Assembly (NCBI GenBank): GCA_024207135.1
Contig: CP042428.1
Location: forward strand, 1-64,000
Reading direction: 5' to 3'
From: Arthrobacter sp. C2
GTDB taxonomy: Bacteria > Actinomycetota > Actinomycetes > Actinomycetales > Micrococcaceae
DNA length: 64,000 nt
How positions within the stretch are numbered: position 1 is the first letter of the stretch; the number at the start of each line of letters is the position of its first letter. Position numbers and translations under genes: made by a program. Shown here one piece after another: positions 1 through 64,000 of this stretch. The notes under the pieces were generated by a model. That model saw only the letters and a program-made list of their open reading frames with translations. It made no database searches and was not told the DNA's origin.

Positions 1-120
1 GGGGCTGAACACGCCGCCGGAAGACTGCAGCTTGCGCGTGGCACCGCCCAATTCGACGCTGATTGTGCGCCGCTTCTCTGGAGTGGAAGGCTGGGCGCTG
101 AAATAGTGTTCCGGGCTCAT
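1..120 (-). CDS. class I SAM-dependent methyltransferase, N-terminal fragment
   Basis: This is the first 40 codons of a gene that runs off the left edge of the window. The peptide begins MSPEHYFSAQPSTPEKRR and continues to GGVFSP, which resembles the N-terminus of the small-domain (RsmC-like) methyltransferases found next to hflX in Arthrobacter-type genomes. The SAM-binding motifs lie outside the window, so the assignment rests on the N-terminus and on the neighbouring hflX-dinG-lexA block. It is transcribed away from hflX. Confidence 0.5.
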   Translation of the reverse strand, partial: MSPEHYFSAQPSTPEKRRTISVELGGATRKLQSSGGVFSP

Positions 121-574
121 GTTTGCAGGTTAACCGGCCACGGGTGACAAACCCAAACCCAAGGCACCAAACGCGTCCCGGAATGGGTGTGAGATGCCTC
201 AAGGTGCATCCGGCCACAAAGTGATAGAGTTTTCCCTATGACTTACTTGTAAGACGCGACCGAACACAATTCAGTCCCCGCATCCTTCCCCGGGCCCAGG
301 CTCGATCATGGGAAGTCGACCAGCCCGGACCGTTCGGCGGAGCGCCCGAAAGTCATTTCACGACATCCAGCCCAAGAAAACACGCCTCGTTTTCGTCGCG
401 GCCCCGGGAACCCACCCAAGTCGCACCGGATGAACCATGGCCGCAGGTGCCCCGCAGCAACACCGGAACCACCACCCCCCACCACAGCAACCCGGGAACC
501 GCGCCTCGCGCAGCGGCCCGGTCCCAGCATCCAAGGCAAACCGTTGGCACACGGTGCCCGTCCAAGGAGCCACC
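121..574. other. non-coding stretch upstream of hflX
   Basis: About 450 bases lie between the divergent methyltransferase and the earliest well-supported hflX start. Long open frames exist on both strands but are low-complexity Pro/Arg/His-rich translations typical of GC-rich shadow frames. I see no hairpin terminator, RNA gene or clear -35/-10 pair. The stretch near 220-255 is locally AT-richer and is the most likely promoter area. Confidence 0.4.
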
Positions 575-679
575 ATGCATACGTCAAACAATCGCCACAC
601 CCAAGAGAACCAATCCACGCACGAAGGCGCTTCTGTCGGTGCGGGGCACTATTCTGGAATACAGCAAGCAAAGGGGAAC

Positions 680-2251
680 ATGACCAATCCACAGCCTTCC
701 GGCCCGCAGGACAGCGACATGGACGAGGCCCAGCTCCAAGCCGCCATCGAACGCATCCTTGCCAGCGACGCCGCCACAGCCAGCAAGAGCACGCACTTCG
801 GTGCCCCGGAGGACGAGAACATCCTCGCCGGACGCGCCCAGGCACTGAGCAAGCACACCGGCGAGCACACTTCGTTCGACGGCGACCAGGAAGAACTCGA
901 CGCACGCCGCGGCCTGCGCCGGGCGGCAAGCCTGTCCACCGAGCTCGAGGACGTCACCGAGGTCGAAAACCGGCAGCTGCGCCTTGAACGCGTGGTCCTG
1001 GCCGGCATCTGGAACGAAGGCACCGCGGAGGACGCGGAGAATTCCCTGCGGGAGCTGGCCGCCCTGGCCGAGACCGCGGGCTCCGAGGTGCTCGACGGCA
1101 TGGTCCAGCGCCGCGCAAAACCCGACGCCGCCACCTACCTCGGTTCGGGCAAGGCCGTGGAGCTGCGTGAAATCGTCGCGGCAACCGGGGCGGACACCGT
1201 CATCATCGACTCCGAACTCGCGCCCTCCCAGCGACGCGCCCTCGAGGACGTCGTCAAGGTCAAGGTCATCGACCGCACCGCGCTGATCCTGGACATCTTC
1301 GCGCAGCACGCCAAGAGCCACGAGGGCCGCGCCCAGGTGGAACTGGCCCAGCTCGAATACCTGCTGCCGCGCCTGCGCGGCTGGGGCGAATCGATGTCCC
1401 GCCAGGCCGGTGGCCGGGTCGGCACCGCCGGCGGCGGCATCGGCTCCCGCGGCCCCGGCGAAACCAAGATCGAATTGGACCGCCGCCGCATTCGCGACCG
1501 CATGGCCAAGCTCCGCAAGGAAATCAAGGGGATGCTCCCGGCCCGCGAGGCCAAGCGCGCCAACCGCAAGCGCAACGCCGTGCCCTCGGTGGCCATCGCC
1601 GGCTACACCAACGCCGGGAAGTCCTCGCTACTCAACCGGCTCACCCATGCCGGCGTGCTGGTCGAAAACGCACTGTTCGCGACGCTGGATCCCACGGTCC
1701 GCCAGGCCGAAACCAGCGACGGACTGACCTACACGCTGGTGGACACCGTCGGCTTCGTGAAGTCGCTGCCCACCCAGCTGGTCGAGGCCTTCCGCTCCAC
1801 GCTGGAGGAAGTGGCCGACGCCAACCTGATCCTGCACGTGGTTGACGCCGCGCACCCGGATCCCGAAGGGCAGATCCAGGCGGTGCGCGAGGTGTTCAAC
1901 GATGTGGACGCGCGCGGCATCCCGGAGATCATCGTGCTGAACAAGGCGGATGTGGCAGACCCGTTCGTGGTCGAACGCCTGCGCCAGCGCGAACCGAACC
2001 ACGTCATCGTCTCGGCACGCACCGGCGAGGGCATCGATGAACTGCTCGCAAAAATCAGCGCGGCAATTCCCCGCCCCGATGTCCAACTAGAATTGATGAT
2101 TCCCTATGATCGAGGCGACGTGGTCAACAAGCTCCACGGCGCCGAGGCCGAGATCCTGGCCGTCGAACACACCGAAACGGGAACCCGCATGATGGTCAAG
2201 GTCCGCGAAAGCATGGCCGCAGAAGTGGAGCAATTTAGTATTCATGGCTGA
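680..2251 (+). CDS. hflX: ribosome-associated GTPase HflX
   Basis: HflX is a translational GTPase-family protein that binds the 50S subunit and splits stalled ribosomes. The 523-residue product has the glycine-rich HflX domain (GGRVGTAGGGIGSRGPGETK spans its basic loop) and then a G domain: G1 GYTNAGKS near residue 308, G3 DTVGF near 355, G4 NKAD near 421 and G5 SAR near 445. The start at 680 follows an AAGGGGAA Shine-Dalgarno and fits the relatives I remember. An in-frame ATG at 575, five bases after a perfect AAGGAG, would give 558 residues and cannot be excluded. The helicase gene overlaps its end by 8 bases, suggesting translational coupling. Confidence 0.93.
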   Translation: MTNPQPSGPQDSDMDEAQLQAAIERILASDAATASKSTHFGAPEDENILAGRAQALSKHTGEHTSFDGDQEELDARRGLRRAASLSTELEDVTEVENRQLRLERVVLAGIWNEGTAEDAENSLRELAALAETAGSEVLDGMVQRRAKPDAATYLGSGKAVELREIVAATGADTVIIDSELAPSQRRALEDVVKVKVIDRTALILDIFAQHAKSHEGRAQVELAQLEYLLPRLRGWGESMSRQAGGRVGTAGGGIGSRGPGETKIELDRRRIRDRMAKLRKEIKGMLPAREAKRANRKRNAVPSVAIAGYTNAGKSSLLNRLTHAGVLVENALFATLDPTVRQAETSDGLTYTLVDTVGFVKSLPTQLVEAFRSTLEEVADANLILHVVDAAHPDPEGQIQAVREVFNDVDARGIPEIIVLNKADVADPFVVERLRQREPNHVIVSARTGEGIDELLAKISAAIPRPDVQLELMIPYDRGDVVNKLHGAEAEILAVEHTETGTRMMVKVRESMAAEVEQFSIHG

Positions 2252-4250
2252 GGAATCAGATGTCATCGCCCTATTGGACGCTGCGGTGTCCACGATGGGC
2301 GGACAAAACCGGCCGGGCCAACATGAAATGACCCGCCAGGTCGTGCGGGCCATGGAAACCGGCGAGCACCTGCTGGTGCAGGCGGGAACCGGCACCGGCA
2401 AATCCATGGCCTACCTGGTCCCCGCGCTGGCCCATGCACTGGATTCGGAAAAGCCGGTGGTGATTTCCACCGCAACCCTGGCGCTCCAGGCCCAGATCGT
2501 CGGCCGGGACGTCCCGCGCCTGCTGTCCTCGCTGAAGGACAAGCTGCCGCGCGAGATGGACGTGGCGCTGGTCAAGGGACGCTCCAACTACGTGTGCCAG
2601 TACAAGCTCGGCGGCGGCTACCCGGATGACGACGAGGGCGCCCTGTTCTCGATGGATTCCGGCACCCCCGCACTGGGCGGTTCCGCGGACGGGCCCGGCT
2701 CCGTGCTGGGCAAGGAAGTGGTGCGGCTGCGGCAGTGGGCCGAGCAGACCGACACCGGGGACCGCGACGACCTGGCCCCGGGCGTCAGCGACAAGGCCTG
2801 GCGACAGGTCTCGGTCAGCGCGATGGACTGCCTGGGATCCCAAAAATGCCCCATGGCCTCCGAATGCTTCAGCGAACTGGCCCGCGCCCGCGCGGCCACC
2901 GCGGATGTCGTGATCACCAACCACGCGATGCTGGCCGTCTCGGCGTTCGAGGGACTGGCCGTGCTGCCGGACTTCGACACCGTCATCATCGACGAGGCCC
3001 ACGAGCTGCAGGACCGCGTGACCTCCTCGGTGACCCGGCCCCTGTCGGTGGCCATGGTCCAGACCGCTGCCTCGGCGGCGCGCAAGCACTGCTCGGTGAG
3101 CGTGGATTCGCTGAACCAGGGGGCCAAGGCGCTGCAGCGCGCCCTGGAGGGCGTCCCCACCGGGCTGATGGCCCGCGGATTGAACGAGGACCAGCAGGCG
3201 GCGATCAACCAGATCGCCGAGGCCGCACGCGTGGTCCTGTCCGATTCAAAGCCCGAGGCCAACGCCCCCGCCGACGGCGGGCGCCAGATGGCCCGCTCGC
3301 AGGTCATGTACCTGGTGGAGCAGTGCAGCAAGATGCTTGAAATGACTGAGGAGCGCGAGGTCATCTGGGCCTCGCGTCCCGGGCACTTCAGCCCGGGGGA
3401 GGGCTACGTCCAACCCGACGAGTCAAGCCAGCCGACCCTGAACGTCGCCCCGCTCTCGGTCGCGGGCAAGCTGCGCGAGGGGCTCTTCGACGGGCGCACG
3501 GTGATCCTCACCAGTGCAACCCTGGCCATCGGGGCGGCCTTCGAGCCCGTGGCGGGCACCCTGGGCCTCGTGGGCGAGGGGGCGCCGACCTGGAACGGCG
3601 TGGACGTGGGAAGCCCCTTCGACTATCCCAAGCAAGGCATCCTGTACGTCGCCAAGCACCTGCCCAAGCCCGGGCGCCAGATGTCCCAGGAAACCCTGTC
3701 CGAGATCGAGGACCTGATCAAGGCCTCCGGCGGTGGGGCGCTGGCGCTGTTCACCTCGCGCCGTGCCGCGGAAGAAGCGGCAGAGATCCTGCGGGCACGC
3801 CTGGACATCCCGATCCTGTGTCAGGGCGAGTCCAGCATGAAGGCCCTGGTGGACCAGTTTTCCGCCGAACCCGACACCTGCCTCTTTGGCACGATGACGC
3901 TCTGGCAGGGCGTGGATGTGCCGGGCAACGCCTGCCGGCTGGTCATCATCGACAAGATCCCGTTCCCGCGGCCCGACGACCCGCTGTCCTCGGCCCGCAG
4001 CCGCGACGTGGCCAAGCACGGCGGCAACGGCTTCATGGCCGTGGCCGCGAGCCACGCCGCGGTGCGGCTCGCGCAGGGCGCCGGTCGACTGATCCGTTCG
4101 GTCAACGACAAGGGCGTGGTGGCCGTGCTGGATTCGCGCCTGGCCACCGAGCGCTACGGCACGTTCCTGCGTGCCTCGCTGCCGCCCCTGTGGGCCACGC
4201 CCGACAAGGCGACGGTGATTTCCGCACTCGAGCGCCTGAGCGAAGGCTAG
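2244..4250 (+). CDS. dinG: ATP-dependent DNA helicase, DinG/XPD-like iron-sulfur family
   Basis: This is a 5'-3' superfamily 2 helicase of the DinG/YoaA type, expected to unwind damaged or structured DNA. The 668-residue product has Walker A GTGTGKS near residue 48, a DEAH box near 250 and a helicase C-terminal half with GAGRLIRS. Four cysteines in the Fe-S position (one near 118, then CLGSQKCPMASEC near 196-208) fit the cluster of this family. It overlaps the end of hflX and converges on lexA. I see no SOS box in front of it, so any link to DNA damage comes from family knowledge and position. Confidence 0.88.
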   Translation: MAEESDVIALLDAAVSTMGGQNRPGQHEMTRQVVRAMETGEHLLVQAGTGTGKSMAYLVPALAHALDSEKPVVISTATLALQAQIVGRDVPRLLSSLKDKLPREMDVALVKGRSNYVCQYKLGGGYPDDDEGALFSMDSGTPALGGSADGPGSVLGKEVVRLRQWAEQTDTGDRDDLAPGVSDKAWRQVSVSAMDCLGSQKCPMASECFSELARARAATADVVITNHAMLAVSAFEGLAVLPDFDTVIIDEAHELQDRVTSSVTRPLSVAMVQTAASAARKHCSVSVDSLNQGAKALQRALEGVPTGLMARGLNEDQQAAINQIAEAARVVLSDSKPEANAPADGGRQMARSQVMYLVEQCSKMLEMTEEREVIWASRPGHFSPGEGYVQPDESSQPTLNVAPLSVAGKLREGLFDGRTVILTSATLAIGAAFEPVAGTLGLVGEGAPTWNGVDVGSPFDYPKQGILYVAKHLPKPGRQMSQETLSEIEDLIKASGGGALALFTSRRAAEEAAEILRARLDIPILCQGESSMKALVDQFSAEPDTCLFGTMTLWQGVDVPGNACRLVIIDKIPFPRPDDPLSSARSRDVAKHGGNGFMAVAASHAAVRLAQGAGRLIRSVNDKGVVAVLDSRLATERYGTFLRASLPPLWATPDKATVISALERLSEG

Positions 4251-4276
4251 GACGTCCTGTCCCGTGGGTTCACGGG

Positions 4277-4318
4277 AAACACGTGAGGACCGGTCATATG
4301 ACCGGTCCTCACGTGTTT
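4277..4318. terminator. perfect 42-bp palindrome, bidirectional terminator
   Basis: Bases 4277-4318 form an uninterrupted palindrome with 21-bp arms, running from AAAC to GTTT and centred on CAT/ATG. It sits between the convergent helicase gene and lexA. As RNA from either strand it folds into a very stable hairpin flanked by A/T ends, so a terminator serving both genes is the simplest reading. Confidence 0.8.
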
Positions 4319-4342
4319 GCGGGGGATGAATGTTGGTGCGGC

Positions 4343-5062
4343 CTAGACCGAACGCATGACCGATACGACCTTGCCCATGACGGTTGCGGCGTCACCGAGG
4401 ATGGGTTCGTAGCGGGAGTTCTGCGGCAGCAGCCAGGTGTGCCCGTCACGCTGCCGGAAGGTCTTCACCGTGGCTTCGTCCTCGAGCAGTGCCGCGACGA
4501 TGTCGCCGTTGTTTGCGGTCTGCTGGCGTCGCACGACCACCCAGTCGCCGTCGCAAATGGCGGCGTCGATCATCGAGTCTCCGCTGACCTTCAGCATGAA
4601 GAGCTCGCCGTGTCCCACCAGTTGGCGCGGCAGGGCGAAGACGTCCTCGACCGCCTGGTCGGCCAGGATAGGTCCGCCGGCGGCAATGCGCCCCACCAGG
4701 GGAACCATGGCGGTGTCCGCGGAGGTGGTCAGCTCCGAGACGCTCATCCCGTTGGCTGCCCTCAGATCCGACTGGCCCTCCACCACTTCGAGCTTGCTCT
4801 CGCTCTTGAGCTGCAGGGGAAGCAGGATCTCCATGGCCCGCGGACGGCGCGGGTCGCGGCGGATGTAGCCGAGCTTCTCGAGCTGGCTCAGCTGGTGGGT
4901 CACGCTTGAGAGGCTGGCCAATCCCACGGCGTCCCCGATTTCCCGCATCGATGGCGGGTAGCCATTGGTGCTCACGGAGCGCTGGATGGTCTCAAGAACC
5001 TTCTTCTGACGGATGGTCAGGCTCTTCGCGTCGCGTCGAGGGGTTCGTTGTTCGGTCGTCAT
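4343..5062 (-). CDS. lexA: SOS repressor LexA
   Basis: LexA represses DNA-damage genes and cleaves itself when RecA is activated. The 239-residue product has an N-terminal winged HTH ([20 protein letters not shown]) and an S24 peptidase domain. The cleavage site is Ala128-Gly129 within RIAAGGP, and the catalytic pair is Ser153 (GDSMI) and Lys200 (EATVKTF). The ATG at 5062 gives the usual N-terminus [18 protein letters not shown] at 5137 in the same frame would add 25 residues and has no better support. The gene is divergent from a LysM gene across an SOS box, so it is probably autoregulated. Confidence 0.95.
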
Positions 5063-5249
5063 TGTCAATGCCTCATCCCGATCGTCGCCGGTTGCCCGCG
5101 CGTGCCGCAAATTGTCGGTGGGAACTGATGTAGTCAATACATCGCTCCACTACCCCCATCTTAGTAGACAAAGACACTACTTTCAAAGATTTGTTCGAAC
5201 AGATCTGGACACGTGTCGTCCAAAGGTGCTAGAAATAAGATGCGCACTA

Positions 5250-5264
5250 CGAACACACGTTCGA
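5250..5264. promoter_or_regulatory. LexA-binding SOS box
   Basis: CGAACACACGTTCGA contains GAAC-N4-GTTC and matches the actinobacterial/Bacillus-type LexA operator. It lies between the divergent lexA and LysM genes. CGTTCGAA (about 5271-5278), CTGTTCGAA (about 5288-5296) and GTTCGAAC (about 5193-5200) are further half-site-like sequences that may be weaker contacts. Confidence 0.85.
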
Positions 5265-5346
5265 AAGATGCGTTCGAATAACCGTCATCTGTTCGAATGG
5301 GCCACCGGGTCCGTACGGCAAATGAATACAGAGGAAAGGCAACGAC

Positions 5347-5748
5347 ATGGCAAACACTGCTTTCTCGGCCCCGCTCCACCTTGTAACGTCCGACTACACC
5401 CCGGCACCGCAATCCGCACTGGCCTCGCGGCCCGAGCTGGCGCCACTGCGGCTCACTCGCCGCGGAAAATTCGTGCTGATTGCACTGCCCATCTTCCTGG
5501 TCAGCGCGGCGGTGCTCATGCTCCTGGGCCTGTTCCAGTCCCCGGCCAATGCCTCGGTCGACACCCCGCTGGGCGTCGAAGCGGTCACCGTCACCGTCAT
5601 CGAGGGCGACACGTTGTGGGGGATCGCCAGGGAGTTCGCCCCGCAGCTCGAGCCCCGCGAAGCCGTTCGGCAGATCGGCGACCTGAACAACCTCAACAGC
5701 TCCGTGCTGCATCCCGGGGCGGAAATTTTCGTCCCCACCGGAAGCTAG
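5347..5748 (+). CDS. membrane-anchored LysM protein, probable SOS cell-division inhibitor
   Basis: The 133-residue protein has a 40-residue cytoplasmic N-terminus, one membrane segment at about 41-63 and an extracytoplasmic LysM domain at about 81-131 (VTVIEGDTLWGIAREFAP), which binds peptidoglycan. No hydrolase domain is present. A LysM protein divergent from lexA across an SOS box matches the position of YneA in Bacillus and Rv2719c in Mycobacterium, which delay division during DNA damage. That role is inferred from gene order and architecture. An AGGAAAGG Shine-Dalgarno precedes the ATG. Confidence 0.8.
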   Translation: MANTAFSAPLHLVTSDYTPAPQSALASRPELAPLRLTRRGKFVLIALPIFLVSAAVLMLLGLFQSPANASVDTPLGVEAVTVTVIEGDTLWGIAREFAPQLEPREAVRQIGDLNNLNSSVLHPGAEIFVPTGS

Positions 5749-5853
5749 GGCCAGAGCCCTCCGGGCGCGCCGCTCGATGCCGCGCCCCACCATTGCTAAC
5801 CGTTTATTACCCCTGGCACCGGTGAAGATTCCAAGGTCACCGCGCCGCCGCCG

Positions 5854-5859
5854 TAGACT
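5854..5859 (+). promoter_or_regulatory. -10 element of hisC, leaderless arrangement
   Basis: TAGACT lies exactly six bases before the GTG of hisC and there is no Shine-Dalgarno. Transcription would begin at or within a base or two of the start codon. Confidence 0.55.
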
Positions 5860-5865
5860 TGAGCC

Positions 5866-6987
5866 GTGAATGAACGGCTAAATCGCCTGGCAAATCTGCC
5901 CCTGCGAGAGAATCTTCAAGGTCTTGAACCTTACGGCGCACCCCAAATCGACGTACCCATCCAGTTGAACGTCAACGAAAACACCCATCCGCTTCCCCCG
6001 GAAGTGCATCGCGCCATCGTCGAAGAAGTCTCAGCAGCAGCCATGGGACTGAACCGCTACCCGGACCGCGAGTTCACCGAATTGCGCGAACGTCTCGCCG
6101 CCTACCTGGGCCACGGCCTGGAAGCCGACAACGTTTGGGCAGCCAACGGCTCCAACGAGGTTCTCCAACAGGTCATGCAGGCCTTCGGCGGACCCGGGCG
6201 CACGGTGATGGGTTTCCCTCCCACCTACTCGATGTACCCGTTGCTGGCCTCCGGGACCGACACCGCCTACCTGGCCGGTGTCCGCTCGGCGGACTACGGG
6301 CTCTCGGCCATCGACGCCGCGGCACAGGTCCGTGAGGCGGCGCCGAACATTGTCTTGCTCTGCTCGCCGAACAACCCGACCGGCACCGCGCTGGGCCTGG
6401 ATGTCGTCGAAGCGGTCTACGAAGCCGGCGCGGCAAGCAACGCCATCGTGATCGTTGACGAGGCGTACGCGGAATTCGCCCACAACGGAACCCCGTCGGC
6501 GCTGTCCCTGCTGCCGGGACGCGAGCGGCTCATCGTTTCACGGACCATGTCCAAGGCGTTCGCCCTGGCCGGCGCCCGCCTGGGCTACCTGGCCGCGGCT
6601 CCGGAAGTCACCGACGCGATCCGCCTGGTCCGCCTGCCGTACCACCTTTCGGCAGTCACCCAGGCCACCGCCAATGCCGCGCTGAAGCACGTCGATGCCC
6701 TGCTGGCCAACGTTGAGGACATCAAGATCCAGCGTGACAGGATCGTCAACGAGCTCACCCGCATGGGCCTGCACCCTGCCTCCAGCGACTCCAACTTCGT
6801 GTTCTTCGGCGGGATCAAGGACACCAAGGCCATCTGGAACGGGCTGCTTGAGGCCGGGGTCATCATCCGCGACGTCGGGATTCCGGGCCACCTGCGGGTC
6901 ACCGCGGGCACCGAAGCGGAAACCACCGCGTTCCTTGTCCGCCTCGAGGAACTGCTCGATCAGGGTCCTCACACGCTCTCACGCTAA
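5866..6987 (+). CDS. hisC: histidinol-phosphate aminotransferase
   Basis: HisC is a PLP enzyme that transaminates imidazole-acetol phosphate to histidinol phosphate using glutamate. The 373-residue product has the fold-type I signatures: NVNENTHPLPP at the N-terminus, SPNNPTGT, and SRTMSKAFALAG with the PLP lysine at about residue 230. It is first in the hisC-hisB-hisH-priA group. The GTG start lies six bases after TAGACT and lacks a ribosome-binding site, so the mRNA is probably leaderless. hisD, normally just upstream, is not in this window. Confidence 0.95.
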   Translation: MNERLNRLANLPLRENLQGLEPYGAPQIDVPIQLNVNENTHPLPPEVHRAIVEEVSAAAMGLNRYPDREFTELRERLAAYLGHGLEADNVWAANGSNEVLQQVMQAFGGPGRTVMGFPPTYSMYPLLASGTDTAYLAGVRSADYGLSAIDAAAQVREAAPNIVLLCSPNNPTGTALGLDVVEAVYEAGAASNAIVIVDEAYAEFAHNGTPSALSLLPGRERLIVSRTMSKAFALAGARLGYLAAAPEVTDAIRLVRLPYHLSAVTQATANAALKHVDALLANVEDIKIQRDRIVNELTRMGLHPASSDSNFVFFGGIKDTKAIWNGLLEAGVIIRDVGIPGHLRVTAGTEAETTAFLVRLEELLDQGPHTLSR

Positions 6988-7011
6988 ACTTGGGGCAGGC
7001 GGCAATGGTGC

Positions 7012-7039
7012 CGGAGGACGGGCCTTGGCCCTTCCTCCG
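7012..7039 (+). other. intercistronic hairpin between hisC and hisB
   Basis: CGGAGGA and TCCTCCG (7012-7018/7033-7039) enclose GGGCC-TT-GGCCC, giving a nearly continuous 12-bp stem. There is no U-tract, so it is more likely an mRNA stability or processing element than a terminator. A TAAACT -10-like hexamer overlaps the hisC stop codon at 6985-6990 just upstream. Confidence 0.5.
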
Positions 7040-7102
7040 ATCATGCATCGATGTCCCGCCGCCCCACATCCTCGTCTCACCGCCTGATCTAAAGGAATGT
7101 GC

Positions 7103-7723
7103 ATGTCTGCCGAAAAACTCACGGGTCGTCGCGCTCGCCTCGAACGCATCACCAGCGAGTCCTCCGTCTTTGTCGAACTCGATCTGGACGGCACCGGCCG
7201 CTCCGAAATCAGCACCGGGGTACCGTTCTACGACCACATGCTGACGGCACTGTCGAAGCATTCGCTCATCGACCTGACCGTGCGGGCCACCGGAGACATC
7301 GAGATCGACGTGCACCACACCGTCGAGGACACCGCGATCACCATCGGCGAGGTGCTGCGCACCGCGCTGGGCAACAAGGCAGGCATCCGCCGCTTCGGCA
7401 CCGCCTACGCCCCGCTGGACGAGGCCCTGGCCCGCGCCGTGGTCGACATCTCCGGGCGCCCCTACCTGGTCCACGGCGGCGAGCCGGCCGGCCAGGAATA
7501 CCACCTGATCGGCGGGCACTTCACCGGGTCGATGACCCGCCACGTGTTCGAATCGCTGACCTTCCACGCACAGATCTGCGCCCACATCGAGGTGCTCTCG
7601 GGCCGCGACCCGCACCACATCGTCGAGGCCCAGTTCAAGGCCTTGGCCCGCGCCCTGCGCGAAGCCGTGGAAATCGACCCCCGCATCGGCGACGCCATCC
7701 CCTCCACCAAGGGCGCGCTGTAG
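7103..7723 (+). CDS. hisB: imidazoleglycerol-phosphate dehydratase
   Basis: HisB is a Mn-dependent enzyme that dehydrates imidazole-glycerol phosphate to imidazole-acetol phosphate. The 206-residue monofunctional protein shows the metal-binding repeats [23 protein letters not shown] and the later [10 protein letters not shown] and DPHHIVEA. The ATG at 7103, six bases after AAAGGA, gives [15 protein letters not shown]. An ATG at 7097 is in frame but overlaps the Shine-Dalgarno. hisH starts at the very next base after its stop codon. Confidence 0.95.
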
Positions 7724-8359
7724 ATGGCGGCCAAGACCGTCACCGTCCTGGACTACGGATCGGGCAACGTCCGCTCCGCCGTCCGGGCACTTGAGGCTGC
7801 CGGCGCGCAGGTCAAGCTCTCGGCCAAGCCCGAGGACATCCTCGAGGCCGACGGGCTGTTCGTTCCCGGCGTGGGCGCGTTTGCCGCGGTCATGCAGGCA
7901 CTCAAGGACGTCGGAGCGATCCGCTGGATCGGACGCCGGATCGCCGGCGGACGGCCGGTGCTCGGCGTCTGCGTCGGACACCAGGTCTTCTTCGACGAGG
8001 GCGTGGAACACGGGACCCGCACCCCGGGGCTGGGCGAATGGCCCGGCACCGTGGAGCTGCTCAAGGCCCCGGTCATCCCGCACATGGGCTGGAACACCGT
8101 CACCCCTCCGGCCGGCAGCAAGCTGTTCGCCGGGATCGAAAACGAGCGCTTCTACTTCGTGCACTCCTACGCGGTGCAGGAATGGAACTTCGAGGTCGCC
8201 CAGCCCAAGATGACCCCTCCGCAGGTCACCTGGGCCGAACACGGGGTCCCCTTCATCGCCGGCATCGAAAACGGGCCGCTGTGCGCCCTGCAGTTCCACC
8301 CGGAGAAATCCGGGGACGCCGGGGCAAGGTTGCTGCGCAACTGGTTGGAGACCCTGTAG
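7724..8359 (+). CDS. hisH: imidazole glycerol phosphate synthase, glutaminase subunit
   Basis: HisH releases ammonia from glutamine for HisF, the cyclase subunit (hisF is not in the window). The 211-residue class I glutamine amidotransferase has its nucleophile at about Cys83 in GVCVGHQ and the His/Glu pair in QFHPEKSG near the C-terminus. Its ATG directly abuts the hisB stop, so it is probably translated by coupling. Confidence 0.95.
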
Positions 8360-8362
8360 TCC

Positions 8363-8521
8363 ATGCTCATCTGGTCAATCGTGCTCATGGGCGTCGCCGG
8401 CATCCTCGCCGGCGGAGCGCTCTCCCTGCGCCAGCAACGCGCCCACATCTCCTGGATCATCGCCGTCTGGGCACTGGCCGGGGTTTCGCTCTTCGCCGCC
8501 TACCGCCTCACCCTGCTTTAA
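8363..8521 (+). CDS. 52-residue two-helix membrane protein
   Basis: This small gene starts three bases after hisH ends. The product begins MLIWSIVLMGVAGILAGGAL, followed by a basic turn (SLRQQRAHI) and a second hydrophobic helix ending RLTLL. I recall similar short proteins in this gap in other Arthrobacter-like genomes, which supports it being real. Function is unknown. It lies within the his operon and would be co-transcribed. Confidence 0.7.
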   Translation: MLIWSIVLMGVAGILAGGALSLRQQRAHISWIIAVWALAGVSLFAAYRLTLL

Positions 8522-8590
8522 CCCACGGCCCACCCGCCGGCACCGCACCCCTGCCCCGGCACCGGCCGACACCCAACCTAAGGATCGATC

Positions 8591-9334
8591 ATGTCCGAGA
8601 ACCCAAACAACATCCTTGAGCTGCTGCCCGCCGTCGACGTGGTGAACGGCCAGGCCGTGCGCCTGGTCCAGGGCGAGGCCGGCTCCGAGACCAGCTACGG
8701 CGACCCGCTCGAAAACGCCCTGGCCTGGCAGGAAGCCGGCGCCGAATGGGTGCACCTGGTGGACCTGGATGCGGCCTTCGACCGCGGCGCCAACACCGAG
8801 CTGCTGGGCCGCATTGCCAGGGAGCTGACCATCAAGGTCGAGCTCTCCGGCGGAATCCGCGACGACGAATCCCTCGAGCGCGCCCTCGAATTCGGTGCCA
8901 CTCGCGTGAACCTGGGCACTGCGGCCCTGGAAAACCCGGAATGGACCGCCCGGGCCATCGCTCGCCACGGCGAGGCGATCGCCGTTGGCCTGGACGTGCG
9001 CGGCACCGTGCTGTCGGGCCGCGGCTGGACCAAGGAAGGCGGCGACATCTGGGAGGTGCTCGCCCGCCTCGAAGACGCCGGCTGCGCCCGCTACGTGGTC
9101 ACCGACGTCACCAAGGACGGAACGCTGCGCGGACCGAACGTGGAACTGCTGGCCGAGATGTGCAAGCGCACTTCCAAGCCGGTCATCGCCTCCGGCGGCA
9201 TCTCCAGCCTCGAGGACCTGCGCGTGCTGCGCGAACTGGTCCCGGCCGGCGTCGAGGGCGCCATCGTGGGCAAGGCCCTGTACGCTGGCAAGTTCACCAT
9301 GGCCGAGGCCCTGGACGTGGCGGGCCGCCGCTAG
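8591..9334 (+). CDS. priA: bifunctional HisA/TrpF isomerase PriA
   Basis: In Actinobacteria one (beta-alpha)8 isomerase catalyses both the ProFAR step of histidine synthesis and the PRA step of tryptophan synthesis. The 247-residue product has the catalytic aspartates in [10 protein letters not shown] (about residue 16) and TDVTKDGTL, and phosphate-binding loops ELSGGIRDD and [14 protein letters not shown] stands six bases before the ATG. A strong hairpin terminator follows, ending the his group. It is called PriA rather than HisA because no separate trpF is expected in this lineage, which is an inference. Confidence 0.92.
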
Positions 9335-9380
9335 GTCCCTGGCTCGGGCCCGATGGCCCGGCATACGGCGTCGACAAAGG

Positions 9381-9413
9381 AAAAGGGTGCAGTCCGTCGG
9401 ACTTCACCCTTTT
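9381..9413 (+). terminator. hairpin terminator after priA
   Basis: AAAAGGGTG (9381-9389) pairs with CACCCTTTT (9405-9413), and an inner AGTCCG/CGGACT stem continues the hairpin. The right arm itself ends in four Ts. It closes the histidine operon. Confidence 0.85.
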
Positions 9414-9481
9414 CCCGTCCCCGCCGGTGCGCCGCCGGACTCGGGTCGCGAAACAGGGCAGGGAACGGGCATGCTGGGAGG

Positions 9482-10297
9482 ATGAATCCGCGACCTCCCC
9501 TTGCCTTCGTCCCCGCCGAGACCGGGACCGTGCCCGCCGCCGTCTCCCGGATGGCCGGGGGCCAAGACATCGAGGCGGTCTGGATCAACCAGGCCGGTGG
9601 AACGACCTTCAGGATCGGGACGGGAACCCCCACCGACCGCTACCTCAAGTACGCACCGAAGGGCACCGGGGATACTGACTTCGCCACGGAAGCCGCGAGG
9701 CTGGAATGGGCCGCCCGTCACGCGCGGGTGCCGGAAGTGCTCGCGGTCGGCAGCGACGAGTCGGGAAGCTGGCTGCTCACCGCCGCACTGCCGGGCGAAT
9801 CGGCAGTGTCCGCGCAGTGGATGCGCCGCCCCGAGCTTGCCGCCCGCGCCCTGGGTGCCGGGCTGCGTGCGCTCCACGACGCCCTGCCCGTCCGGGACTG
9901 CCCCTTCGAATGGTCGGTGGCCGACCGCCTGCAGGCCTTCGAGCAGCGCATTGCGGCGGGCCAGGGACCGGAAAACTGGAGCCCCGAATACTCGCACCTG
10001 TCCATCCCCGGGGCCCGGGAGCTGCTGTCCGCTCCTCCGCTGCCCCTGGACCTGGTGGTGTGCCACGGGGATGCCTGCGCACCGAACACGCTGCTGGATG
10101 GGCATGGAAACTTCGCCGCCCACGTGGATCTGGGCGAGCTGGGTGTGGCCGACCGCTGGGCCGACCTTGCCGTCGCGGCGTGGAGCACCGTCTGGAACTA
10201 CGGACCCGGGTACGAGGTGCACGTGTATTCCGGCTACGGGATCGAACCGGATGCGACACGCATCGAGTACTACAAAATGCTCTGGGACCTGGGCTAG
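9482..10297 (+). CDS. aminoglycoside 3'-phosphotransferase-like kinase
   Basis: The 271-residue protein belongs to the APH/ChoK kinase fold. The catalytic loop HGDACAPNTLL is at about 195-205 and the metal-binding Asp at about 216 in HVDLGELGVADRWADLA, a pattern close to APH(3') enzymes. A substrate cannot be read from sequence, and many chromosomal actinobacterial members give little or no aminoglycoside resistance. The ATG is only six bases after a CATGCT hexamer, with GGGAGG too close to act as a normal ribosome site, so a leaderless start is plausible. Confidence 0.75.
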   Translation: MNPRPPLAFVPAETGTVPAAVSRMAGGQDIEAVWINQAGGTTFRIGTGTPTDRYLKYAPKGTGDTDFATEAARLEWAARHARVPEVLAVGSDESGSWLLTAALPGESAVSAQWMRRPELAARALGAGLRALHDALPVRDCPFEWSVADRLQAFEQRIAAGQGPENWSPEYSHLSIPGARELLSAPPLPLDLVVCHGDACAPNTLLDGHGNFAAHVDLGELGVADRWADLAVAAWSTVWNYGPGYEVHVYSGYGIEPDATRIEYYKMLWDLG

Positions 10298-10445
10298 GCC
10301 AGGCCCCGCAGCCGCCCTCCGGCCGTGCGTGGGCGAGCTTCGCCACATGGCCGCCACCATCCACCGTCGGGGATTTGCCGCGGCACGTGGGCAGCAGGGC
10401 GGTGGGCCGCGAATCGGCGGATCGGCCCCTGACGTGGGTGCAAGA

Positions 10446-10451
10446 TAGCAT
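10446..10451 (+). promoter_or_regulatory. -10 element of the SseB-family gene, leaderless arrangement
   Basis: TAGCAT lies six bases before the ATG at 10458. This favours that ATG over a GTG at 10452, which would sit directly against the -10 element. Confidence 0.45.
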
Positions 10452-10457
10452 GTGCAT

Positions 10458-11372
10458 ATGAGCGCGAATTCTCCTTCTTCCCCTTCCGGCCAGGGTGCCG
10501 AACGACACCTGCCCGGGCACATCGCCGCGGCCCTGTTGCGTGCCGGCGGCGCCGTCGATTCGGCGGGGCAAAGCTGGGAAGGCCGGGACCTGACCGGCGC
10601 GGGCAACCCGCTGCACAACTTCGACAACGACAACGGCCTGGTCGACCCGAAACTCGAGGCCGCCTTGGCCGCCCTGGTCGCGGGAACCGGCAGCGAGCAG
10701 CAGGTCCACGCAGCCCTGGCCGAGGCCCGGATCTACATCGCCGTGGTGGCCCAGCTGGCCGAGGGAGGCCTGGGGGAGCACGGCTTCACCGAGGACAAGG
10801 AAGCGGACATGGCGCTGGTCACGCTCACCGCCCCCGACGGACGCAAGGCCCTGCCCGTTTTCAGCAGCGTCGACAACCTCCAGGCCTGGCATGCCGAGGC
10901 ACGCCCCGTTGCCGTCTACGCCCCGCGGGCCGCGCTCTCGGCGGTTTCCGAGGATGCCCAGATGCTGGTCCTGGATCCCGGCGCGGAGTTCACCTTCGTG
11001 CTGCGCCGCCCGGGCATGTGGGCGCTGGCCCAGCAACGGGCGTGGATCCCCAGCTACCTCAACGAAGACCTTGCCGCGGTCGTTTCCGAGCAGGCAACCA
11101 GCGAGGATTCGCTGGCCTCGATCCACATGGCACCGGGCCAGGGCGTGGGCACGCGCACGGCCTCGGGCAGCTCGGTTCCCGGCGGGGGACCGGGCCCGGA
11201 ATTGCGCCTTGAATTCACCTTCCACCCGGGCATCGACGAGGCCGGGGCACGCGAATGCGTCTCACGGATCCACGCGCGGCTGGCCGCAAACCAGGAATTC
11301 GCCGAAGGCGTCGACTCGCTCGAGGTGGCCCTCAAGGCGGCGCCGGCAACGGCGCCGGACCCCGGCGCATGA
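10458..11372 (+). CDS. SseB family protein
   Basis: The 304-residue protein has an SseB N-terminal-type domain in its middle (EDKEADMALVTLTAPDGRKALPVFSS to YAPRAALSAVSEDAQ) and a C-terminal segment resembling the SseB C-terminal region. No catalytic motif is visible and no signal peptide is present. In this family the function is poorly known. Its stop overlaps the ATG of the MFS gene (ATGA), so the two are probably co-translated. Confidence 0.75.
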   Translation: MSANSPSSPSGQGAERHLPGHIAAALLRAGGAVDSAGQSWEGRDLTGAGNPLHNFDNDNGLVDPKLEAALAALVAGTGSEQQVHAALAEARIYIAVVAQLAEGGLGEHGFTEDKEADMALVTLTAPDGRKALPVFSSVDNLQAWHAEARPVAVYAPRAALSAVSEDAQMLVLDPGAEFTFVLRRPGMWALAQQRAWIPSYLNEDLAAVVSEQATSEDSLASIHMAPGQGVGTRTASGSSVPGGGPGPELRLEFTFHPGIDEAGARECVSRIHARLAANQEFAEGVDSLEVALKAAPATAPDPGA

Positions 11373-12712
11373 AATTCGGTCGCTACGGCCAACTGCTGAA
11401 GCAACCCGGGGTCGGTGCCCTGCTGCTGATCGGCATGGTCGCCCGGCTTCCGCACGCCGCGGTGGGCATGCTCCTGCTGCTGCACCTGGTCAACGAACTG
11501 GACCAGGACTGGGGCTCGGCCGGACTGGTCGTCGCGCTGATGACCATCGGCATCGCGCTGGGTGCGCCCTGGCGCGGGCACGTCGTTGACATGTACGGGC
11601 TGCGCCGGGCCCTGATCCCCTCGGTCATCGCCGAGGTCGTGATCTGGAGCATCGTCCCGCAGGTTTCCTTCATGTGGGTGCTGCCGCTGGTGTTCATCGG
11701 CGGGCTCTTCTCGCTGCCGGTCTTCTCCGTGGTGCGCACCGCGCTGGGCGTGATGACCACCGGGGAAACCCGGCGCTCGGCATTCGCGCTGGACGCCATG
11801 GCCACCGAGCTGGTTTTCATCGTCGGCCCCGCGGGGGCCGGCATCGTGGCCACTTCGCTGGACACCACGGTCGGGATGATCGGCATCGGGATCGCTTCCT
11901 CTGCCTCCGGGCTCGCACTGATGCTGCTGAACCCGCCCACGCGCTCCGGCCAGCCCGGCGCCGTCGCGCTCAAGGCCAACCCGCACGAGGAACGCCTCGG
12001 GGCCGAGGCCTCGCTGATCGCCGCCGGGCCCGGCGGCCTGGCCGACGTCGAGGGGGAGCTGATCCTGGCCGGCGCGAAGTCGGCCAAGGCCCGGATTGCC
12101 GCGCGCGGACGTGGTTTCCGGCACAGGTTCGGCTGGGTCAGCGCCTCGGTCGTCGCGGTGTTCATCGCGGCCTCCGGAGCCGGACTGGTGCTCTCGGGCA
12201 CCGAGGTCGGCATCCTGTCGCTCTTGGACGAGAACGGCAGCGAGGGCCAGCTGGGCATCGTGTTCCTGTTCTGGTGCGGCGCCTCTCTGGTGGGCGGCTT
12301 GGTGTACGGCAGCCTGAACCGGCGGATCTCCCCGATCGTGCTGCTGCTGGCCATGGCCGTGCTGACCGTTCCCATGGCCTTTGCCACCGACACCTGGCCC
12401 CTGGCACTGCTGTCCATCGCCCCCGGCATGCTCTGCGCCCCGGTGCTGTCGGCGGCCTCGGAATGGCTGACCGACCTGGTGGCGGAAAAACGCCGCGGCG
12501 AGGCCATGGGCTGGTACGGCTCGGCGCTGACCGGCGGCACCGCGCTGGGTTCCCCGATCACCGGGGCGACGGTGGACGGCTTCGGCGCCAACGCCGGATT
12601 CATCATGGTCGGTTTCCTCGGGGCGGTCATCTGCGCCGTGGCACTCGTGGCCCAGCAGGTCCGGCGCGCTCGCGCCCGTGGCCGGGCAAGGGTGCTGGTG
12701 CCGGAGAGCTAG
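11369..12712 (+). CDS. major facilitator superfamily transporter
   Basis: The 447-residue protein has about twelve hydrophobic segments in two halves, split by a cytoplasmic loop near residues 190-255 rich in Lys/Arg/Glu. The N-terminal half carries the MFS motif-A-like stretch VVDMYGLRRA. The substrate cannot be assigned; the architecture fits a drug or metabolite exporter. It starts within the stop codon of the SseB-family gene and is followed by a terminator. Confidence 0.85.
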   Translation: MKFGRYGQLLKQPGVGALLLIGMVARLPHAAVGMLLLLHLVNELDQDWGSAGLVVALMTIGIALGAPWRGHVVDMYGLRRALIPSVIAEVVIWSIVPQVSFMWVLPLVFIGGLFSLPVFSVVRTALGVMTTGETRRSAFALDAMATELVFIVGPAGAGIVATSLDTTVGMIGIGIASSASGLALMLLNPPTRSGQPGAVALKANPHEERLGAEASLIAAGPGGLADVEGELILAGAKSAKARIAARGRGFRHRFGWVSASVVAVFIAASGAGLVLSGTEVGILSLLDENGSEGQLGIVFLFWCGASLVGGLVYGSLNRRISPIVLLLAMAVLTVPMAFATDTWPLALLSIAPGMLCAPVLSAASEWLTDLVAEKRRGEAMGWYGSALTGGTALGSPITGATVDGFGANAGFIMVGFLGAVICAVALVAQQVRRARARGRARVLVPES

Positions 12713-12730
12713 GCCGAACCACGACCACAA

Positions 12731-12764
12731 AAAATCCCCCGCCGGACAACCGGTGGGGGATTTT
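12731..12764 (+). terminator. hairpin terminator after the MFS gene
   Basis: AAAATCCCCC (12731-12740) pairs with GGGGGATTTT (12755-12764), with an inner GCCGG/CCGGT stem. The T-run in the right arm makes it a typical factor-independent terminator. It would also work for transcripts arriving from the DUF1844 gene on the other strand. Confidence 0.88.
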
Positions 12765-12879
12765 GTGCCTTGTGGCCGAGCCGGGGCAGGAAGATCGAAG
12801 TTGCTCGAAGCCCCGGTGTGGTAAATCTCTCGGCCGCTAACGGTCCGTGGGTCGAAGTGTTACCTGGATTTCGGGGGTG

Positions 12880-13245
12880 TTAGTTCACCGGGCCGGTGAG
12901 CTTTTCGCCCGGGCCCTTGCCCGGCTCGTCGGGGAATGCGGAGGCCTCGCGGAAGGCCAGCTGCAGCGAACGCAGGCCGTCGCGCAACGGTCCGGCGTGC
13001 TGGGAACCGATTTCCGGGGCTGCGGAAGTGACCAGGCCGGCCAGTGCGGTGATGAGCTTGCGGGCCTCGTCGAGGTCCTTGAGCTCTTCGGCGTCGTGGC
13101 CCTCGGCCAGGCCGCATTTAACCGCGGCGGCGCTCATGAGGTGCACGGCGGCGGTGGTGATGATTTCAACGGCTGCCACCTCGGCAATGTCGCGAATCTC
13201 GTTGGTGGCGTTGTTGGAGTCCGGATTGGTTTCAGGAGTACTCAT
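12880..13245 (-). CDS. DUF1844 domain protein
   Basis: The 121-residue cytoplasmic protein contains the DUF1844 signature (VEIITTAAVHLMSAAAVKCG, then LKDLDEARKLITALAGL). Its role is unknown. Genes of this family commonly lie next to and divergent from infC in Actinobacteria, as here. The ATG at 13245 is preceded by GGAAAG. The longer reading upstream lacks this support. Confidence 0.85.
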   Translation of the reverse strand: MSTPETNPDSNNATNEIRDIAEVAAVEIITTAAVHLMSAAAVKCGLAEGHDAEELKDLDEARKLITALAGLVTSAAPEIGSQHAGPLRDGLRSLQLAFREASAFPDEPGKGPGEKLTGPVN

Positions 13246-13450
13246 ACTGCTAAGCTTTCCATAGACCGACTGAATCCGTGCATTTGGGTGCGTCCTCCAC
13301 TTCGGTGGATGCGACCGAAAGCGCCTGGGTTCAGTATGCAAGTGGAGGCCACTCCCACCCGCAGCAGCCGAATCAGGCGGCCGGGTAAGTTCGGTACCGA
13401 TTGATCCCGCGGGATTCGTCGGTTGGATGATTTTTCATCGATCGAATTCG

Positions 13451-13490
13451 AGGCCTTCGCCTGCACCTGCAGCCGAAGGCCTTTCCTTTT
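13451..13490 (+). terminator. infC: leader terminator / attenuator upstream of infC
   Basis: AGGCCTTCG (13451-13459) pairs perfectly with CGAAGGCCT (13474-13482), followed by TTCCTTTT. It has all the parts of an intrinsic terminator but lies about 40 bases before the infC start codon, inside the operon leader. It probably sets readthrough into infC-rpmI-rplT. No ORF ending here suggests another purpose; the upstream gene is on the other strand. Confidence 0.7.
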
Positions 13491-13520
13491 GTTGCGGTGG
13501 CCTGAAACTACGAACTACTC

Positions 13521-13534
13521 AGGAGCAACACATT
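13521..13534 (+). promoter_or_regulatory. infC: Shine-Dalgarno and AUU start codon of infC
   Basis: AGGAG at 13521-13525 is followed by six bases and ATT at 13532-13534, the first codon of the conserved IF3 N-terminus ([15 protein letters not shown]). The only upstream in-frame ATG is at 13427, before the leader terminator, so ATT is the best start. AUU starts on infC are known from E. coli, where IF3 discriminates against them and represses its own synthesis. Confidence 0.82.
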
Positions 13535-14560
13535 AGCGATCCACGCATTAATGATCGAATCCGCGTCCCAGAGGTGCGGCTTGTCGGGCCTGCCGGTGAA
13601 CAGGTTGGCATTGTCCGTATTGAGGATGCTCTTCGTCTTGCCATCGAGTCCGACCTTGATCTCGTGGAGGTGGCACCCACTGCCAAGCCTCCCGTGTGCA
13701 AGCTGATGGACTTCGGGAAGTACAAGTACGAGGCCGCCGTCAAGGCACGCGAAACGCGCAAGAACCAGACGAACACCGTGCTGAAGGAAGTCCGCTTCCG
13801 ACTGAAGATCGACACGCACGACTACGAAACCAAGGTCGGGCACGCACTGCGCTTCCTCGGCGCCGGTGACAAGGTCAAGGCCATGATCCAGTTCCGCGGC
13901 CGTGAACAGCAGCGTCCGGAAATGGGCATCCGCCTGTTGAACAAGTTTGCCGAGGCCGTTGCCGAAGTCGGCGCGGTCGAGTCGAGCCCCCGCATCGATG
14001 GCCGCAACATGGTCATGGTTGTTGGACCGCTGAAGAACAAGGCCGAAGCCAAGGCCGAAGCCCGTCGCCTGGAACAGCGTGACGCGGACAAGGCCAAGGC
14101 AGCGAACCCCAAGGCGAAGATGGACACCTCGGAGCCCCAGGGCGACATCGGCGGTTCGGTTGCCGATGTCATCGAGTCGGACATCATGGAAAAGCTTGCC
14201 AAGGTACGTGCGGAAGCAGCAGCCGAAGAGGCCGCCGCCAAGCTCGCACCCAAGGCCGCCCCGGTCAAGGCAGCCCCGGCAGTGGCCAAGGCCCCTGTCA
14301 AGGCGGCCCCGGTGCGCGATGCGTCCAGCCGTCCGGCAGCCAGCAAGGCTCCGGTTCGTCCGGCAGCCAGCAGGCCGACCACCGCACCGGCACCGGCCAC
14401 CGCTCCGGCACCGGCCGCCAAGCCGGTCGTTGCAGCCAAGCCGGTTGCAGCACCGAAGCCGATGGCCGTTCCCAAGCCAATGGCCATGGCTCCAAAGCCT
14501 GCGGGCAAGCCGGGTCCCAAGCCCGCAACCCGCGCCGCCAAGCCCGGGACGACCAAGTAA
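13532..14560 (+). CDS. infC: translation initiation factor IF-3 with long C-terminal extension
   Basis: IF3 keeps ribosomal subunits apart and checks the start codon. From the AUU start the protein is 342 residues. The N-terminal domain is about 1-75 ([20 protein letters not shown]), the C-terminal domain about 80-170 ([29 protein letters not shown]), and a Lys/Ala/Pro-rich tail with repeats such as KAAPVKAAP and AKPVAAPKP follows from about 180. Most bacterial IF3s end near 180 residues; Ala/Pro/Lys tails occur in related Actinobacteria. The tail is probably disordered and basic. Confidence 0.93.
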
Positions 14561-14683
14561 GGTCGTCCCGAGCAGGGCACGCTCGCAAGAGCAACACCAG
14601 AACCACGGATTCCCCCAAACGCGGGAGTTCGCAAGATCCCCGGCCCGACAGGTCCCCGGGAGCAAGTAAGGAGAACGGCGGAT

Positions 14684-14878
14684 ATGCCGAAGTTCAAGAC
14701 CCATAGTGGCGCCAAGAAGCGCTTCAAGCTCACCGGTAGCGGCAAGATCATGCGCCAGCAGGCCAACCGCCGTCACTACCTGGAGCACAAGTCCTCCCGC
14801 ATCACCCGTCGCCTGGCATCTGACCAGCTGGTCGCCAAGGCGGACGTCAAGACCATCAAGCGGATGCTCGGTATCTAA
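14684..14878 (+). CDS. rpmI: 50S ribosomal protein bL35
   Basis: This is the 64-residue ribosomal protein L35, a basic protein of the large subunit: [20 protein letters not shown] at the N-terminus and [11 protein letters not shown] in the middle are its conserved parts. It lies between infC and rplT, the usual order. AAGGAG stands upstream of the ATG. Confidence 0.97.
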
Positions 14879-14984
14879 CTCCCGTCCGTCTTGGGATTCC
14901 GATCCTGGATTCCCGACCACATAAAGATTTTTCGCCAGACCGCCACGATGCGGCTGGGCGAGACAGAAACAAAGGAGTACACAC

Positions 14985-15620
14985 GTGGCACGTGTGAAGC
15001 GGGCAGTAAACGCCCATAAGAAGCGTCGCGTTATTCTTGAGCGCGCCAAGGGCTACCGCGGTCAGCGTTCGCGCCTGTACCGCAAGGCCAAGGAGCAGCT
15101 GCTCCACTCGTTCGTCTACAGCTTCGGCCACCGCCGCAAGCGCAAGGGTGACTTCCGTCGCCTGTGGATCCAGCGCATCAACGCTGCATCCCGCGCCAAC
15201 GGCCTGACCTACAACCGCCTGATCCAGGGCCTGAAGGCCGCTGAGGTCGAGGTTGACCGCCGCATGCTCGCCGAGCTGGCCGTGTCGGATGCCAACGCAT
15301 TCGCCACCCTGGTTGCCGTTGCCAAGAACGCCCTCCCGGCCGATGTCAACGCCCCGAAGGTCGCCGCCGCAGCCGTTGCTGCTCCGGTTGCCAAGAAGGC
15401 CGCTGCCAAGAAGGCTGCCGCTCCGGCCGCCGAAGCTGCAGAGGCTCCGGCCGGCTTCGTCATCAAGGGCAACGCCCAGTCGAACAAGTACCACGTTCCG
15501 GGCTCGACCTGGTACGACCAGACCGTTGCCGAAGTTTGGTTCGAGACCATCGAATCCGCCAAGGCAGCCGGCTTCGAGCCAGCAGGCGGCGAATCCCGCC
15601 AGCAGATCAAGGACGCCTAG
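14985..15620 (+). CDS. rplT: 50S ribosomal protein bL20 with an extra C-terminal domain
   Basis: Residues 1 to about 118 are a normal L20 ([35 protein letters not shown]), which organises 23S rRNA folding during assembly. An Ala/Lys-rich linker at about 121-156 then leads to a separate domain at about 157-200 with [20 protein letters not shown], a further Tyr, VWF and AGFEPA. That pattern (YHxPGS...Y...VWF...AGF) resembles a small stand-alone domain of nucleases and surface proteins (the sunset-type domain, from memory). At 211 residues the protein is much longer than the usual ~120. GTG start after AAAGGAG. Confidence 0.93.
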
Positions 15621-15643
15621 TCCTTGAGCTTCTAAGCTCTTGT

Positions 15644-15681
15644 CCAAAGGGACGGAATCGCTAGCGATTCCGTCCCTTTGG
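15644..15681 (+). terminator. 17-bp perfect hairpin after rplT
   Basis: Bases 15644-15660 and 15665-15681 are perfect reverse complements around a CTAG loop (CCAAAGGGACGG... and its complement). It follows the rplT stop by about 23 bases. There is no T-run after it, but the stem is very stable. It ends the infC operon. Confidence 0.75.
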
Positions 15682-15692
15682 CGTATCCCCGG

Positions 15693-15698
15693 TAAAGT
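15693..15698 (+). promoter_or_regulatory. -10 element of trmH-family gene, leaderless arrangement
   Basis: TAAAGT lies seven bases before the ATG at 15706. No Shine-Dalgarno is present. Confidence 0.5.
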
Positions 15699-15705
15699 CG
15701 TTCTC

Positions 15706-16614
15706 ATGAATCTTGCCGGAGACAACGAACTGACCATGACCAACGTCCGTGCCGAAAAGGTTCGCGAGGTGGCCCGACTGGCCACCCGCACCGGACGCGC
15801 CCGCAGCGGAGAGTTCCTGGCCGAGGGCCCGCAGGCCGTCCGGGAGGCCCTGCGCCTGCATCTTGAGAACGCCGAACATGGCCGGGCCGAGGTGGTCCGC
15901 GCGGTCTACGCAACCGAGGACTGCCTGGACAAGCACCCCGAACTCGAGGTCATGTCTAACAAGGCCGAGCGCGTGCACACCCGCTTGGTCAACCAGGAAG
16001 TCCTCGCGGCGATGGCCGACACCGTGACCCCGCAGGGCATCGTGGCCGTGTGCGTCATCCCCGAAACCAGCCTGCAGGACGTGGCTGCCACCAAGCCGCG
16101 CCTGGTGGCGGTGCTGACCCGCGTGCAGGACCCGGGCAACGCCGGAACCATCATCCGTGCAGCCGACGCCGCGGGCGCCGATGCCGTGGTGCTCACCAGC
16201 GGCAGCGTGGACATATACAACCCCAAGGCCGTGCGCTCCACCGTCGGCTCCATCTTCCACCTGCCCATCATCACCAACGCCGATTTCGGTGCGACCATGG
16301 CCGCATTCAAGGGCCAGGGCTCCACCATCCTGGCCGCCGACGGCTACGGGGCGGCGGACCTGGATGCCCTCCAGGACGCCAGCGCCGCACGTCGGGGAGG
16401 CAGCACCGAACCTGCCCCGGAGGGCCAGCCGGTGCTGGAGGATCCCACCGTGTGGGTCTTCGGCAACGAGGGCCAGGGCCTGGACGAGACCGAGCTGGCC
16501 GGAGCGGACCACCGGGTGGCGGTGCCGCTGTACGGGATCGCCGAATCGCTGAACGTGGGAACGGCCGCCACCATGTGCCTGTACGCCTCCGCGCGCGCCC
16601 AGCGCCGCGGCTGA
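15706..16614 (+). CDS. SPOUT-family RNA 2'-O-methyltransferase (TrmH/SpoU)
   Basis: The enzyme should 2'-O-methylate ribose in rRNA or tRNA using SAM. The 302-residue product has an N-terminal substrate-binding domain (RSGEFLAEGPQAVREAL) and a C-terminal trefoil-knot domain with the three SpoU motifs: NAGTIIRAADAAGADAV, VFGNEGQGLDETEL and VPLYGIAESLNVGTAATM. Position after rplT is conserved in Actinobacteria. The exact RNA target is unknown. The ATG at 15706 follows TAAAGT by seven bases; an in-frame ATG at 15736 is an alternative. Confidence 0.88.
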   Translation: MNLAGDNELTMTNVRAEKVREVARLATRTGRARSGEFLAEGPQAVREALRLHLENAEHGRAEVVRAVYATEDCLDKHPELEVMSNKAERVHTRLVNQEVLAAMADTVTPQGIVAVCVIPETSLQDVAATKPRLVAVLTRVQDPGNAGTIIRAADAAGADAVVLTSGSVDIYNPKAVRSTVGSIFHLPIITNADFGATMAAFKGQGSTILAADGYGAADLDALQDASAARRGGSTEPAPEGQPVLEDPTVWVFGNEGQGLDETELAGADHRVAVPLYGIAESLNVGTAATMCLYASARAQRRG

Positions 16615-16766
16615 GCCCACCCCGCCACGGGCAAAGCCGTGGCATAGGATGGGGCACGAATGCCGAAACACCATGTCAAGGCCTCCTGCCTGCCGACGGC
16701 CGGAGCTGCCGGACGGAACCTCATGCGGGAACATGGAACATACGAACCATAGAGAGTAGGGACGCC

Positions 16767-17714
16767 ATGGCAGCATCGGGCGGATCCAAAGCGGTGGTTG
16801 CCGCACTGGCGGCCAACCTGACCATTGCGCTGTTCAAGTTTGTGGCGTGGGCCGTGACGGCCTCATCCTCAATGCTCGCCGAAGCCATCCACTCGGTGGC
16901 CGACTCGGGCAACCAGGTCCTCCTGCTCGTCGGCGGGAAGAAGGCCCGGAGGGAAGCGGACCAGGAACACCCCTTCGGCTACGGCCGGGAACGCTACGTC
17001 TACTCCTTCATCGTCTCCATCGTGCTGTTCAGTGTCGGCGGCCTGTTCGCCCTCTATGAGGCGTGGCAGAAATTCAAGGACCCCCACGGCATCGAAGGAA
17101 AGTGGTGGTGGGTGCCACTGGCGGTGCTGATCGGCGCGATCATTGCCGAGGGATTCTCATTCCGCACCGCGATCAAGGAATCCAACCTGGTGCGCGGCAA
17201 GCAGTCCTGGGCCAAGTTCGTGCGGACCGCCAAGGCGCCGGAACTGCCGGTGATCCTGCTCGAGGACTTCGGGGCGCTCATCGGCCTGGTCCTGGCGCTG
17301 TGCGGCGTCAGCCTCACCCTGCTGACCGGAAACGGCGTCTTCGACGCCGCGGGCACCGCCTGCATCGGCCTGCTCCTGGTCGCCATCGCCATCGTGCTGG
17401 CGGTGGAAACCAAGTCCTTGCTGCTGGGCGAATCGGCAACCGCCGAGCACGTGAAACTGATCGCCTCGGCCATCACCGCCGAGGGCGCGCGCCTGATCCA
17501 CCTCAAGACCCTGCACCTGGGGCCCGAGGAAATCCTGGTCGCGGCGAAGGTCTCCGTGCCCGCCAACGCCACCGGGGCACAGATTGCCGCCGCGATCGAC
17601 GGGGCCGAATCACGGATCCGCGCCGCGGTGGAGCACAAGTGCGTGATCTACATCGAGCCGGACATCCTGATCTCCACCGATACCGTGCCCGAGACGGCTG
17701 CGGGGAAGGGCTAG
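16767..17714 (+). CDS. cation diffusion facilitator family transporter
   Basis: CDF proteins export divalent metals (Zn, Mn, Fe, Co) in exchange for protons. The 315-residue product has about six membrane segments. The metal-site helix is SMLAEAIHSVADSGNQ, followed by HPFGYGRERYVYSF, both hallmarks of the family, and a second site LLEDFGALIGLVLA. A cytoplasmic C-terminal domain follows from about residue 220. Metal specificity cannot be read with confidence. It may share a transcript with the Nudix and peptidase genes five bases downstream. Confidence 0.88.
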   Translation: MAASGGSKAVVAALAANLTIALFKFVAWAVTASSSMLAEAIHSVADSGNQVLLLVGGKKARREADQEHPFGYGRERYVYSFIVSIVLFSVGGLFALYEAWQKFKDPHGIEGKWWWVPLAVLIGAIIAEGFSFRTAIKESNLVRGKQSWAKFVRTAKAPELPVILLEDFGALIGLVLALCGVSLTLLTGNGVFDAAGTACIGLLLVAIAIVLAVETKSLLLGESATAEHVKLIASAITAEGARLIHLKTLHLGPEEILVAAKVSVPANATGAQIAAAIDGAESRIRAAVEHKCVIYIEPDILISTDTVPETAAGKG

Positions 17715-17719
17715 ATTCC

Positions 17720-18154
17720 ATGGCCTACAAGCAAATAGTCGCAGCCGCGATCCTGGATTCGCTCAGTGCCCCGAGCAAGCTGCTTGCCGCCCGGCGCACC
17801 TCCCCGCCGATGCTGGCCGGGTTGTGGGAATTTCCCGGCGGCAAGCTTGAACCGGGGGAGAGCTGCGAAGCCGGGGTCCGGCGCGAACTGGCCGAGGAAC
17901 TCGGTGTCCGGGTGGTTCTGGGCAGCGAGGTGTTCGGGCCCGTTCCCGAGGGCTGGGTGCTGAACGAGACCGCGGCGATGCGCGTGTGGTTCGCCGAGAT
18001 CTCCGACGGAACCCCGGACACCCTCGAGGACCACGACCAACTGGCCTGGGTCGACCTGGACGTGGACGCCCTGGAGGCCCTGGACTGGATCCCGGCGGAC
18101 CTGCCGATCGTGCACGCGGTGCTCGCCGACACGCTGGCCGGAGCCACACGGTGA
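17720..18154 (+). CDS. Nudix hydrolase, MutT-like
   Basis: The 144-residue protein has a complete Nudix box GX5EX7REUXEEXGU at residues 41-63 (GKLEPGE ... RELAEELGV), preceded by GLWEFPGG as in 8-oxo-dGTP diphosphatases. A MutT-type nucleotide clean-up role is likely, with an 8-oxo-dGTP substrate inferred from WEFPGGK and the short length. Its stop overlaps the GTG of the next gene. Confidence 0.87.
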   Translation: MAYKQIVAAAILDSLSAPSKLLAARRTSPPMLAGLWEFPGGKLEPGESCEAGVRRELAEELGVRVVLGSEVFGPVPEGWVLNETAAMRVWFAEISDGTPDTLEDHDQLAWVDLDVDALEALDWIPADLPIVHAVLADTLAGATR

Positions 18155-18783
18155 TCCTGCTGACCGGATTCGAGCCGTTCGGGGGAGAGGACTTCAATCC
18201 GTCCTTCGCCGTTGCCCGGCAAGCCGCGCACATCCTGGGCGCACAGGGACTCCAGGTGCACGCCGCGGAACTTCCCTGCGCCTTCGCCACCGCGCCGGCC
18301 GTGCTCGACCACCTGCTCGAGTCGCACCGGCCGAGCGTGGTGATCAGCCTGGGGCTGGCCGCCGGGAGAACCACCATGGGCCTGGAAAAGGTCGCCATCA
18401 ACCACATCGACGCCCGGATCGCGGACAACGCCGGGGGCCAGCCCATCGACCGGCCGGTGGTGGCGGGGGCTCCGGCTGCCTACTTTGCCACCCTTCCGCT
18501 GAAGGCCGCCCTGCAGGCATTGCGGGAACCGGCCCCCGGACGCGACGCCATCGAGGTGAACATCTCGTATTCCGCCGGGAGCTTTGTCTGCAACCAGGTG
18601 TTCTACGCGCTGATGCACCGCACCATCGGGGTGCCGGGCATCCACGCAGGCTTCATCCACGTTCCATGGATGGACGCCACCCACCCCGGCCTCGAAGAGA
18701 TGGCCAGGGCGGTGGCCGCCGTGGCCCGATTGGCACTGGACAACGCGGCAGAGCCGCTGCTCAGCGCGGGCACCGAGTACTAG
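18151..18783 (+). CDS. pcp: pyroglutamyl-peptidase I (pyrrolidone-carboxylate peptidase)
   Basis: This cytosolic cysteine peptidase removes N-terminal pyroglutamate from peptides. The 210-residue protein begins MILLTGFEPFGGEDFNPS, the family signature. The triad is about Glu79 (TTMGLEKVAIN), Cys147 (SYSAGSFVCNQ) and His170 (GFIHVPW). The GTG start overlaps the Nudix stop codon by three bases. Its own stop shares a CTAG with the stop of the convergent SIMPL gene. Confidence 0.94.
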   Translation: MILLTGFEPFGGEDFNPSFAVARQAAHILGAQGLQVHAAELPCAFATAPAVLDHLLESHRPSVVISLGLAAGRTTMGLEKVAINHIDARIADNAGGQPIDRPVVAGAPAAYFATLPLKAALQALREPAPGRDAIEVNISYSAGSFVCNQVFYALMHRTIGVPGIHAGFIHVPWMDATHPGLEEMARAVAAVARLALDNAAEPLLSAGTEY

Positions 18784-19433
18784 CCCCCGGTCCCCGGTCT
18801 TCCGGCCGACAGCAACTCCCAGGTCACCTCGAGTGCCACCGAAAGATCCCGCCGTCCGGCCACCACCGGCATCGAGGACGCCGCCATGGCGACGGACTTG
18901 GCCCGCTGCAGCGGCAGTGCCGGCTCGTGGGCCGATTCGCGCACCTGCAGCGCGGCCCCGAGCCGGGCCCCGGCCAGTCCGGACAGCTGTTCGGCCTTGG
19001 CGCGGGCATCGGCGAAGGCCAGCTCGCGGGCCGTTTCCAGGGCGCTTGCCGGATCGGAGACCTCCGCACGCAGGGAGTGGATCCGCAGCGCGTCCCCTCC
19101 GGAACCGACAGCGGCGGAGAGCACCGTGGCCACCGCATCCACTGCCAGGTTCGTGGCCTCGATGGTGGTTTCGGCATCGTAGCCCAGAAGCACGGCTTCC
19201 TCGTTGCGCCAGGTGGTGCGCGCCGTCAGCGTGATCCCCGTGGTCGAGAGCTCCGCCGCCGGGTCCGCGGACGCCACCGCGGCAATGACCGCGCCGGCGG
19301 CGGCCGAGGCCAGCGCGAAGGCCTCGGCAGCCTGTGCATGGTGCGAGGTGACGGACAGGGAGATGGCCATGATGTCGGGCACGGCCGGCGCGGATGCGGT
19401 TCCCGTGACGGTAATCGAGGGTGCGGTTTTCAT
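18780..19433 (-). CDS. SIMPL domain protein
   Basis: The 217-residue protein matches the SIMPL/DUF541 family: ITVTGTASAPAVPD at the N-terminus, an internal GITLTARTTWRNEE stretch, then ELAFADARAKAEQLSGLAGA. Unlike many relatives it has no signal peptide or lipobox, so it should be cytoplasmic. Function is unknown; family members assemble as oligomers and have been linked to stress resistance. Its ATG overlaps the stop of the HExxH gene upstream, and its stop overlaps that of pcp on the other strand. Confidence 0.8.
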   Translation of the reverse strand: MKTAPSITVTGTASAPAVPDIMAISLSVTSHHAQAAEAFALASAAAGAVIAAVASADPAAELSTTGITLTARTTWRNEEAVLLGYDAETTIEATNLAVDAVATVLSAAVGSGGDALRIHSLRAEVSDPASALETARELAFADARAKAEQLSGLAGARLGAALQVRESAHEPALPLQRAKSVAMAASSMPVVAGRRDLSVALEVTWELLSAGRPGTGG

Positions 19434-19933
19434 GCGGGGGTTCCTCCTGTGGATCCGCCCGAGGCCGTGTCCGGGCCCGTTCCCCGGATCCTGCGCAGCT
19501 TTGCGGCGAGCACGGGGGCCAGCTTGCGCACCGGGGCCTCGCGGTACCCGCCCGCCCGCAGGCCCGCGGCGCGTTCGAAGATGTTCCGTGAGGCCGGATC
19601 CGAGGTGCGCAACCAGGAGTATCCGGCCGCCGCGAAGTACAGCGGAAGGAACGGCAGCCCCAGGCACAGGGCGTATTGGGTGCTGTGCGTTTCCTCATGC
19701 GCCAGCAACCGGGGGTCCGGGTCCGGTCCGGATCGCGGGGTGCGGAAGAAGACCACGTTGCCCACCGTGAACGCCCCGGCCCGGGGCCATGCGGGTGTGT
19801 AGTGCCTGGCATGGAGGATTCCGCGTTCACCGCGTGCGACGGGACAGCGGGAAGCCAATGCCAGCGCCAATCCGCTGATCGTGCTGAGGTTCAGCCAGTT
19901 GGCCACCTCGCGTGTGCGCTCCCAGGTGTTCAT
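19430..19933 (-). CDS. conserved protein with HExxH motif
   Basis: The 167-residue protein has a mid-protein LLAHEETHSTQY, in which His79-Glu80-x-x-His83 has the form of a zinc-peptidase HExxH. This is followed by hydrophobic stretches (LGLPFLPLYFAAAG). The surrounding pattern (FTVGNVVFFRTP ... HEETHSTQ) resembles DUF4157-like metallopeptidase remnants, but no third zinc ligand is evident. It is translationally coupled to the SIMPL gene (ATGA overlap). Function is unknown. Confidence 0.6.
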   Translation of the reverse strand: MNTWERTREVANWLNLSTISGLALALASRCPVARGERGILHARHYTPAWPRAGAFTVGNVVFFRTPRSGPDPDPRLLAHEETHSTQYALCLGLPFLPLYFAAAGYSWLRTSDPASRNIFERAAGLRAGGYREAPVRKLAPVLAAKLRRIRGTGPDTASGGSTGGTPA

Positions 19934-20077
19934 GCTGCCCAAGTCTAGCCATCGGCATCGGGCCAATGGCCCGAAGCCACCGGGGCAATTCTTGGACCAA
20001 GCGCCCCAGCCACTAGAGTTGATTGTTGAACCGGGAGCATCATTGCCGAACAGTGCCCCGAACGTTGAGGAGATTTG

Positions 20078-20734
20078 ATGAAGAAGATCGTATCCGTCAT
20101 TGGTGTGATGGTGGCACTGGTGTTGAGCCTGACCGGTTGCATGAAGATGGATGTGGATCTGGTGGTTTCCAGCCCGGAGAAGGCTTCGCTGAGCATGGTG
20201 ATGGCCTTCGACAAGAAGGTTGTCGGCGATGCCAGCGTCGGGGAGGTCCTGGGCCAGATGGGGACCACCGAGGAAGAGCTCTTCAAGAACTTCCCCGAGG
20301 AAGCCACGAAGACCCCCTACGACCAGGATGGGTTCAAGGGCTACCTCTTCACGGTCAATGACAAGTCGCTGACCGAGATGGGCGACCTTTCCGGCGAACT
20401 CGGCCCGAAGGTCGACATCGAATTCCGCGGCGGCCAGTACTACTTCTCCGCCCAGGGCTTGGCAGGCGGCGACACCTCGACGCTGACCGAATCCACGATG
20501 ACCGTGACCTTCCCGGGCGAGATCGTCAGTGCCAGCAGCGGCGCACAGATCGACGGCAACACCGTCAGCTTCGACATGCGCACCGCTGCCGGCGAAATGA
20601 CCGCGGTGGCCAAGGAGAAGGACAACACCCCGCTGTACCTGTCGCTGGGCTTCGGCGTCCTGGCGCTGCTGGGTGCCGTGGTCGCCGTGGCCATGATGCG
20701 TCGCCGCGAGGAAACCGCGCACGAGCACGCCTAA
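20078..20734 (+). CDS. LppM-like lipoprotein
   Basis: The 218-residue protein has a lipoprotein signal peptide ending LSLTGC, with the lipidated Cys at about 21, an extracytoplasmic domain like that of mycobacterial LppM (KMDVDLVVSSPEKASLSMVM at its start), and a C-terminal membrane segment near 190-210 followed by a charged tail (RRREETAHEHA). It would thus be held at the outer face of the membrane at both ends. Start at the ATG preceded by GAGGAGA. LppM in M. tuberculosis is involved in host interaction; that role should not be carried over. Confidence 0.78.
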   Translation: MKKIVSVIGVMVALVLSLTGCMKMDVDLVVSSPEKASLSMVMAFDKKVVGDASVGEVLGQMGTTEEELFKNFPEEATKTPYDQDGFKGYLFTVNDKSLTEMGDLSGELGPKVDIEFRGGQYYFSAQGLAGGDTSTLTESTMTVTFPGEIVSASSGAQIDGNTVSFDMRTAAGEMTAVAKEKDNTPLYLSLGFGVLALLGAVVAVAMMRRREETAHEHA

Positions 20735-20775
20735 CCACGCACGAGGCCGAGCCGAGCGGTTCGGCCGCCGTGCAC

Positions 20776-20825
20776 CCGAGGGACCAACAATTGCGGAATA
20801 AACTCCGGAATTGTTGGTCCCTCGG
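20776..20825. terminator. 17-bp hairpin between convergent genes
   Basis: Bases 20776-20792 and 20809-20825 are perfect reverse complements (CCGAGGGACCAACAATT and its complement) around a 16-base loop. The element lies between the LppM-like gene and the convergent PBP gene and can end transcription from both. Confidence 0.8.
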
Positions 20826-20863
20826 GGTTTAAGGGCTTTCCTGTGGTGCTGCCGGCGGCGGGC

Positions 20864-22762
20864 CTATTGGCTCGCTGAAAGGAAATTGGCAAGGATCGGG
20901 CCGGCCGTTTGCGCGCCTCCGCTGCCGTCGCCCACGAAGACCGCGACCGCCAGGTCGCCCCGCGCGGCGATGACCCAGGCGTGGGCGTTGCGCTCGGCAT
21001 CGTATTCGGCGGTGCCGCTCTTGCCAATGGTCTTGGAACCGAGCTTGAGGTCCTTCAGCGTTCCGTGGTCCACGACCTGGGCCATCATGCCGGCCAGCTC
21101 CTTGGCCTCGGCCGATGTCAACGGGTTCTTCGGCTTGGGCGCGGCCTCGGGCTCGGGGCCGGTGACCAGACGGGGGAAGACGGTGGCGGCGTTCTGCACC
21201 GAGGCGGCAACGGTTGCCATGCCCAGCGCCGAGGCCTCGACGATGCCCTGGCCAATGCCGTTGGCCGCCAGCTCCGTACCGGTCGAATCGTCGGGCACCG
21301 AGCCCAGGAAGGACGCGGCCCCGGTCGAGGGGCTCAGGTTCAGACCCAGGGAGGCTGCGGCGTCGGCCAGCGCCGGGGCCTTGGCCTTCGAGGCGCCTTC
21401 AAGGAAGACGGTGTTGCAGGATTGCGCCAGGGCCTCGGACAGCGGGATGCTGCCCAGTGCGCTGGAGGGGTAGCCGTCGTAGTTCTTGAACGCCTTGCCG
21501 TCCACGGTCATGGTGGCGGGGCACTGGACGGTGGTCTTGGGGGTGTCGCCGGAGCGCAGCATGGCCAGCGCGGTGATGACCTTGAACGTGGAACCGGGGG
21601 CGTACTTGCCCAGCAGCGCGGTGTTCTGGGCGTTGGACGCGGGACCGGAGGCCGCGGCCAGGATGGCCCCGTCGGAGGGCCGCACGGCGACCAGTGCGCT
21701 GTCGGAAGCCGAATCGGCCAGCAGCGACTCGGCGGATTCCTGCAGGCCGCGATCGAGCGTGGTTTTCAGGTCCTTGCCGTCCACCGCCTCGCGGGACACC
21801 AGGGTGGAGACCTCGCGCTTGTCCTTGTCGTAGATGTTGATGTTGTAGCCCTTGGTTCCGGCCAGCGTGTCCTGGTAGGCCTTTTGCAATCCGGAGAGCC
21901 CGACCTGTTCCCCGGCGCCGATGGCGCCCTTGGAATCGGCCACGATTTCCGCCGTGGCTTCGCCCACCGAGCCCAGGATGGCCCGGGCAAAGTTCCTGCT
22001 GGGTGCCAGCGGCAGGGAATCGGGTTGTGCCAGGACCCCGGGGATGGCCTCGAGCTGTGCATCGGTGACGGTGCGGTCCGCATCGTCACGCAGCGTGATG
22101 GCCACGACAAAGGCCCGCGGACCGGCGGCGGCCACGCGCTGCGCGTAGGGGTCGGCGTCGAGTTCCAGCAGCTTCGCGAGCTTCTTTGCCGAGCCCTCCC
22201 ATTGCGCCTCGTCGATGGACTCCTTGTTGATCCCGATGCGCAGCACCGGGCGGTCGGTGACCAGCGTCTGGTCCTTGTTGCCCAGGATCTCCCCGCGCGC
22301 CGCCGGGGTGGAGGCCCTGGCCACGTATTGGCCGGCCTCGAGCCCGGGCACGGCGATGGACGGGTCGTAGCGCACCAGCCAGGTCTTGGTGTCCGTGTCG
22401 AATTCGAGGGTGGCGGTGCTCTGGTAGGTCCAGTCGGTGTCGGAGGAATCGACGTCCCACACGGTGTTGTAGGTGGCGGTGGCGGTCTTCGGGTCAGCGG
22501 ATCCCTCGTCCTCGGTGACCGATTCGAGGGTGACCTTGTGCTCGATGGATCCCAGCGGCTTCAGGGCCTCGGCAAGGTCCGCGGTCGCCGTGGCCGCGTC
22601 GGTCCCGGCCAGCGGGACGGATCCCAGGTCCAGGGACTGCAGGGAGGCGGCCAGCGACTCGGCGGCGGCGTTCGGCGAGGGAGGGGCGGAGCAGGCGCCC
22701 AGCGAGCCGATCATCAACAGGGCGGCGGCAGGCAGGGCAAAGGTTCGAAGAACTCGCGACAT
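20864..22762 (-). CDS. penicillin-binding transpeptidase lipoprotein, class B
   Basis: This 632-residue protein should cross-link peptidoglycan at the outer face of the membrane. It has a lipoprotein signal peptide (IGSLGAC, Cys24), an NTF2-like N-terminal domain of the MecA type (about 25-145), a PBP dimerisation region, and a transpeptidase domain with STFK at about 391, SCN at about 446 and KSGT near 576. The lipid anchor in place of a transmembrane helix and the NTF2-like domain resemble low-affinity PBPs such as PBP2a and M. tuberculosis PbpA-like proteins. It is divergent from pheS. Confidence 0.88.
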   Translation of the reverse strand: MSRVLRTFALPAAALLMIGSLGACSAPPSPNAAAESLAASLQSLDLGSVPLAGTDAATATADLAEALKPLGSIEHKVTLESVTEDEGSADPKTATATYNTVWDVDSSDTDWTYQSTATLEFDTDTKTWLVRYDPSIAVPGLEAGQYVARASTPAARGEILGNKDQTLVTDRPVLRIGINKESIDEAQWEGSAKKLAKLLELDADPYAQRVAAAGPRAFVVAITLRDDADRTVTDAQLEAIPGVLAQPDSLPLAPSRNFARAILGSVGEATAEIVADSKGAIGAGEQVGLSGLQKAYQDTLAGTKGYNINIYDKDKREVSTLVSREAVDGKDLKTTLDRGLQESAESLLADSASDSALVAVRPSDGAILAAASGPASNAQNTALLGKYAPGSTFKVITALAMLRSGDTPKTTVQCPATMTVDGKAFKNYDGYPSSALGSIPLSEALAQSCNTVFLEGASKAKAPALADAAASLGLNLSPSTGAASFLGSVPDDSTGTELAANGIGQGIVEASALGMATVAASVQNAATVFPRLVTGPEPEAAPKPKNPLTSAEAKELAGMMAQVVDHGTLKDLKLGSKTIGKSGTAEYDAERNAHAWVIAARGDLAVAVFVGDGSGGAQTAGPILANFLSASQ

Positions 22763-22857
22763 GGGTTCAACTATTGCCTAAGCACTGGCGGGTGTCCACA
22801 CGTGAGAAGCCCAAAGACGGCGCGCGCCGTGATTCAAGGGTGGTGCGGCCAAGCACC

Positions 22858-22863
22858 TAGAAT
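22858..22863 (+). promoter_or_regulatory. -10 element of pheST
   Basis: TAGAAT stands 52 bases before the pheS ATG, in the divergent region with the PBP gene. No convincing -35 element is visible (TTCAAG at 22833-22838 is the nearest). I see no T-box or leader peptide with runs of Phe codons. Confidence 0.4.
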
Positions 22864-22914
22864 AGGGGGAAGAACCAGATACACAATCAACAGTGAAAAG
22901 GGCCGTAGAACCCC

Positions 22915-24003
22915 ATGTCTGAACCCACGAATCCGGAAAAGGACGTCACGGACGCCCACAGCCCGGACGTCCCGCACCCCACCGACGAGGCCGGCATCAA
23001 TCTTGTGGTGCAGGCGGCGCTGGCCGCCTTCGCCGCGGCAAGCAACCTGGACGAGCTCAAGGCCGCACGCCTGGCCCACACCGGGGAAAAGTCCCCGCTG
23101 TCGCTGGCCAACCGCGAAATCGGCCGCCTCGACAAGTCCGAGAAGGCCGCCGCCGGCAAGCTCATGGGTGCCTCCCGCGGGCGGGTCAACAAGGCCCTGG
23201 CCGAGCGCACCGTGGTGCTCGAGGCCGAGGACGCCGCCCGCATCCTGGTGGAGGAAACCGTTGACGTCACCGCGGCGCCGCGCCGCCGCCGCGCCGGGGC
23301 CCGCCACCCGCTGTCCACGCTGCAGGACCGCGTCTCGGACATCTTCGTGGGCATGGGCTGGGAAATCGCCGAGGGCCCCGAGGTCGAGTCCGAGTGGTTC
23401 AACTTCGACGCCCTGAACTTCGCCCCGGACCACCCGGCCCGCGAAATGCAGGACACCTTCTTCATCGACCCCGTCGATTCGCACCTTTTGCTGCGCACCC
23501 ACACCTCGCCGGTGCAGGTCCGTTCGATGCTCGAGCGCGAGGTGCCGATTTACGTGCTGTGCCCGGGGCGGGTCTACCGCACCGACGAGCTGGATGCCAC
23601 GCACACCCCGGTGTTCCACCAGTTCGAGGGCCTGGCCATTGACAAGAACCTGACCATGGCCGATTTGCGCGGCACCCTGGAGCACTTCGCCCGGCAGATG
23701 TTCGGCGAGGACGCCTCCATCCGCCTGCGCCCGAACTTCTTCCCGTTCACCGAGCCCTCCGCCGAGCTGGACATCTGGCACCCGGGTGCCAAGGGCGGGG
23801 CGCAATGGATCGAGTGGGGCGGCTGCGGCATGGTCAACCCCAACGTGCTGCGTGCCGCGGGCATCGACCCGGAGGAATACTCCGGGTTCGCCTTCGGCAT
23901 GGGCGTGGAGCGGACCCTGATGTTCCGCAACGAGGTCCCCGACATGCACGACATGATCGAGGGCGATATCCGCTTCAGCGAGCACTTCGGGATGGAGATC
24001 TAA
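22915..24003 (+). CDS. pheS: phenylalanyl-tRNA synthetase alpha chain
   Basis: PheS is the catalytic subunit of the alpha2beta2 class II enzyme that charges tRNA-Phe. The 362-residue product has the N-terminal coiled-coil arm, motif 1 region [19 protein letters not shown], motif 2 [11 protein letters not shown] and motif 3 [13 protein letters not shown]. pheT starts three bases after its stop. Confidence 0.97.
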
Positions 24004-24006
24004 GAC

Positions 24007-26547
24007 ATGCGTATTCCCCTTTCATGGCTGCGCGAATACGCGCAGGTACCGGCCGATGCCTCGGCCGAAGACGTCATGGCCGAACTGGTCAAGGTGGGCC
24101 TCGAGGAAGAGGACGTGCACCGTCCCACCGACGAGATCTCCGGCCCGATCGTGGTCGGCCAGGTGCTCTCCATCGTCAAGGAGGAGCAGACCAACGGCAA
24201 GACCATCAACTGGTGCCAGGTCCGCGTCGTCCCCGAGGGCACCGAGCAGACCCTGGTGAACGAGGGCATCGATCCCTCGGGCGTGCAGGGCATCATCTGC
24301 GGCGCGCACAACTTCGTCGAGGGCGACAAGGTCGTCGTCACGCTTCCCGGCGCCGTGCTGCCCGGAAACTTCGCCATCAGCGCCCGGAAGACCTACGGCC
24401 ACCTCTCGGCCGGCATGATCGCCTCCTCCCGCGAGCTGGGCATCGGAGACGACCACGACGGCATCATCGTGCTCTCCCGCCTGGGCCTTGACCCGGAGAT
24501 CGGCACCGACGCGATGGAGCTGCTGGGCCTCTACGACCAGGCCGCCGAAATCAATGTCACCCCGGACCGCTCCTACGCGTTCTCGATCCGCGGCGTGGCC
24601 CGAGAATTCGCGCACGCCACCAACACGCCCTTCACGGATCCGGCCTCGCTGGTGACCGTGGATGCTGCCACCGGACCCGGCCACCCGGTCAAGCTCAAGG
24701 ACGCCGCGGGCATCTACGGCAAGGACGGCTGCGACAGGTTCGTCACCCGAACCGTCACCAACGTGAACCCGGCACTGCCGACCCCGCCGTGGATGGCCAG
24801 CCGGCTGAGCCTGGCCGGCATGCGCTCGATCTCCCTGGTCGTGGACATCTCCAATTACGTAATGCTCGAACTCGGCCAGCCGCTGCACTTCTACGATGCG
24901 GACAAGCTGACCGGGGCCATCACGGTGCGCCGCGCCAACGCCGGTGAGACCCTGGTGACGCTGGACGCCAAGGAACGCAAGCTGCACGTCGAGGACCTGC
25001 TGATCACCGACGAGTCCGGCGCCATCGGCATTGCCGGGGTCATGGGCGGGGCCTCCACCGAGGTCTCCGCCGCGACCAGCACGGTGCTGATCGAGGCCGC
25101 GCACTTCGAGCCGATCACCATCGCCCGCTCGCGCCGCCGCCACAAGCTGCCCTCCGAGGCCTCGAAGCGCTTCGAACGCGGAGTGGACTGGAAGATCGCC
25201 GACGTGGCGGCCCAGCGCGCCGTGGACCTGCTGGTCCAGCTGGCCGGCGGCACCGCCACCACGCTGGTCACCGACGAGGGCACCGCACCGGAACCCGTCG
25301 TGATCGAGCTGCCGGACGGGTTCGCCTCGGCACTGATCGGCATCGAGTACACCGAGGACCAGGTCACCTGGTCCCTGGGCGAAATCGGGGCGCAGATCGA
25401 GACCGTCCAGGGCGGATACCGCGTCACCGCGCCGACCTGGCGCCCGGACCTGGCGACCAAGCAGGACCTGGTCGAGGAAATCGCCCGCCTGGTCGGCTAC
25501 GACCTGATCCCGGCGACGCTGCCCACGGCCCCTCCGGGCCGCGGCTACTCCCGCGTGCAGTCCCAGCGCCGCCGCGTGGTGCAGTCCCTGGCCGACGCCG
25601 GGCTGACCGAGGTGTTGTCCTACCCGTTCGTCACCAAGGCGCAGAACAACACCTTCGGTGCCGCGGAGGCCGGCGAGGTTCCGGCGGTGAAGCTGAACAA
25701 CCCGATGTCCAGCGAATTCGGCTTCATGCGCACCTCGATCCTGCCGGGGCTGCTGGGCATTGCCCGGCGCAACCACGGCCGCGGCTTCCGAGACGTGGCC
25801 CTGTACGAGGCCGGCCAGGTGTTCCTGCCGGGCGAGACCCTGGGCACCGCCACCATTCCTCCGCTGGGGGCCAGGCCCTCGGACGAGGAACTGGACGCGC
25901 TGTACAACGGGCTGCCGCACCAGCCGACGCACCTTGCCGCCGTGCTGACCGGGCACGATTCGCCCGTGGCCGCCGCGCACGTGCCGCGTGCCTACGACTG
26001 GGCCGACGCCCTGGACGTGGCCAAGCTGGTCGGCGACGTGCTGGGCGTGGAGGTCGTCGTGTCGCAGGGCGCGCACCAGGCGTTCCACCCGGGCCGCACC
26101 GCGGCCCTGGCACTGCGCAACGGAACGCACGTCGGCTACGCCGGCGAGCTGCACCCGAAACTGCTGGCCGAGCTCGATTTGCCCGAGCGCACCGTGGCCA
26201 TGGAAATCAACGCGGACGAGCTCTTCGAGGCGGCCGCCGACGTGATCGTGGCCAAGCACATCTCCACCTTCCCGATCTCCACCCAGGATGTCGCGCTGGT
26301 CGTTGACTCGGCCGTGGTGGCCTCGGACGTGCTGGAGACCCTGCGCGAGGGTGCCGGAGAACTGCTCGAGGACATTGCGCTGTTCGACGTGTACTCCGGC
26401 ACCGGCATCGAGGAGGGCAAGAAGTCGCTGGCCTTCGGCCTGCGCTTCCGCGCCAACGACCGCACGCTGACCGCGGACGAGGCCTCCGAGGCGCGAGCCG
26501 CCGCGGTGGCCCTGGCGGCCGAGCGTTTCGGTGCCGTGCAGCGCTAA
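24007..26547 (+). CDS. pheT: phenylalanyl-tRNA synthetase beta chain
   Basis: PheT is the editing and tRNA-binding subunit. The 846-residue protein starts MRIPLSWLREYAQVPADAS and has a tRNA-binding (EMAP-like) domain at about 40-150, the B3/B4 editing region (SLVVDISNYVMLELGQPLHFYD), the B5 domain and a C-terminal ferredoxin-like anticodon-binding domain (FPISTQDVALVVD). Length and layout are normal. A hairpin follows at 26571. In many relatives argC comes next; here it is 20.5 kb away. Confidence 0.97.
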   Translation: MRIPLSWLREYAQVPADASAEDVMAELVKVGLEEEDVHRPTDEISGPIVVGQVLSIVKEEQTNGKTINWCQVRVVPEGTEQTLVNEGIDPSGVQGIICGAHNFVEGDKVVVTLPGAVLPGNFAISARKTYGHLSAGMIASSRELGIGDDHDGIIVLSRLGLDPEIGTDAMELLGLYDQAAEINVTPDRSYAFSIRGVAREFAHATNTPFTDPASLVTVDAATGPGHPVKLKDAAGIYGKDGCDRFVTRTVTNVNPALPTPPWMASRLSLAGMRSISLVVDISNYVMLELGQPLHFYDADKLTGAITVRRANAGETLVTLDAKERKLHVEDLLITDESGAIGIAGVMGGASTEVSAATSTVLIEAAHFEPITIARSRRRHKLPSEASKRFERGVDWKIADVAAQRAVDLLVQLAGGTATTLVTDEGTAPEPVVIELPDGFASALIGIEYTEDQVTWSLGEIGAQIETVQGGYRVTAPTWRPDLATKQDLVEEIARLVGYDLIPATLPTAPPGRGYSRVQSQRRRVVQSLADAGLTEVLSYPFVTKAQNNTFGAAEAGEVPAVKLNNPMSSEFGFMRTSILPGLLGIARRNHGRGFRDVALYEAGQVFLPGETLGTATIPPLGARPSDEELDALYNGLPHQPTHLAAVLTGHDSPVAAAHVPRAYDWADALDVAKLVGDVLGVEVVVSQGAHQAFHPGRTAALALRNGTHVGYAGELHPKLLAELDLPERTVAMEINADELFEAAADVIVAKHISTFPISTQDVALVVDSAVVASDVLETLREGAGELLEDIALFDVYSGTGIEEGKKSLAFGLRFRANDRTLTADEASEARAAAVALAAERFGAVQR

Positions 26548-26570
26548 GCCACGCAACATCTGATCCGGTA

Positions 26571-26618
26571 GGGGGTCGGCAACCATTCACCGCTTTTGTG
26601 GTGGGGTTGCCGGCCCCC
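26571..26618 (+). terminator. hairpin after pheT
   Basis: GGGGGTCGGCAACC (26571-26584) pairs with GGTTGCCGGCCCCC (26605-26618), with one G-T wobble, around a partly paired 20-base loop. There is no T-run. It probably ends the pheST transcript. Confidence 0.65.
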
Positions 26619-26800
26619 TGACCTGTTAAGTTCCAGATTCCGGATCGATCCAGGATGTTCCTGCTGGTTTCTCCGGCGAAGGACCGCAGTGCCGGCAGGG
26701 AACCCGACAGGACTGTCTCCGGCAGCCGCCGAACAAAATACCTACCTGCCAGGAACTGAAATTCCGCAGTGGAGCTGGCGTTGCCGACCATTGAATTGTG

Positions 26801-26810
26801 AACTGCAGTT
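26801..26810. promoter_or_regulatory. palindrome before the toxin-antitoxin pair
   Basis: AACTGCAGTT is a 10-bp perfect palindrome ending five bases before the GTG of the toxin gene. Antitoxins of this type usually bind a palindrome over their own promoter, so it is a candidate operator. The 180 bases upstream (26620-26800) contain no gene that I can support. Confidence 0.3.
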
Positions 26811-26815
26811 GACAT

Positions 26816-27136
26816 GTGATCGAGACTCTCAAGAGTGAGACCTTCTGCCGCTGGCGATCCGGTTTGGGGGATCGTCGAGCCGCCGCGCGCGTCACGGCGA
26901 GGATCGATCGCCTGGCCGCGGGAAATCCGGGTGGCGTGAAACCTGTCGGGCCGGGGATCTTGGAATTGCGGATTGATGTTGGCCCGGGATACCGGGTGTA
27001 TTTCCCTCGTGATGGAGATCGATTGATCCTGTTGCTTTGCGGAGGCAGCAAATCGAGCCAGGGGAGCGATAGCAACGACGCATACGGAATCGCCGATGAA
27101 TGGAAGAACAATGGGCAAAGCAACCGAAGTCTTTAG
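26816..27136 (+). CDS. RelE/HigB-like toxin (phage Gp49 family)
   Basis: The 106-residue protein matches the addiction-module killer family: MIETLKSETFCRWRSGLGDR, ARIDRLAAGNPGGVKPVG, and ELRIDVGPGYRVYFPRDGD, then LLLCGGSKSSQ. Relatives are ribosome-dependent mRNA endonucleases. It starts at GTG 26816. The antitoxin gene begins before its end, an overlap of 26 bases, with toxin before antitoxin as in HigBA and Gp49-type pairs. The tail after residue 85 (GIADEWKNNGQSNRSL) is somewhat longer than usual. Confidence 0.82.
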   Translation: MIETLKSETFCRWRSGLGDRRAAARVTARIDRLAAGNPGGVKPVGPGILELRIDVGPGYRVYFPRDGDRLILLLCGGSKSSQGSDSNDAYGIADEWKNNGQSNRSL

Positions 27137-27410
27137 CCCCTCTGACGGTGCGGACTACCTCAACGATCAAGAGGACGCTGCTGCTTATCTTGAAGCAGCA
27201 CTGGAAGAGGGCGACGATCCCGCCATGGTCGCCCAGGCGCTGGGCACAATTGCGCGTTCCGGCAATCTCAGCGAACTCGCACGCCGCGTCGGGATGAGCC
27301 GCGAGGGTCTGTACGAGGCGCTTTCGGCCGACGGCAACCCGGGCTTCGCCACCATCGTCAAGGGGGTCAAGGTCCTTGGACTCAGGCTCCGCTTCGAAGC
27401 CGTTGCGTGA
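27111..27410 (+). CDS. HigA-like antitoxin
   Basis: The 99-residue protein has an acidic N-terminal half (YLNDQEDAAAYLEAALEEGD) and a helix-turn-helix C-terminal half (NLSELARRVGMSREGLYEALS), the layout of addiction-module antidote proteins paired with Gp49-type toxins. It should neutralise the toxin and repress the operon. The ATG at 27111 follows GGAAG; an ATG at 27096 is possible and would increase the overlap with the toxin gene. Confidence 0.8.
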   Translation: MGKATEVFSPSDGADYLNDQEDAAAYLEAALEEGDDPAMVAQALGTIARSGNLSELARRVGMSREGLYEALSADGNPGFATIVKGVKVLGLRLRFEAVA

Positions 27411-27565
27411 AATTAAGTTCCCCGGTCATGATTCGGATAGCGACCCCCGATGAGTGCGGCAGCGAAGGGCGAAGCAGCCCGAGGATGCCAGGGAACTCGT
27501 GACAGGATCCGGGATCCCTTGGTGTTTCAGGTCCTGGAGGTGTCCGGGGCGCGGGCCAATGCAGG

Positions 27566-28714
27566 TCACCCCGCATATTCATCGCGCAGGTCCTGGATGG
27601 CCTCACGCACAACGGTCTGGGCGACGAGAATGCCGTCGACGTATTCCAGGACTCCGGCTTCCAGGCACGCGAGGATGGATGCGGAGATTTCCCCGAAACG
27701 GTCCGCCGGCCGGTCCCGGATGTCCTCTCCGAGACTCAGCAAGCTGGTTTCCCCGTGGGCCTTGGCGGTCGATGGTTCGACGGCCGCGTCGCCGAGGACG
27801 GAGATAAACCTTTCGGCCCGCCGCAGCCCGGCCACCCCGGACGCGGGTGTGGCATGCCCCAAGGCCAGTATTTGCAGGTAGGCCGTCAGCAGGCTGCGGA
27901 TGGCATCGTGGTTTCGAGGATGATCGTCCTGCAGCAGGGCCATCCCCGCATGGGTGGGATACGGCTCACCGTCGTTCTCCCCGACCTCCTCGACGCATTC
28001 CTCCTCGTTCCAGGCGCTTTCGCCTTCATCGGTTTCGAAGAGATCTGCTTCGTCCATGGCAGTGAAAAGGTCCATGAATATCGAAAGCGGCAGCGGGTAG
28101 AGACCCGGCGCCAGCAGAATGGGGCCGGCAGGGTCCGCGACCGGAAAGGCAAGCGATTCGGTGACCTCCGGGATGAACCTCCCCTCGAGCATCTCGTCCA
28201 GGAGATAGGCGGCCCATTGTACGAGGGCTATGCCGTGGCCGTGTCTCTCAGGGATGTCGAGCGGGCATTCACGGGGTGTGCGTCGATGGGTGGGGCCGGG
28301 AACACGCACCAGGACCAGCATATGCAGCAGGTCGAAGACCTCGCTTCCGCGATGCCACCGGCCGTTGTCATTCAGGAAGTGCAGGTAGCCATCCAGGCGA
28401 TTCAGGGTTTGGTGGGCCGCTTCGCCGGAAATGCGGCGGATGGCGTTCAGCATCGCGGCGAAGGATTTCGGGTCGAATGCGTCGGGAGCATTGAACGGCC
28501 AGATTTTGGCGTAGGCCTCCAGCAAGACAAGCAATCCGGCCCAGTCGTCGTGGGCCTGGTCGGGCAGCACGGCGCGGGATCTCCAAGCAATGTAGGCAGG
28601 TTCCAGGGCGTAGAGCCGTTCCAATCCCGAGGCGCGCGACGGGTGGGGGCCCTGCCGCCGTGGCTTCGGGGACTTGCGGTGCTTGCGGCGCAATTGCTTG
28701 CTGGTCGTGGTCAT
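27566..28714 (-). CDS. hypothetical protein, 382 residues
   Basis: I do not recognise this protein. It has a strongly basic N-terminus (KQLRRKHRKSPKPRRQ), a mixed mid-section with a normal share of Trp, Phe and Tyr (RLDGYLHFLNDNGRWHRGSE), an acidic patch near residue 235 (EGESAWNEEECVEEVGEND) and a helical C-terminus. No signal peptide, membrane segment or catalytic motif is visible. Its composition looks like a real protein, whereas the long open frame on the opposite strand is low-complexity. It lies next to the toxin-antitoxin pair in the accessory block. Confidence 0.55.
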   Translation of the reverse strand: MTTTSKQLRRKHRKSPKPRRQGPHPSRASGLERLYALEPAYIAWRSRAVLPDQAHDDWAGLLVLLEAYAKIWPFNAPDAFDPKSFAAMLNAIRRISGEAAHQTLNRLDGYLHFLNDNGRWHRGSEVFDLLHMLVLVRVPGPTHRRTPRECPLDIPERHGHGIALVQWAAYLLDEMLEGRFIPEVTESLAFPVADPAGPILLAPGLYPLPLSIFMDLFTAMDEADLFETDEGESAWNEEECVEEVGENDGEPYPTHAGMALLQDDHPRNHDAIRSLLTAYLQILALGHATPASGVAGLRRAERFISVLGDAAVEPSTAKAHGETSLLSLGEDIRDRPADRFGEISASILACLEAGVLEYVDGILVAQTVVREAIQDLRDEYAG

Positions 28715-28885
28715 GGCCGTCCTTGGGTATTCGGTGGGGGAATCCCAGCATGGACCGATCCGTGGGCCAGCGGGCCCACCGTCCGCAGGACTGTGGACAG
28801 GTCATCGAGCCTGGTGGATCGACCAGGCCACGAACCTGCCGCACCCGTAGCAGGTTTGGGGGTGCGGACGACCTTCCGCGTTTCC

Positions 28886-29302
28886 TCAGGCGGAACCGGC
28901 CCCGGTGGTGATCGCCCCGATCCCGGCGGCCAGCAGTCCGGCGGTGAGGGAAGCCGCGCCGAGACCGATCAGCAGCGACAGCCGGCTGGGCTTCTCCGGG
29001 TCTTTCCCGAGCACCGAGAGGAAGAACCCGGCGGGCATCAGGATCGCGGCGATCGGGACACCCGAGCGCGCGATCCAGCCGACCCAGCCCGGCACGTCGA
29101 GCTGGTCCGCGAAGGCGAGGATCGCCAGGGACAGGACCAGCAGGACCGCGGCGTGCGCGTGCCCGGCGCGGTACCAGGATTTCTGCAGGGCGTTGGCGGG
29201 TACCCCGCCGGCGGCGACGCGGACGAGGAAAACGCCGCCCGATTCGACGGTGATGAGGGCCAGAAGCAGGATTCCGGCAAGGATCAGCGTGCTCGGTTCC
29301 AT
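28886..29302 (-). CDS. four-helix membrane protein, MerR-linked
   Basis: The 138-residue protein has four hydrophobic segments (LILAGILLLALITVESGG; HAHAAVLLVLSLAILAF; SGVPIAAILMPAGFFLS; IGLGAASLTAGLLAAG). Function is unknown. AAGGAA precedes the ATG at 29302. It is divergent from a MerR regulator across a 10-bp inverted repeat, so it is probably that regulator's target. Confidence 0.75.
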   Translation of the reverse strand: MEPSTLILAGILLLALITVESGGVFLVRVAAGGVPANALQKSWYRAGHAHAAVLLVLSLAILAFADQLDVPGWVGWIARSGVPIAAILMPAGFFLSVLGKDPEKPSRLSLLIGLGAASLTAGLLAAGIGAITTGAGSA

Positions 29303-29326
29303 GGGAGTGGTTCCTTTCGAACCCGA

Positions 29327-29369
29327 TTGGATAGTTGTACTATCTAAGGTAGATACCTGAACTATCCAA
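29327..29369. promoter_or_regulatory. inverted repeat operator between the membrane protein and MerR genes
   Basis: TTGGATAGTT (29327-29336) and AACTATCCAA (29360-29369) are exact reverse complements separated by 23 bases, with a second imperfect pair (TACTATCTAAGGTAGATA) inside. The element fills the gap between the two divergent genes and is AT-rich compared with its surroundings. It probably carries both promoters and the MerR binding site. Confidence 0.65.
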
Positions 29370-29384
29370 TGCAAGGGGTTTCAC

Positions 29385-30014
29385 ATGAAGATGTCCGAGC
29401 TTCTCCAGCGCTCGGGGGTGCCGCTGGCGACGGTGAAGTACTACCTGCGTGAAGGGCTGCTGGCCCCGGGGGAGTCGACCGGGGCGACCACGGCAATTTA
29501 CGGCGAGGAGCACGTGCGCCGGCTGGCGCTGATCCGCGCGCTCACCGAGGTCGTTGGCCTGCCGTTGGCGTCGGTGCGCACCATCCTGGGGCTCATCGAC
29601 GAACCGGAGCCCGATCGCTTCCGCACGTTGGGCCGCGCGATCGAGGTACTTCCCCCGGCCGTGGAAGCGGACCCCGGCGCCGACTATCCACGGGCCCGGG
29701 CCGCGCTCGCGGAGATCGGCCAGCTCTACGACCCCGGCTACGCGGCGGTGGCCCAGCTGGAGCGCGGGCTCGCAGCAGCCGAATCCGTGGGAATGCCCAT
29801 GGGGACCGAACGCCTGCACGGCTACGCCCGGCACGTGATGGCGATCGCCGAAATCGACCTGGCCCAGCTGCCCGGTGACGACACGTCCCGTGCCGTGGAG
29901 TACTCGGTGCTCGGCACCGCGGTCTACGAACCGATCTTGGCCGCGATGCGCAGACTGGCACACCAGGACCTGGCGCACCGGATGCTCGGCCCGGCAGCGG
30001 GGGAGCGGGACTAG
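29385..30014 (+). CDS. MerR family transcriptional regulator
   Basis: The 209-residue protein has an N-terminal winged HTH (MKMSELLQRSGVPLATVKYY, LREGLLAPGE, then YGEEHVRRLALIRAL) and an all-helical C-terminal region with no cysteines, so it should sense an organic ligand or act constitutively and not bind a thiophilic metal. It is divergent from the four-helix membrane protein. Its stop shares a CTAG with the convergent OsmC-family gene. Confidence 0.85.
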   Translation: MKMSELLQRSGVPLATVKYYLREGLLAPGESTGATTAIYGEEHVRRLALIRALTEVVGLPLASVRTILGLIDEPEPDRFRTLGRAIEVLPPAVEADPGADYPRARAALAEIGQLYDPGYAAVAQLERGLAAAESVGMPMGTERLHGYARHVMAIAEIDLAQLPGDDTSRAVEYSVLGTAVYEPILAAMRRLAHQDLAHRMLGPAAGERD

Positions 30015-30529
30015 GAACCGGCTGCCGAGCGCTCGAGGACGGTCTCGACATGCAGCGCGGAGCGCAGTGTCTGGAGCACTACGCAGTACTTTTCCGTGGT
30101 GGCGATCAGCCCTTCAACCGCTTGGGGGTCTGCGTCCGTGTCCAGCTCGAAGGCCAACCTGATGGACCGGAATCCCACCGGGACCTCAGGGTCCAGACCC
30201 AGGGTGCCGCGCACGTCCAGTTCCCCCTCGGCCCGGATGGTCCCGGCCACCGCAAGCCCGCGGTTGGTTGCGACGGCAGCCAGGGTGACCCCGGCGCAGG
30301 CCACCAGTGCCTGCAGCAACAGGTCGCCGGAGCATGCCAGGGTTCCGTCCCCGCCGGTCGCCGGATGAAGGCCGGCTGCCACCAGTGCCTGGCCGGTCTG
30401 CACGGAGCAGGAGACCCCGTCGCCGCCCACGGCCCCGCTGGCGCGCAGCGTGATGATTCCGGCCCCGGGCTGTTCGCGGTACAGCTGCTTGAGCGGGCGC
30501 TGCCTGCCGCGCAACGTTTCCCTGTCCAT
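30011..30529 (-). CDS. OsmC family peroxiredoxin-like protein
   Basis: OsmC/Ohr proteins reduce organic hydroperoxides with a pair of cysteines. The 172-residue protein has one Cys in LACSGDLLLQALVACAG and a second in EKYCVVLQTLRS, with the usual alpha/beta layout. The extra Cys in the first helix region is unremarkable. It belongs to the general OsmC/YhfA branch; the substrate is not certain. The ATG at 30529 gives MDRETLRGRQRPLKQLY. Confidence 0.8.
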   Translation of the reverse strand: MDRETLRGRQRPLKQLYREQPGAGIITLRASGAVGGDGVSCSVQTGQALVAAGLHPATGGDGTLACSGDLLLQALVACAGVTLAAVATNRGLAVAGTIRAEGELDVRGTLGLDPEVPVGFRSIRLAFELDTDADPQAVEGLIATTEKYCVVLQTLRSALHVETVLERSAAGS

Positions 30530-30705
30530 TTCCCCTGGTCCTTCCCTGGCGGCGGCCCGGTGAAGCCCGGCGTCTGGGACAAGTGTGCACCCATCGGGGC
30601 GGAACGTGCTACGCCACGGTTCCGCGGACCGGACGCAAGGCACTCGGCACCGGGATCTCGAACAGCGGGGTATCGGAATCAGGATCCGCTCGCGCGACGG
30701 AGGCA

Positions 30706-31119
30706 TCAGCGGGGGACTTGGGACTCCGGTTCGTAGCCGATGAGCCAGTGCAGGCCATGGCGATCCACGACCTGGCCATCGGAGGCTCCCCAAGGTTTGG
30801 GGGAAAGCGGATCCACCACGGTGCCGTTCACCGCGAGCTTGTCGAACCACGCGTGGAGGGTGGCCGGGGCGGCGGTTCCCAGCAGCGACAGCATGATGCC
30901 TTCGAACTTGACGCTTTTGCCTCCCTGGGGCGTATCCGATCCGGCCACGGCAACGATCCCTTCCAGCTGTCCATGGGCAATGGCATCCGGGGGACCGTCG
31001 GTGCGGCCAAACTCCTTGTACGTGTACAAGGAGAGTTTTCCGCCGAAGATTTCCGCGTAGAAGCCGAGGGCTTCACGCGCGGTGCCGGGAAAATTGACGT
31101 AGATCCGGGGAGCAGCCAT
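30706..31119 (-). CDS. VOC family (PhnB-like) protein
   Basis: The 137-residue protein is a vicinal-oxygen-chelate fold of the PhnB/3-demethylubiquinone-type branch: RIYVNFPGTAREALGFYAEIF at the start is typical, as is WGASDGQVVDRHGLHWLIGY at the end. Relatives include glyoxalase-like enzymes and fosfomycin/bleomycin-binding proteins; no specific reaction can be assigned. Confidence 0.82.
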   Translation of the reverse strand: MAAPRIYVNFPGTAREALGFYAEIFGGKLSLYTYKEFGRTDGPPDAIAHGQLEGIVAVAGSDTPQGGKSVKFEGIMLSLLGTAAPATLHAWFDKLAVNGTVVDPLSPKPWGASDGQVVDRHGLHWLIGYEPESQVPR

Positions 31120-31822
31120 GGGAACATCATACAAAGCCCGATGTCGCCGCGAGCTCCCGGACAGGTGGGAAATGTACCTTCTAAACATCCATTCGCGTGC
31201 TCGCCTCGCCATGTCGTGTTCACCGGCACCCGTTGCTGCGGAGTCCGGCAATGCATGGCCGCCACCCGGCTCGTGCGACGTGCTTTCAAGAGGGGAAGGT
31301 CGCCCTGGGCGGGGATCCAGTGTGCGAAGGTGCTTGACCAACGGTGGACGTCAACATCATTTTCACGTTGAGCTATTCAGCAAGGAAACTGGAAACGTGA
31401 GCCAACGGTGTAGTTGCGGGGAAAGCCAAAAGGACTTTGCTTTGGCGCCGCTGGCACTGGACAAAGACGGCCGCGGCGGCTGGTTCGTCGCCGGCGCCAG
31501 GTTTCCCGTAGTCTTTTTCATCCGCGAACTTCCGAAACAACTGGAGATGCGACCCTCGATCCGCCGCTACGTCCAAAGCCCGGGGCTGCCGATGGCCTTT
31601 CCACGGCGAGCCAGGATGATCCATGATGGATAGGTGCCGGATGCTCCGGATTCCACCAACAGGCAAGACATGACCGAGCTGCCCCGAAGCGCCCGGAATC
31701 CTCCGGTGCCGAAACCACCAACCTGGCAAGGGACAATGTCGGCATCAGCCAGCGGATGCGCGACATCGATCCTCGTTCCGGGTGCCGGGACACCGCCAAA
31801 CAACCCGCGGAAAGACCAACAC
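31120..31822. other. 703-bp stretch without a supported gene
   Basis: This gap lies between the VOC gene and the AlkC-like gene. Open frames on both strands are short or low in typical codon character. The best is a 78-codon frame on the plus strand from GTG 31397 to 31633 (starts SQRCSCGESQKDFALAPLAL), with a weak AAGGAAA upstream. I would not call it. It could hold gene remnants; I saw no inverted repeats typical of an IS element. Confidence 0.35.
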
Positions 31823-32950
31823 ATGCCATTTGCCGACCAATTGATCAACGAGTCGACTGCCCGGGACCTCATAGGGGCCGTGGGGACCGTGGTCCCGGAC
31901 GCGGGCCTGCCCGCGCTGCACCTTGCCGTGCCCTTGATCGAAACACTGGGTTTGCGCGAGCGGGCCGATACGCTGCGCGACGCCCTGCTCAGCGACCTGC
32001 AGGGGGACTACGCCGCGCTGGCCGGCACGATACGCGCGGCGAGCGAAGACGCGGCATTCCGCGGCTGGCTGATCTGGCCGGTCACCTCGGCCATCGCCGC
32101 CAAGGCCGTCACGGAAGACACACGAGAGGCCTTTGACGACGCGATGGCATTGCTGGCCGAACTCACCGGGCGGCTCAGCGCCGAATTCGCCATCCGCACC
32201 CTGCTGCGCCACAACCTGGACCGTGCGCTCGAGCTCGTCCAGGGCTGGACAGCCTCGGAGGACGTGGATGTGCGACGTCTCGCCTCGGAGGGGACCCGCC
32301 CCTATCTGCCTTGGTCAACGAGGGTTCCGGAGATCACCGCACGGACGGGAGCGACGATCCCCGTGCTCGATGCGCTCTATCGCGACGACGCGGAGTACGT
32401 GCGCCGGTCCGTGGCAAACCACCTCAACGACCTCAGCCGCGATGCCCCGGACCTGGTGGTTGAAACCGCGCGGCGCTGGCTGGCCGAGCCCGATGCGAAC
32501 ACGGCGCGCCTGGTGCGCCACGCCCTGCGGACACTGGTCAAGAAGGGGGATGTGCATGCCCTGGAACTGCTCGGTTTCGGGCCGGTGTCCATCGACATCG
32601 CGGGCCCGGTGCTCGGCAGCACAAGCATCGGGTTCGGCCACAGCATCGACTTCAGCGCGGTGCTGCACAACCGCGGCGACGAGCCCGCGCGCGTGGCGAT
32701 CGACTACACGGTCTACCACCGCAAGGCCAACGGCGGGCAGACAGGCAAGACCTTCAAGCTGGCCACCCGAACCCTCGAGCCGGACGAAAGATTCGAGGTC
32801 GGACGCGAACATTCCTTCCGGGCGATCACCACCAGGCGCTATCATCCGGGCATGCACGCGATCAGCCTGCAAGTCAACGGCGTGGAATCGGCACGGGCGG
32901 AGTTCGAGCTGCTGCCCGAGGCCAAGGTGCGGGCTGCGGAACGCCGGTGA
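31823..32950 (+). CDS. DNA alkylation repair protein, AlkC-like with C-terminal Ig-like domain
   Basis: AlkC/AlkD proteins excise N3- or N7-alkylated bases using a HEAT-like repeat solenoid. The 375-residue product starts MPFADQLINESTARDLIGAV, typical of AlkC, and has repeat helices with SEGTRPYLPWSTRVPEI, DDAEYVRRSVANHLNDLSRD and ARLVRHALRTLVKKGD. From about residue 255 comes a beta-rich segment (IDFSAVLHNRGDEPARVAID ... HAISLQVNGVESARAEF) that reads as an immunoglobulin-like domain, as in long AlkC proteins. An upstream in-frame extension exists but the ATG at 31823 matches the family start. Confidence 0.85.
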   Translation: MPFADQLINESTARDLIGAVGTVVPDAGLPALHLAVPLIETLGLRERADTLRDALLSDLQGDYAALAGTIRAASEDAAFRGWLIWPVTSAIAAKAVTEDTREAFDDAMALLAELTGRLSAEFAIRTLLRHNLDRALELVQGWTASEDVDVRRLASEGTRPYLPWSTRVPEITARTGATIPVLDALYRDDAEYVRRSVANHLNDLSRDAPDLVVETARRWLAEPDANTARLVRHALRTLVKKGDVHALELLGFGPVSIDIAGPVLGSTSIGFGHSIDFSAVLHNRGDEPARVAIDYTVYHRKANGGQTGKTFKLATRTLEPDERFEVGREHSFRAITTRRYHPGMHAISLQVNGVESARAEFELLPEAKVRAAERR

Positions 32951-33030
32951 CGTGAAGGCGGCATCCGCCGAGGCGGGTCCCTCCGGTATTGTGGCCGGCA
33001 CCGGAGGGTGCGCCCAGGCTTTGTGGGGGC

Positions 33031-33915
33031 CTAGAATTCCTCGCCGGCGGCGATGACGGCGGCGGCCGGACCGACGATGAGCGGATCGGGCGTCCCGACC
33101 AGCTCGTGGTCCTTGCCCTCGTAGTCGAACAGACTCAGCACGTGGCGCATCGCCCCGAGCCGTGCCCGCTTCTTGTCGTTGGACTTCACCACGGTCCACG
33201 GCGCCCACTCGGTGTCGGTGGACCGGAAGGTCTCTTCCTTGGCCTCGGTGTAGGAATCCCACTTGTCCAGCGATGCCAGGTCGGTGGGGGAGAGCTTCCA
33301 CTGCCGCACCGGGTCGATCTGCCGGATGGTGAAGCGGGTGAGCTGCTCGCTGCGGGTGACCGAGAACCAGAACTTCACCAGCGTGATCCCGTCGTCGACC
33401 AGCTGCTTTTCGAAGGCCGGGGCCTGGTGCATGAAGCGGTCGAACTCCTCGCGGGTGCAGAAGCGCATGACCCGCTCCACGCCCGAGCGGTTGTACCAGG
33501 AGCGGTCGAAGAGGACCATCTCGCCGGCGGCCGGCAGGTGGGAGATGTAGCGCTGGAAGAACCACTGGGTGGATTCGCGCTTGCTGGGCTTCTCCAGCGC
33601 CACGACGCGGGCGCCGCGGGGGTTCAGGTGCTCGGTGAAGCGCTTGATGGTCCCGCCCTTGCCGGCGGCGTCGCGGCCCTCGAAGAGCACCACGAGGCGG
33701 CGGCCGGTGGCCTTGATCCAGACCTGCAGCTTGAGCAGCTCGATCTGCAGCAGCCGCTTCTCCAGGTCGTACTGGGCGCGGTCCAAGCGCGTGGAATACG
33801 GGTAGCCCTCGCGCCAGGTGTCCACGACTTCCCCGGTGGCGGTCAACAGCACCGGATCGTCATCGTCGTCGTCGCGGATGGAGTAGCCGTGGGCGGCCAA
33901 ATCAAGCAATTGCAT
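33031..33915 (-). CDS. ppk2: polyphosphate kinase 2
   Basis: PPK2 transfers phosphate between polyphosphate and nucleotides. The single-domain 294-residue protein has Walker A GRDAAGKGG at residues 80-88, the lid/helix region FTEHLNPRGARVVALEKPSK and Walker B LFDRSWYNR at about 135-143. It has the look of ADP- or GDP-using class I enzymes, but the class cannot be settled by eye. It is downstream of, and on the same strand as, the M1 peptidase and synthetase genes, with a 127-base gap, so co-transcription is possible but not required. Confidence 0.9.
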   Translation of the reverse strand: MQLLDLAAHGYSIRDDDDDDPVLLTATGEVVDTWREGYPYSTRLDRAQYDLEKRLLQIELLKLQVWIKATGRRLVVLFEGRDAAGKGGTIKRFTEHLNPRGARVVALEKPSKRESTQWFFQRYISHLPAAGEMVLFDRSWYNRSGVERVMRFCTREEFDRFMHQAPAFEKQLVDDGITLVKFWFSVTRSEQLTRFTIRQIDPVRQWKLSPTDLASLDKWDSYTEAKEETFRSTDTEWAPWTVVKSNDKKRARLGAMRHVLSLFDYEGKDHELVGTPDPLIVGPAAAVIAAGEEF

Positions 33916-34010
33916 GGCTTGACCGTATCCGGACTCGATGAACGGAAGATGAACATTGGGGGCCCGAGGGGTGGAGTGGCGACCATGTCACACCCTACGC
34001 AACAGCCGGC

Positions 34011-34037
34011 CGTGGCAGCGGCCGGGCCGTTGCCACG
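34011..34037 (-). terminator. possible hairpin after the M1 peptidase gene
   Basis: CGTGGCA (34011-34017) and TGCCACG (34031-34037) form a 7-bp stem around a GC-rich loop just below the peptidase stop codon. It has no T-run. It may separate the Pls/peptidase transcript from ppk2. Confidence 0.35.
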
Positions 34038-34042
34038 CGATG

Positions 34043-35437
34043 TCAGCTTTCGGCCGGGGCCGGCAACACCGGCAGTGCCTTCTCGAATAGCCAGGGCCCC
34101 AGGAAATCCGCGGCGGATGCCGCGGTGGGCAGGTGCGCGTCGACGTGGTCGCGGAACAGGGCGTAGGTGACGGTGCCGTGGCGCCAGATCCCGGTCCAGG
34201 AGCGCAGCATGGCGAAGAACGCGCGGTCCCCGGCCGCCAGGCGCAGGGCGTGCAATGTCAGTGCTCCGCGCTTGTAGACCCGGTCATCGAACATGTCTTG
34301 GGGCCCGGGGTCCCCGATGGCGATGTCCTGATCCAGGGAGGCAAGCAATGCCCAGGCGTCCCTGGCGCGCGCATCGGCGCTCGGGCCGCCGGCGGCCTCG
34401 GACCAGATCCATTCGGCGTAGCAGGCAAATCCCTCGTGCAGCCAGATGTCCCGCCACGATCCGACGGTCAGTGAATTGCCGAACCACTGGTGGGAGAGTT
34501 CGTGGGCGATCAGCCGCTGCTGTTCCCAGCCCGGGGACAGGTGGTTGTCGCCCAGGATGGAGATGCCGTGGGCCTCGAGCGGGATTTCCAGGTCGTCCTC
34601 GGTGACCACGACGGTGTAGTCGGCGAAGGGGTAGGGGCCGAAGGCCTCGATGAAGGTTTCCATCATTCGCGGCTGGTCGGCCAGGGCCGCCGCGACCCGG
34701 TGGAGTGCGGCGGCGCTGGCAGCCACCAGTTGGGGCACCGGTGCCGGGGCGCCGGCATGCCGCCCGCCTTCTGCGACGGCGGTGCCAGCCAGCGAGCGCA
34801 ACTCGTAGCGGCCGATCTGCAGGGTCGCCAGGTAGGTGGCCATGGGCTCGTGGACCTCGTAGGTCCACCGTTCACGGCTGGCGCGCCGCTGGCGGTCCAC
34901 CAGCTGCCCGTTGCAGACCGGGCGGTACCCGGCGTCGGTGTTGACACTGATGCGGTAGGTCGCCTTTTGGCTGGGGTGGTCGTTGCAGGGGAACCAGGTG
35001 GGGGCACCGTTCGGCTGGCCCGCCACCAGCACCCCGTCGGTGAGTTCCTCCCAGCCGACCTCGCCCCAGGTTCCCTGGCGCACGTTCGGGACCCCGCCGT
35101 AGCGGATCTCCATGGTGAATTCCTCGCCGGCGGACACCGGGGAGGGCAGGTGCAGTTCCAGTCTGCCGGCCTTCTGCGTGAACCTCGGGACCTTTGCCCC
35201 GTTGAGCGCGATGCGCGAGGCGCGCAGCCCGGAGAGGTCGAGGGAGAGCCGTTCGAGCGTCTCGGCGGCCACCGCGGTGATGGTGGCGCGTCCGTCGAGC
35301 CGGTTGCCGCCCAGCTTGCAGTCCAGGTCCAGGTCGTAGTGCTCCACGCGGTAGGCGGCGCTGCCGGAACGGGGGATGTAGGCATCCGGGATGAATGCGG
35401 CCGTGGCGGCCGTGGTGTTCAGGGACGAATGACTCAT
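34043..35437 (-). CDS. M1 family zinc aminopeptidase, coupled to Pls-like synthetase
   Basis: The 464-residue protein has an N-terminal beta-sandwich domain (YRVEHYDLDLDCKLGGNRLD) and a thermolysin-like catalytic domain with HELSHQWFGNS (His312, Glu313, His316) and the third ligand in WLHEGFACYAE (about Glu335). The usual GAMEN exopeptidase motif is replaced by LEAHG. At 464 residues it lacks the C-terminal HEAT domain of large M1 enzymes. No signal peptide is evident. Its ATG overlaps the synthetase stop by four bases. In Streptomyces albulus an M1-type enzyme degrades epsilon-poly-lysine, so hydrolysis of the synthetase product is a reasonable guess. Confidence 0.88.
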   Translation of the reverse strand: MSHSSLNTTAATAAFIPDAYIPRSGSAAYRVEHYDLDLDCKLGGNRLDGRATITAVAAETLERLSLDLSGLRASRIALNGAKVPRFTQKAGRLELHLPSPVSAGEEFTMEIRYGGVPNVRQGTWGEVGWEELTDGVLVAGQPNGAPTWFPCNDHPSQKATYRISVNTDAGYRPVCNGQLVDRQRRASRERWTYEVHEPMATYLATLQIGRYELRSLAGTAVAEGGRHAGAPAPVPQLVAASAAALHRVAAALADQPRMMETFIEAFGPYPFADYTVVVTEDDLEIPLEAHGISILGDNHLSPGWEQQRLIAHELSHQWFGNSLTVGSWRDIWLHEGFACYAEWIWSEAAGGPSADARARDAWALLASLDQDIAIGDPGPQDMFDDRVYKRGALTLHALRLAAGDRAFFAMLRSWTGIWRHGTVTYALFRDHVDAHLPTAASAADFLGPWLFEKALPVLPAPAES

Positions 35438-38400
35438 GCGTGCGGCTGGCTCCAGGGTTGGACGGGGTTGCCCATCCAGTGGCTCGACGGGGGAACTGTT
35501 TCTCCGCGCATCACCAGCGACGCCGGGCCCACGGTGGCACCCGCGGACAGCGATGCCGCCGGCAGGATGACCCCGTGCGGGCCCATCGTGGATCCCGCGG
35601 AGAGTTCCACCGTATCAATTGCCATGACCCGGTCATGGAAAAGGTGGGTCTGGACGACGGTGCCGCGGTTGACCGTCGAGGAGTCCCCGAGGGTCACCAG
35701 GTCTGCCTCGGGCAGCCAGTAGCTTTCGCACCAGACCCCGTGGCCGATCTTGGCACCGAGCGCGCGAAGCCACCAGACCAGGGCCGGGGAGCCGGCCGCC
35801 GAGTGGGCGAACCAGGGTGCGCAGACCATCTCGATGAACGTGTCGACGACCTCGTTGCGCCAGATGAAAGAGCTCCACAGGGCGTGTTCGCCCGGGCGGA
35901 TGGGACCCACCAGCAGCCACTTGGCCACCACTGCGGAGGTGGCCGCGACGGCGCCTGCAACAAGCATCACCGCGCCGCTGAGCAGCGCCGCGGCCAGGTA
36001 GCCGTATTCGGTGGCCAGGACATCAAGCAGTGCCAGCACCAGGGCTGCGACACCGACGGTGATGACGACCGGTACGAACCGGCACAGTTCCCACAGGGCG
36101 CGGGCAAACTTCAGGCGCAGCGGCGGTGCGTAGGTGAGCGAGTCATCGGATGCCACCGCCGTGCGGCGCAGGCGCACCGGGGGGCTGCCCAGCCAGGAGG
36201 TCCCGGCCTTCGCCTTGGCGGGAGTTGCCGAGAGCACCGCGACAAGCCCGTTGCGCGGCACTCGGCGCCCGGCCCCGGCGATGCCGGAGTTGCCCAGGAA
36301 GGCGCGCTTGCCGATCTTGGCCCGGCCCACCTTCATCCAGCCGCCGCCGAGCTCGTAGGTGGCGACCATGGTGTCGTCGGCCAGGAAGGCACCGGCGCCG
36401 ATGGTGGTCATCCTGGGGATCAGCAGCACCGTGGAGGCCTCGACGTTGCGCCCGACCTTGGCACCGAGCAGGCGCAGCCAGACGGGGGTGAAGAGCGAGG
36501 CATAGAGTGGGAAGAGCAGGTCGCGGGCCATGTCCAGCAGGCGTTCGGTGGCCCAGACCTGCCAGCCGATCCGGCTGTCGACCCGGTGCCAGCCCTCGCG
36601 CAGGCCGATGCCCAGCAGCCGGGTGGCGATGAGCACCAGCAGCATGTTCAGGCCGAACCAGGTCAGCGCCGCGATGGGCACGACGTAGCTGAGGGCCAGC
36701 AGGGATTCGTGCAGCGATTCCTGGCCGCGGAGCAGGTAGACGGCCACCGCGACCGCGCCGAGGATGGCCAGCAGGGGCAGGGCGCCGAGGGCCGTGGAAG
36801 CAATCGCGAACAGGGCGTCGCGGAGCCTGCGGGTGCGGATGGGGGCCTGCGGCCATTCGGGCTTGGCCTTGCCGCTGCGTTCGGCGGGCGAGCCGGAGTA
36901 GAAGGAGAAGGCCTTGGTGGTGCCGGCCAGGGCGGAGCCCGGGGCCAGGGACACGCCGTCGGACACGACGGAGCCGGGCATCAGCGTGCTGCGTGCCCCG
37001 ACGCTTGCCTCGGCACCGATCTCGATGGCGCCGACGATGAGGCGGTCCCCGTCGATCCAGTAGCCGGTGAGGTCGACCTCGGGCTCGATGTTGGCTCCCC
37101 GGCCGACGGTGAGCAATCCGGTGACCGGAGGTATCGAGTGCAATTGCACATCGTGTCCGATGTCGGCGCCCAGGGCGCGGGCGTAGCGCTGGATCCAGTG
37201 GGCGCTGCCCAACGAGACGGGGTCGACCAGGTCGGCGATCTGCTGGGCCATCCACAGGCGCAGGTGCACCTTGCCCGAGCGCGGGTAGTTTCCGGGCTTC
37301 AGGTTGCGCAGGAGCAGGCGTGCCGCGAGAACCGACAGCACCATGCGGCCCGGGGAGGAAACAAAGACCAGCCAGAGTGCGCCAAGAGCCCACCAGGAGA
37401 GCCGCGGTGCGTCGGAAAACACGCCCAGGGTGCCCAGGACATTGTTGCCGGCCGCCAGGTACACCAGCCAGCGCATGCCCACCAGGATGAACGTGGGGAT
37501 GCCCATCAGCGTCTGGAAGACCTGGGCGCGCCGGGTGGTGCGCTCGACGACGCGGGTCTCCGGTTCGACACCCGAGCTGGTGCCCAGGGCCTCGAGCAGG
37601 GAGCCGATGCGTGGATGCGAATAGATCTCACCCACCGTGACGGTGCGATAACGCACCCGCAGCGCGGAGACCAGTTGCGCTGCCGAAAGCGAACCGCCGC
37701 CGGACGCGAAGAAATCCGCATCAAGGCTCGAGACCTCGGTGCCCAACACCCGGGTCCACTGGGTGAGGACCCAGGTGGCGTCCTCGCCGAGCTCCGGCAG
37801 GACCCCGGCATCGGAGGTGGCCTTGGCGCCGGGCAGCGGCCAGGGCAGTGCATTGCGGTCGACCTTGCCGCTGGTTTTGGTCGGCAGGGTGTCCACGACC
37901 GCAAGCAGCGGTATCAATGCCGCAGGGAGCACCACGGCCAGCCGTTCGCGGGCCGCGGCGGTGTCAAAGGCCGGGTCCGCGGCCAGGTAACCGACAAGGA
38001 TCTGGTTTCCCGCGGCGGTGGTCTTCACCGCTGCCGCGGCACCGGAGACCTCGGGCAGGGACTGGAGCGCCGCATCGATCTCGCCGAGTTCGATCCGGCG
38101 TCCGCCGAGCTTGACCTGCTCGTCCATCCTGCCCAGGAAGACCAAGCCTTCGGGATCCGCCTGCACAAGGTCGCCGGAACGGTAGGCACGCTCCCAGCCG
38201 AGGGTCTCGAAGGGCGCGTATTTTTCGGCGTCCTTCTCGGGGTCCAGGTAGCGCCCGAGTCCGACGCCGCCGATGATCAGCTCACCGCTTTGGCCGGGGG
38301 CGACGGGCAGCCCGGAGGCGTCGACGACTGCAAGGTCCCAGCCCTCGAGCGGCAATCCGATGCGCACCGGGTCGGTGCCGTCCATCTGTGCGGCGCACGC

Positions 38401-39336
38401 CACGACCGTGGCCTCGGTGGGGCCGTAGGTGTTCCACAGTTCGCGCCCCTGCACGGCCAGGCGGGCAGCAAGTTCGGGTGGGCAGGCCTCGCCGCCGAAG
38501 ATCAGCAGGCGGACGTTTTCCAGGGCCTCCGGCGGCCAGAGGGCCGCGAGGGTGGGGACGGTGGAGACCACCGTGACCCCGCGGGTCACCAGCCAGGGTC
38601 CCAGGTCCATGCCGGAGCGCACCAGCGCGCGCGGGGCGGGCACGAGGCAGGAGGAGTGGCGCCAGGCCAGCCACATTTCCTCGCAGGAGGCGTCGAAGGC
38701 CACCGAAAGTCCGGCCAGGACGCGGTCCTCGGGGCCTAGGGGTTCGGCCTGCAGGAAGATCCGGGCCTCGGCGTCGACAAACGCGGCGGCCGAGCGCTGG
38801 GTGATGGCCACGCCCTTGGGGGTTCCGGTGGATCCGGAGGTGAAGATGATCCAGGCGTCATCCTCCAGTCCTGCCTCGCGGGCGGGTTCCGGGTTCGGGG
38901 TGGTGCGCATGGAGGTGATCTTGCCCTTGGCTCCCATGACCGCGGCGACCTTGGCCTCCGCGAAGACCAATTGGGCGCGTTCCTCGGGGTCGTCGGCGTC
39001 GACCGGGACGTATGCTGCGCCGATCTTCATGGTGGCCAGGATGCCGATGTAGAGATCGCGCGTGCCCGACGGGATGCGGATGCCGATCCTGTCCCCGGCG
39101 CCGAGGCCGGCGGCGCGTAGGCGGGTGGCGGTCTCCTCGATGGCCAGGAGCAGTTCCGCGTAGGTCAACGAGCGCTCGCCGTCATCCAGGGCCGGGGCCT
39201 CGGGGTGGGCGGCGGCGCTTGCCTCCAGGATGTCGATCAGGGTCCGGGGTTGCGGTGCCAGGTGGCTGCCGGGGTATTGCGGCAGGAAGGTGGCGGTGGC
39301 GGTTGCCAGGTCGGGAGTGCTGGGTGTCGTATCCAC
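35434..39336 (-). CDS. Pls/PosA-type membrane-bound single-module nonribosomal peptide synthetase
   Basis: The 1300-residue protein has an adenylation domain (about 30-500; A3 FTSGSTGTPKG, A5 NTYGPTEAT, A10 LPTKTSGKVDRN), a thiolation domain with the phosphopantetheine Ser near 549 (SGGGS), then six membrane segments alternating with three left-handed beta-helix/acyltransferase-like soluble domains (for example GRGANIEPEVDLTGYWIDGD). There is no condensation or thioesterase domain. This is the layout and length of epsilon-poly-L-lysine synthetase of Streptomyces albulus. Pocket residues aligned by eye to GrsA are D-A-E-S-I-G-T-V-V-K, close to a lysine code. GTG 39336 follows AAGAAAG; an in-frame GTG at 39423 is an alternative. 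Confidence 0.88.
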   Translation of the reverse strand: MDTTPSTPDLATATATFLPQYPGSHLAPQPRTLIDILEASAAAHPEAPALDDGERSLTYAELLLAIEETATRLRAAGLGAGDRIGIRIPSGTRDLYIGILATMKIGAAYVPVDADDPEERAQLVFAEAKVAAVMGAKGKITSMRTTPNPEPAREAGLEDDAWIIFTSGSTGTPKGVAITQRSAAAFVDAEARIFLQAEPLGPEDRVLAGLSVAFDASCEEMWLAWRHSSCLVPAPRALVRSGMDLGPWLVTRGVTVVSTVPTLAALWPPEALENVRLLIFGGEACPPELAARLAVQGRELWNTYGPTEATVVACAAQMDGTDPVRIGLPLEGWDLAVVDASGLPVAPGQSGELIIGGVGLGRYLDPEKDAEKYAPFETLGWERAYRSGDLVQADPEGLVFLGRMDEQVKLGGRRIELGEIDAALQSLPEVSGAAAAVKTTAAGNQILVGYLAADPAFDTAAARERLAVVLPAALIPLLAVVDTLPTKTSGKVDRNALPWPLPGAKATSDAGVLPELGEDATWVLTQWTRVLGTEVSSLDADFFASGGGSLSAAQLVSALRVRYRTVTVGEIYSHPRIGSLLEALGTSSGVEPETRVVERTTRRAQVFQTLMGIPTFILVGMRWLVYLAAGNNVLGTLGVFSDAPRLSWWALGALWLVFVSSPGRMVLSVLAARLLLRNLKPGNYPRSGKVHLRLWMAQQIADLVDPVSLGSAHWIQRYARALGADIGHDVQLHSIPPVTGLLTVGRGANIEPEVDLTGYWIDGDRLIVGAIEIGAEASVGARSTLMPGSVVSDGVSLAPGSALAGTTKAFSFYSGSPAERSGKAKPEWPQAPIRTRRLRDALFAIASTALGALPLLAILGAVAVAVYLLRGQESLHESLLALSYVVPIAALTWFGLNMLLVLIATRLLGIGLREGWHRVDSRIGWQVWATERLLDMARDLLFPLYASLFTPVWLRLLGAKVGRNVEASTVLLIPRMTTIGAGAFLADDTMVATYELGGGWMKVGRAKIGKRAFLGNSGIAGAGRRVPRNGLVAVLSATPAKAKAGTSWLGSPPVRLRRTAVASDDSLTYAPPLRLKFARALWELCRFVPVVITVGVAALVLALLDVLATEYGYLAAALLSGAVMLVAGAVAATSAVVAKWLLVGPIRPGEHALWSSFIWRNEVVDTFIEMVCAPWFAHSAAGSPALVWWLRALGAKIGHGVWCESYWLPEADLVTLGDSSTVNRGTVVQTHLFHDRVMAIDTVELSAGSTMGPHGVILPAASLSAGATVGPASLVMRGETVPPSSHWMGNPVQPWSQPHA

Positions 39337-39462
39337 TGTGGCTTTCTTGAAAAGTGGTGCCCGGGGTTCCCCCTGTGGGGAGACCCAAGGCGCTGGGGGC
39401 CCTGCCGGGATCCGCAGCGCCACCGGGGCGCCCGCCGCCGCTCGGCCGGCACGTACGCGGCA

Positions 39463-39494
39463 AACCTATGCAGGCAAGGTTAACGCCAGGCATA
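39463..39494. promoter_or_regulatory. candidate control region between synthetase and PPTase genes
   Basis: TATGC (39467-39471) and GCATA (39490-39494) form a short inverted repeat enclosing AAGGTTAACG, and a TAGGTT hexamer reads toward the synthetase on the minus strand (39463-39468). This is the only AT-richer spot between the two divergent genes. Part of it resembles one half of a DtxR/IdeR iron box, but the other half is missing. Confidence 0.3.
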
Positions 39495-39656
39495 CACAAG
39501 GTGGACGGCATGGGGATTTCGGCGCAATGTGCCGCGGATCATGTGCCGGGCCACACCGCCGCGAGTGCAGGACACGATTCCGGAATCCGCTGCCCGGTGC
39601 GACATACTCGAGGCAGCCGAAACCGGCCACCAAGCCAGCACATCAGGGGGACCCGA

Positions 39657-40406
39657 ATGGACTTGCAAGCAGCACCCGGAGAAGGCGCCGGCCACGCTGC
39701 CCCGTGGTGGGCCGTTGCCCCGTTGTCCGCCGCCGCGGCGCACCCCGGGGTCCGGCTGCTGGCGGCCGAGCTCGACCGCGCCCGCGGCTACGCAGCCGGG
39801 CGCCCGCGCGAGGACTTCGTGGCCGGGCGGATCCTGGCCCGGGTGCTGGCGGCCGAACTGCTGGGCCTCGCCGGGGTGCAGGGCCGCGAGGTCCTGCCCG
39901 GCGAGCTCGAGATCGCCCAGTGGTGTCCGCAATGCGCCTCCACCGCGCACGGGACCCCGCGGCTGCGCCTGCCTGATCGCGGGGACGGCTATGCGCTGTC
40001 CTACGCCCGCACCGCGGGTTGGCTGCTGCTGGGCCTGGCCCCCGGGCGCGGGCGGCTGGGCGTGGACCTGGCCGATTCGGCCGATGCCGCGTTCGGCCCG
40101 GGCGACGGGAACCTGCTCGAGGACTACGCCTACGCACCGGGCGAGCGCGCCCGGCTTCGGGCGCTGCCGGGACCGGAACGGCAGCGCTTGCGGGCCCGGT
40201 GGTGGGCGCTGAAGGAAGCGGTGGCCAAGGCCTCCGGGGAGGGCCTGGCGGGGGAGTGCGGGATCCCGGTGGTTGCCGGGGAGCACCGGCACCCGCTGCT
40301 GCGCGCCGCCGGCACGCGCGTGCTCGAGCCGTTGCCGGGAACCCCCGACTCCCTGGGGCGCGCGCTTCCCGGCACCCTGGTGGGAAGCATCGTCTGGGCG
40401 CCCTGA
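39657..40406 (+). CDS. 4'-phosphopantetheinyl transferase, Sfp type
   Basis: PPTases attach the phosphopantetheine arm to carrier domains. The 249-residue protein has the metal-binding motif GVDLAD (Asp137) and WALKEAVAKASGEGL at about 183-197 with Lys186 and Glu187, the two Sfp hallmarks, in a pseudo-dimeric two-domain length. AGGGGG precedes the ATG by six bases. It is divergent from the Pls-like synthetase and is the obvious candidate to activate its thiolation domain. Confidence 0.87.
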   Translation: MDLQAAPGEGAGHAAPWWAVAPLSAAAAHPGVRLLAAELDRARGYAAGRPREDFVAGRILARVLAAELLGLAGVQGREVLPGELEIAQWCPQCASTAHGTPRLRLPDRGDGYALSYARTAGWLLLGLAPGRGRLGVDLADSADAAFGPGDGNLLEDYAYAPGERARLRALPGPERQRLRARWWALKEAVAKASGEGLAGECGIPVVAGEHRHPLLRAAGTRVLEPLPGTPDSLGRALPGTLVGSIVWAP

Positions 40407-40428
40407 GCATTGCGCCGGGCACAAAGAA

Positions 40429-40465
40429 CGTGGGTGCGCCCGCCGCAACGGCAAACGCACCCACG
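40429..40465. terminator. hairpin between PPTase and ABC permease genes
   Basis: CGTGGGTGCG (40429-40438) and CGCACCCACG (40456-40465) form a 10-bp stem between two convergent genes. No strong T-run follows on either side. Confidence 0.6.
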
Positions 40466-40489
40466 CATGTTATCGGCTTGCGGAGGGCC

Positions 40490-41377
40490 TCAGCCCTTGA
40501 CCGAACCGCTCATCAGCCCGCCGACAAAGTACTTGCCCAGCAGGATGTAGACCAGAAGCGTGGGCACCGAGGCGATCAGCGCGCCGGCCATGGAGGCCCC
40601 GTAGTCGGTGAGCTGGCCGCCGGCCAGGAAGCTCAGCGCGATGGTCACCGGCCCGTTGCGTCCGGAGGAGAAGAACGCGGCGAACAGGTAGTCGTTCCAG
40701 GCGGAGGTGAACTGCCAGATCAGCACGACCACGAAGCCGGGCGCGGAGACCGGGAAGATCACCGAGGCGTAGGTGCGCAGGATCCCGGCGCCGTCCATGC
40801 GGGCGGCCTCGATGAGTTCGGAGGGCACCGACTCGTAGTAGTTGCGGAAGATCAGCGTGCAGATCGGCAGCCCGTAGACGATGTGCAGCAGCATCAGCGA
40901 CGGAACGCCCTGGGGCACCCCGAGGTTGCTCATCAGCTGGGTCAGCGGGATCATGACCGCCTGGTAGGGGATGAACATGCCAAAGAGGATCAGCGTGAAC
41001 ACCACGTTGGCGCCGGGGAAGCGCCACTTGGACAGCACGTAGCCGTTGATCGAGCCCAGGGTGGCGGAAATGACGGCGGCCGGGACCACCAGGGCGAAGG
41101 TGCGTCCCAGCGCCGGGGCCAGCGTGGTCCAGGCCTTGGACCAGCCACCGGTTTCCCAGGTGGTGGGCAGGAACCAGGCCCGCGAGGGGTCGGCGTCCGC
41201 GCTGCCCTTGAAGCTGGTGATCAGCAGGACGTAGGCGGGGATCAGCACGATCACCACGAAGAGCATCAGCAATGCGTACTTCAGGGTGCGGTTGATCCGG
41301 CGGCGGCCCGGGTTCGGGGCGCCCACGGCCGTGTTGGCGGCCGGGGCCGCGGTGCGGTCAAGGATCGAGGTGGCCAT
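40490..41377 (-). CDS. carbohydrate ABC transporter permease (MalG type)
   Basis: The 295-residue protein has six membrane segments and the EAA loop ELIEAARMDGAGILRTYASV, which contacts the ATPase. It belongs to the CUT1 class of sugar importers. Its ATG overlaps the stop codon of the MalF-type permease by one base. The sugar cannot be identified. No ATPase gene is present in the cluster, so a shared MsiK-like ATPase elsewhere is expected. Confidence 0.92.
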   Translation of the reverse strand: MATSILDRTAAPAANTAVGAPNPGRRRINRTLKYALLMLFVVIVLIPAYVLLITSFKGSADADPSRAWFLPTTWETGGWSKAWTTLAPALGRTFALVVPAAVISATLGSINGYVLSKWRFPGANVVFTLILFGMFIPYQAVMIPLTQLMSNLGVPQGVPSLMLLHIVYGLPICTLIFRNYYESVPSELIEAARMDGAGILRTYASVIFPVSAPGFVVVLIWQFTSAWNDYLFAAFFSSGRNGPVTIALSFLAGGQLTDYGASMAGALIASVPTLLVYILLGKYFVGGLMSGSVKG

Positions 41378-42282
41378 TAGCGCTTCTCCGCTCGCGAGGT
41401 GTACATGAGGTAGGGGACCACCACGAGGGCGACGAGCACCAGCAGGATCATGCCGATCGCTGCGGCGTCGGCGTAGTCGCTGCCGATGTATTTGACCCAC
41501 ATCATGGTCGCCGGGACCTGGACGTCGTAGGTGTTGGCATCGGGGACGATCGCGCGGATGAGGTCGAAGAGCTTCAGCGACATGTGGCCGATGATGATCA
41601 CCGCCGAGAGCATCACGGGGTTCAGCTGCGGGAAGATCACGTGGCGGTAGAGCTTCCATTCGCTGCAGCCGTCGATGCGGGCGGCCTCGCGCAGTTCCTC
41701 GGGGATGCCGCGGAAGCCTGCCAGGAACAGGGCCATGACATAGCCGGAGAGCTGCCAGATGGCCGGGACGGCGATGGCGGCGATGCCCCAGGTCGGGTTG
41801 GACCACCAGTCGTTCTGCATGAAGCCCAGGCCCACCGAATCAAGCAGCCGGTTCAGGCCGGTGGTGCGTTCGCCGCCGGGCTGGTCGGTCTGCAGGGAGG
41901 AAAGCAGCCAGCGCCAGACCACGCCGGAGGCGATGAAGGAGACCGACATCGGGAAGAGGTAGACGGCGCGGAAGAAGCCCTCGCCCTTGGCGGGCTTGTC
42001 CAGCATCCAGGCCCAGAGGAAGCCGAAGATCAGGGTGCCGCCCAAAAAGACGATGGTGAGGATCAACAGGTTCCACAGCGAGTGCTGGAAGTTCGGATCG
42101 GCCAGCAGGTTGGTGTAGTTATCGAAGCCGACGTACTTGTTGCTGGGCCTGGCCGTGTGCTGGTTGGTCAGGCTGACCCGGAAGTTTTCAATGATCAGCC
42201 AGTAGACGAACACGCCAACCAGGATGATGGTGGGAGCCAGGAGCAAGAGTCCCGGTCCCCAATGTTTTACGCGCCTAAGCAT
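41377..42282 (-). CDS. carbohydrate ABC transporter permease (MalF type)
   Basis: The 301-residue protein has six membrane segments and the EAA loop ELREAARIDGCSEWKLYRHV. It pairs with the MalG-type permease encoded directly downstream. The gene follows the binding-protein gene by 92 bases on the same strand. Confidence 0.92.
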   Translation of the reverse strand: MLRRVKHWGPGLLLLAPTIILVGVFVYWLIIENFRVSLTNQHTARPSNKYVGFDNYTNLLADPNFQHSLWNLLILTIVFLGGTLIFGFLWAWMLDKPAKGEGFFRAVYLFPMSVSFIASGVVWRWLLSSLQTDQPGGERTTGLNRLLDSVGLGFMQNDWWSNPTWGIAAIAVPAIWQLSGYVMALFLAGFRGIPEELREAARIDGCSEWKLYRHVIFPQLNPVMLSAVIIIGHMSLKLFDLIRAIVPDANTYDVQVPATMMWVKYIGSDYADAAAIGMILLVLVALVVVPYLMYTSRAEKR

Positions 42283-42374
42283 GGGTTCCTCCCTGGGGAA
42301 ATGGGCGCCGCATGAAGGCGGGGGCGGTTGCTGCCGGATCGGCTGCGACCGCCCCCACGTCCATGGTGGTGTTG

Positions 42375-43667
42375 TTACTTGGCGAACTTGTCGGCAGTGG
42401 CTGCCGCCGCGTCCTGGAGGGCCGAGACGTTGCCGTCGCCGCCGAACTTGCTGACCGCGGTGCTCAGCTCGTTGAGCCAGGCCACCGGAACCGCTGCGCC
42501 GTGGGCAAGGGAGGAAACGATCTTGTCCTGGGAGAAGTCCTTGATGGCGCTCTTCTGGTACTCGGAGAAGTCATCGGTCTTGGCGGTGGTGTTCGCCGGG
42601 ATCGATCCCTTGACCTTGTTGAATGCCGTCTGGCCCTCGGCGGAGCCGATGGTGCTCAGCCAGGCCTTGGCCCCGGCCGGGTTGGGGGCGCCCACCGGCA
42701 GGGTGAAGGAGTCGGCGAGGAAGTTGAAGACCCCTGCGGTTCCCGGCATCGGGAAGTAGGAGTAGTCGGTGCCGGCCTTCTTGCCGTCCTGTGCGAACTT
42801 GGCCTCGGCCCAGTCGCCCATGAGGTTGTAGGCGGCCGCCCCGTCCTCGACCAGCTGCGTGGCCGGGGCCCAGTCGCTGAGGGAGTCGCGGTCGGAGTTG
42901 GTGTAGCTCAGCGTCTTCTTGTAGGCCTCGATGGCCTTGGTGACCTCTGCGCCCTTCCAGTCGGTCTGCCCGTTCCAAAGCCCGTTGTAGCCGTCGACGC
43001 CCAGGGAGGAGAGCAGCACGTTTTCGAACAGCTGGGTCTGGGTCCAGGTGCCGGCGACCGCCAGCGGGGTCTTGCCGCTGGCCTTGATCTTGTCCATGTC
43101 GGCGAACCAGGCCTCGAGGCTGTCTGCCGGCTTGGCCGGGTCGACCCCTGCCTTCTCCAGCACCTTGACGTTGGCCCACACCACGTTGGAGCGGTGGATG
43201 TTGGAGGGGACCGAGTAGATCTTGCCGTCAACGGTGAGCCGGTCGATCAGGTCCTTGGGGAACTGGTCGGTGAGCTTGTTCTCGGTGTAGAAGCCGGTGA
43301 GGTCCTCGAGCTGGTCGGCGTCGATGTAGTCCTGCAGTTCGGCACCGGCGTGTGCCTGGAACGAGTCCGGCGGGGTTCCTGCCTTGAGCTGCGCAGCAAG
43401 CACGCTCTTGGCCTGGGAGCCGGCGCCGCCGGCAACCGCCAGGTTGTCGAAGGTCAGGTTGGGGTAGTCGGTCTTGAAGACGTCAACCAGGGCGTCAAGG
43501 CCGGCCTTCTCCGAGCCGTCTGCCCACCACGTGAACACGCCTACCTCGCCAGTGGCCTCGCTGGCCGGTGCCGCCGATTCGGCGGGGGCCTGTCCGGAGC
43601 CGCCACACCCGGCGAGGGTGAGTCCCAATGTCGCGGCCGCTGCAATCAATGTAAGACTACGGCGCAT
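42375..43667 (-). CDS. sugar ABC transporter substrate-binding lipoprotein
   Basis: The 430-residue protein has a lipoprotein signal peptide ending LTLAGC (Cys21) and a CUT1 solute-binding fold (VFTWWADGSEKAGLDALVDV near the start; YSVPSNIHRSNVVWANVKVL in the middle). The TWWADGSEK segment resembles binding proteins for glucose, mannose or related sugars, but the ligand is not certain. GGAGG stands five bases before the ATG at 43667. It heads the three-gene operon. Confidence 0.92.
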   Translation of the reverse strand: MRRSLTLIAAAATLGLTLAGCGGSGQAPAESAAPASEATGEVGVFTWWADGSEKAGLDALVDVFKTDYPNLTFDNLAVAGGAGSQAKSVLAAQLKAGTPPDSFQAHAGAELQDYIDADQLEDLTGFYTENKLTDQFPKDLIDRLTVDGKIYSVPSNIHRSNVVWANVKVLEKAGVDPAKPADSLEAWFADMDKIKASGKTPLAVAGTWTQTQLFENVLLSSLGVDGYNGLWNGQTDWKGAEVTKAIEAYKKTLSYTNSDRDSLSDWAPATQLVEDGAAAYNLMGDWAEAKFAQDGKKAGTDYSYFPMPGTAGVFNFLADSFTLPVGAPNPAGAKAWLSTIGSAEGQTAFNKVKGSIPANTTAKTDDFSEYQKSAIKDFSQDKIVSSLAHGAAVPVAWLNELSTAVSKFGGDGNVSALQDAAAATADKFAK

Positions 43668-43695
43668 GTCTGCCTCCAAGAGTTGTTTGAAAATG

Positions 43696-43760
43696 TGAGA
43701 AATTGTCTAAAAGTGTCTCAGTGCCACCTAATGGTTACCCGCGTCACACCTTGCCGTCAA
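43696..43760 (-). promoter_or_regulatory. promoter and candidate operator of the sugar ABC operon
   Basis: On the minus strand TTGACG (43760-43755) and TAACCA (43737-43732) are separated by exactly 17 bases. Just downstream, TGAGA-N15-TCTCA (43696-43720) forms an inverted repeat that contains two copies of a GTCT motif. The ROK regulator encoded directly upstream is the natural candidate to bind there. Confidence 0.5.
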
Positions 43761-43776
43761 CTACTGAACGCAATCT

Positions 43777-44994
43777 TCATCGACTTGTTGCCTTCCGCCG
43801 GTCCGGGGAATGCCCGGCAGCGTCCTGGCGAAGCACCAGCGCGACCGCGCCGAGTGCCTCGGCGCGGTCGCCGAGCATGGACATGTGCAGGGACGTGTTT
43901 TCGCCGACCACCGGAATTGCGTGGCGGTTCAGGCCGCGTCGGATCGGATCCAGGAGCAGCTCGCCCAGCGGCGCCAGCGGTCCGCCGATGACCATGGCCT
44001 CGGGGTTGATCAGGTTGGCAACGTTCGCCAGCGCATGCCCGACGGCAACGCCGGCGTCGTCGATGACGCGCAGCGTTGCCGAGTCGCCGCCCAGGGCGCG
44101 ATCAATGATCTCCTCCACGGTGATGCTCCGGCCCTCGGCGTGGCCAAGCATCTGGGTCATGGTGAAGGTCGAAGCCACGGTTTCCAGGCAGCCCCGGTTG
44201 CCGCAGCGGCAGATCAGTCCCTGGTTGAAAATCGTCGAATGCCCGATCTCTCCGGTGATCCCCAGGTGCCCGTAGTACAGCGACCCGTTCAGGATCAGGC
44301 CAGAGCCGATCCCGCTGCCGATCTTCAGGAAGCACAGGTTGGCGCAGGTCTGGTGCTCGCCCCAGGTGACCTGGGCCAGCGCCCCGAGGTTCGAGTCGTT
44401 GTCAATGATGACGGGGATCCCCAGTGCGCTGCGCAGCTGTTCGGCAATGTCGATGCCCACCCAGTCGGGCAGGATCGCCCCGTGGATGACCCTGTTGGTC
44501 CGGTGGTCTATGGGCCCGGGGACCCCGATCCCGGCGCCCAGCAGCTGCCGGGGGTTGGTGCCGGTGCGCTCGCAGGCCTCGGTGAGCATCCGGGCGGCGA
44601 TGGCGATGCTGTCCTCGACCCGGTGCCCGATGGGCAGCGCGGCGGAGGCCTCGTCAAGCAGGCGGAATCCCGGGCGGGCCAGGACAACGCGTACGTGGCT
44701 GCGCCCGAAGTCGATGCCGGCGGCCACATCGGACACGTCCAGGAGGCTCACGCCAAGCGCCCGCCGGCCGGAGCTGGTGACCGAGGTGGTTTCCACGCGG
44801 TTCTCCGCGGCCAGGGTCTTGACGATATTGGAGACCGTTGCCGTGGACAGCCCGGTGACGCGCGCCAAGCCTGCCTGGGTCAGTGTTCCGTGCGAGGCCA
44901 GGGTGTCCAGGATGCGCTGCTCGTTGAGCTTGCGCAGGGCTGATTGGGAACCCGGGTTTTCTCTTCCGGGTTTGGCACGTGGTGCGTCGGTCAT
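43777..44994 (-). CDS. ROK family transcriptional regulator
   Basis: The 405-residue protein has an N-terminal winged HTH (TQAGLARVTGLSTATVSNIV) and a ROK sugar-kinase-like domain (GIDFGRSHVRVVLA, GIGVPGPID, GEIGHS) with the zinc motif CRCGNRGCLE. It should repress the sugar importer until a sugar or sugar phosphate binds. The gene lies immediately upstream of, and in line with, the importer operon. Confidence 0.9.
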   Translation of the reverse strand: MTDAPRAKPGRENPGSQSALRKLNEQRILDTLASHGTLTQAGLARVTGLSTATVSNIVKTLAAENRVETTSVTSSGRRALGVSLLDVSDVAAGIDFGRSHVRVVLARPGFRLLDEASAALPIGHRVEDSIAIAARMLTEACERTGTNPRQLLGAGIGVPGPIDHRTNRVIHGAILPDWVGIDIAEQLRSALGIPVIIDNDSNLGALAQVTWGEHQTCANLCFLKIGSGIGSGLILNGSLYYGHLGITGEIGHSTIFNQGLICRCGNRGCLETVASTFTMTQMLGHAEGRSITVEEIIDRALGGDSATLRVIDDAGVAVGHALANVANLINPEAMVIGGPLAPLGELLLDPIRRGLNRHAIPVVGENTSLHMSMLGDRAEALGAVALVLRQDAAGHSPDRRKATSR

Positions 44995-45018
44995 GCATTG
45001 AAGCCTGCGTCACACATG

Positions 45019-45045
45019 CTTTGCAGTCAAGAGGTTAACGCAAAG
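45019..45045. promoter_or_regulatory. inverted repeat upstream of the ROK gene
   Basis: CTTTGC (45019-45024) and GCAAAG (45040-45045) flank an AT-rich 15-base spacer containing GTTAAC. The spot lies about 25 bases before the ROK start and is a possible autoregulatory site. The rest of the gap up to 45265 shows no gene. Confidence 0.35.
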
Positions 45046-45265
45046 AAGTCAATTCATTCTTATCTCTTGAATGCAAGTTCCGGGCTCCCCACGACCGTGG
45101 CCCGCGGGTGTGCGGCAGGTGAGTGGTGCCGGCGTGGCCGGCATCGCGTGGCCGCGGGGAGCCGGCCTGCGGGCGGCCAAGAATCCGCCCGGCGGTGGAA
45201 TGTAGGCAAGGATGTCCCTAGGGCATTAGCTGGATGGCCTGCAGACACCACGAGGAGCATGGAAC

Positions 45266-45739
45266 ATGACGAATCCGGACCTTGACCATTGGCCGCCCGG
45301 CGACGGAAAGTATCGCCGCTTGGAGGCTCGGTCGGTCATTGGAACCGGGGATGCGGTCTGGGAACGCGCCAGCGCGGAGGTGCTGCGCTGGGGAGTCAAG
45401 ACCGCAAGCGGCTTCGCGGTGAGCTCGGACGCTCCCGTCGGGCCGGGCGACCGGGTGGAGGTCACGGCGCGCCTTTTCGGGGTCCGCATCATCGAGCCGG
45501 TGGAAGTGGTGGCCGTCGTGGATGAGCCGGACCGGGTCGGATTTTCCTACCGCACCCTCCCCGGGCACCCGGTCAGTGGCGAGGAAGCCTTCGTGCTCCG
45601 CAGGCACGGCGACGAAGTGCGCCTCACCGTGCGATCCCTCACGCGTGCTGCACCGCAGCAGCCCTGGCGGGCGCTGTTCCCCTTGCTCCTGATCGTGCAG
45701 CGAATTGTTCGCCGGAGGTATCTTCGCGCATTGCGTTAG
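45266..45739 (+). CDS. DUF1990 family protein
   Basis: The 157-residue protein fits the DUF1990 (UPF0548) family: RRLEARSVIGTGDAVWERAS, a central VKTASGFAVSS, then VEVVAVVDEPDRVGFSYRTL, PGHPVSGEEAF and a C-terminal amphipathic segment rich in Arg. Function is unknown. GAGGAG precedes the ATG. The neighbours (ROK regulator, quinone oxidoreductase) give no clue. Confidence 0.8.
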   Translation: MTNPDLDHWPPGDGKYRRLEARSVIGTGDAVWERASAEVLRWGVKTASGFAVSSDAPVGPGDRVEVTARLFGVRIIEPVEVVAVVDEPDRVGFSYRTLPGHPVSGEEAFVLRRHGDEVRLTVRSLTRAAPQQPWRALFPLLLIVQRIVRRRYLRALR

Positions 45740-45913
45740 CCGCCATCGACTCCGGCCCACCCCTGCTCGTTGAGCGGGCTTGGCCAGGACCCCGCTCGGG
45801 CTGGAGTGCCCGGAGGCACGCGGCGGCAGTGAAGACGGCGTGTGCGACGCGGCTGACCCGGCGTCCTCGATCGTGCCTGCCCCACCGGGAGTCTGGCATC
45901 TCGGCCGGGCGCG

Positions 45914-45958
45914 GCGCGGGCCGCCCCTCGGAAGCAAGGCTCCGGAGGGGCAGCCCGC
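45914..45958. terminator. GC-rich hairpin between DUF1990 and quinone oxidoreductase genes
   Basis: CGCGGGC (45914-45920) and GCCCCTC (45922-45928) pair with GAGGGGC (45944-45950) and GCCCGCG (45952-45958), giving 14 paired bases with one mismatch. It lies 26 bases beyond the oxidoreductase stop and between convergent genes. No T-run is present. Confidence 0.6.
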
Positions 45959-45984
45959 GACGTGCGCCAAGGACCTGGTCGCGG

Positions 45985-46953
45985 CTACGGAAGCAAGATG
46001 ACCTTGCCTGTGGTCGCGCGGGATTCTAGGGCCGCGTGCGCGGCCCCGGCCTCGGCCAGCGGGAAGCGGGCACCGATCCTGACATCGAGCTTGCCGTCCG
46101 CCACCAGGCCAAAGATCTCGCTCGAGCGCCAGCGGCGCTCCTCGGCATCCAGCAGGAAGTCGGCGATCTTGGGCCGGGTCACGGTGAGCGAACCGTGCGC
46201 ATTCAGGCGTTGCAGGTCGAAGGGCGGGACCTGGCCCGAGGCGCCGCCGAAGAGCACCAGGGTGCCGCGGACCTTCAGGGATTCGAGGGAGCCGTCGAAG
46301 GTGTCCTTGCCGATGCCGTCATACACGACATCCACGCCGCGGCCACCGGTGATTTCGCGGACGCGCGCCGGGACCTCGTCATAGCCCAGGACGTGGTCGG
46401 CGCCGGCGCCGCGCGCCAGTTCCGCCTTTTCCGGGGTCGAGGTGGTGGTGATGACAGTGGCCCCGCGCAGCTTGAGCAGCTGGATCAGCAGCAGGCCCAC
46501 CCCGCCGGCCCCGGCGTAGGTCAGCACGGTGTCGCCGGGCTGCACGTTGTAGCTGGAATTGACGAGGTAGTGGGCGGTGATGCCCTGCAGCGGCAGTGCG
46601 CCGGCGACATCCAGCGCGACGCTCGCGGGAACCGGCAATGCCTTCTCGGCGTCCAGCAGCGTGTAGTTTGCGTACGCCTTGGAACCCTCCGTGGTGGCCA
46701 CCCGGTCGCCAACGGCAAAGCCGGTGACCCCGTCCCCGATGGCCTCGACGGTGCCAGCGTATTCGCTGCCCGGGGTGAAGGGGTAGCTGACCTTGTAGAC
46801 GCCCGAGCGCTGGTAGGTTTCGATGAAGTTGACCCCGACGGCGGCGACCTTCACCAGCACCTGCCCGGCACGCGGAGAGGGGGTTTCCGAGGAAACATAG
46901 TCGAAAACTTCGGGCCCGCCGGCCTCGCGGGCAATAATTGCATGGGGACTCAC
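45985..46953 (-). CDS. NADPH:quinone oxidoreductase, zinc-free MDR family
   Basis: The 322-residue protein is a QOR-type medium-chain dehydrogenase: GVNFIETYQRSGVY, GSEYAGTVEAIGDGV and the nucleotide-binding AGAGGVGLLLIQLLKLRG are characteristic, and the zinc-ligand cysteines of alcohol dehydrogenases are absent. It reduces quinones or similar carbonyls with NADPH. The GTG at 46953 is preceded by AAGGAG at seven bases and gives SPHAIIAREAGGPEV; the open frame continues upstream without support. It is divergent from argC. Confidence 0.9.
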   Translation of the reverse strand: MSPHAIIAREAGGPEVFDYVSSETPSPRAGQVLVKVAAVGVNFIETYQRSGVYKVSYPFTPGSEYAGTVEAIGDGVTGFAVGDRVATTEGSKAYANYTLLDAEKALPVPASVALDVAGALPLQGITAHYLVNSSYNVQPGDTVLTYAGAGGVGLLLIQLLKLRGATVITTTSTPEKAELARGAGADHVLGYDEVPARVREITGGRGVDVVYDGIGKDTFDGSLESLKVRGTLVLFGGASGQVPPFDLQRLNAHGSLTVTRPKIADFLLDAEERRWRSSEIFGLVADGKLDVRIGARFPLAEAGAAHAALESRATTGKVILLP

Positions 46954-47057
46954 GTGCGCAACTCCTTGGTTTGCTCTTGGATTTGTGACAACCATAGCGT
47001 TTGGCTTCGATTCCTCCGGGCACGGTGGAGGGGATGTTGCGTGATGAGACACCCCAG

Positions 47058-47100
47058 TGTGAATATTTATTAGTAATCGTGCATAAATGCGTAGTAGGGT
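47058..47100 (+). promoter_or_regulatory. argC promoter with two ARG-box-like operators
   Basis: TGTGAATATTTATTAG (47058-47073) and CGTGCATAAATGCGTA (47078-47093) resemble ArgR operator half-pairs and start 20 bases apart, about two helical turns. TAGGGT (47095-47100) follows and ends six bases before the argC ATG, so the transcript is probably leaderless. A bound ArgR hexamer would cover the -35 region. Confidence 0.7.
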
Positions 47101-47106
47101 TGGTTC

Positions 47107-48138
47107 ATGACGATTTCAGTAGCTGTATCCGGAGCCAGTGGGTATGCCGGCGGCGAGGTCTTGCGCTTGCTGTCCAATCACCCGGACGTGACCATCGGGG
47201 CCATCACCGCCCACTCGAACGCCGGACAGCGACTGGGCGAACTCGCCCCGCACCTGCATTCCCTGGCGGACCGCATCCTGGTGGAAACCACCGTCGAGCA
47301 GCTGAGCGGACACGACGTCGTATTCCTGGCCCTGCCGCACGGTCACAGCGCCGAAATCGCCTCCCGGCTCCCGGCCGAGACCCTGGTCATCGATGCCGGC
47401 GCGGACCACCGCCTCGAATCGCCCGAGGCCTGGGAAAAGTTCTACGGTTCGGCACACGCCGGAACCTGGCCCTACGGACTGCCCGAGCTGCCCGGCGCCC
47501 GGGAGCTGCTTGTCGGTGCCAAGCGCATCGCGGTGCCCGGCTGCTACCCGACCTCGGTCCAGCTGGCCCTGGTGCCAGGCTTCGCCGCGAACCTGCTCGA
47601 GCCCGACGACGTCGTGGTGGTCTCCGCCTCCGGAACCTCCGGTGCCGGCAAGAGCGCCAAGGTCAACCTCATCGGCTCCGAGGTCATGGGATCGATGAAC
47701 CCCTATGGCGTGGGCGGGTCCCACCGCCACACCCCGGAAATGGAACAGGGCCTGTCCAACGCGGCAGGGGTCCCGGTGACGGTCTCCTTCACCCCGACAC
47801 TCGCCCCGATGCCCCGCGGCATCCTCACCACCGCCACCGCCAAGGTCAAGCCCGGCGTGGACGAGGCAACGCTGCGCGCCGCCTGGACCGCGGCCTACGC
47901 CGACGAGCCTTTCGTGCACGTGCTGCCCGAGGGCCAATGGCCCGCGACCTCCTCGGTCATGGGCTCGAACCACGCCCAGATCCAGCTGGCGTTCGACCCG
48001 CACGCGGGCCGTGTCATCGTCTCGGCCGTCATCGACAACCTGACCAAGGGCACCGCCGGCGGCGCCGTCCAATCCATGAACATCGCCCTGGGCCTGAACG
48101 AAACCGCCGGCCTGGCACTTGAAGGAGTAGCACCGTGA
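47107..48138 (+). CDS. argC: N-acetyl-gamma-glutamyl-phosphate reductase
   Basis: ArgC reduces N-acetylglutamyl phosphate to the semialdehyde with NADPH. The 343-residue protein has the Rossmann start [20 protein letters not shown] and the active-site loop [13 protein letters not shown] with the catalytic Cys. It heads argCJBDFR, and its stop overlaps the GTG of argJ. Confidence 0.97.
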
Positions 48139-49313
48139 GCACCGCACCCATGGGAATCACCACCCCGGTAGGCTTCGACGCCTCGGGCATCACCGCCGGA
48201 CTCAAGGCCTCCGGAAACCCGGACCTGGCCCTGGTGCGCAACAACGGCCCGCGCTTCGACGCCGCGGCAGTGTTCACCTCCAACCGCGTGGCCGCCGCCC
48301 CGGTGCACTGGTCACGCCAGGTCATCACCGATGGACGCGCGGACGCCGTGGTGCTGAACTCCGGCGGCGCCAACGCCTGCACCGGCCCCGAGGGCTTCGC
48401 CAACACCCACGCCACCGCCGAGCACGTCGCCGCGGTGCTGGGCGTTTCCAGCGGGGACGTTTTGGTGTGCTCCACCGGGCTGATCGGCGAGCAGCTGCCG
48501 ATGGACAAGATCATCCCCGGCGTCGACGCCGCGGCCGCCGCCCTGGGCACCGGCAACGAGTTCGACGGGGGAGCGGCGGCCGCCACCGCCATCATGACCA
48601 CCGACACCGTGTCCAAGCAGGCCGGGTTCGCCGGCACCGGCTACTCGATCGGCGCCATGGCCAAGGGCGCGGGCATGCTCGCCCCCGGACTGGCCACCAT
48701 GCTCGTGGTCATCACCACCGACGCCGTGCTGGAGGCGGCCCAGCTGGATGCCGCACTGCGCCAGGCCACCCGCGTGAGCTTCGACCGGGCCGACTCGGAT
48801 GGCTGCATGTCCACCAACGACACCGTCATCTTGATGTCTTCCGGTGCCTCGGGCACCGTCCCGGACCTTGCGGAGTTCTCCGCCGGGCTTGCCGCAACCT
48901 GCGTGGAGCTGGCCAAGGCGCTGATCTCCGACGCCGAGGGCGCGGCCCACGAGATCACCATCCGCACCTTCAACGCGGCCACCGAGGACGAAGCCGTTGA
49001 GGTCTCGCGCACCGTGGCCCGCTCCAACCTCTTCAAGACCGCGATCTTCGGCCAGGACCCCAACTGGGGACGGGTGCTCTCCGCGGTGGGAACCACCCAG
49101 GCGGCCTTCGAAGCCGACGAACTGAACGTGTCCATCAATGGCGTGCAGGTCTGCCGCAACGGCGGGGTGGGCGACGACAGGAACCTGGTGGACCTCACCG
49201 GCCGCCAGGTGCTGGTGGAAATCGACCTGAACGCCGGCGCGGCCGAGGCCAGCCTGTGGACCAACGACCTGACCCACGACTACGTCCACGAGAACTCCGC
49301 CTACAGCAGCTAG
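48135..49313 (+). CDS. argJ: bifunctional ornithine acetyltransferase / N-acetylglutamate synthase
   Basis: ArgJ recycles the acetyl group from acetylornithine to glutamate and, in bifunctional forms, also uses acetyl-CoA. The 392-residue precursor cuts itself before the Thr in [15 protein letters not shown] to make alpha and beta chains. The GTG start overlaps the argC stop. No separate argA is seen in the window. Confidence 0.96.
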
Positions 49314-49325
49314 ACGGCGCATTTC

Positions 49326-49372
49326 GCCCCTTGGCGGGTAACGGGGAAAGAACCCGTTGCCCGCCAAGGGGC
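49326..49372 (+). other. long hairpin between argJ and argB
   Basis: GCCCCTTGGCGGG (49326-49338) pairs perfectly with CCCGCCAAGGGGC (49360-49372), and ACGGG/CCCGT continues the stem inside. With 18 paired bases and no T-run it sits in the only long gap (103 bases) of the otherwise tightly packed arg operon. It may be a processing or partial termination site. Confidence 0.6.
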
Positions 49373-49416
49373 ACCACCATTCGACCCAAACGTCCCAGTG
49401 AGGATCACCCCAGAGC

Positions 49417-50337
49417 ATGTCCGAGAAAACACCCACGTCCATGGATGTGGCACAGCGCAAGGCCGAGGCCCTGATCGAGGCGCTTCCCTGGATCCAGCGT
49501 TTCGCCGGCACCACCATGGTGATCAAGTACGGCGGCAACGCCATGGTCAACGAGGAATTGCGCCGCGCCTTCGCCGAGGACATCGTCTTCCTGCGCCACG
49601 TGGGCATCAACCCCGTGGTCGTGCACGGGGGAGGCCCGCAGATCAATTCCATGCTCAGCCGCCTGGGCATCACCTCCGAATTCAAGGGCGGGCTGCGCGT
49701 CACCACCCCCGAAGCCATGGACGTGGTCCGCATGGTGCTCACCGGGCAGGTGCAGCGCGAACTGATCGGATTGATCAACTCGCACGGCCCCTACGCGGTG
49801 GGACTCTCCGGCGAGGACGGTGCCCTGTTGCGCGCCGTGCGCACCGGGACCTACATCGCCGGGCAGCACGTGGACCTCGGGCTCGTCGGCGAGGTCACGG
49901 GCGTCAAACCCGACCAGATCCTGGACCTGCTGGCCGCCGGCAAGATCCCGGTCGTCTCCACCGTGGCCCCGGAGGTCGACGAAAAGGACAACCCCACCGG
50001 GCAGGTGCTCAACGTCAACGCCGACACCGCCGCCGCGGCGCTGGCCAGCGCGCTGGGCGCCTCCAAGCTGGTGATCCTCACCGACGTCGAGGGGCTCTAC
50101 GCCGCCTGGCCGGACAGGTCGTCGCTGATCTCCTCGCTGGACACCGAGGCGCTGCGCGACCTGATGCCCTCGCTGGAATCGGGCATGATCCCCAAGATGG
50201 CAGCCTGCCTCAAGGCCGTGGACGAGGGCGTGGGCCAGGCCCACATCGTCGATGGCCGCCAACCGCACTCCATGCTGCTGGAGGTCTTCACCTCCGCCGG
50301 CGTCGGAACCCAAGTCATTCCCAAGGACAAGGCATGA
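49417..50337 (+). CDS. argB: acetylglutamate kinase
   Basis: ArgB phosphorylates N-acetylglutamate and is the arginine-inhibited step in many Actinobacteria. The 306-residue protein has the amino-acid-kinase signatures [20 protein letters not shown] and [11 protein letters not shown]. The N-terminal helix ([20 protein letters not shown]) is the kind that mediates hexamer formation and arginine inhibition. Its stop overlaps the argD ATG. Confidence 0.97.
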
Positions 50338-51578
50338 ACGAGATCATTGAACAGGAAACCGGCGCCCTGAACGCCCTGGCCGGCAGCGAATTGCTGGCCC
50401 GCTACAACCACTCGCTGCTCGGTGTCTTCGGCACCCCGCAACGTGTGCTGGTCCGCGGGGCCGGCTGCCACGTGTGGGACGCGGACGGCAAGGAATACCT
50501 TGACCTGCTCTCCGGGATCGCGGTGAACGCCCTGGGCCACGCACACCCGCTGGTCACCTCGGTGATTTCCTCCCAGCTGGCCACGCTGGGACACATCTCC
50601 AATTTCTTCACCAGCCCCACCCAGATCGCCCTGGCCGAAAAACTGCTGGAAATCAGCCAGGCACCGGAAGGTTCCAAGGTCTTCTTCACCAACTCCGGCA
50701 CCGAGGCCAACGAGGCCGCCTTCAAGCTGGCCCGCCGCAACGCCGGCACCCCGCAGGCTCCTCGGACCAAGATCATTGCCCTGGAACAGGCCTTCCACGG
50801 CCGGACCATGGGCGCGCTCGCACTGACCTGGAAGCAGGCCTACCGCGAACCGTTCGAACCGCTGCCCGGCGGCGTGGAATGGATCCCGGCCGGCGACATC
50901 GAGGCGCTGCGCGCCGCGGTGGACGAGAACACCGCCGCGGTGTTCATCGAGCCCATCCAGGGCGAAGCCGGTGTCATCGAATTCGCCCCCGGCTACCTGC
51001 AAGCGGCACGGACGATCACCGCGGAGGCCGGCGCGCTGCTGGTCTTCGACGAGGTCCAGACCGGCATCGGCCGCACCGGTGAATGGTTCGCCTCCGCCGG
51101 GGTCACCCCCGATGCGATGACCCTGGCCAAGGGCCTGGGCGGCGGATTCCCCATCGGTGCCATGATCGTCTTCGGCACGCAGGCCACCGGCCTGCTGACC
51201 CCCGGACAGCACGGCACCACCTTCGGCGGAAACCCCGTGGCCACCGCCGCGGCCCTGGCGACCCTGCACGTCATCGAAACCCAGGGCCTGCTGGCCCAGG
51301 TGACGTCCGTGGGGGAGCAGCTGCGGACCAAGTTTGCGGCCCTCGACTTCGTCACCGCCGTCCGCGGCCGGGGCCTGCTCATCGGGCTGGACCTGGACGC
51401 GGCGGTCGCACCGGCCGTGGTGTCCGCGGCACTGGATGCCGGGTTCATCGTCAACGCCCCGGGCCCCCACACGCTGCGCCTGGCACCCCCGCTGATCATC
51501 ACCACCGAGCAACTCGACACGTTCGTTGCGGCACTGCCGGCGCTTTACGCCGCCGCCGTTGCCGCCACCAAGGAATAG
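50334..51578 (+). CDS. argD: acetylornithine aminotransferase
   Basis: This class III PLP aminotransferase makes N-acetylornithine. The 414-residue protein has [30 protein letters not shown] and the PLP lysine in [17 protein letters not shown] overlaps the argB stop codon (ATGA). A succinyldiaminopimelate role, as for DapC, is possible for enzymes of this type. Confidence 0.96.
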
Positions 51579-51589
51579 GACCCGCGACC

Positions 51590-52558
51590 ATGACCAACAC
51601 CGTTCGCCATTTCCTGACCGACCTGGATCTGACCCAGGCCGAACAGGGCGAGGTCCTTGACCTTGCCGTGGCCATGAAAAAAGACAAATACGGATACAAG
51701 CCCTACGCCGGCCCGCAGACGGTGGCGGTCTTCTTCGACAAGACCTCCACCCGCACCCGAGTCTCCTTCGCCGCCGGCATCGCCGAGCTCGGCGGCTCCC
51801 CGCTGATCATCAACTCCGCCGAGTCCCAGCTGGGCCACAAGGAATCGATCTCCGATTCGGCCAAGGTCCTCGAGCGCATGGTCTCCACCATCGTGTGGCG
51901 CACCTACGCCCAGGCCGGCCTGGAGGAAATGGCCGAGAACTCTTCGGTCCCGGTCATCAACGCACTCTCCGACGACTACCACCCCTGCCAGCTTTTGGCC
52001 GACCTGCTCACAGTGCGCGAGCACAAGGGCACGCTGGCCGGGCTGTCCATGGCCTACCTGGGGGACTCGGCCAACAACATGGCCAACTCCTACCTGCTGG
52101 CCGGGGTCACCGCCGGCATGCACGTGCGCATTGCCGGTCCCGAGGGTTACCTGCCGGCCGCGGAGATCGTTGCCGCGGCCGAGGCCCGCGCCGCCGAAAC
52201 CGGCGGCTCGGTGCTGGTGACCACCGACGCCGCCGCTGCCCTGGCCGGCGCCGACGTGGTGGCCACCGACACCTGGGTCTCCATGGGCCAGGAAGACGAG
52301 AAGGCCCAGCGCATGGAGCTGTTCCGCGACTATGCCGTGGATTCGGCGGCCATGGCCCACGCGGACAAGGACGCCGTGGTGCTGCACTGCCTGCCTGCCT
52401 ACCGCGGCTACGAGATCTCCGCGGACGTCATTGACGGCCCGCAGTCGGTCGTCTTTGACGAGGCCGAGAACCGCGTACACGCACAGAAGGCCATCATGGC
52501 CTGGCTGCTGGCCAAGTCGGGCCTGGCAGAGGTTGCCGGAGTGGAAACCGGCCGATGA
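51590..52558 (+). CDS. argF: ornithine carbamoyltransferase, anabolic
   Basis: ArgF joins ornithine and carbamoyl phosphate to give citrulline. The 322-residue protein has the carbamoyl-phosphate motif STRTR (FFDKTSTRTRVSF), the ornithine-side DDYHPCQLLAD and HCLPAYRGYEI with the catalytic Cys. It lies 11 bases after argD, and its stop overlaps the argR ATG. Confidence 0.97.
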   Translation: MTNTVRHFLTDLDLTQAEQGEVLDLAVAMKKDKYGYKPYAGPQTVAVFFDKTSTRTRVSFAAGIAELGGSPLIINSAESQLGHKESISDSAKVLERMVSTIVWRTYAQAGLEEMAENSSVPVINALSDDYHPCQLLADLLTVREHKGTLAGLSMAYLGDSANNMANSYLLAGVTAGMHVRIAGPEGYLPAAEIVAAAEARAAETGGSVLVTTDAAAALAGADVVATDTWVSMGQEDEKAQRMELFRDYAVDSAAMAHADKDAVVLHCLPAYRGYEISADVIDGPQSVVFDEAENRVHAQKAIMAWLLAKSGLAEVAGVETGR

Positions 52559-53070
52559 GCACCCCCGCATCGTTCCAGCCAACAACGAAGATCGCCCGCC
52601 AGGCGCGGGTGAGCTCGATCCTGTCCACCCAAACCGTCCGTTCGCAGGCCGAACTGGTGGCCCTGTTGGCCGAGGACGGAATGGCCGTCACCCAGGCCAC
52701 GCTGTCCAGGGACCTGGTGGAACTTGGTGCGGTGCGGGTGCGCGGGGTCGACGGCGGGCTGGTCTATGCGGTGCGCCAGGAGGGCGGGGACCGCAGCCCG
52801 CAGGCAGGGGTCAGCCAGGAAATCCATGACGCCAAGCTCGCCAAGCAATGCGCCGAACTGCTGATCACCGCCGAGGCCTCGGGGAACATCGTGGTGCTGC
52901 GCACCCCGCCGGGGGCCGCAAACTTCCTGGCCCTGTCCATCGACCACTCCACCATGCCGCAGATCCTGGGGTGCATTGCCGGGGACGACACCGTCATGCT
53001 GGTGACCCGCGAGGTCGACGGCGGCGCCGAGGTTGCCGCCCGGTTCCTGGCACTGGCCGACCCGCAGTAG
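52555..53070 (+). CDS. argR: arginine repressor
   Basis: ArgR binds arginine, forms hexamers and represses arg genes at ARG boxes. The 171-residue protein has an N-terminal winged HTH (ARVSSILSTQTVRSQAELVA, TQATLSRDLVELGAVRVRG) and a C-terminal arginine-binding domain (VLRTPPGAANFLALSID, LGCIAGDDTVMLVTR). It is translationally coupled to argF. Candidate targets are the paired boxes upstream of argC and argH. Confidence 0.96.
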   Translation: MSTPASFQPTTKIARQARVSSILSTQTVRSQAELVALLAEDGMAVTQATLSRDLVELGAVRVRGVDGGLVYAVRQEGGDRSPQAGVSQEIHDAKLAKQCAELLITAEASGNIVVLRTPPGAANFLALSIDHSTMPQILGCIAGDDTVMLVTREVDGGAEVAARFLALADPQ

Positions 53071-53105
53071 CAGGCACACCGGATTCCGGGCCCCGGGAGG
53101 CAAGC

Positions 53106-53282
53106 ATGGAACCACGCAAGAGAGCCGCGGTGCTCGGATCGATCCTGCTTGCCCTGGTGCTGCTGGTGATCCTGGCCGGCATCGTCATCGGGACCACGGG
53201 CATCCTGGCTTCAGGGGCCGTCGGCCCGGATCCTTCCGGTGCAGTGCGGGCCGTCGAACCCATGGCGGCTACCGGCGCGTAG
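53106..53282 (+). CDS. 58-residue single-helix membrane protein
   Basis: The product starts MEPRKRAAVLGSILLALVLL, has one membrane helix at about 8-30 and a short outside tail with PDPSGAVRAVEP. GGGAGG stands five bases before the ATG and the gene starts 35 bases after argR, so it is probably the last gene of the arg transcript. I do not recognise a family. Confidence 0.55.
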   Translation: MEPRKRAAVLGSILLALVLLVILAGIVIGTTGILASGAVGPDPSGAVRAVEPMAATGA

Positions 53283-53334
53283 GCCCTTGTGCAACGAAAG
53301 CCCTTGTGCAACCATGTTGTTGCACAAGGGCTTT
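53283..53334 (+). terminator. hairpin with a duplicated left arm
   Basis: AAAGCCCTTGTGCAAC (53297-53312) pairs perfectly with GTTGCACAAGGGCTTT (53319-53334). The sequence GCCCTTGTGCAAC occurs a second time just upstream (53283-53295), so two alternative hairpins share one right arm. The next gene begins only 19 bases later and has no visible promoter, so this may be a partial terminator or a switch. Confidence 0.65.
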
Positions 53335-53353
53335 GCGTCTCGAGGGGAAACAC

Positions 53354-53794
53354 ATGGACACCGAACGACAGGATGCCATCGAGGCAACCATCGACATCAC
53401 CGCCACCGCGGAAGCCGTCTGGAAGCTGGTCAGCGAGCCTGGCTGGTTCATCAATGGCGGGGCCATCACGCCACACCGCATTGAAACCAACGGCGCCTTC
53501 TCCACCGTCCATGACGCCATCTACGGCCAGTTCGAATTCGAGACGATCGCCCTCGAGGCACCGGGCTACGCGGCCTTCCGTTCGCTGGGAGGCGACGCAT
53601 GGGACGATCCGGTTCCCAATACGCTCATTGAGTTCTGGGTCGAAACCACCAACTCCGGTGCGGTCAGGCTGCGGGTCATGGAAAGTGGCTTCGCCGCCTT
53701 CGACCAGGACGAACATGCCCGCGTCATCAGCGCCAACACCCGGGGGTGGACTGCCGAGATGCTCGCGGCGCAGCGTTATTTGAGCGACAAATGA
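53354..53794 (+). CDS. SRPBCC/AHSA1 domain protein
   Basis: The 146-residue protein has the START-like AHSA1 fold: ATIDITATAEAVWKLVSEPG at the start and TRGWTAEMLAAQRYLSDK at the end, framing a hydrophobic ligand cavity. Its gene overlaps an ArsR regulator, a very common pairing in which the regulator controls the SRPBCC gene. The ligand is unknown. GAGGGGAA precedes the ATG. Confidence 0.82.
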   Translation: MDTERQDAIEATIDITATAEAVWKLVSEPGWFINGGAITPHRIETNGAFSTVHDAIYGQFEFETIALEAPGYAAFRSLGGDAWDDPVPNTLIEFWVETTNSGAVRLRVMESGFAAFDQDEHARVISANTRGWTAEMLAAQRYLSDK

Positions 53795-54105
53795 CGGGGC
53801 GGCCGGGCACCGAAGCGACTCAGCTGATCTTTGCGGCGTTGTCGGACGAGACCCGGCGGCAGGTGCTTGCGCTACTAGGAGATAAGGCGGCCAGTGCGTC
53901 TCGATTGAGTGCGCCGTTGGGGATCAGCAGGCAGGCCGTGGCCAAGCACCTGAGGATCCTCGTGGAGGCCGGCCTGTCCCGCAGGCGCAGGGAAGGCCGG
54001 GAGATTGTCTTCGAGCTGGTCGTGGACGGGCTCGGGCCGGCGATCGGCTACATCAAGGCCCTGGGTGCCGGGGGAGCGGACGCAAACAGCAGCGATTCCC
54101 GGTAG
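53791..54105 (+). CDS. ArsR family transcriptional regulator
   Basis: The 104-residue winged-helix protein has LIFAALSDETRRQVLALLGD and LSAPLGISRQAVAKHLRILV, with a wing RRRREGREIVFEL. It lacks the paired cysteines of metal sensors, so it belongs to the SRPBCC-linked group. Its ATG overlaps the SRPBCC stop. Confidence 0.85.
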   Translation: MTGRPGTEATQLIFAALSDETRRQVLALLGDKAASASRLSAPLGISRQAVAKHLRILVEAGLSRRRREGREIVFELVVDGLGPAIGYIKALGAGGADANSSDSR

Positions 54106-54167
54106 GGCCCGGTTTCGGAATGGGTGCAGGCGCGCAAATGGGGAAGGCGTGCGACACCCGGGAAATG

Positions 54168-54206
54168 CCCGGGGGCTGCCCGCGCGATGCGCGGGCAGCC
54201 CCCGGG
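54168..54206. terminator. 18-bp GC hairpin between convergent genes
   Basis: Bases 54168-54185 and 54189-54206 are perfect reverse complements around a GAT loop. The element lies between the ArsR gene and the convergent macro-domain gene and could stop both transcripts, although no T-run follows. Confidence 0.7.
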
Positions 54207-54242
54207 GAGCCTTGCTTTGCCGGCGGGTGGGCCGGGCGTGCA

Positions 54243-54803
54243 CTACGGACCGTGGACGAGCTGGCTCTCGGTGCGCGGAGTGTCAAAGGCCTTGCGGAAG
54301 GCGGCTTCGACCTCGTCGTTGTAGGCAACCAGCACGACCCGGTGGATCGAAGTGGAGTGCACGTACAGCTCGAACCACTCGTGGATGGCGTGGGCGGCGA
54401 TCGACGCGACGTCCTCCGGGGCCCAGCCGTAGGCCCCGGCGCCGATGGCCGGAAAAGCAATGCTGGTGGCTCCCAGCCGCGAGGCGACGTACAAGGAGTT
54501 GGTGAAGCACTTGTCCAGAGTCTTGGGGTTCGTCTGTCCCACGTGGCGGTTGGGGCCCGGGGTGTGGATGACCCAGCGCGCGGGAAGGTCCCCGGCACCC
54601 GTGGCCAGGGCGAGCCCGGAGGCCAGTCCGTCCGGGTGGGTCGTGGCCCTCAGCTTCCGGCATTCGGCCAGCAGGGACGGGCCGGCCGCCGCGTGGATGG
54701 CATCGTCAACGCCGCCGCCACCAAGCAGGGAGGGATTTGCAGCATTGACGATCGCATCGACCTTTTGTTCGGTGATGTCCCCTCGCACGATGTCGATATG
54801 CAT
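54243..54803 (-). CDS. macro domain protein (O-acetyl-ADP-ribose deacetylase-like)
   Basis: The 186-residue single macro domain starts MHIDIVRGDITEQKVDAIVN and has AANPSLLGGGGVDDAIH, WVIHTPGPN and FPAIGAGAYGW, which form the ADP-ribose pocket. Relatives (YmdB/MacroD type) remove the acetyl group from O-acetyl-ADP-ribose or mono-ADP-ribose from proteins. AGGAGC precedes the ATG at 54803. The 270 bases upstream (54804-55073) hold no gene. Confidence 0.88.
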   Translation of the reverse strand: MHIDIVRGDITEQKVDAIVNAANPSLLGGGGVDDAIHAAAGPSLLAECRKLRATTHPDGLASGLALATGAGDLPARWVIHTPGPNRHVGQTNPKTLDKCFTNSLYVASRLGATSIAFPAIGAGAYGWAPEDVASIAAHAIHEWFELYVHSTSIHRVVLVAYNDEVEAAFRKAFDTPRTESQLVHGP

Positions 54804-55073
54804 TTGTTCGCTCCTGTCAGTGATCCAGTACACCTGATAAGCACCACGATACGCGCCGGTCCTGCCCTTGTGCAGGGTCACACAGGGGATTCTCAGGTGT
54901 GACTAGCGCAAAGCCGAAAAGGGTGCCAAAAGCCGGGCCTCGGGGGGCTTGTGTGACAGGGATCTGGCCGGGGGCTGGCGGGGGACTGTCACGGTTGCGT
55001 ACCGATGTGCACCGGCCCCCTGTCCAGCTGCAACCCGCGGCCGTATAGTGCCCGCGGTGCGGGCCGCGGAGGC

Positions 55074-55484
55074 CTACAGGTACTCCGCGATCACTGCCTC
55101 GAACTCGGGCAGCTCGAACATCTTGGCCACGGCGATGGCGTTCTGCGCCCCCAGGCGCGGGTCGGCGCCCTTGGACAGCAGGAGCCGGACGAGTGGTTCG
55201 TTCTTGCGGAACACCGCGCAGGTCAGCGCGCCCTGCCCCTTGTCGTTGAGCCGGTTGATGTCCGCGCCGCGCTCGAGCAAGGCGGCAACGATGTCATTGT
55301 GGCCGTTGTAGGCGGCCAGGATCATCAGGGTGTCGCCCTTGGGGTCCGTCAGGTCGGCGGGAATCCCCTGGTCCAGAAGCAGCATCAGCTTCTCGGTGCT
55401 GCCCTCGCGGGCCAGGTCGAAAATGGAGTGCAGGAACGCGATCTCTTCGTCGTTCAGGGAATCGGGGGCGCTCGAATCAGTCAT
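55074..55484 (-). CDS. ankyrin repeat protein
   Basis: The 136-residue protein has about three ankyrin repeats: the clearest is GDTLMILAAYNGHNDIVAAL followed by LERGADINRLNDKGQGALTC. It is a short cytoplasmic protein-binding scaffold with no other domain. Its partner is unknown. It is divergent from argH. Confidence 0.85.
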   Translation of the reverse strand: MTDSSAPDSLNDEEIAFLHSIFDLAREGSTEKLMLLLDQGIPADLTDPKGDTLMILAAYNGHNDIVAALLERGADINRLNDKGQGALTCAVFRKNEPLVRLLLSKGADPRLGAQNAIAVAKMFELPEFEAVIAEYL

Positions 55485-55533
55485 ACCCAAATCGTACCGG
55501 TTGGCCCGGGAGGGACTTCCCGCGGGCACGAGC

Positions 55534-55568
55534 TGTGAATATTTATGTAGACTTGTGAATAAGTATTA
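55534..55568 (+). promoter_or_regulatory. paired ARG-box-like operators upstream of argH
   Basis: TGTGAATATTTATGTA (55534-55549) and TTGTGAATAAGTATTA (55553-55568) start 19 bases apart. The first is nearly the same as the first box in front of argC. This supports separate ArgR control of argH. Confidence 0.7.
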
Positions 55569-55569
55569 G

Positions 55570-57093
<1,524 letters not shown>

Positions 57094-57116
57094 CCCACCC
57101 CGATCCACGATCCCTT

Positions 57117-57146
57117 GGAGGGGCCCACCGGCGGGTGGGCCCCTCC
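57117..57146 (+). terminator. hairpin terminator after argH
   Basis: GGAGGGGCCCACC (57117-57129) pairs perfectly with GGTGGGCCCCTCC (57134-57146) around a four-base loop, then TTCGTGATTT. It ends the argH transcript. Confidence 0.8.
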
Positions 57147-57173
57147 TTCGTGATTTCCTGCCCGGAGTGCGGA

Positions 57174-57179
57174 TAGGGT
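57174..57179 (+). promoter_or_regulatory. -10 element of the mycothiol-dependent enzyme gene
   Basis: TAGGGT lies seven bases before the ATG at 57187. GAGGTG between them could alternatively be a weak Shine-Dalgarno. Confidence 0.4.
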
Positions 57180-57186
57180 GAGGTGT

Positions 57187-57924
57187 ATGAGTGAGCTCAC
57201 ACCACAGGACCTGACAACCCGGATCCTCGCCGCCCTGTCCACCGCCCGCCAGGTCATCGCCACCGTGGACGAGGCCGCCGCGTCCGGACCCAGTGCGTTG
57301 CCCGGCTGGGACCGCGCGCACGTCGTGGCCCACATCGACGGCTTTTCCCGCGCAGCGGCCCGCCAACTGGACACCGCCGGCGCCGAGGAGCCCTTCGAGA
57401 TGTACGACGGGGGAATGGACGCGCGCCACGACGCCATCGAGATCACCGCGTTGATGCGCCCCGAGGCGCTGGTGGCCCGCGCCACCGAATCCCTCGACGG
57501 ACTGGAAAGCAGCATCCGCGGGATCAGCGCGGGGGAGTGGAACCTGGCCACCGGGTTCCGCAACGGCACCGTTCAGGACCTCTTCTACGCGATCTGGCGC
57601 GAGCTGGTCATCCACACCTCGGATTTGGCCCTGTCGAATTCGGTGGCCGACTGGGAGCCGGAATTCTGCGCGCACCTCTTCGACGCGCTCGAGGCCCGGG
57701 TGCCCGAATCCCGCCGCTACATCCTCCAGCCGCACGGCGCCCAGCGCATCACCCTGGGCCACGGGGACGATGCCACGGTGCTCAGCGGAACGGTCTTTGA
57801 CCTGGCCGCATGGCTGGCCGGCCGCACGCCGCTGGGGCCCGTGCAGGCCACCGCCGACGCGGACGGCGCCGACCTTCCCGAGCTCGGCCCCTGGCTCGTG
57901 AAGCTGAAGGCCAAGAACCAGTAA
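57187..57924 (+). CDS. maleylpyruvate isomerase family mycothiol-dependent enzyme
   Basis: The 245-residue protein has the DinB-like N-terminal domain of mycothiol-dependent maleylpyruvate isomerases (LPGWDRAHVVAHIDGFSRAA, with the metal His; DLFYAIWRELVIHTSDLALS with further ligands) and a C-terminal domain (about 165-245). Mycothiol is the actinobacterial thiol. The substrate may not be maleylpyruvate, as the family is broad. A glycosylase gene follows after 35 bases. Confidence 0.82.
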   Translation: MSELTPQDLTTRILAALSTARQVIATVDEAAASGPSALPGWDRAHVVAHIDGFSRAAARQLDTAGAEEPFEMYDGGMDARHDAIEITALMRPEALVARATESLDGLESSIRGISAGEWNLATGFRNGTVQDLFYAIWRELVIHTSDLALSNSVADWEPEFCAHLFDALEARVPESRRYILQPHGAQRITLGHGDDATVLSGTVFDLAAWLAGRTPLGPVQATADADGADLPELGPWLVKLKAKNQ

Positions 57925-57959
57925 GCAGGCAACGGGAACATCCAGGGAGGCGGAACGCC

Positions 57960-58613
57960 GTGGGGACGGGCACGAGGGACCAGCTGCTGGCACTGCCATC
58001 GATGCACTTGGCCCCGCACCTGCTCGGCGCACGCGTCTCGAGCTACATCGGCGGGCAGCTCGTGGTGGTGCGGCTGACGGAGGTCGAGGCCTACGACGGG
58101 TCCGGGGACCCCGGATCCCACGCCTACCGCGGACGGACCGCCCGGAACGCCGGGCTCTTCGGCCCGCCGGGCACCGCCTACGTCTACTTCACCTACGGGA
58201 TGCACCATTGCGCCAACGTGGTCTGCGGGGCCGAAGGCACCGCCTCGGCGGTGCTGATGCGTGCCGGCGAGGTCGTCACGGGCCTCGAAACGGTCCTGGC
58301 CCGGCGCGGGCACCCCAAGGGCCCCGAAACCAGGCTGCTCAGCGGCCCGGCGCGACTGGCCCAGGGGCTGGGCCTGACCCTGGCCAACAACACCGCCGGC
58401 TTCCGCGACGGCACCGCCGGGCCCCCGGGGCCGGAGCTGGGCCTGGAGAACCTGTCCGGTGCCCCGCACCCCTTCCTGGCCGGCCCGCGCACCGGGGTTG
58501 CCGGGGCCGGGGGCACCGAGGAGTACCCGTGGCGCTTCTGGCTGCCGGGCGAACCCAGCGTCTCGCCCTACCGCCGGGCGGCCGCGCCAGGAACCCGGGC
58601 CCGCAGGGTCTAG
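57960..58613 (+). CDS. mpg: DNA-3-methyladenine glycosylase, AAG/MPG family
   Basis: The enzyme excises alkylated purines such as 3-methyladenine and hypoxanthine. The 217-residue product has VVRLTEVEAYDGSGDPGSHA with the catalytic Glu, TYGMHHCANVVCG and LLSGPARLAQGLGL, all typical of human-AAG-type glycosylases. The GTG start is preceded by GGGAGG at nine bases. Its stop codon overlaps the -10 element of apt. Confidence 0.92.
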   Translation: MGTGTRDQLLALPSMHLAPHLLGARVSSYIGGQLVVVRLTEVEAYDGSGDPGSHAYRGRTARNAGLFGPPGTAYVYFTYGMHHCANVVCGAEGTASAVLMRAGEVVTGLETVLARRGHPKGPETRLLSGPARLAQGLGLTLANNTAGFRDGTAGPPGPELGLENLSGAPHPFLAGPRTGVAGAGGTEEYPWRFWLPGEPSVSPYRRAAAPGTRARRV

Positions 58614-58616
58614 ACT
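58611..58616 (+). promoter_or_regulatory. -10 element of apt, leaderless arrangement
   Basis: TAGACT overlaps the mpg stop codon and ends six bases before the GTG of apt. No Shine-Dalgarno precedes the GTG. Confidence 0.55.
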
Positions 58617-58622
58617 TGATGG

Positions 58623-59159
58623 GTGATTCCAGAGCCTGAAAGCATTAGCGACCTCCTTGACCGCCTGAGCGCCATCGTCCCGGACTATCCCGCGGCGGGT
58701 ATCTCGTTCAAGGACCTGACCCCGGTGTTTGCCGACCCCGCCGGGCTGCGCCGGATCGTCGACGAGGTCATTGCGCCCTTCGCCGGCCAATTCGACGTCA
58801 TTGCCGGGCTCGAGGCCCGCGGATTCGTGATGGCAGCGGCCGCCGCCTACGCCACCGGCACCGGAATGATCACCATCCGCAAGGCCGGCAAGCTGCCGCG
58901 GCCGGTGCACCGCGACGAGTACACGCTCGAATACGGCACCGGAACCCTGGAACTGCACCGCGACGACGTCGCCCCGGGCACCCGGGTGCTGATCCTCGAC
59001 GACGTGCTGGCCACCGGCGGCACCGTCGGATCCGCGGCCAGGCTGCTGGAAAAGGTCGGGGCCAAGGTTGTCGGTGTCGGGGTGGTCCTGGAGCTGGCGG
59101 GCCTGGGCGGGCGCGGGAAGCTCGCCGGCCTGAAGGTCCATTCCCTCCAGCTCGTCTAA
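58623..59159 (+). CDS. apt: adenine phosphoribosyltransferase
   Basis: Apt salvages adenine to AMP using PRPP. The 178-residue protein has the PRPP-binding loop VLILDDVLATGGT and the adenine-enzyme signatures FKDLTPVFADP and GLEARGF, plus IRKAGKLP. GTG start six bases after TAGACT, probably leaderless. Confidence 0.95.
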   Translation: MIPEPESISDLLDRLSAIVPDYPAAGISFKDLTPVFADPAGLRRIVDEVIAPFAGQFDVIAGLEARGFVMAAAAAYATGTGMITIRKAGKLPRPVHRDEYTLEYGTGTLELHRDDVAPGTRVLILDDVLATGGTVGSAARLLEKVGAKVVGVGVVLELAGLGGRGKLAGLKVHSLQLV

Positions 59160-59204
59160 CCCGCCGCTTGCCCGGCCCGGTCAATTGGCCGGCGCCGCAG
59201 AGCG

Positions 59205-59210
59205 TAAACT
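59205..59210 (+). promoter_or_regulatory. possible -10 element of the HelD-like gene
   Basis: TAAACT stands 38 bases before the ATG at 59249, after a short CCGGCC/GGCCGG hairpin that probably ends apt. I could not recognise a rifamycin-associated inverted repeat here. Confidence 0.35.
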
Positions 59211-59248
59211 GGTCTGTCCACGATTTCGTTACCTCATCGGAGTGCTGA

Positions 59249-61537
59249 ATGCCAGAGTCCACGACCGTTCAACCGGAGCTCGAAGCCGAACGCAACTACG
59301 TTTCGATGCTCTATAGCCGCCTTGACGAGCTGCGCGCCGAGAAGGTCGAGCAGCTGACCCGCACCCGCCGCACCGGCCCGCAGGGCTCCATCCAGAACGT
59401 GTCCGAACGCGACTCCTTCGCCGCACTCTACGAGGACCGCCTGGCACAGCTCAACGCCGTGGAGGACCGCCTGGTCTTCGGCCGGCTGGACCTGGACGAC
59501 GACGCCAACCGGGCCGGGGAGGAAGCCGGATCCCCGCGCTACATCGGGCGCATCGGGATGACCGACGAGGACCTCACCCGGCTGATGGTGGACTGGCGGG
59601 CCCCCGAGGCCGCGGCCTTCTACCAGGCCACCGCCTTGCACCGCCAGGGCGTGCGCCGCCGCCGCCACCTGATGCTGCGCGGGCGCACCGTGCTGGGCAT
59701 CGACGACGAGGTCCTGGACACCGAACTCTTCAGCGAAAACGGCAGCCTGCAGGGCGAGGGCGCGCTGATGGCCGCCCTGACGCAGAAGCGCACCGGGCGC
59801 ATGGGCGACATCGTGGGCACCATCCAGGCCGAACAGGACCGGATCATCCGCTCCCCGCTGGCCGGGGTGCTGGTGGTCCAGGGCGGGCCGGGCACCGGCA
59901 AGACCGCCGTGGCGCTGCACCGCGCGGCCTTCCTGCTCTACGAACACCGCGAACGGCTCAAGACCGCCGGCGTGCTGCTGGTCGGACCCTCGAACTCCTT
60001 CATGCGCTACATCGAGCGCGTCCTGCCCTCGCTGGGCGAGACCGGCGTGGTCATGTCCTCGGTGGGGGAGCTGTATCCAGGGATCCACGCGGTGCCCGAG
60101 CACAGCCGCGAGGCCGCCCGCATCAAGGGCAAGGCCTTCATGGCCAAGGTCGTGGCCAAGGCGGTGTCCAACCGCCAGCGGCTGCTGGCCGAGGACCGCC
60201 GCGTCGTGGTCGAGGGCACCCGGCTGGTGCTCACCCGCGGTGCGGTGCGCCATGCGCGCGAGAAGGCCCGGGCCTCCCGCAAGCCGCACAACGAGGCCCG
60301 TGAAATCTTCACCAAGACCCTGGTGCGCGAGCTTGCCGACCAGCTGCAGCAGGTCCTCGAGGATTCCTCGGGCACCGGCAACGCCGTGGACCGCAGCTAC
60401 CTTCTCCAGGAAGTGCGCGAATCGCGCGACGTCCGCATCGCGCTGAACCTCTGCTGGATGCCGCTGACCCCGCGGTCGCTGCTCGAGGAACTCTTCGCCA
60501 AGGAGCACCTGCTCGCGGCCGCCGCCCCGCAGCTGAACGCCAGGGAACTGGCGGCGCTGCACCGGGAGCCCGGGTCGCCGTGGACCGAGTCCGACGTGCC
60601 GCTGCTGGACGAGGCCGCGGACCTGCTGGGCGATTTCAAGGCCGTGGGCAACAAGGACGCGGGGGTCGAGGCGCAACTCAAGCGCGACGTGGAAAACGCC
60701 GAGGCGACCCTGCGCAACGTCAACGAGATGCTTTTCAACGCCGGCATCGACGGACTGGTCGATGCCGAGGACCTGGCCGCCATGAACCAGGAGACCGAGG
60801 CGCGCCAAACCGCCGCCGAGCGTGCGGTGGCCGACAGGAACTGGGCCTACGGGCACGTGGTGGTGGACGAGGCCCAGGAGCTATCCCCGATGCAGTGGCG
60901 CCTGCTGATGCGCCGCTGCCCGCTGAAGTCCTTCACCGTGGTCGGGGACATCGCCCAGACCTCCTCGGCCTCGGGCGCCAACAGCTGGGCCCAGGCCATG
61001 AAGCCGTTCGTGGCCGAGCGGTTCACGCTGGAGGAACTGACGGTCAACTACCGCACCCCCATGCAGATCGCCGAAGCCGCAACCCGGGTTGCCCACGCCG
61101 CGGGGCTGAAGATCTCCACGCCCAAGGCCGTGCGCGAGGGCCAATGGCCGCCGCTGGTCGACCGGCTGGCTCCCGGCCAGCTGCTGGCCAAGCTGCACGA
61201 GGTGCTGCCCGGCGAGGTGGCCATCGCCGACGGCGGCCTGCTGGCGGTCATCGTGCCCGAAACGCGCCTGGCACATGTGCGCGCAGCGGTTGTGGCGCAG
61301 TTCGGCCGCCGCGTGGGGACCGGCTCCGGTGGACTGAGCCAGGACATCGTGGTGCTTGGCGCACGAGAGGCCAAGGGCCTAGAGTTCGACGTGGTGCTCG
61401 TGATCGAACCGCAGGAATTGGTCGACGAAGTGGAGGGAAGCGTCGGTGACCTGTACGTCGCCATGACCCGAACCACCCAGCGCCTGCGGCTCCTGGCCGA
61501 GGGCGCGATCCCGGCGGGCATTGACACGGAAGCGTAA
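59249..61537 (+). CDS. HelD/HelR-type RNA polymerase-associated helicase-like ATPase
   Basis: HelD proteins remove stalled RNA polymerase from DNA; actinobacterial HelR also gives tolerance to rifamycins. The 762-residue protein has a coiled-coil N-terminal arm (about 10-75, ERNYVSMLYSRLDELRAEKV), Walker A GGPGTGKTAVALHRAAFLLY at about 214, an inserted region with HEAT-like/PCh-loop character (about 280-520), Walker B VVVDEAQELSPMQW and a C-terminal SF1 domain (LGAREAKGLEFDVVLVIEP, YVAMTRTTQRLRLL). It lacks the nuclease domains of AddAB and the length of UvrD/PcrA. GGAG precedes the ATG. Confidence 0.87.
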   Translation: MPESTTVQPELEAERNYVSMLYSRLDELRAEKVEQLTRTRRTGPQGSIQNVSERDSFAALYEDRLAQLNAVEDRLVFGRLDLDDDANRAGEEAGSPRYIGRIGMTDEDLTRLMVDWRAPEAAAFYQATALHRQGVRRRRHLMLRGRTVLGIDDEVLDTELFSENGSLQGEGALMAALTQKRTGRMGDIVGTIQAEQDRIIRSPLAGVLVVQGGPGTGKTAVALHRAAFLLYEHRERLKTAGVLLVGPSNSFMRYIERVLPSLGETGVVMSSVGELYPGIHAVPEHSREAARIKGKAFMAKVVAKAVSNRQRLLAEDRRVVVEGTRLVLTRGAVRHAREKARASRKPHNEAREIFTKTLVRELADQLQQVLEDSSGTGNAVDRSYLLQEVRESRDVRIALNLCWMPLTPRSLLEELFAKEHLLAAAAPQLNARELAALHREPGSPWTESDVPLLDEAADLLGDFKAVGNKDAGVEAQLKRDVENAEATLRNVNEMLFNAGIDGLVDAEDLAAMNQETEARQTAAERAVADRNWAYGHVVVDEAQELSPMQWRLLMRRCPLKSFTVVGDIAQTSSASGANSWAQAMKPFVAERFTLEELTVNYRTPMQIAEAATRVAHAAGLKISTPKAVREGQWPPLVDRLAPGQLLAKLHEVLPGEVAIADGGLLAVIVPETRLAHVRAAVVAQFGRRVGTGSGGLSQDIVVLGAREAKGLEFDVVLVIEPQELVDEVEGSVGDLYVAMTRTTQRLRLLAEGAIPAGIDTEA

Positions 61538-61554
61538 TCCGGCGCGGAGACTGC

Positions 61555-61560
61555 TAATTT
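61555..61560 (+). promoter_or_regulatory. -10 element of tyrS, leaderless arrangement
   Basis: TAATTT lies six bases before the GTG of tyrS. No tyrosine T-box or ribosome-binding site is visible in the 29-base gap. Confidence 0.5.
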
Positions 61561-61566
61561 AGTAGG

Positions 61567-62883
61567 GTGTCTGAAATTGAGCAGAATCCCGCACTGGTGG
61601 GACAAAGTAATGATCCGTCGTTTGCCAACATCTGGCAGGAGCTGAAGTGGCGTGGCCTGGTCCACGTGTCCACCGATGAGGCCGAGCTGGAAAAGGTGCT
61701 CTCCGAGGAGTCCATTACCTATTACTGCGGTTTCGACCCCACCGCGCCGTCGCTGCACCTGGGCAACCTGGTCCAGCTGCTGAACATGCGCCGCCTGCAG
61801 CTGGCCGGCCACAAGCCCCTGGGCCTGGTCGGCGGCTCCACCGGCTTGATCGGCGATCCGCGCCAGACGGCCGAGCGGGTGTTGAACACCAAGGAAACCG
61901 TGGCCGAGTGGGTCGGCAAGCTGCAGGCGCAGGTCGCCCGCTTCCTGTCCTTCGAGGGCGAGAACGCCGCGCGCATGGTCAACAACCTGGACTGGACCGC
62001 GCAGCTGAGCGCCATCGACTTCCTGCGCGAGGTCGGCAAGTACTTCCGCGTGGGCACCATGATCAAGAAGGAAACCGTTGCCGCGCGCCTGAACTCCGAC
62101 GAGGGCATCAGCTACACCGAGTTCAGCTACCAGGTGCTGCAGGGCTATGACTACCTGAAGCTGCACCAGCTGTACGGATGCTCCCTGCAGACCGGCGGCT
62201 CGGACCAGTGGGGCAACCTCACCAGCGGCACGGACCTGATCCGCAAGGTCGAGGGCAAGAGCGCCTACGCGTACGGCACGCCGTTGATCACCAATTCCGA
62301 CGGCACCAAGTTCGGCAAGTCCGAAGGCAACGCCATCTGGTTGGATGCGGAGATGTGCAGCCCGTACACCTTCTACCAGTTCTGGCTCAACACCGCCGAC
62401 GCCGATGTTGCTGCGCGCTTGAAGATCTTCACGTTCCTGACACGTGCGGAGATCGAAGCACTGGAACAGGAAGTCGCCGATCGTCCCTTTGCCCGCAAGG
62501 GACAGAAGGAACTTGCATACCTCGTGACCTCCTTGGTCCACGGTGTTGAAGCCACCGAAAAGGTCATTGCCGCTTCGGCTGCGCTCTTCGGGCAGGGCGA
62601 GTTGCGCGACATGGACGAAGCCACGTTGCGTGCGGCGACCCAGGAGCTGAACAGCACCACCGTTGATGGTGAAGAACTGGACATCATCTCCGTCTTGATG
62701 GCGTCGGGACTTTCGGAATCCAAGTCGGCTGCTCGCCGAACTGTGAGCGAGGGCGGTGCCTACGTCAACAACGTGAAGTACTCCGACATTGATTCGGTGG
62801 TGAGCCGCGAGGATCTCCTGCACGGTCGGTACCTCCTGGTTCGCCGCGGCAAGAAGAACTTGGCCGTTGTTGAAGTCGCGTAA
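61567..62883 (+). CDS. tyrS: tyrosyl-tRNA synthetase
   Basis: TyrS is the class I enzyme that charges tRNA-Tyr. The 438-residue protein has the HIGH-type motif HLGN (PTAPSLHLGNLVQL), the KMSKS-type motif KFGKS and a C-terminal S4 RNA-binding domain (LMASGLSESKSAARRTVSEG). The KFGKS form identifies the common bacterial TyrS branch. It is followed by a strong terminator and the rRNA leader. Confidence 0.97.
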   Translation: MSEIEQNPALVGQSNDPSFANIWQELKWRGLVHVSTDEAELEKVLSEESITYYCGFDPTAPSLHLGNLVQLLNMRRLQLAGHKPLGLVGGSTGLIGDPRQTAERVLNTKETVAEWVGKLQAQVARFLSFEGENAARMVNNLDWTAQLSAIDFLREVGKYFRVGTMIKKETVAARLNSDEGISYTEFSYQVLQGYDYLKLHQLYGCSLQTGGSDQWGNLTSGTDLIRKVEGKSAYAYGTPLITNSDGTKFGKSEGNAIWLDAEMCSPYTFYQFWLNTADADVAARLKIFTFLTRAEIEALEQEVADRPFARKGQKELAYLVTSLVHGVEATEKVIAASAALFGQGELRDMDEATLRAATQELNSTTVDGEELDIISVLMASGLSESKSAARRTVSEGGAYVNNVKYSDIDSVVSREDLLHGRYLLVRRGKKNLAVVEVA

Positions 62884-62919
62884 TTAGGCGACGTATTACC
62901 GGGTTTTTTCGAAGGCAAT

Positions 62920-62974
62920 AAACCGGGGCGAGGGGAGTGCTGTGGATCACGGCAACGACCTCGCCCCGGTTTTT
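62920..62974 (+). terminator. terminator after tyrS
   Basis: AAACCGGGGCGAGG (62920-62933) pairs perfectly with CCTCGCCCCGGTTT (62959-62972), followed by further Ts and CG. This is a standard factor-independent terminator that separates tyrS from the rRNA operon. Confidence 0.92.
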
Positions 62975-63053
62975 CGTTAATTGGCTGCGGAATCGTTCAT
63001 AATCCTCTTGATCACGGGGGATTTAACGGTTGTTGGGTGCAGGAACCTACGAT

Positions 63054-63082
63054 TTGCCGTGCCCGGGAAACCTGTGTATTGT
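63054..63082 (+). promoter_or_regulatory. upstream rrn promoter candidate
   Basis: TTGCCG (63054-63059) and TATTGT (63077-63082) are separated by exactly 17 bases. It would be the distal promoter of the rRNA operon. Confidence 0.5.
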
Positions 63083-63211
63083 TTTCTAAGTCGCCGCGGC
63101 CAAGGCAAGCGAAAAGCTTCCAGCCGCGAATGACAAACATTTTTCTAACAACGTTGATTCGTTGAAAGAAAATATGTGTTTATCGCAAATATAAATTAGC
63201 GAAAAGCCGAT

Positions 63212-63240
63212 TTGACACCGCGAAGAACATGTATTAAATT
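63212..63240 (+). promoter_or_regulatory. main rrn promoter candidate
   Basis: TTGACA (63212-63217, consensus) and TAAATT (63235-63240) are separated by 17 bases, after an AT-rich stretch that could act as an UP element. The start of transcription would be near 63247, about 240 bases before 16S. Confidence 0.7.
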
Positions 63241-63310
63241 ATTACACATCACCCCGGAAGAAACACCGACTGATCTTTGATCGCACGGATGCCGAACCGG
63301 GAGCTGTCTG

Positions 63311-63340
63311 TTGTTTGAGAACTCAATAGTGTGCCAAGTT
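63311..63340 (+). promoter_or_regulatory. rrn leader boxA-like antitermination region
   Basis: TTGTTTGAGAACTCAATAGT starts at 63311 and is followed by GTGCC. The TTTGAGAACTCAA-AGTGTG core occurs in leaders of actinobacterial rRNA operons near the Nus-type antitermination signal. TTGAGAACTCAA is itself palindromic. Confidence 0.6.
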
Positions 63341-63487
63341 TGTTGATACCAATTTATTTATTTTATTGGTGAATGGTTTCAGGGTCCGCACCCCCGTGTG
63401 GGCGCCTGGGGCAATTTGCCGGGATTTTTTTACTTGGTGCAACCCGCAACCCTTTTTCCAGGGTCGTGTTGGTTGTGTCTGTATTTT

Positions 63488-64000
<513 letters not shown>

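Follow-up and report, generated by a model that had tools for sequence, protein, structure and literature searches.

The window, by which we mean the whole 64 000-base stretch of DNA analysed (bases 1-64000 of a single 4.56 Mb contig), carries on its minus strand, in this order, pls (35434-39423), an M1 peptidase gene (34043-35437) and a PPK2 gene (33031-33915), with an Sfp-type PPTase gene on the plus strand (39657-40406) facing pls. The host genus of the locus is Paeniglutamicibacter, and among the matches listed the closest named relative of the synthetase is that of P. terrestris (84%). The features are as follows.

35434-39423, minus strand: pls, Pls/PosA-family synthetase (TIGR02353, 684.1 bits; 7wew, E 4.2e-198)
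37825-39255, minus strand: adenylation (A) domain, residues 57-533, pocket DAESIGTVVK (7wew alignment)
37585-37773, minus strand: thiolation (T, carrier) domain, GGGS at residue 575 (PF00550)
35461-37521, minus strand: membrane domain with three beta-helix domains and three membrane hairpins (TIGR02353, model, Foldseek, hydropathy)
34043-35437, minus strand: M1 metallopeptidase, PldII-like (PF01433/PF17900; nearest solved chain 6a8z)
33031-33915, minus strand: PPK2 polyphosphate kinase, pls-linked type (PF03976, 325.8 bits; 5ll0; linkage; Walker motifs)
39657-40406, plus strand: Sfp-type PPTase, divergent from pls (PF01648, 34.7 bits)
39424-39656, no strand: pls-PPTase intergenic region, presumed from the gene layout to hold divergent promoters

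A sigma-70 consensus scan of the intergenic region gave no site. The M1 and ppk2 genes are separated by 127 bases, and a scan for terminators between them found none; a 131-base stretch spanning this interval folds no better than shuffled sequences (z -0.33), a result compatible with co-transcription or with its absence. At 40428-40466 on the minus strand, an 18-pair terminator-like hairpin follows ABC-transporter permease genes and faces the end of the PPTase gene. The gene at 31634-32950 is a conserved neighbour of the cluster, with a DNA_alkylation match that is below threshold (19.6 bits, cut-off 21).

The synthetase and its adenylation pocket

Counted from the GTG at 39423, the pls ORF comprises 1329 codons; an alternative GTG at 39336, near which many relatives begin to align, gives the 1300 residues of the original prediction and may be the start instead. 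A Pfam scan places AMP-binding and PP-binding domains at residues 66-389 and 551-613 and finds no condensation or thioesterase domain; following these, residues 635-1321 match TIGR02353, the Pls/PosA family model, well above its curated cut-off (684.1 bits against 423.1), which is the arrangement that marks a member of this family. By hydropathy the C-terminal half contains hydrophobic segments in three pairs, an extra segment inside the adenylation region (492-515) being left out of the count. The best of five AlphaFold2 models of residues 620-1329 (mean pLDDT 83.7, pTM 0.87; pLDDT over the five models from 83.7 to 64.2) predicts three repeats, each a membrane hairpin followed by a beta-helix. 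In a Foldseek search hexapeptide acetyltransferases recur among its matches, though weakly (best E 4.6e-5) and with a small portion of the model aligned. Pfam, TIGR02353, hydropathy and the model therefore agree on the anticipated layout of A and T domains, six membrane segments and three beta-helix domains without C or TE domains. The best solved-structure match of the protein is to 7wew, with an E-value (4.2e-198) that sets chance aside, and at least 592 related stretches were found in one scan of species genomes.

The domain in 7wew is that of an epsilon-poly-L-lysine synthase, which we take to be from Streptomyces albulus, and the A domain of the window Pls is 66% identical to it (315 of 474 aligned residues). 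Read through this alignment, with GrsA position numbers as anchors, the ten pocket residues are D-A-E-S-I-G-T-V-V-K in both proteins; the spacing in the window Pls follows the GrsA numbering as far as position 301 and has one extra residue over 322 to 331. The code had thus been called correctly, and the pocket of this Pls-type synthetase is indeed lysine-like, being the same as in a solved epsilon-polylysine synthase. The two departures from a lysine code reported with it do not survive the comparison with 7wew, where ten of ten residues agree; they arose because another lysine code (DAESIGSVCK), not the right yardstick here, had been used. Across 95 loci, counted as rows that include duplicates because named loci and genomes overlap (e.g. 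L054/G014), the code is DAESIGTVVK in 90, DAESIGTVIK in two and DFECLSVVTK in three. The window Pls and 7wew fall together in a 25-row A-domain tree built by a quick method, with the DFECLSVVTK proteins across a fully supported branch; this tree excludes two very long rows, the inclusion of which had left an earlier tree poorly resolved, it contains no characterised Dap, Dab or ornithine enzymes, and 7wew fills 36% of its columns.

The pocket argues strongly for lysine as the probable substrate of Pls, and its identity to 7wew at ten of ten positions removes any other amino acid from consideration as the leading view. The Pls/PosA family also includes ornithine, Dap, Dab and beta-lysine enzymes, and several of its members have unknown pockets (PMC10522769); Pls might instead polymerise another diamino acid (ornithine, beta-lysine, diaminobutyrate) or a mixture; we consider this very improbable, given not only the ten shared residues but also the Ala at the second pocket position, as in lysine enzymes, where Met is reported for ornithine and Phe for Dap/Dab (PMC10522769). 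Against beta-lysine specifically, the neighbours examined include no lysine-2,3-aminomutase gene, such a neighbour having been reported for the beta-lysine enzyme. The gene pair is likely to encode an epsilon-polylysine synthetase with a PldII-like peptidase.

Other Pls loci, mostly in Paeniglutamicibacter, show several further arrangements. Two divergent pls genes lie side by side in L215 (G001:C67:18001-38000, at 8130-11930 and 13544-17458); the second type is 48-49% identical to the window Pls, has the code DAESIGTVIK, and may have been acquired by transfer, since its companions in the tree are 7wew and a protein from a Streptomyces plasmid. Only this second type is present in L222 (G011:C33, 7248-17053), where M1 lies on the other strand and a PPTase gene follows further along. 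The Pls/PosA proteins of L040/L218 (G004), L041/L229 (G013) and L042 (G012) are about 28% identical and have the pocket DFECLSVVTK, Phe at its second position being the residue reported for Dap/Dab polymer synthetases (PMC10522769). L227 and L228 (G004:C1:2634001-2649000 and 742001-757000) hold TIGR02353 proteins, of 1134 and 1044 codons, that align to the window Pls only from about residue 559, the A domain being missing or separate; one of them has as its neighbour an NRPS-like frame of 1391 codons, whose code is odd. In L217 (G004) two PPTase genes (5080-5814 and 13010-13666) flank pls, with no linked PPK2. Five Mycobacterium plasmid records (avium, intracellulare; H8-H12) carry a Pls/PosA gene 56.8% identical to the window Pls.

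Peptidase and PPTase genes beside pls

The M1 start codon and the pls stop codon share the sequence ATGA at 35434-35437, the four-base overlap that had been predicted, and the HEXXH-18-E motif is intact, so that the M1 gene has both the catalytic residues and the coupling to pls of a PldII-type enzyme. Residues H312, H316, E335, E313 and E288 are invariant in 81 of 81 sequences; presumably the first three are zinc ligands, E313 is catalytic and E288 is the GxMEN equivalent. The partnership of the peptidase with the synthetase is borne out by a same-strand M1 gene downstream of pls in all 80 named relatives, the largest separation being about 2.2 kb (L083). At 47 of these 80 loci a possible M1 start codon and the pls stop overlap; the accompanying gap list holds three values above 2000 bases. 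Pls exceeds the cut-off in 11 of 15 Paeniglutamicibacter genomes, and exactly these 11 also have an M1 of at least 66% identity, which the remaining four lack. Pls-adjacent M1 proteins encoded on Kitasatospora and Streptomyces plasmids are 48 and 43% identical, respectively, to the window M1, and the Streptomyces plasmid pair also has a four-base overlap. Homology strongly suggests that the window M1 would cut the polymer: in S. albulus, translational coupling is reported to link pldII to pls, and its product to be located outside the membrane and to degrade the polymer (PMC9223678), whereas the N-terminus of the window M1 has no obvious signal peptide by eye.

The PPTase ORF runs from the ATG at 39657 and encodes 250 residues, within the range of about 230-250 for Sfp-type enzymes as distinct from AcpS, with a PF01648 match above the cut-off (34.7 bits against 25); the divergent Sfp-type PPTase of the original prediction is therefore confirmed. 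Its own genome has two PPTase matches, this one and a 122-codon AcpS-like frame at 1616893, and two carrier-domain matches, Pls and a small ACP-like frame, which leaves Pls as the sole NRPS-type client found by the models. An intact second PPTase is present in the same 11 Pls-positive Paeniglutamicibacter genomes, each time a few kb at most from a Pls gene. Across 245 Micrococcaceae genomes a second PPTase occurs in 130 of the 140 with Pls and in 32 of the 105 without, the latter figure weakening the case for an exclusive relationship; in at least four of the 10 Pls-positive exceptions (G034, G040, G061 and G103) tblastn places a PPTase beside pls. Our own PPTase HMM recovered the gene at no fewer than 28 of the 80 named loci, a lower bound because it missed copies that PF01648 places beside PPK2 in at least six genomes.

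At a site in G006 (L226, 9075-9523) homologues of genes flanking the window cluster enclose a PPTase copy broken over frames but no pls, M1 or PPK2; to judge from its sequence, this is a natural loss of the whole pls-M1-PPK2-PPTase set. The homologue of the window gene at 31634-32950 borders this cluster-less site. A general housekeeping role for the PPTase was considered, and is weakened by the two PPTase and two carrier matches of its own genome, by the linkage in 11 of 11 Pls-positive genomes of the genus and by the decay in G006. The association of PPTase with Pls holds in both the genus and the family tests, and homology argues strongly that the enzyme would activate Pls.

The pls-linked PPK2

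The product of the PPK2 gene, to which the original prediction did not refer, gives a PF03976 match of 325.8 bits and has the Walker motifs GRDAAGK and DRSWY, as a PPK2 should; its nearest solved chains are 5ll0 and 4yeg (E about 1e-108), which we take to be class I PPK2 enzymes. PPK2 proteins at least 89% identical to it are found in nine of the 15 Paeniglutamicibacter genomes, all of them Pls-positive and always directly after M1, and all 15 have another PPK2 with about 30% identity. At a threshold of at least 72% identity, a line drawn after viewing the list, the linked type is present in at least 39 of the 245 Micrococcaceae genomes. Among the matches listed these comprise 39 of 140 genomes with Pls and none of 105 without (Fisher p 2.6e-11, ignoring relatedness), and in 38 of the 39 no more than about 10 kb separates the gene from pls and M1 (nine Paeniglutamicibacter genomes, 28 of the 29 others fetched, and G151). 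The lone exception is G201, in which pls and PPK2 are on different contigs. In G151 (L272, 9381-16353) each of pls, M1 and PPK2 is broken into two frames, through either joint decay or sequencing errors.

Of the next 12 PPK2 proteins by E-value (66-69% identity) we examined 11, all but that of G228, and none is linked to pls. These 11 are separated with full support from the other 44 rows (43 linked, including duplicates, plus G201) in a 55-row PPK2 tree; a strict count of label changes is two because of G201. In 42 of the 43 linked rows, duplicates included, acidic residues are bunched close to the N-terminus (at least five in a run of eight), as against two of the 11 unlinked ones.

We suggest that the linked PPK2 would regenerate ATP locally for the polymerase. 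PPK2 enzymes can run both ways, and we propose the direction and the purpose of the reaction with moderate confidence. Added polyphosphate kinases lend this step some backing: in S. albulus flasks, introducing C. glutamicum PPK2B and a polyP:AMP phosphotransferase gave increases of 71.56% in intracellular ATP and 21.24% in epsilon-polylysine (PMC10012588), and a polyphosphate kinase alone gave a gain of 14.51% (PMC10157215). It is weakened by the report that ppk2B, pap and pls co-expressed brought no significant gain over ppk2B-pap or pls alone (PMC11274744), pls overexpression thus adding nothing significant to ppk2B-pap.

A passenger PPK2, kept beside pls by inherited gene order or by shared regulation (e.g. 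phosphate stress) and with no part in polymer synthesis, is a serious possibility that falls somewhat short of an even chance. The linked type is absent from 101 of the 140 Pls-positive family genomes among the matches listed, so that Pls in general does not need it; G004 and G011 carry Pls without it, it lies on another contig from pls in G201, and the genomes are related, so that the counts are not independent events. A PPK2 match falls within the fetched stretch at only six of the 80 named loci, all in Micrococcaceae, with none at the other 74, which limits the link to part of one family. On the other hand, the position of the gene varies (directly after M1, after a convergent PPTase gene, or upstream of pls) while its membership of the cluster persists, which favours shared function over a frozen order. 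The absence of the linked type, among the matches listed, from all 105 Pls-negative genomes and the lack of linkage in the 11 near neighbours examined also speak against a passenger, as does the distribution within the nine genera that have a linked PPK2, where among the matches listed it is present in 38 Pls-positive genomes and absent from five, and is present in none and absent from 22 of those without Pls.

It is also conceivable, albeit unlikely, that the task of PPK2 is to form or break down polyphosphate, which would serve the polycation as counter-ion or storage partner, and not to feed ATP to Pls. Polyphosphate and polylysine are oppositely charged, and the acidic run is concentrated in the linked rows; that run may be a plain lineage character, however, and two S. 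albulus engineering papers support the ATP direction (PMC10012588, PMC10157215). Returning to ATP regeneration, a bolder version, which we offer tentatively and would not yet call probable, is that the PPK2 subclade evolved as a dedicated energy partner of Pls, the acidic run holding the enzyme near the polycation or the synthetase. If so, polyphosphate would fuel a secondary-metabolite polymer, and evolution would have arrived at the coupling to ATP regeneration before engineers introduced it into S. albulus.

Proposed pathway and known systems

Taken together, the locus is very probably an epsilon-poly-L-lysine set in which the PPTase primes, Pls polymerises, M1 cuts and PPK2 may regenerate ATP. 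The PPTase would attach a phosphopantetheine arm to the T domain of Pls, and the A domain would activate L-lysine with ATP and load it onto this arm; the three membrane-tethered beta-helix domains may then link the lysines by isopeptide bonds, with the polymer leaving the cell. The translationally coupled M1 would cut the polymer for self-protection or recycling, and the linked PPK2 may regenerate, from polyphosphate, the ATP spent on lysine activation. Beneath this scheme lie the observed architecture, the pocket identity, the four-gene association, and the one site with three genes missing and the fourth broken.

The original prediction held that such a cassette would be notable outside Streptomyces, but Jiang et al. 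(2021) had already reported pls homologues in Arthrobacter, Glutamicibacter and other coryneforms, proved the Corynebacterium variabile Pls by heterologous expression, and described, in C. variabile and Streptomyces, an operon that includes a peptidase gene (PMC8117764); the work is cited in a review (PMC8506220). The pairing of pls with a peptidase gene in coryneforms is therefore published, and the apparently new part is the presence of PPK2 and PPTase helper genes beside pls, of which we saw no report among the mostly open-access papers listed in our searches. Epsilon-polylysine, an antimicrobial polymer, is sold as a food preservative, and ATP limits its yield (PMC10012588); the natural pls-M1-PPTase-ppk2 set identifies helper genes that evolution keeps with the synthetase, and so offers matched parts for production strains. 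In cultures of C. variabile itself the polymer is undetectable (PMC8117764), and the locus described here makes it testable why those genes are silent in culture and whether the polyphosphate state is part of the trigger.

The closest known system, Pls and PldII of S. albulus, shares with the window the protein family, the domain layout, the ten pocket residues and the coupled downstream peptidase gene, but the A domains are 66% identical and the window adds PPTase and PPK2 genes beside the pair. Two Streptomycetaceae plasmid pls loci have no PPTase or PPK2 annotated within about 6 kb, in records whose annotation is incomplete. The coryneform homologues are the same kind of gene, with Arthrobacter and Glutamicibacter among the hosts and a peptidase operon in C. 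variabile, but the text consulted makes no mention of PPTase or PPK2 partners (PMC8117764). PosA, the delta-poly-L-ornithine synthetase of Acinetobacter baumannii, has the same family and layout but differs in its pocket (DMEHNGTVSK) and is described as a single-gene operon without obvious neighbours (PMC10522769). Engineered S. albulus provides the nearest parallel to the PPK2 linkage, since there too a polyphosphate kinase is coupled to epsilon-polylysine synthesis, with both ATP and polymer increased; that coupling is man-made, using C. glutamicum and Acinetobacter johnsonii genes (PMC10012588), whereas the pairing in the window is natural and its function putative.
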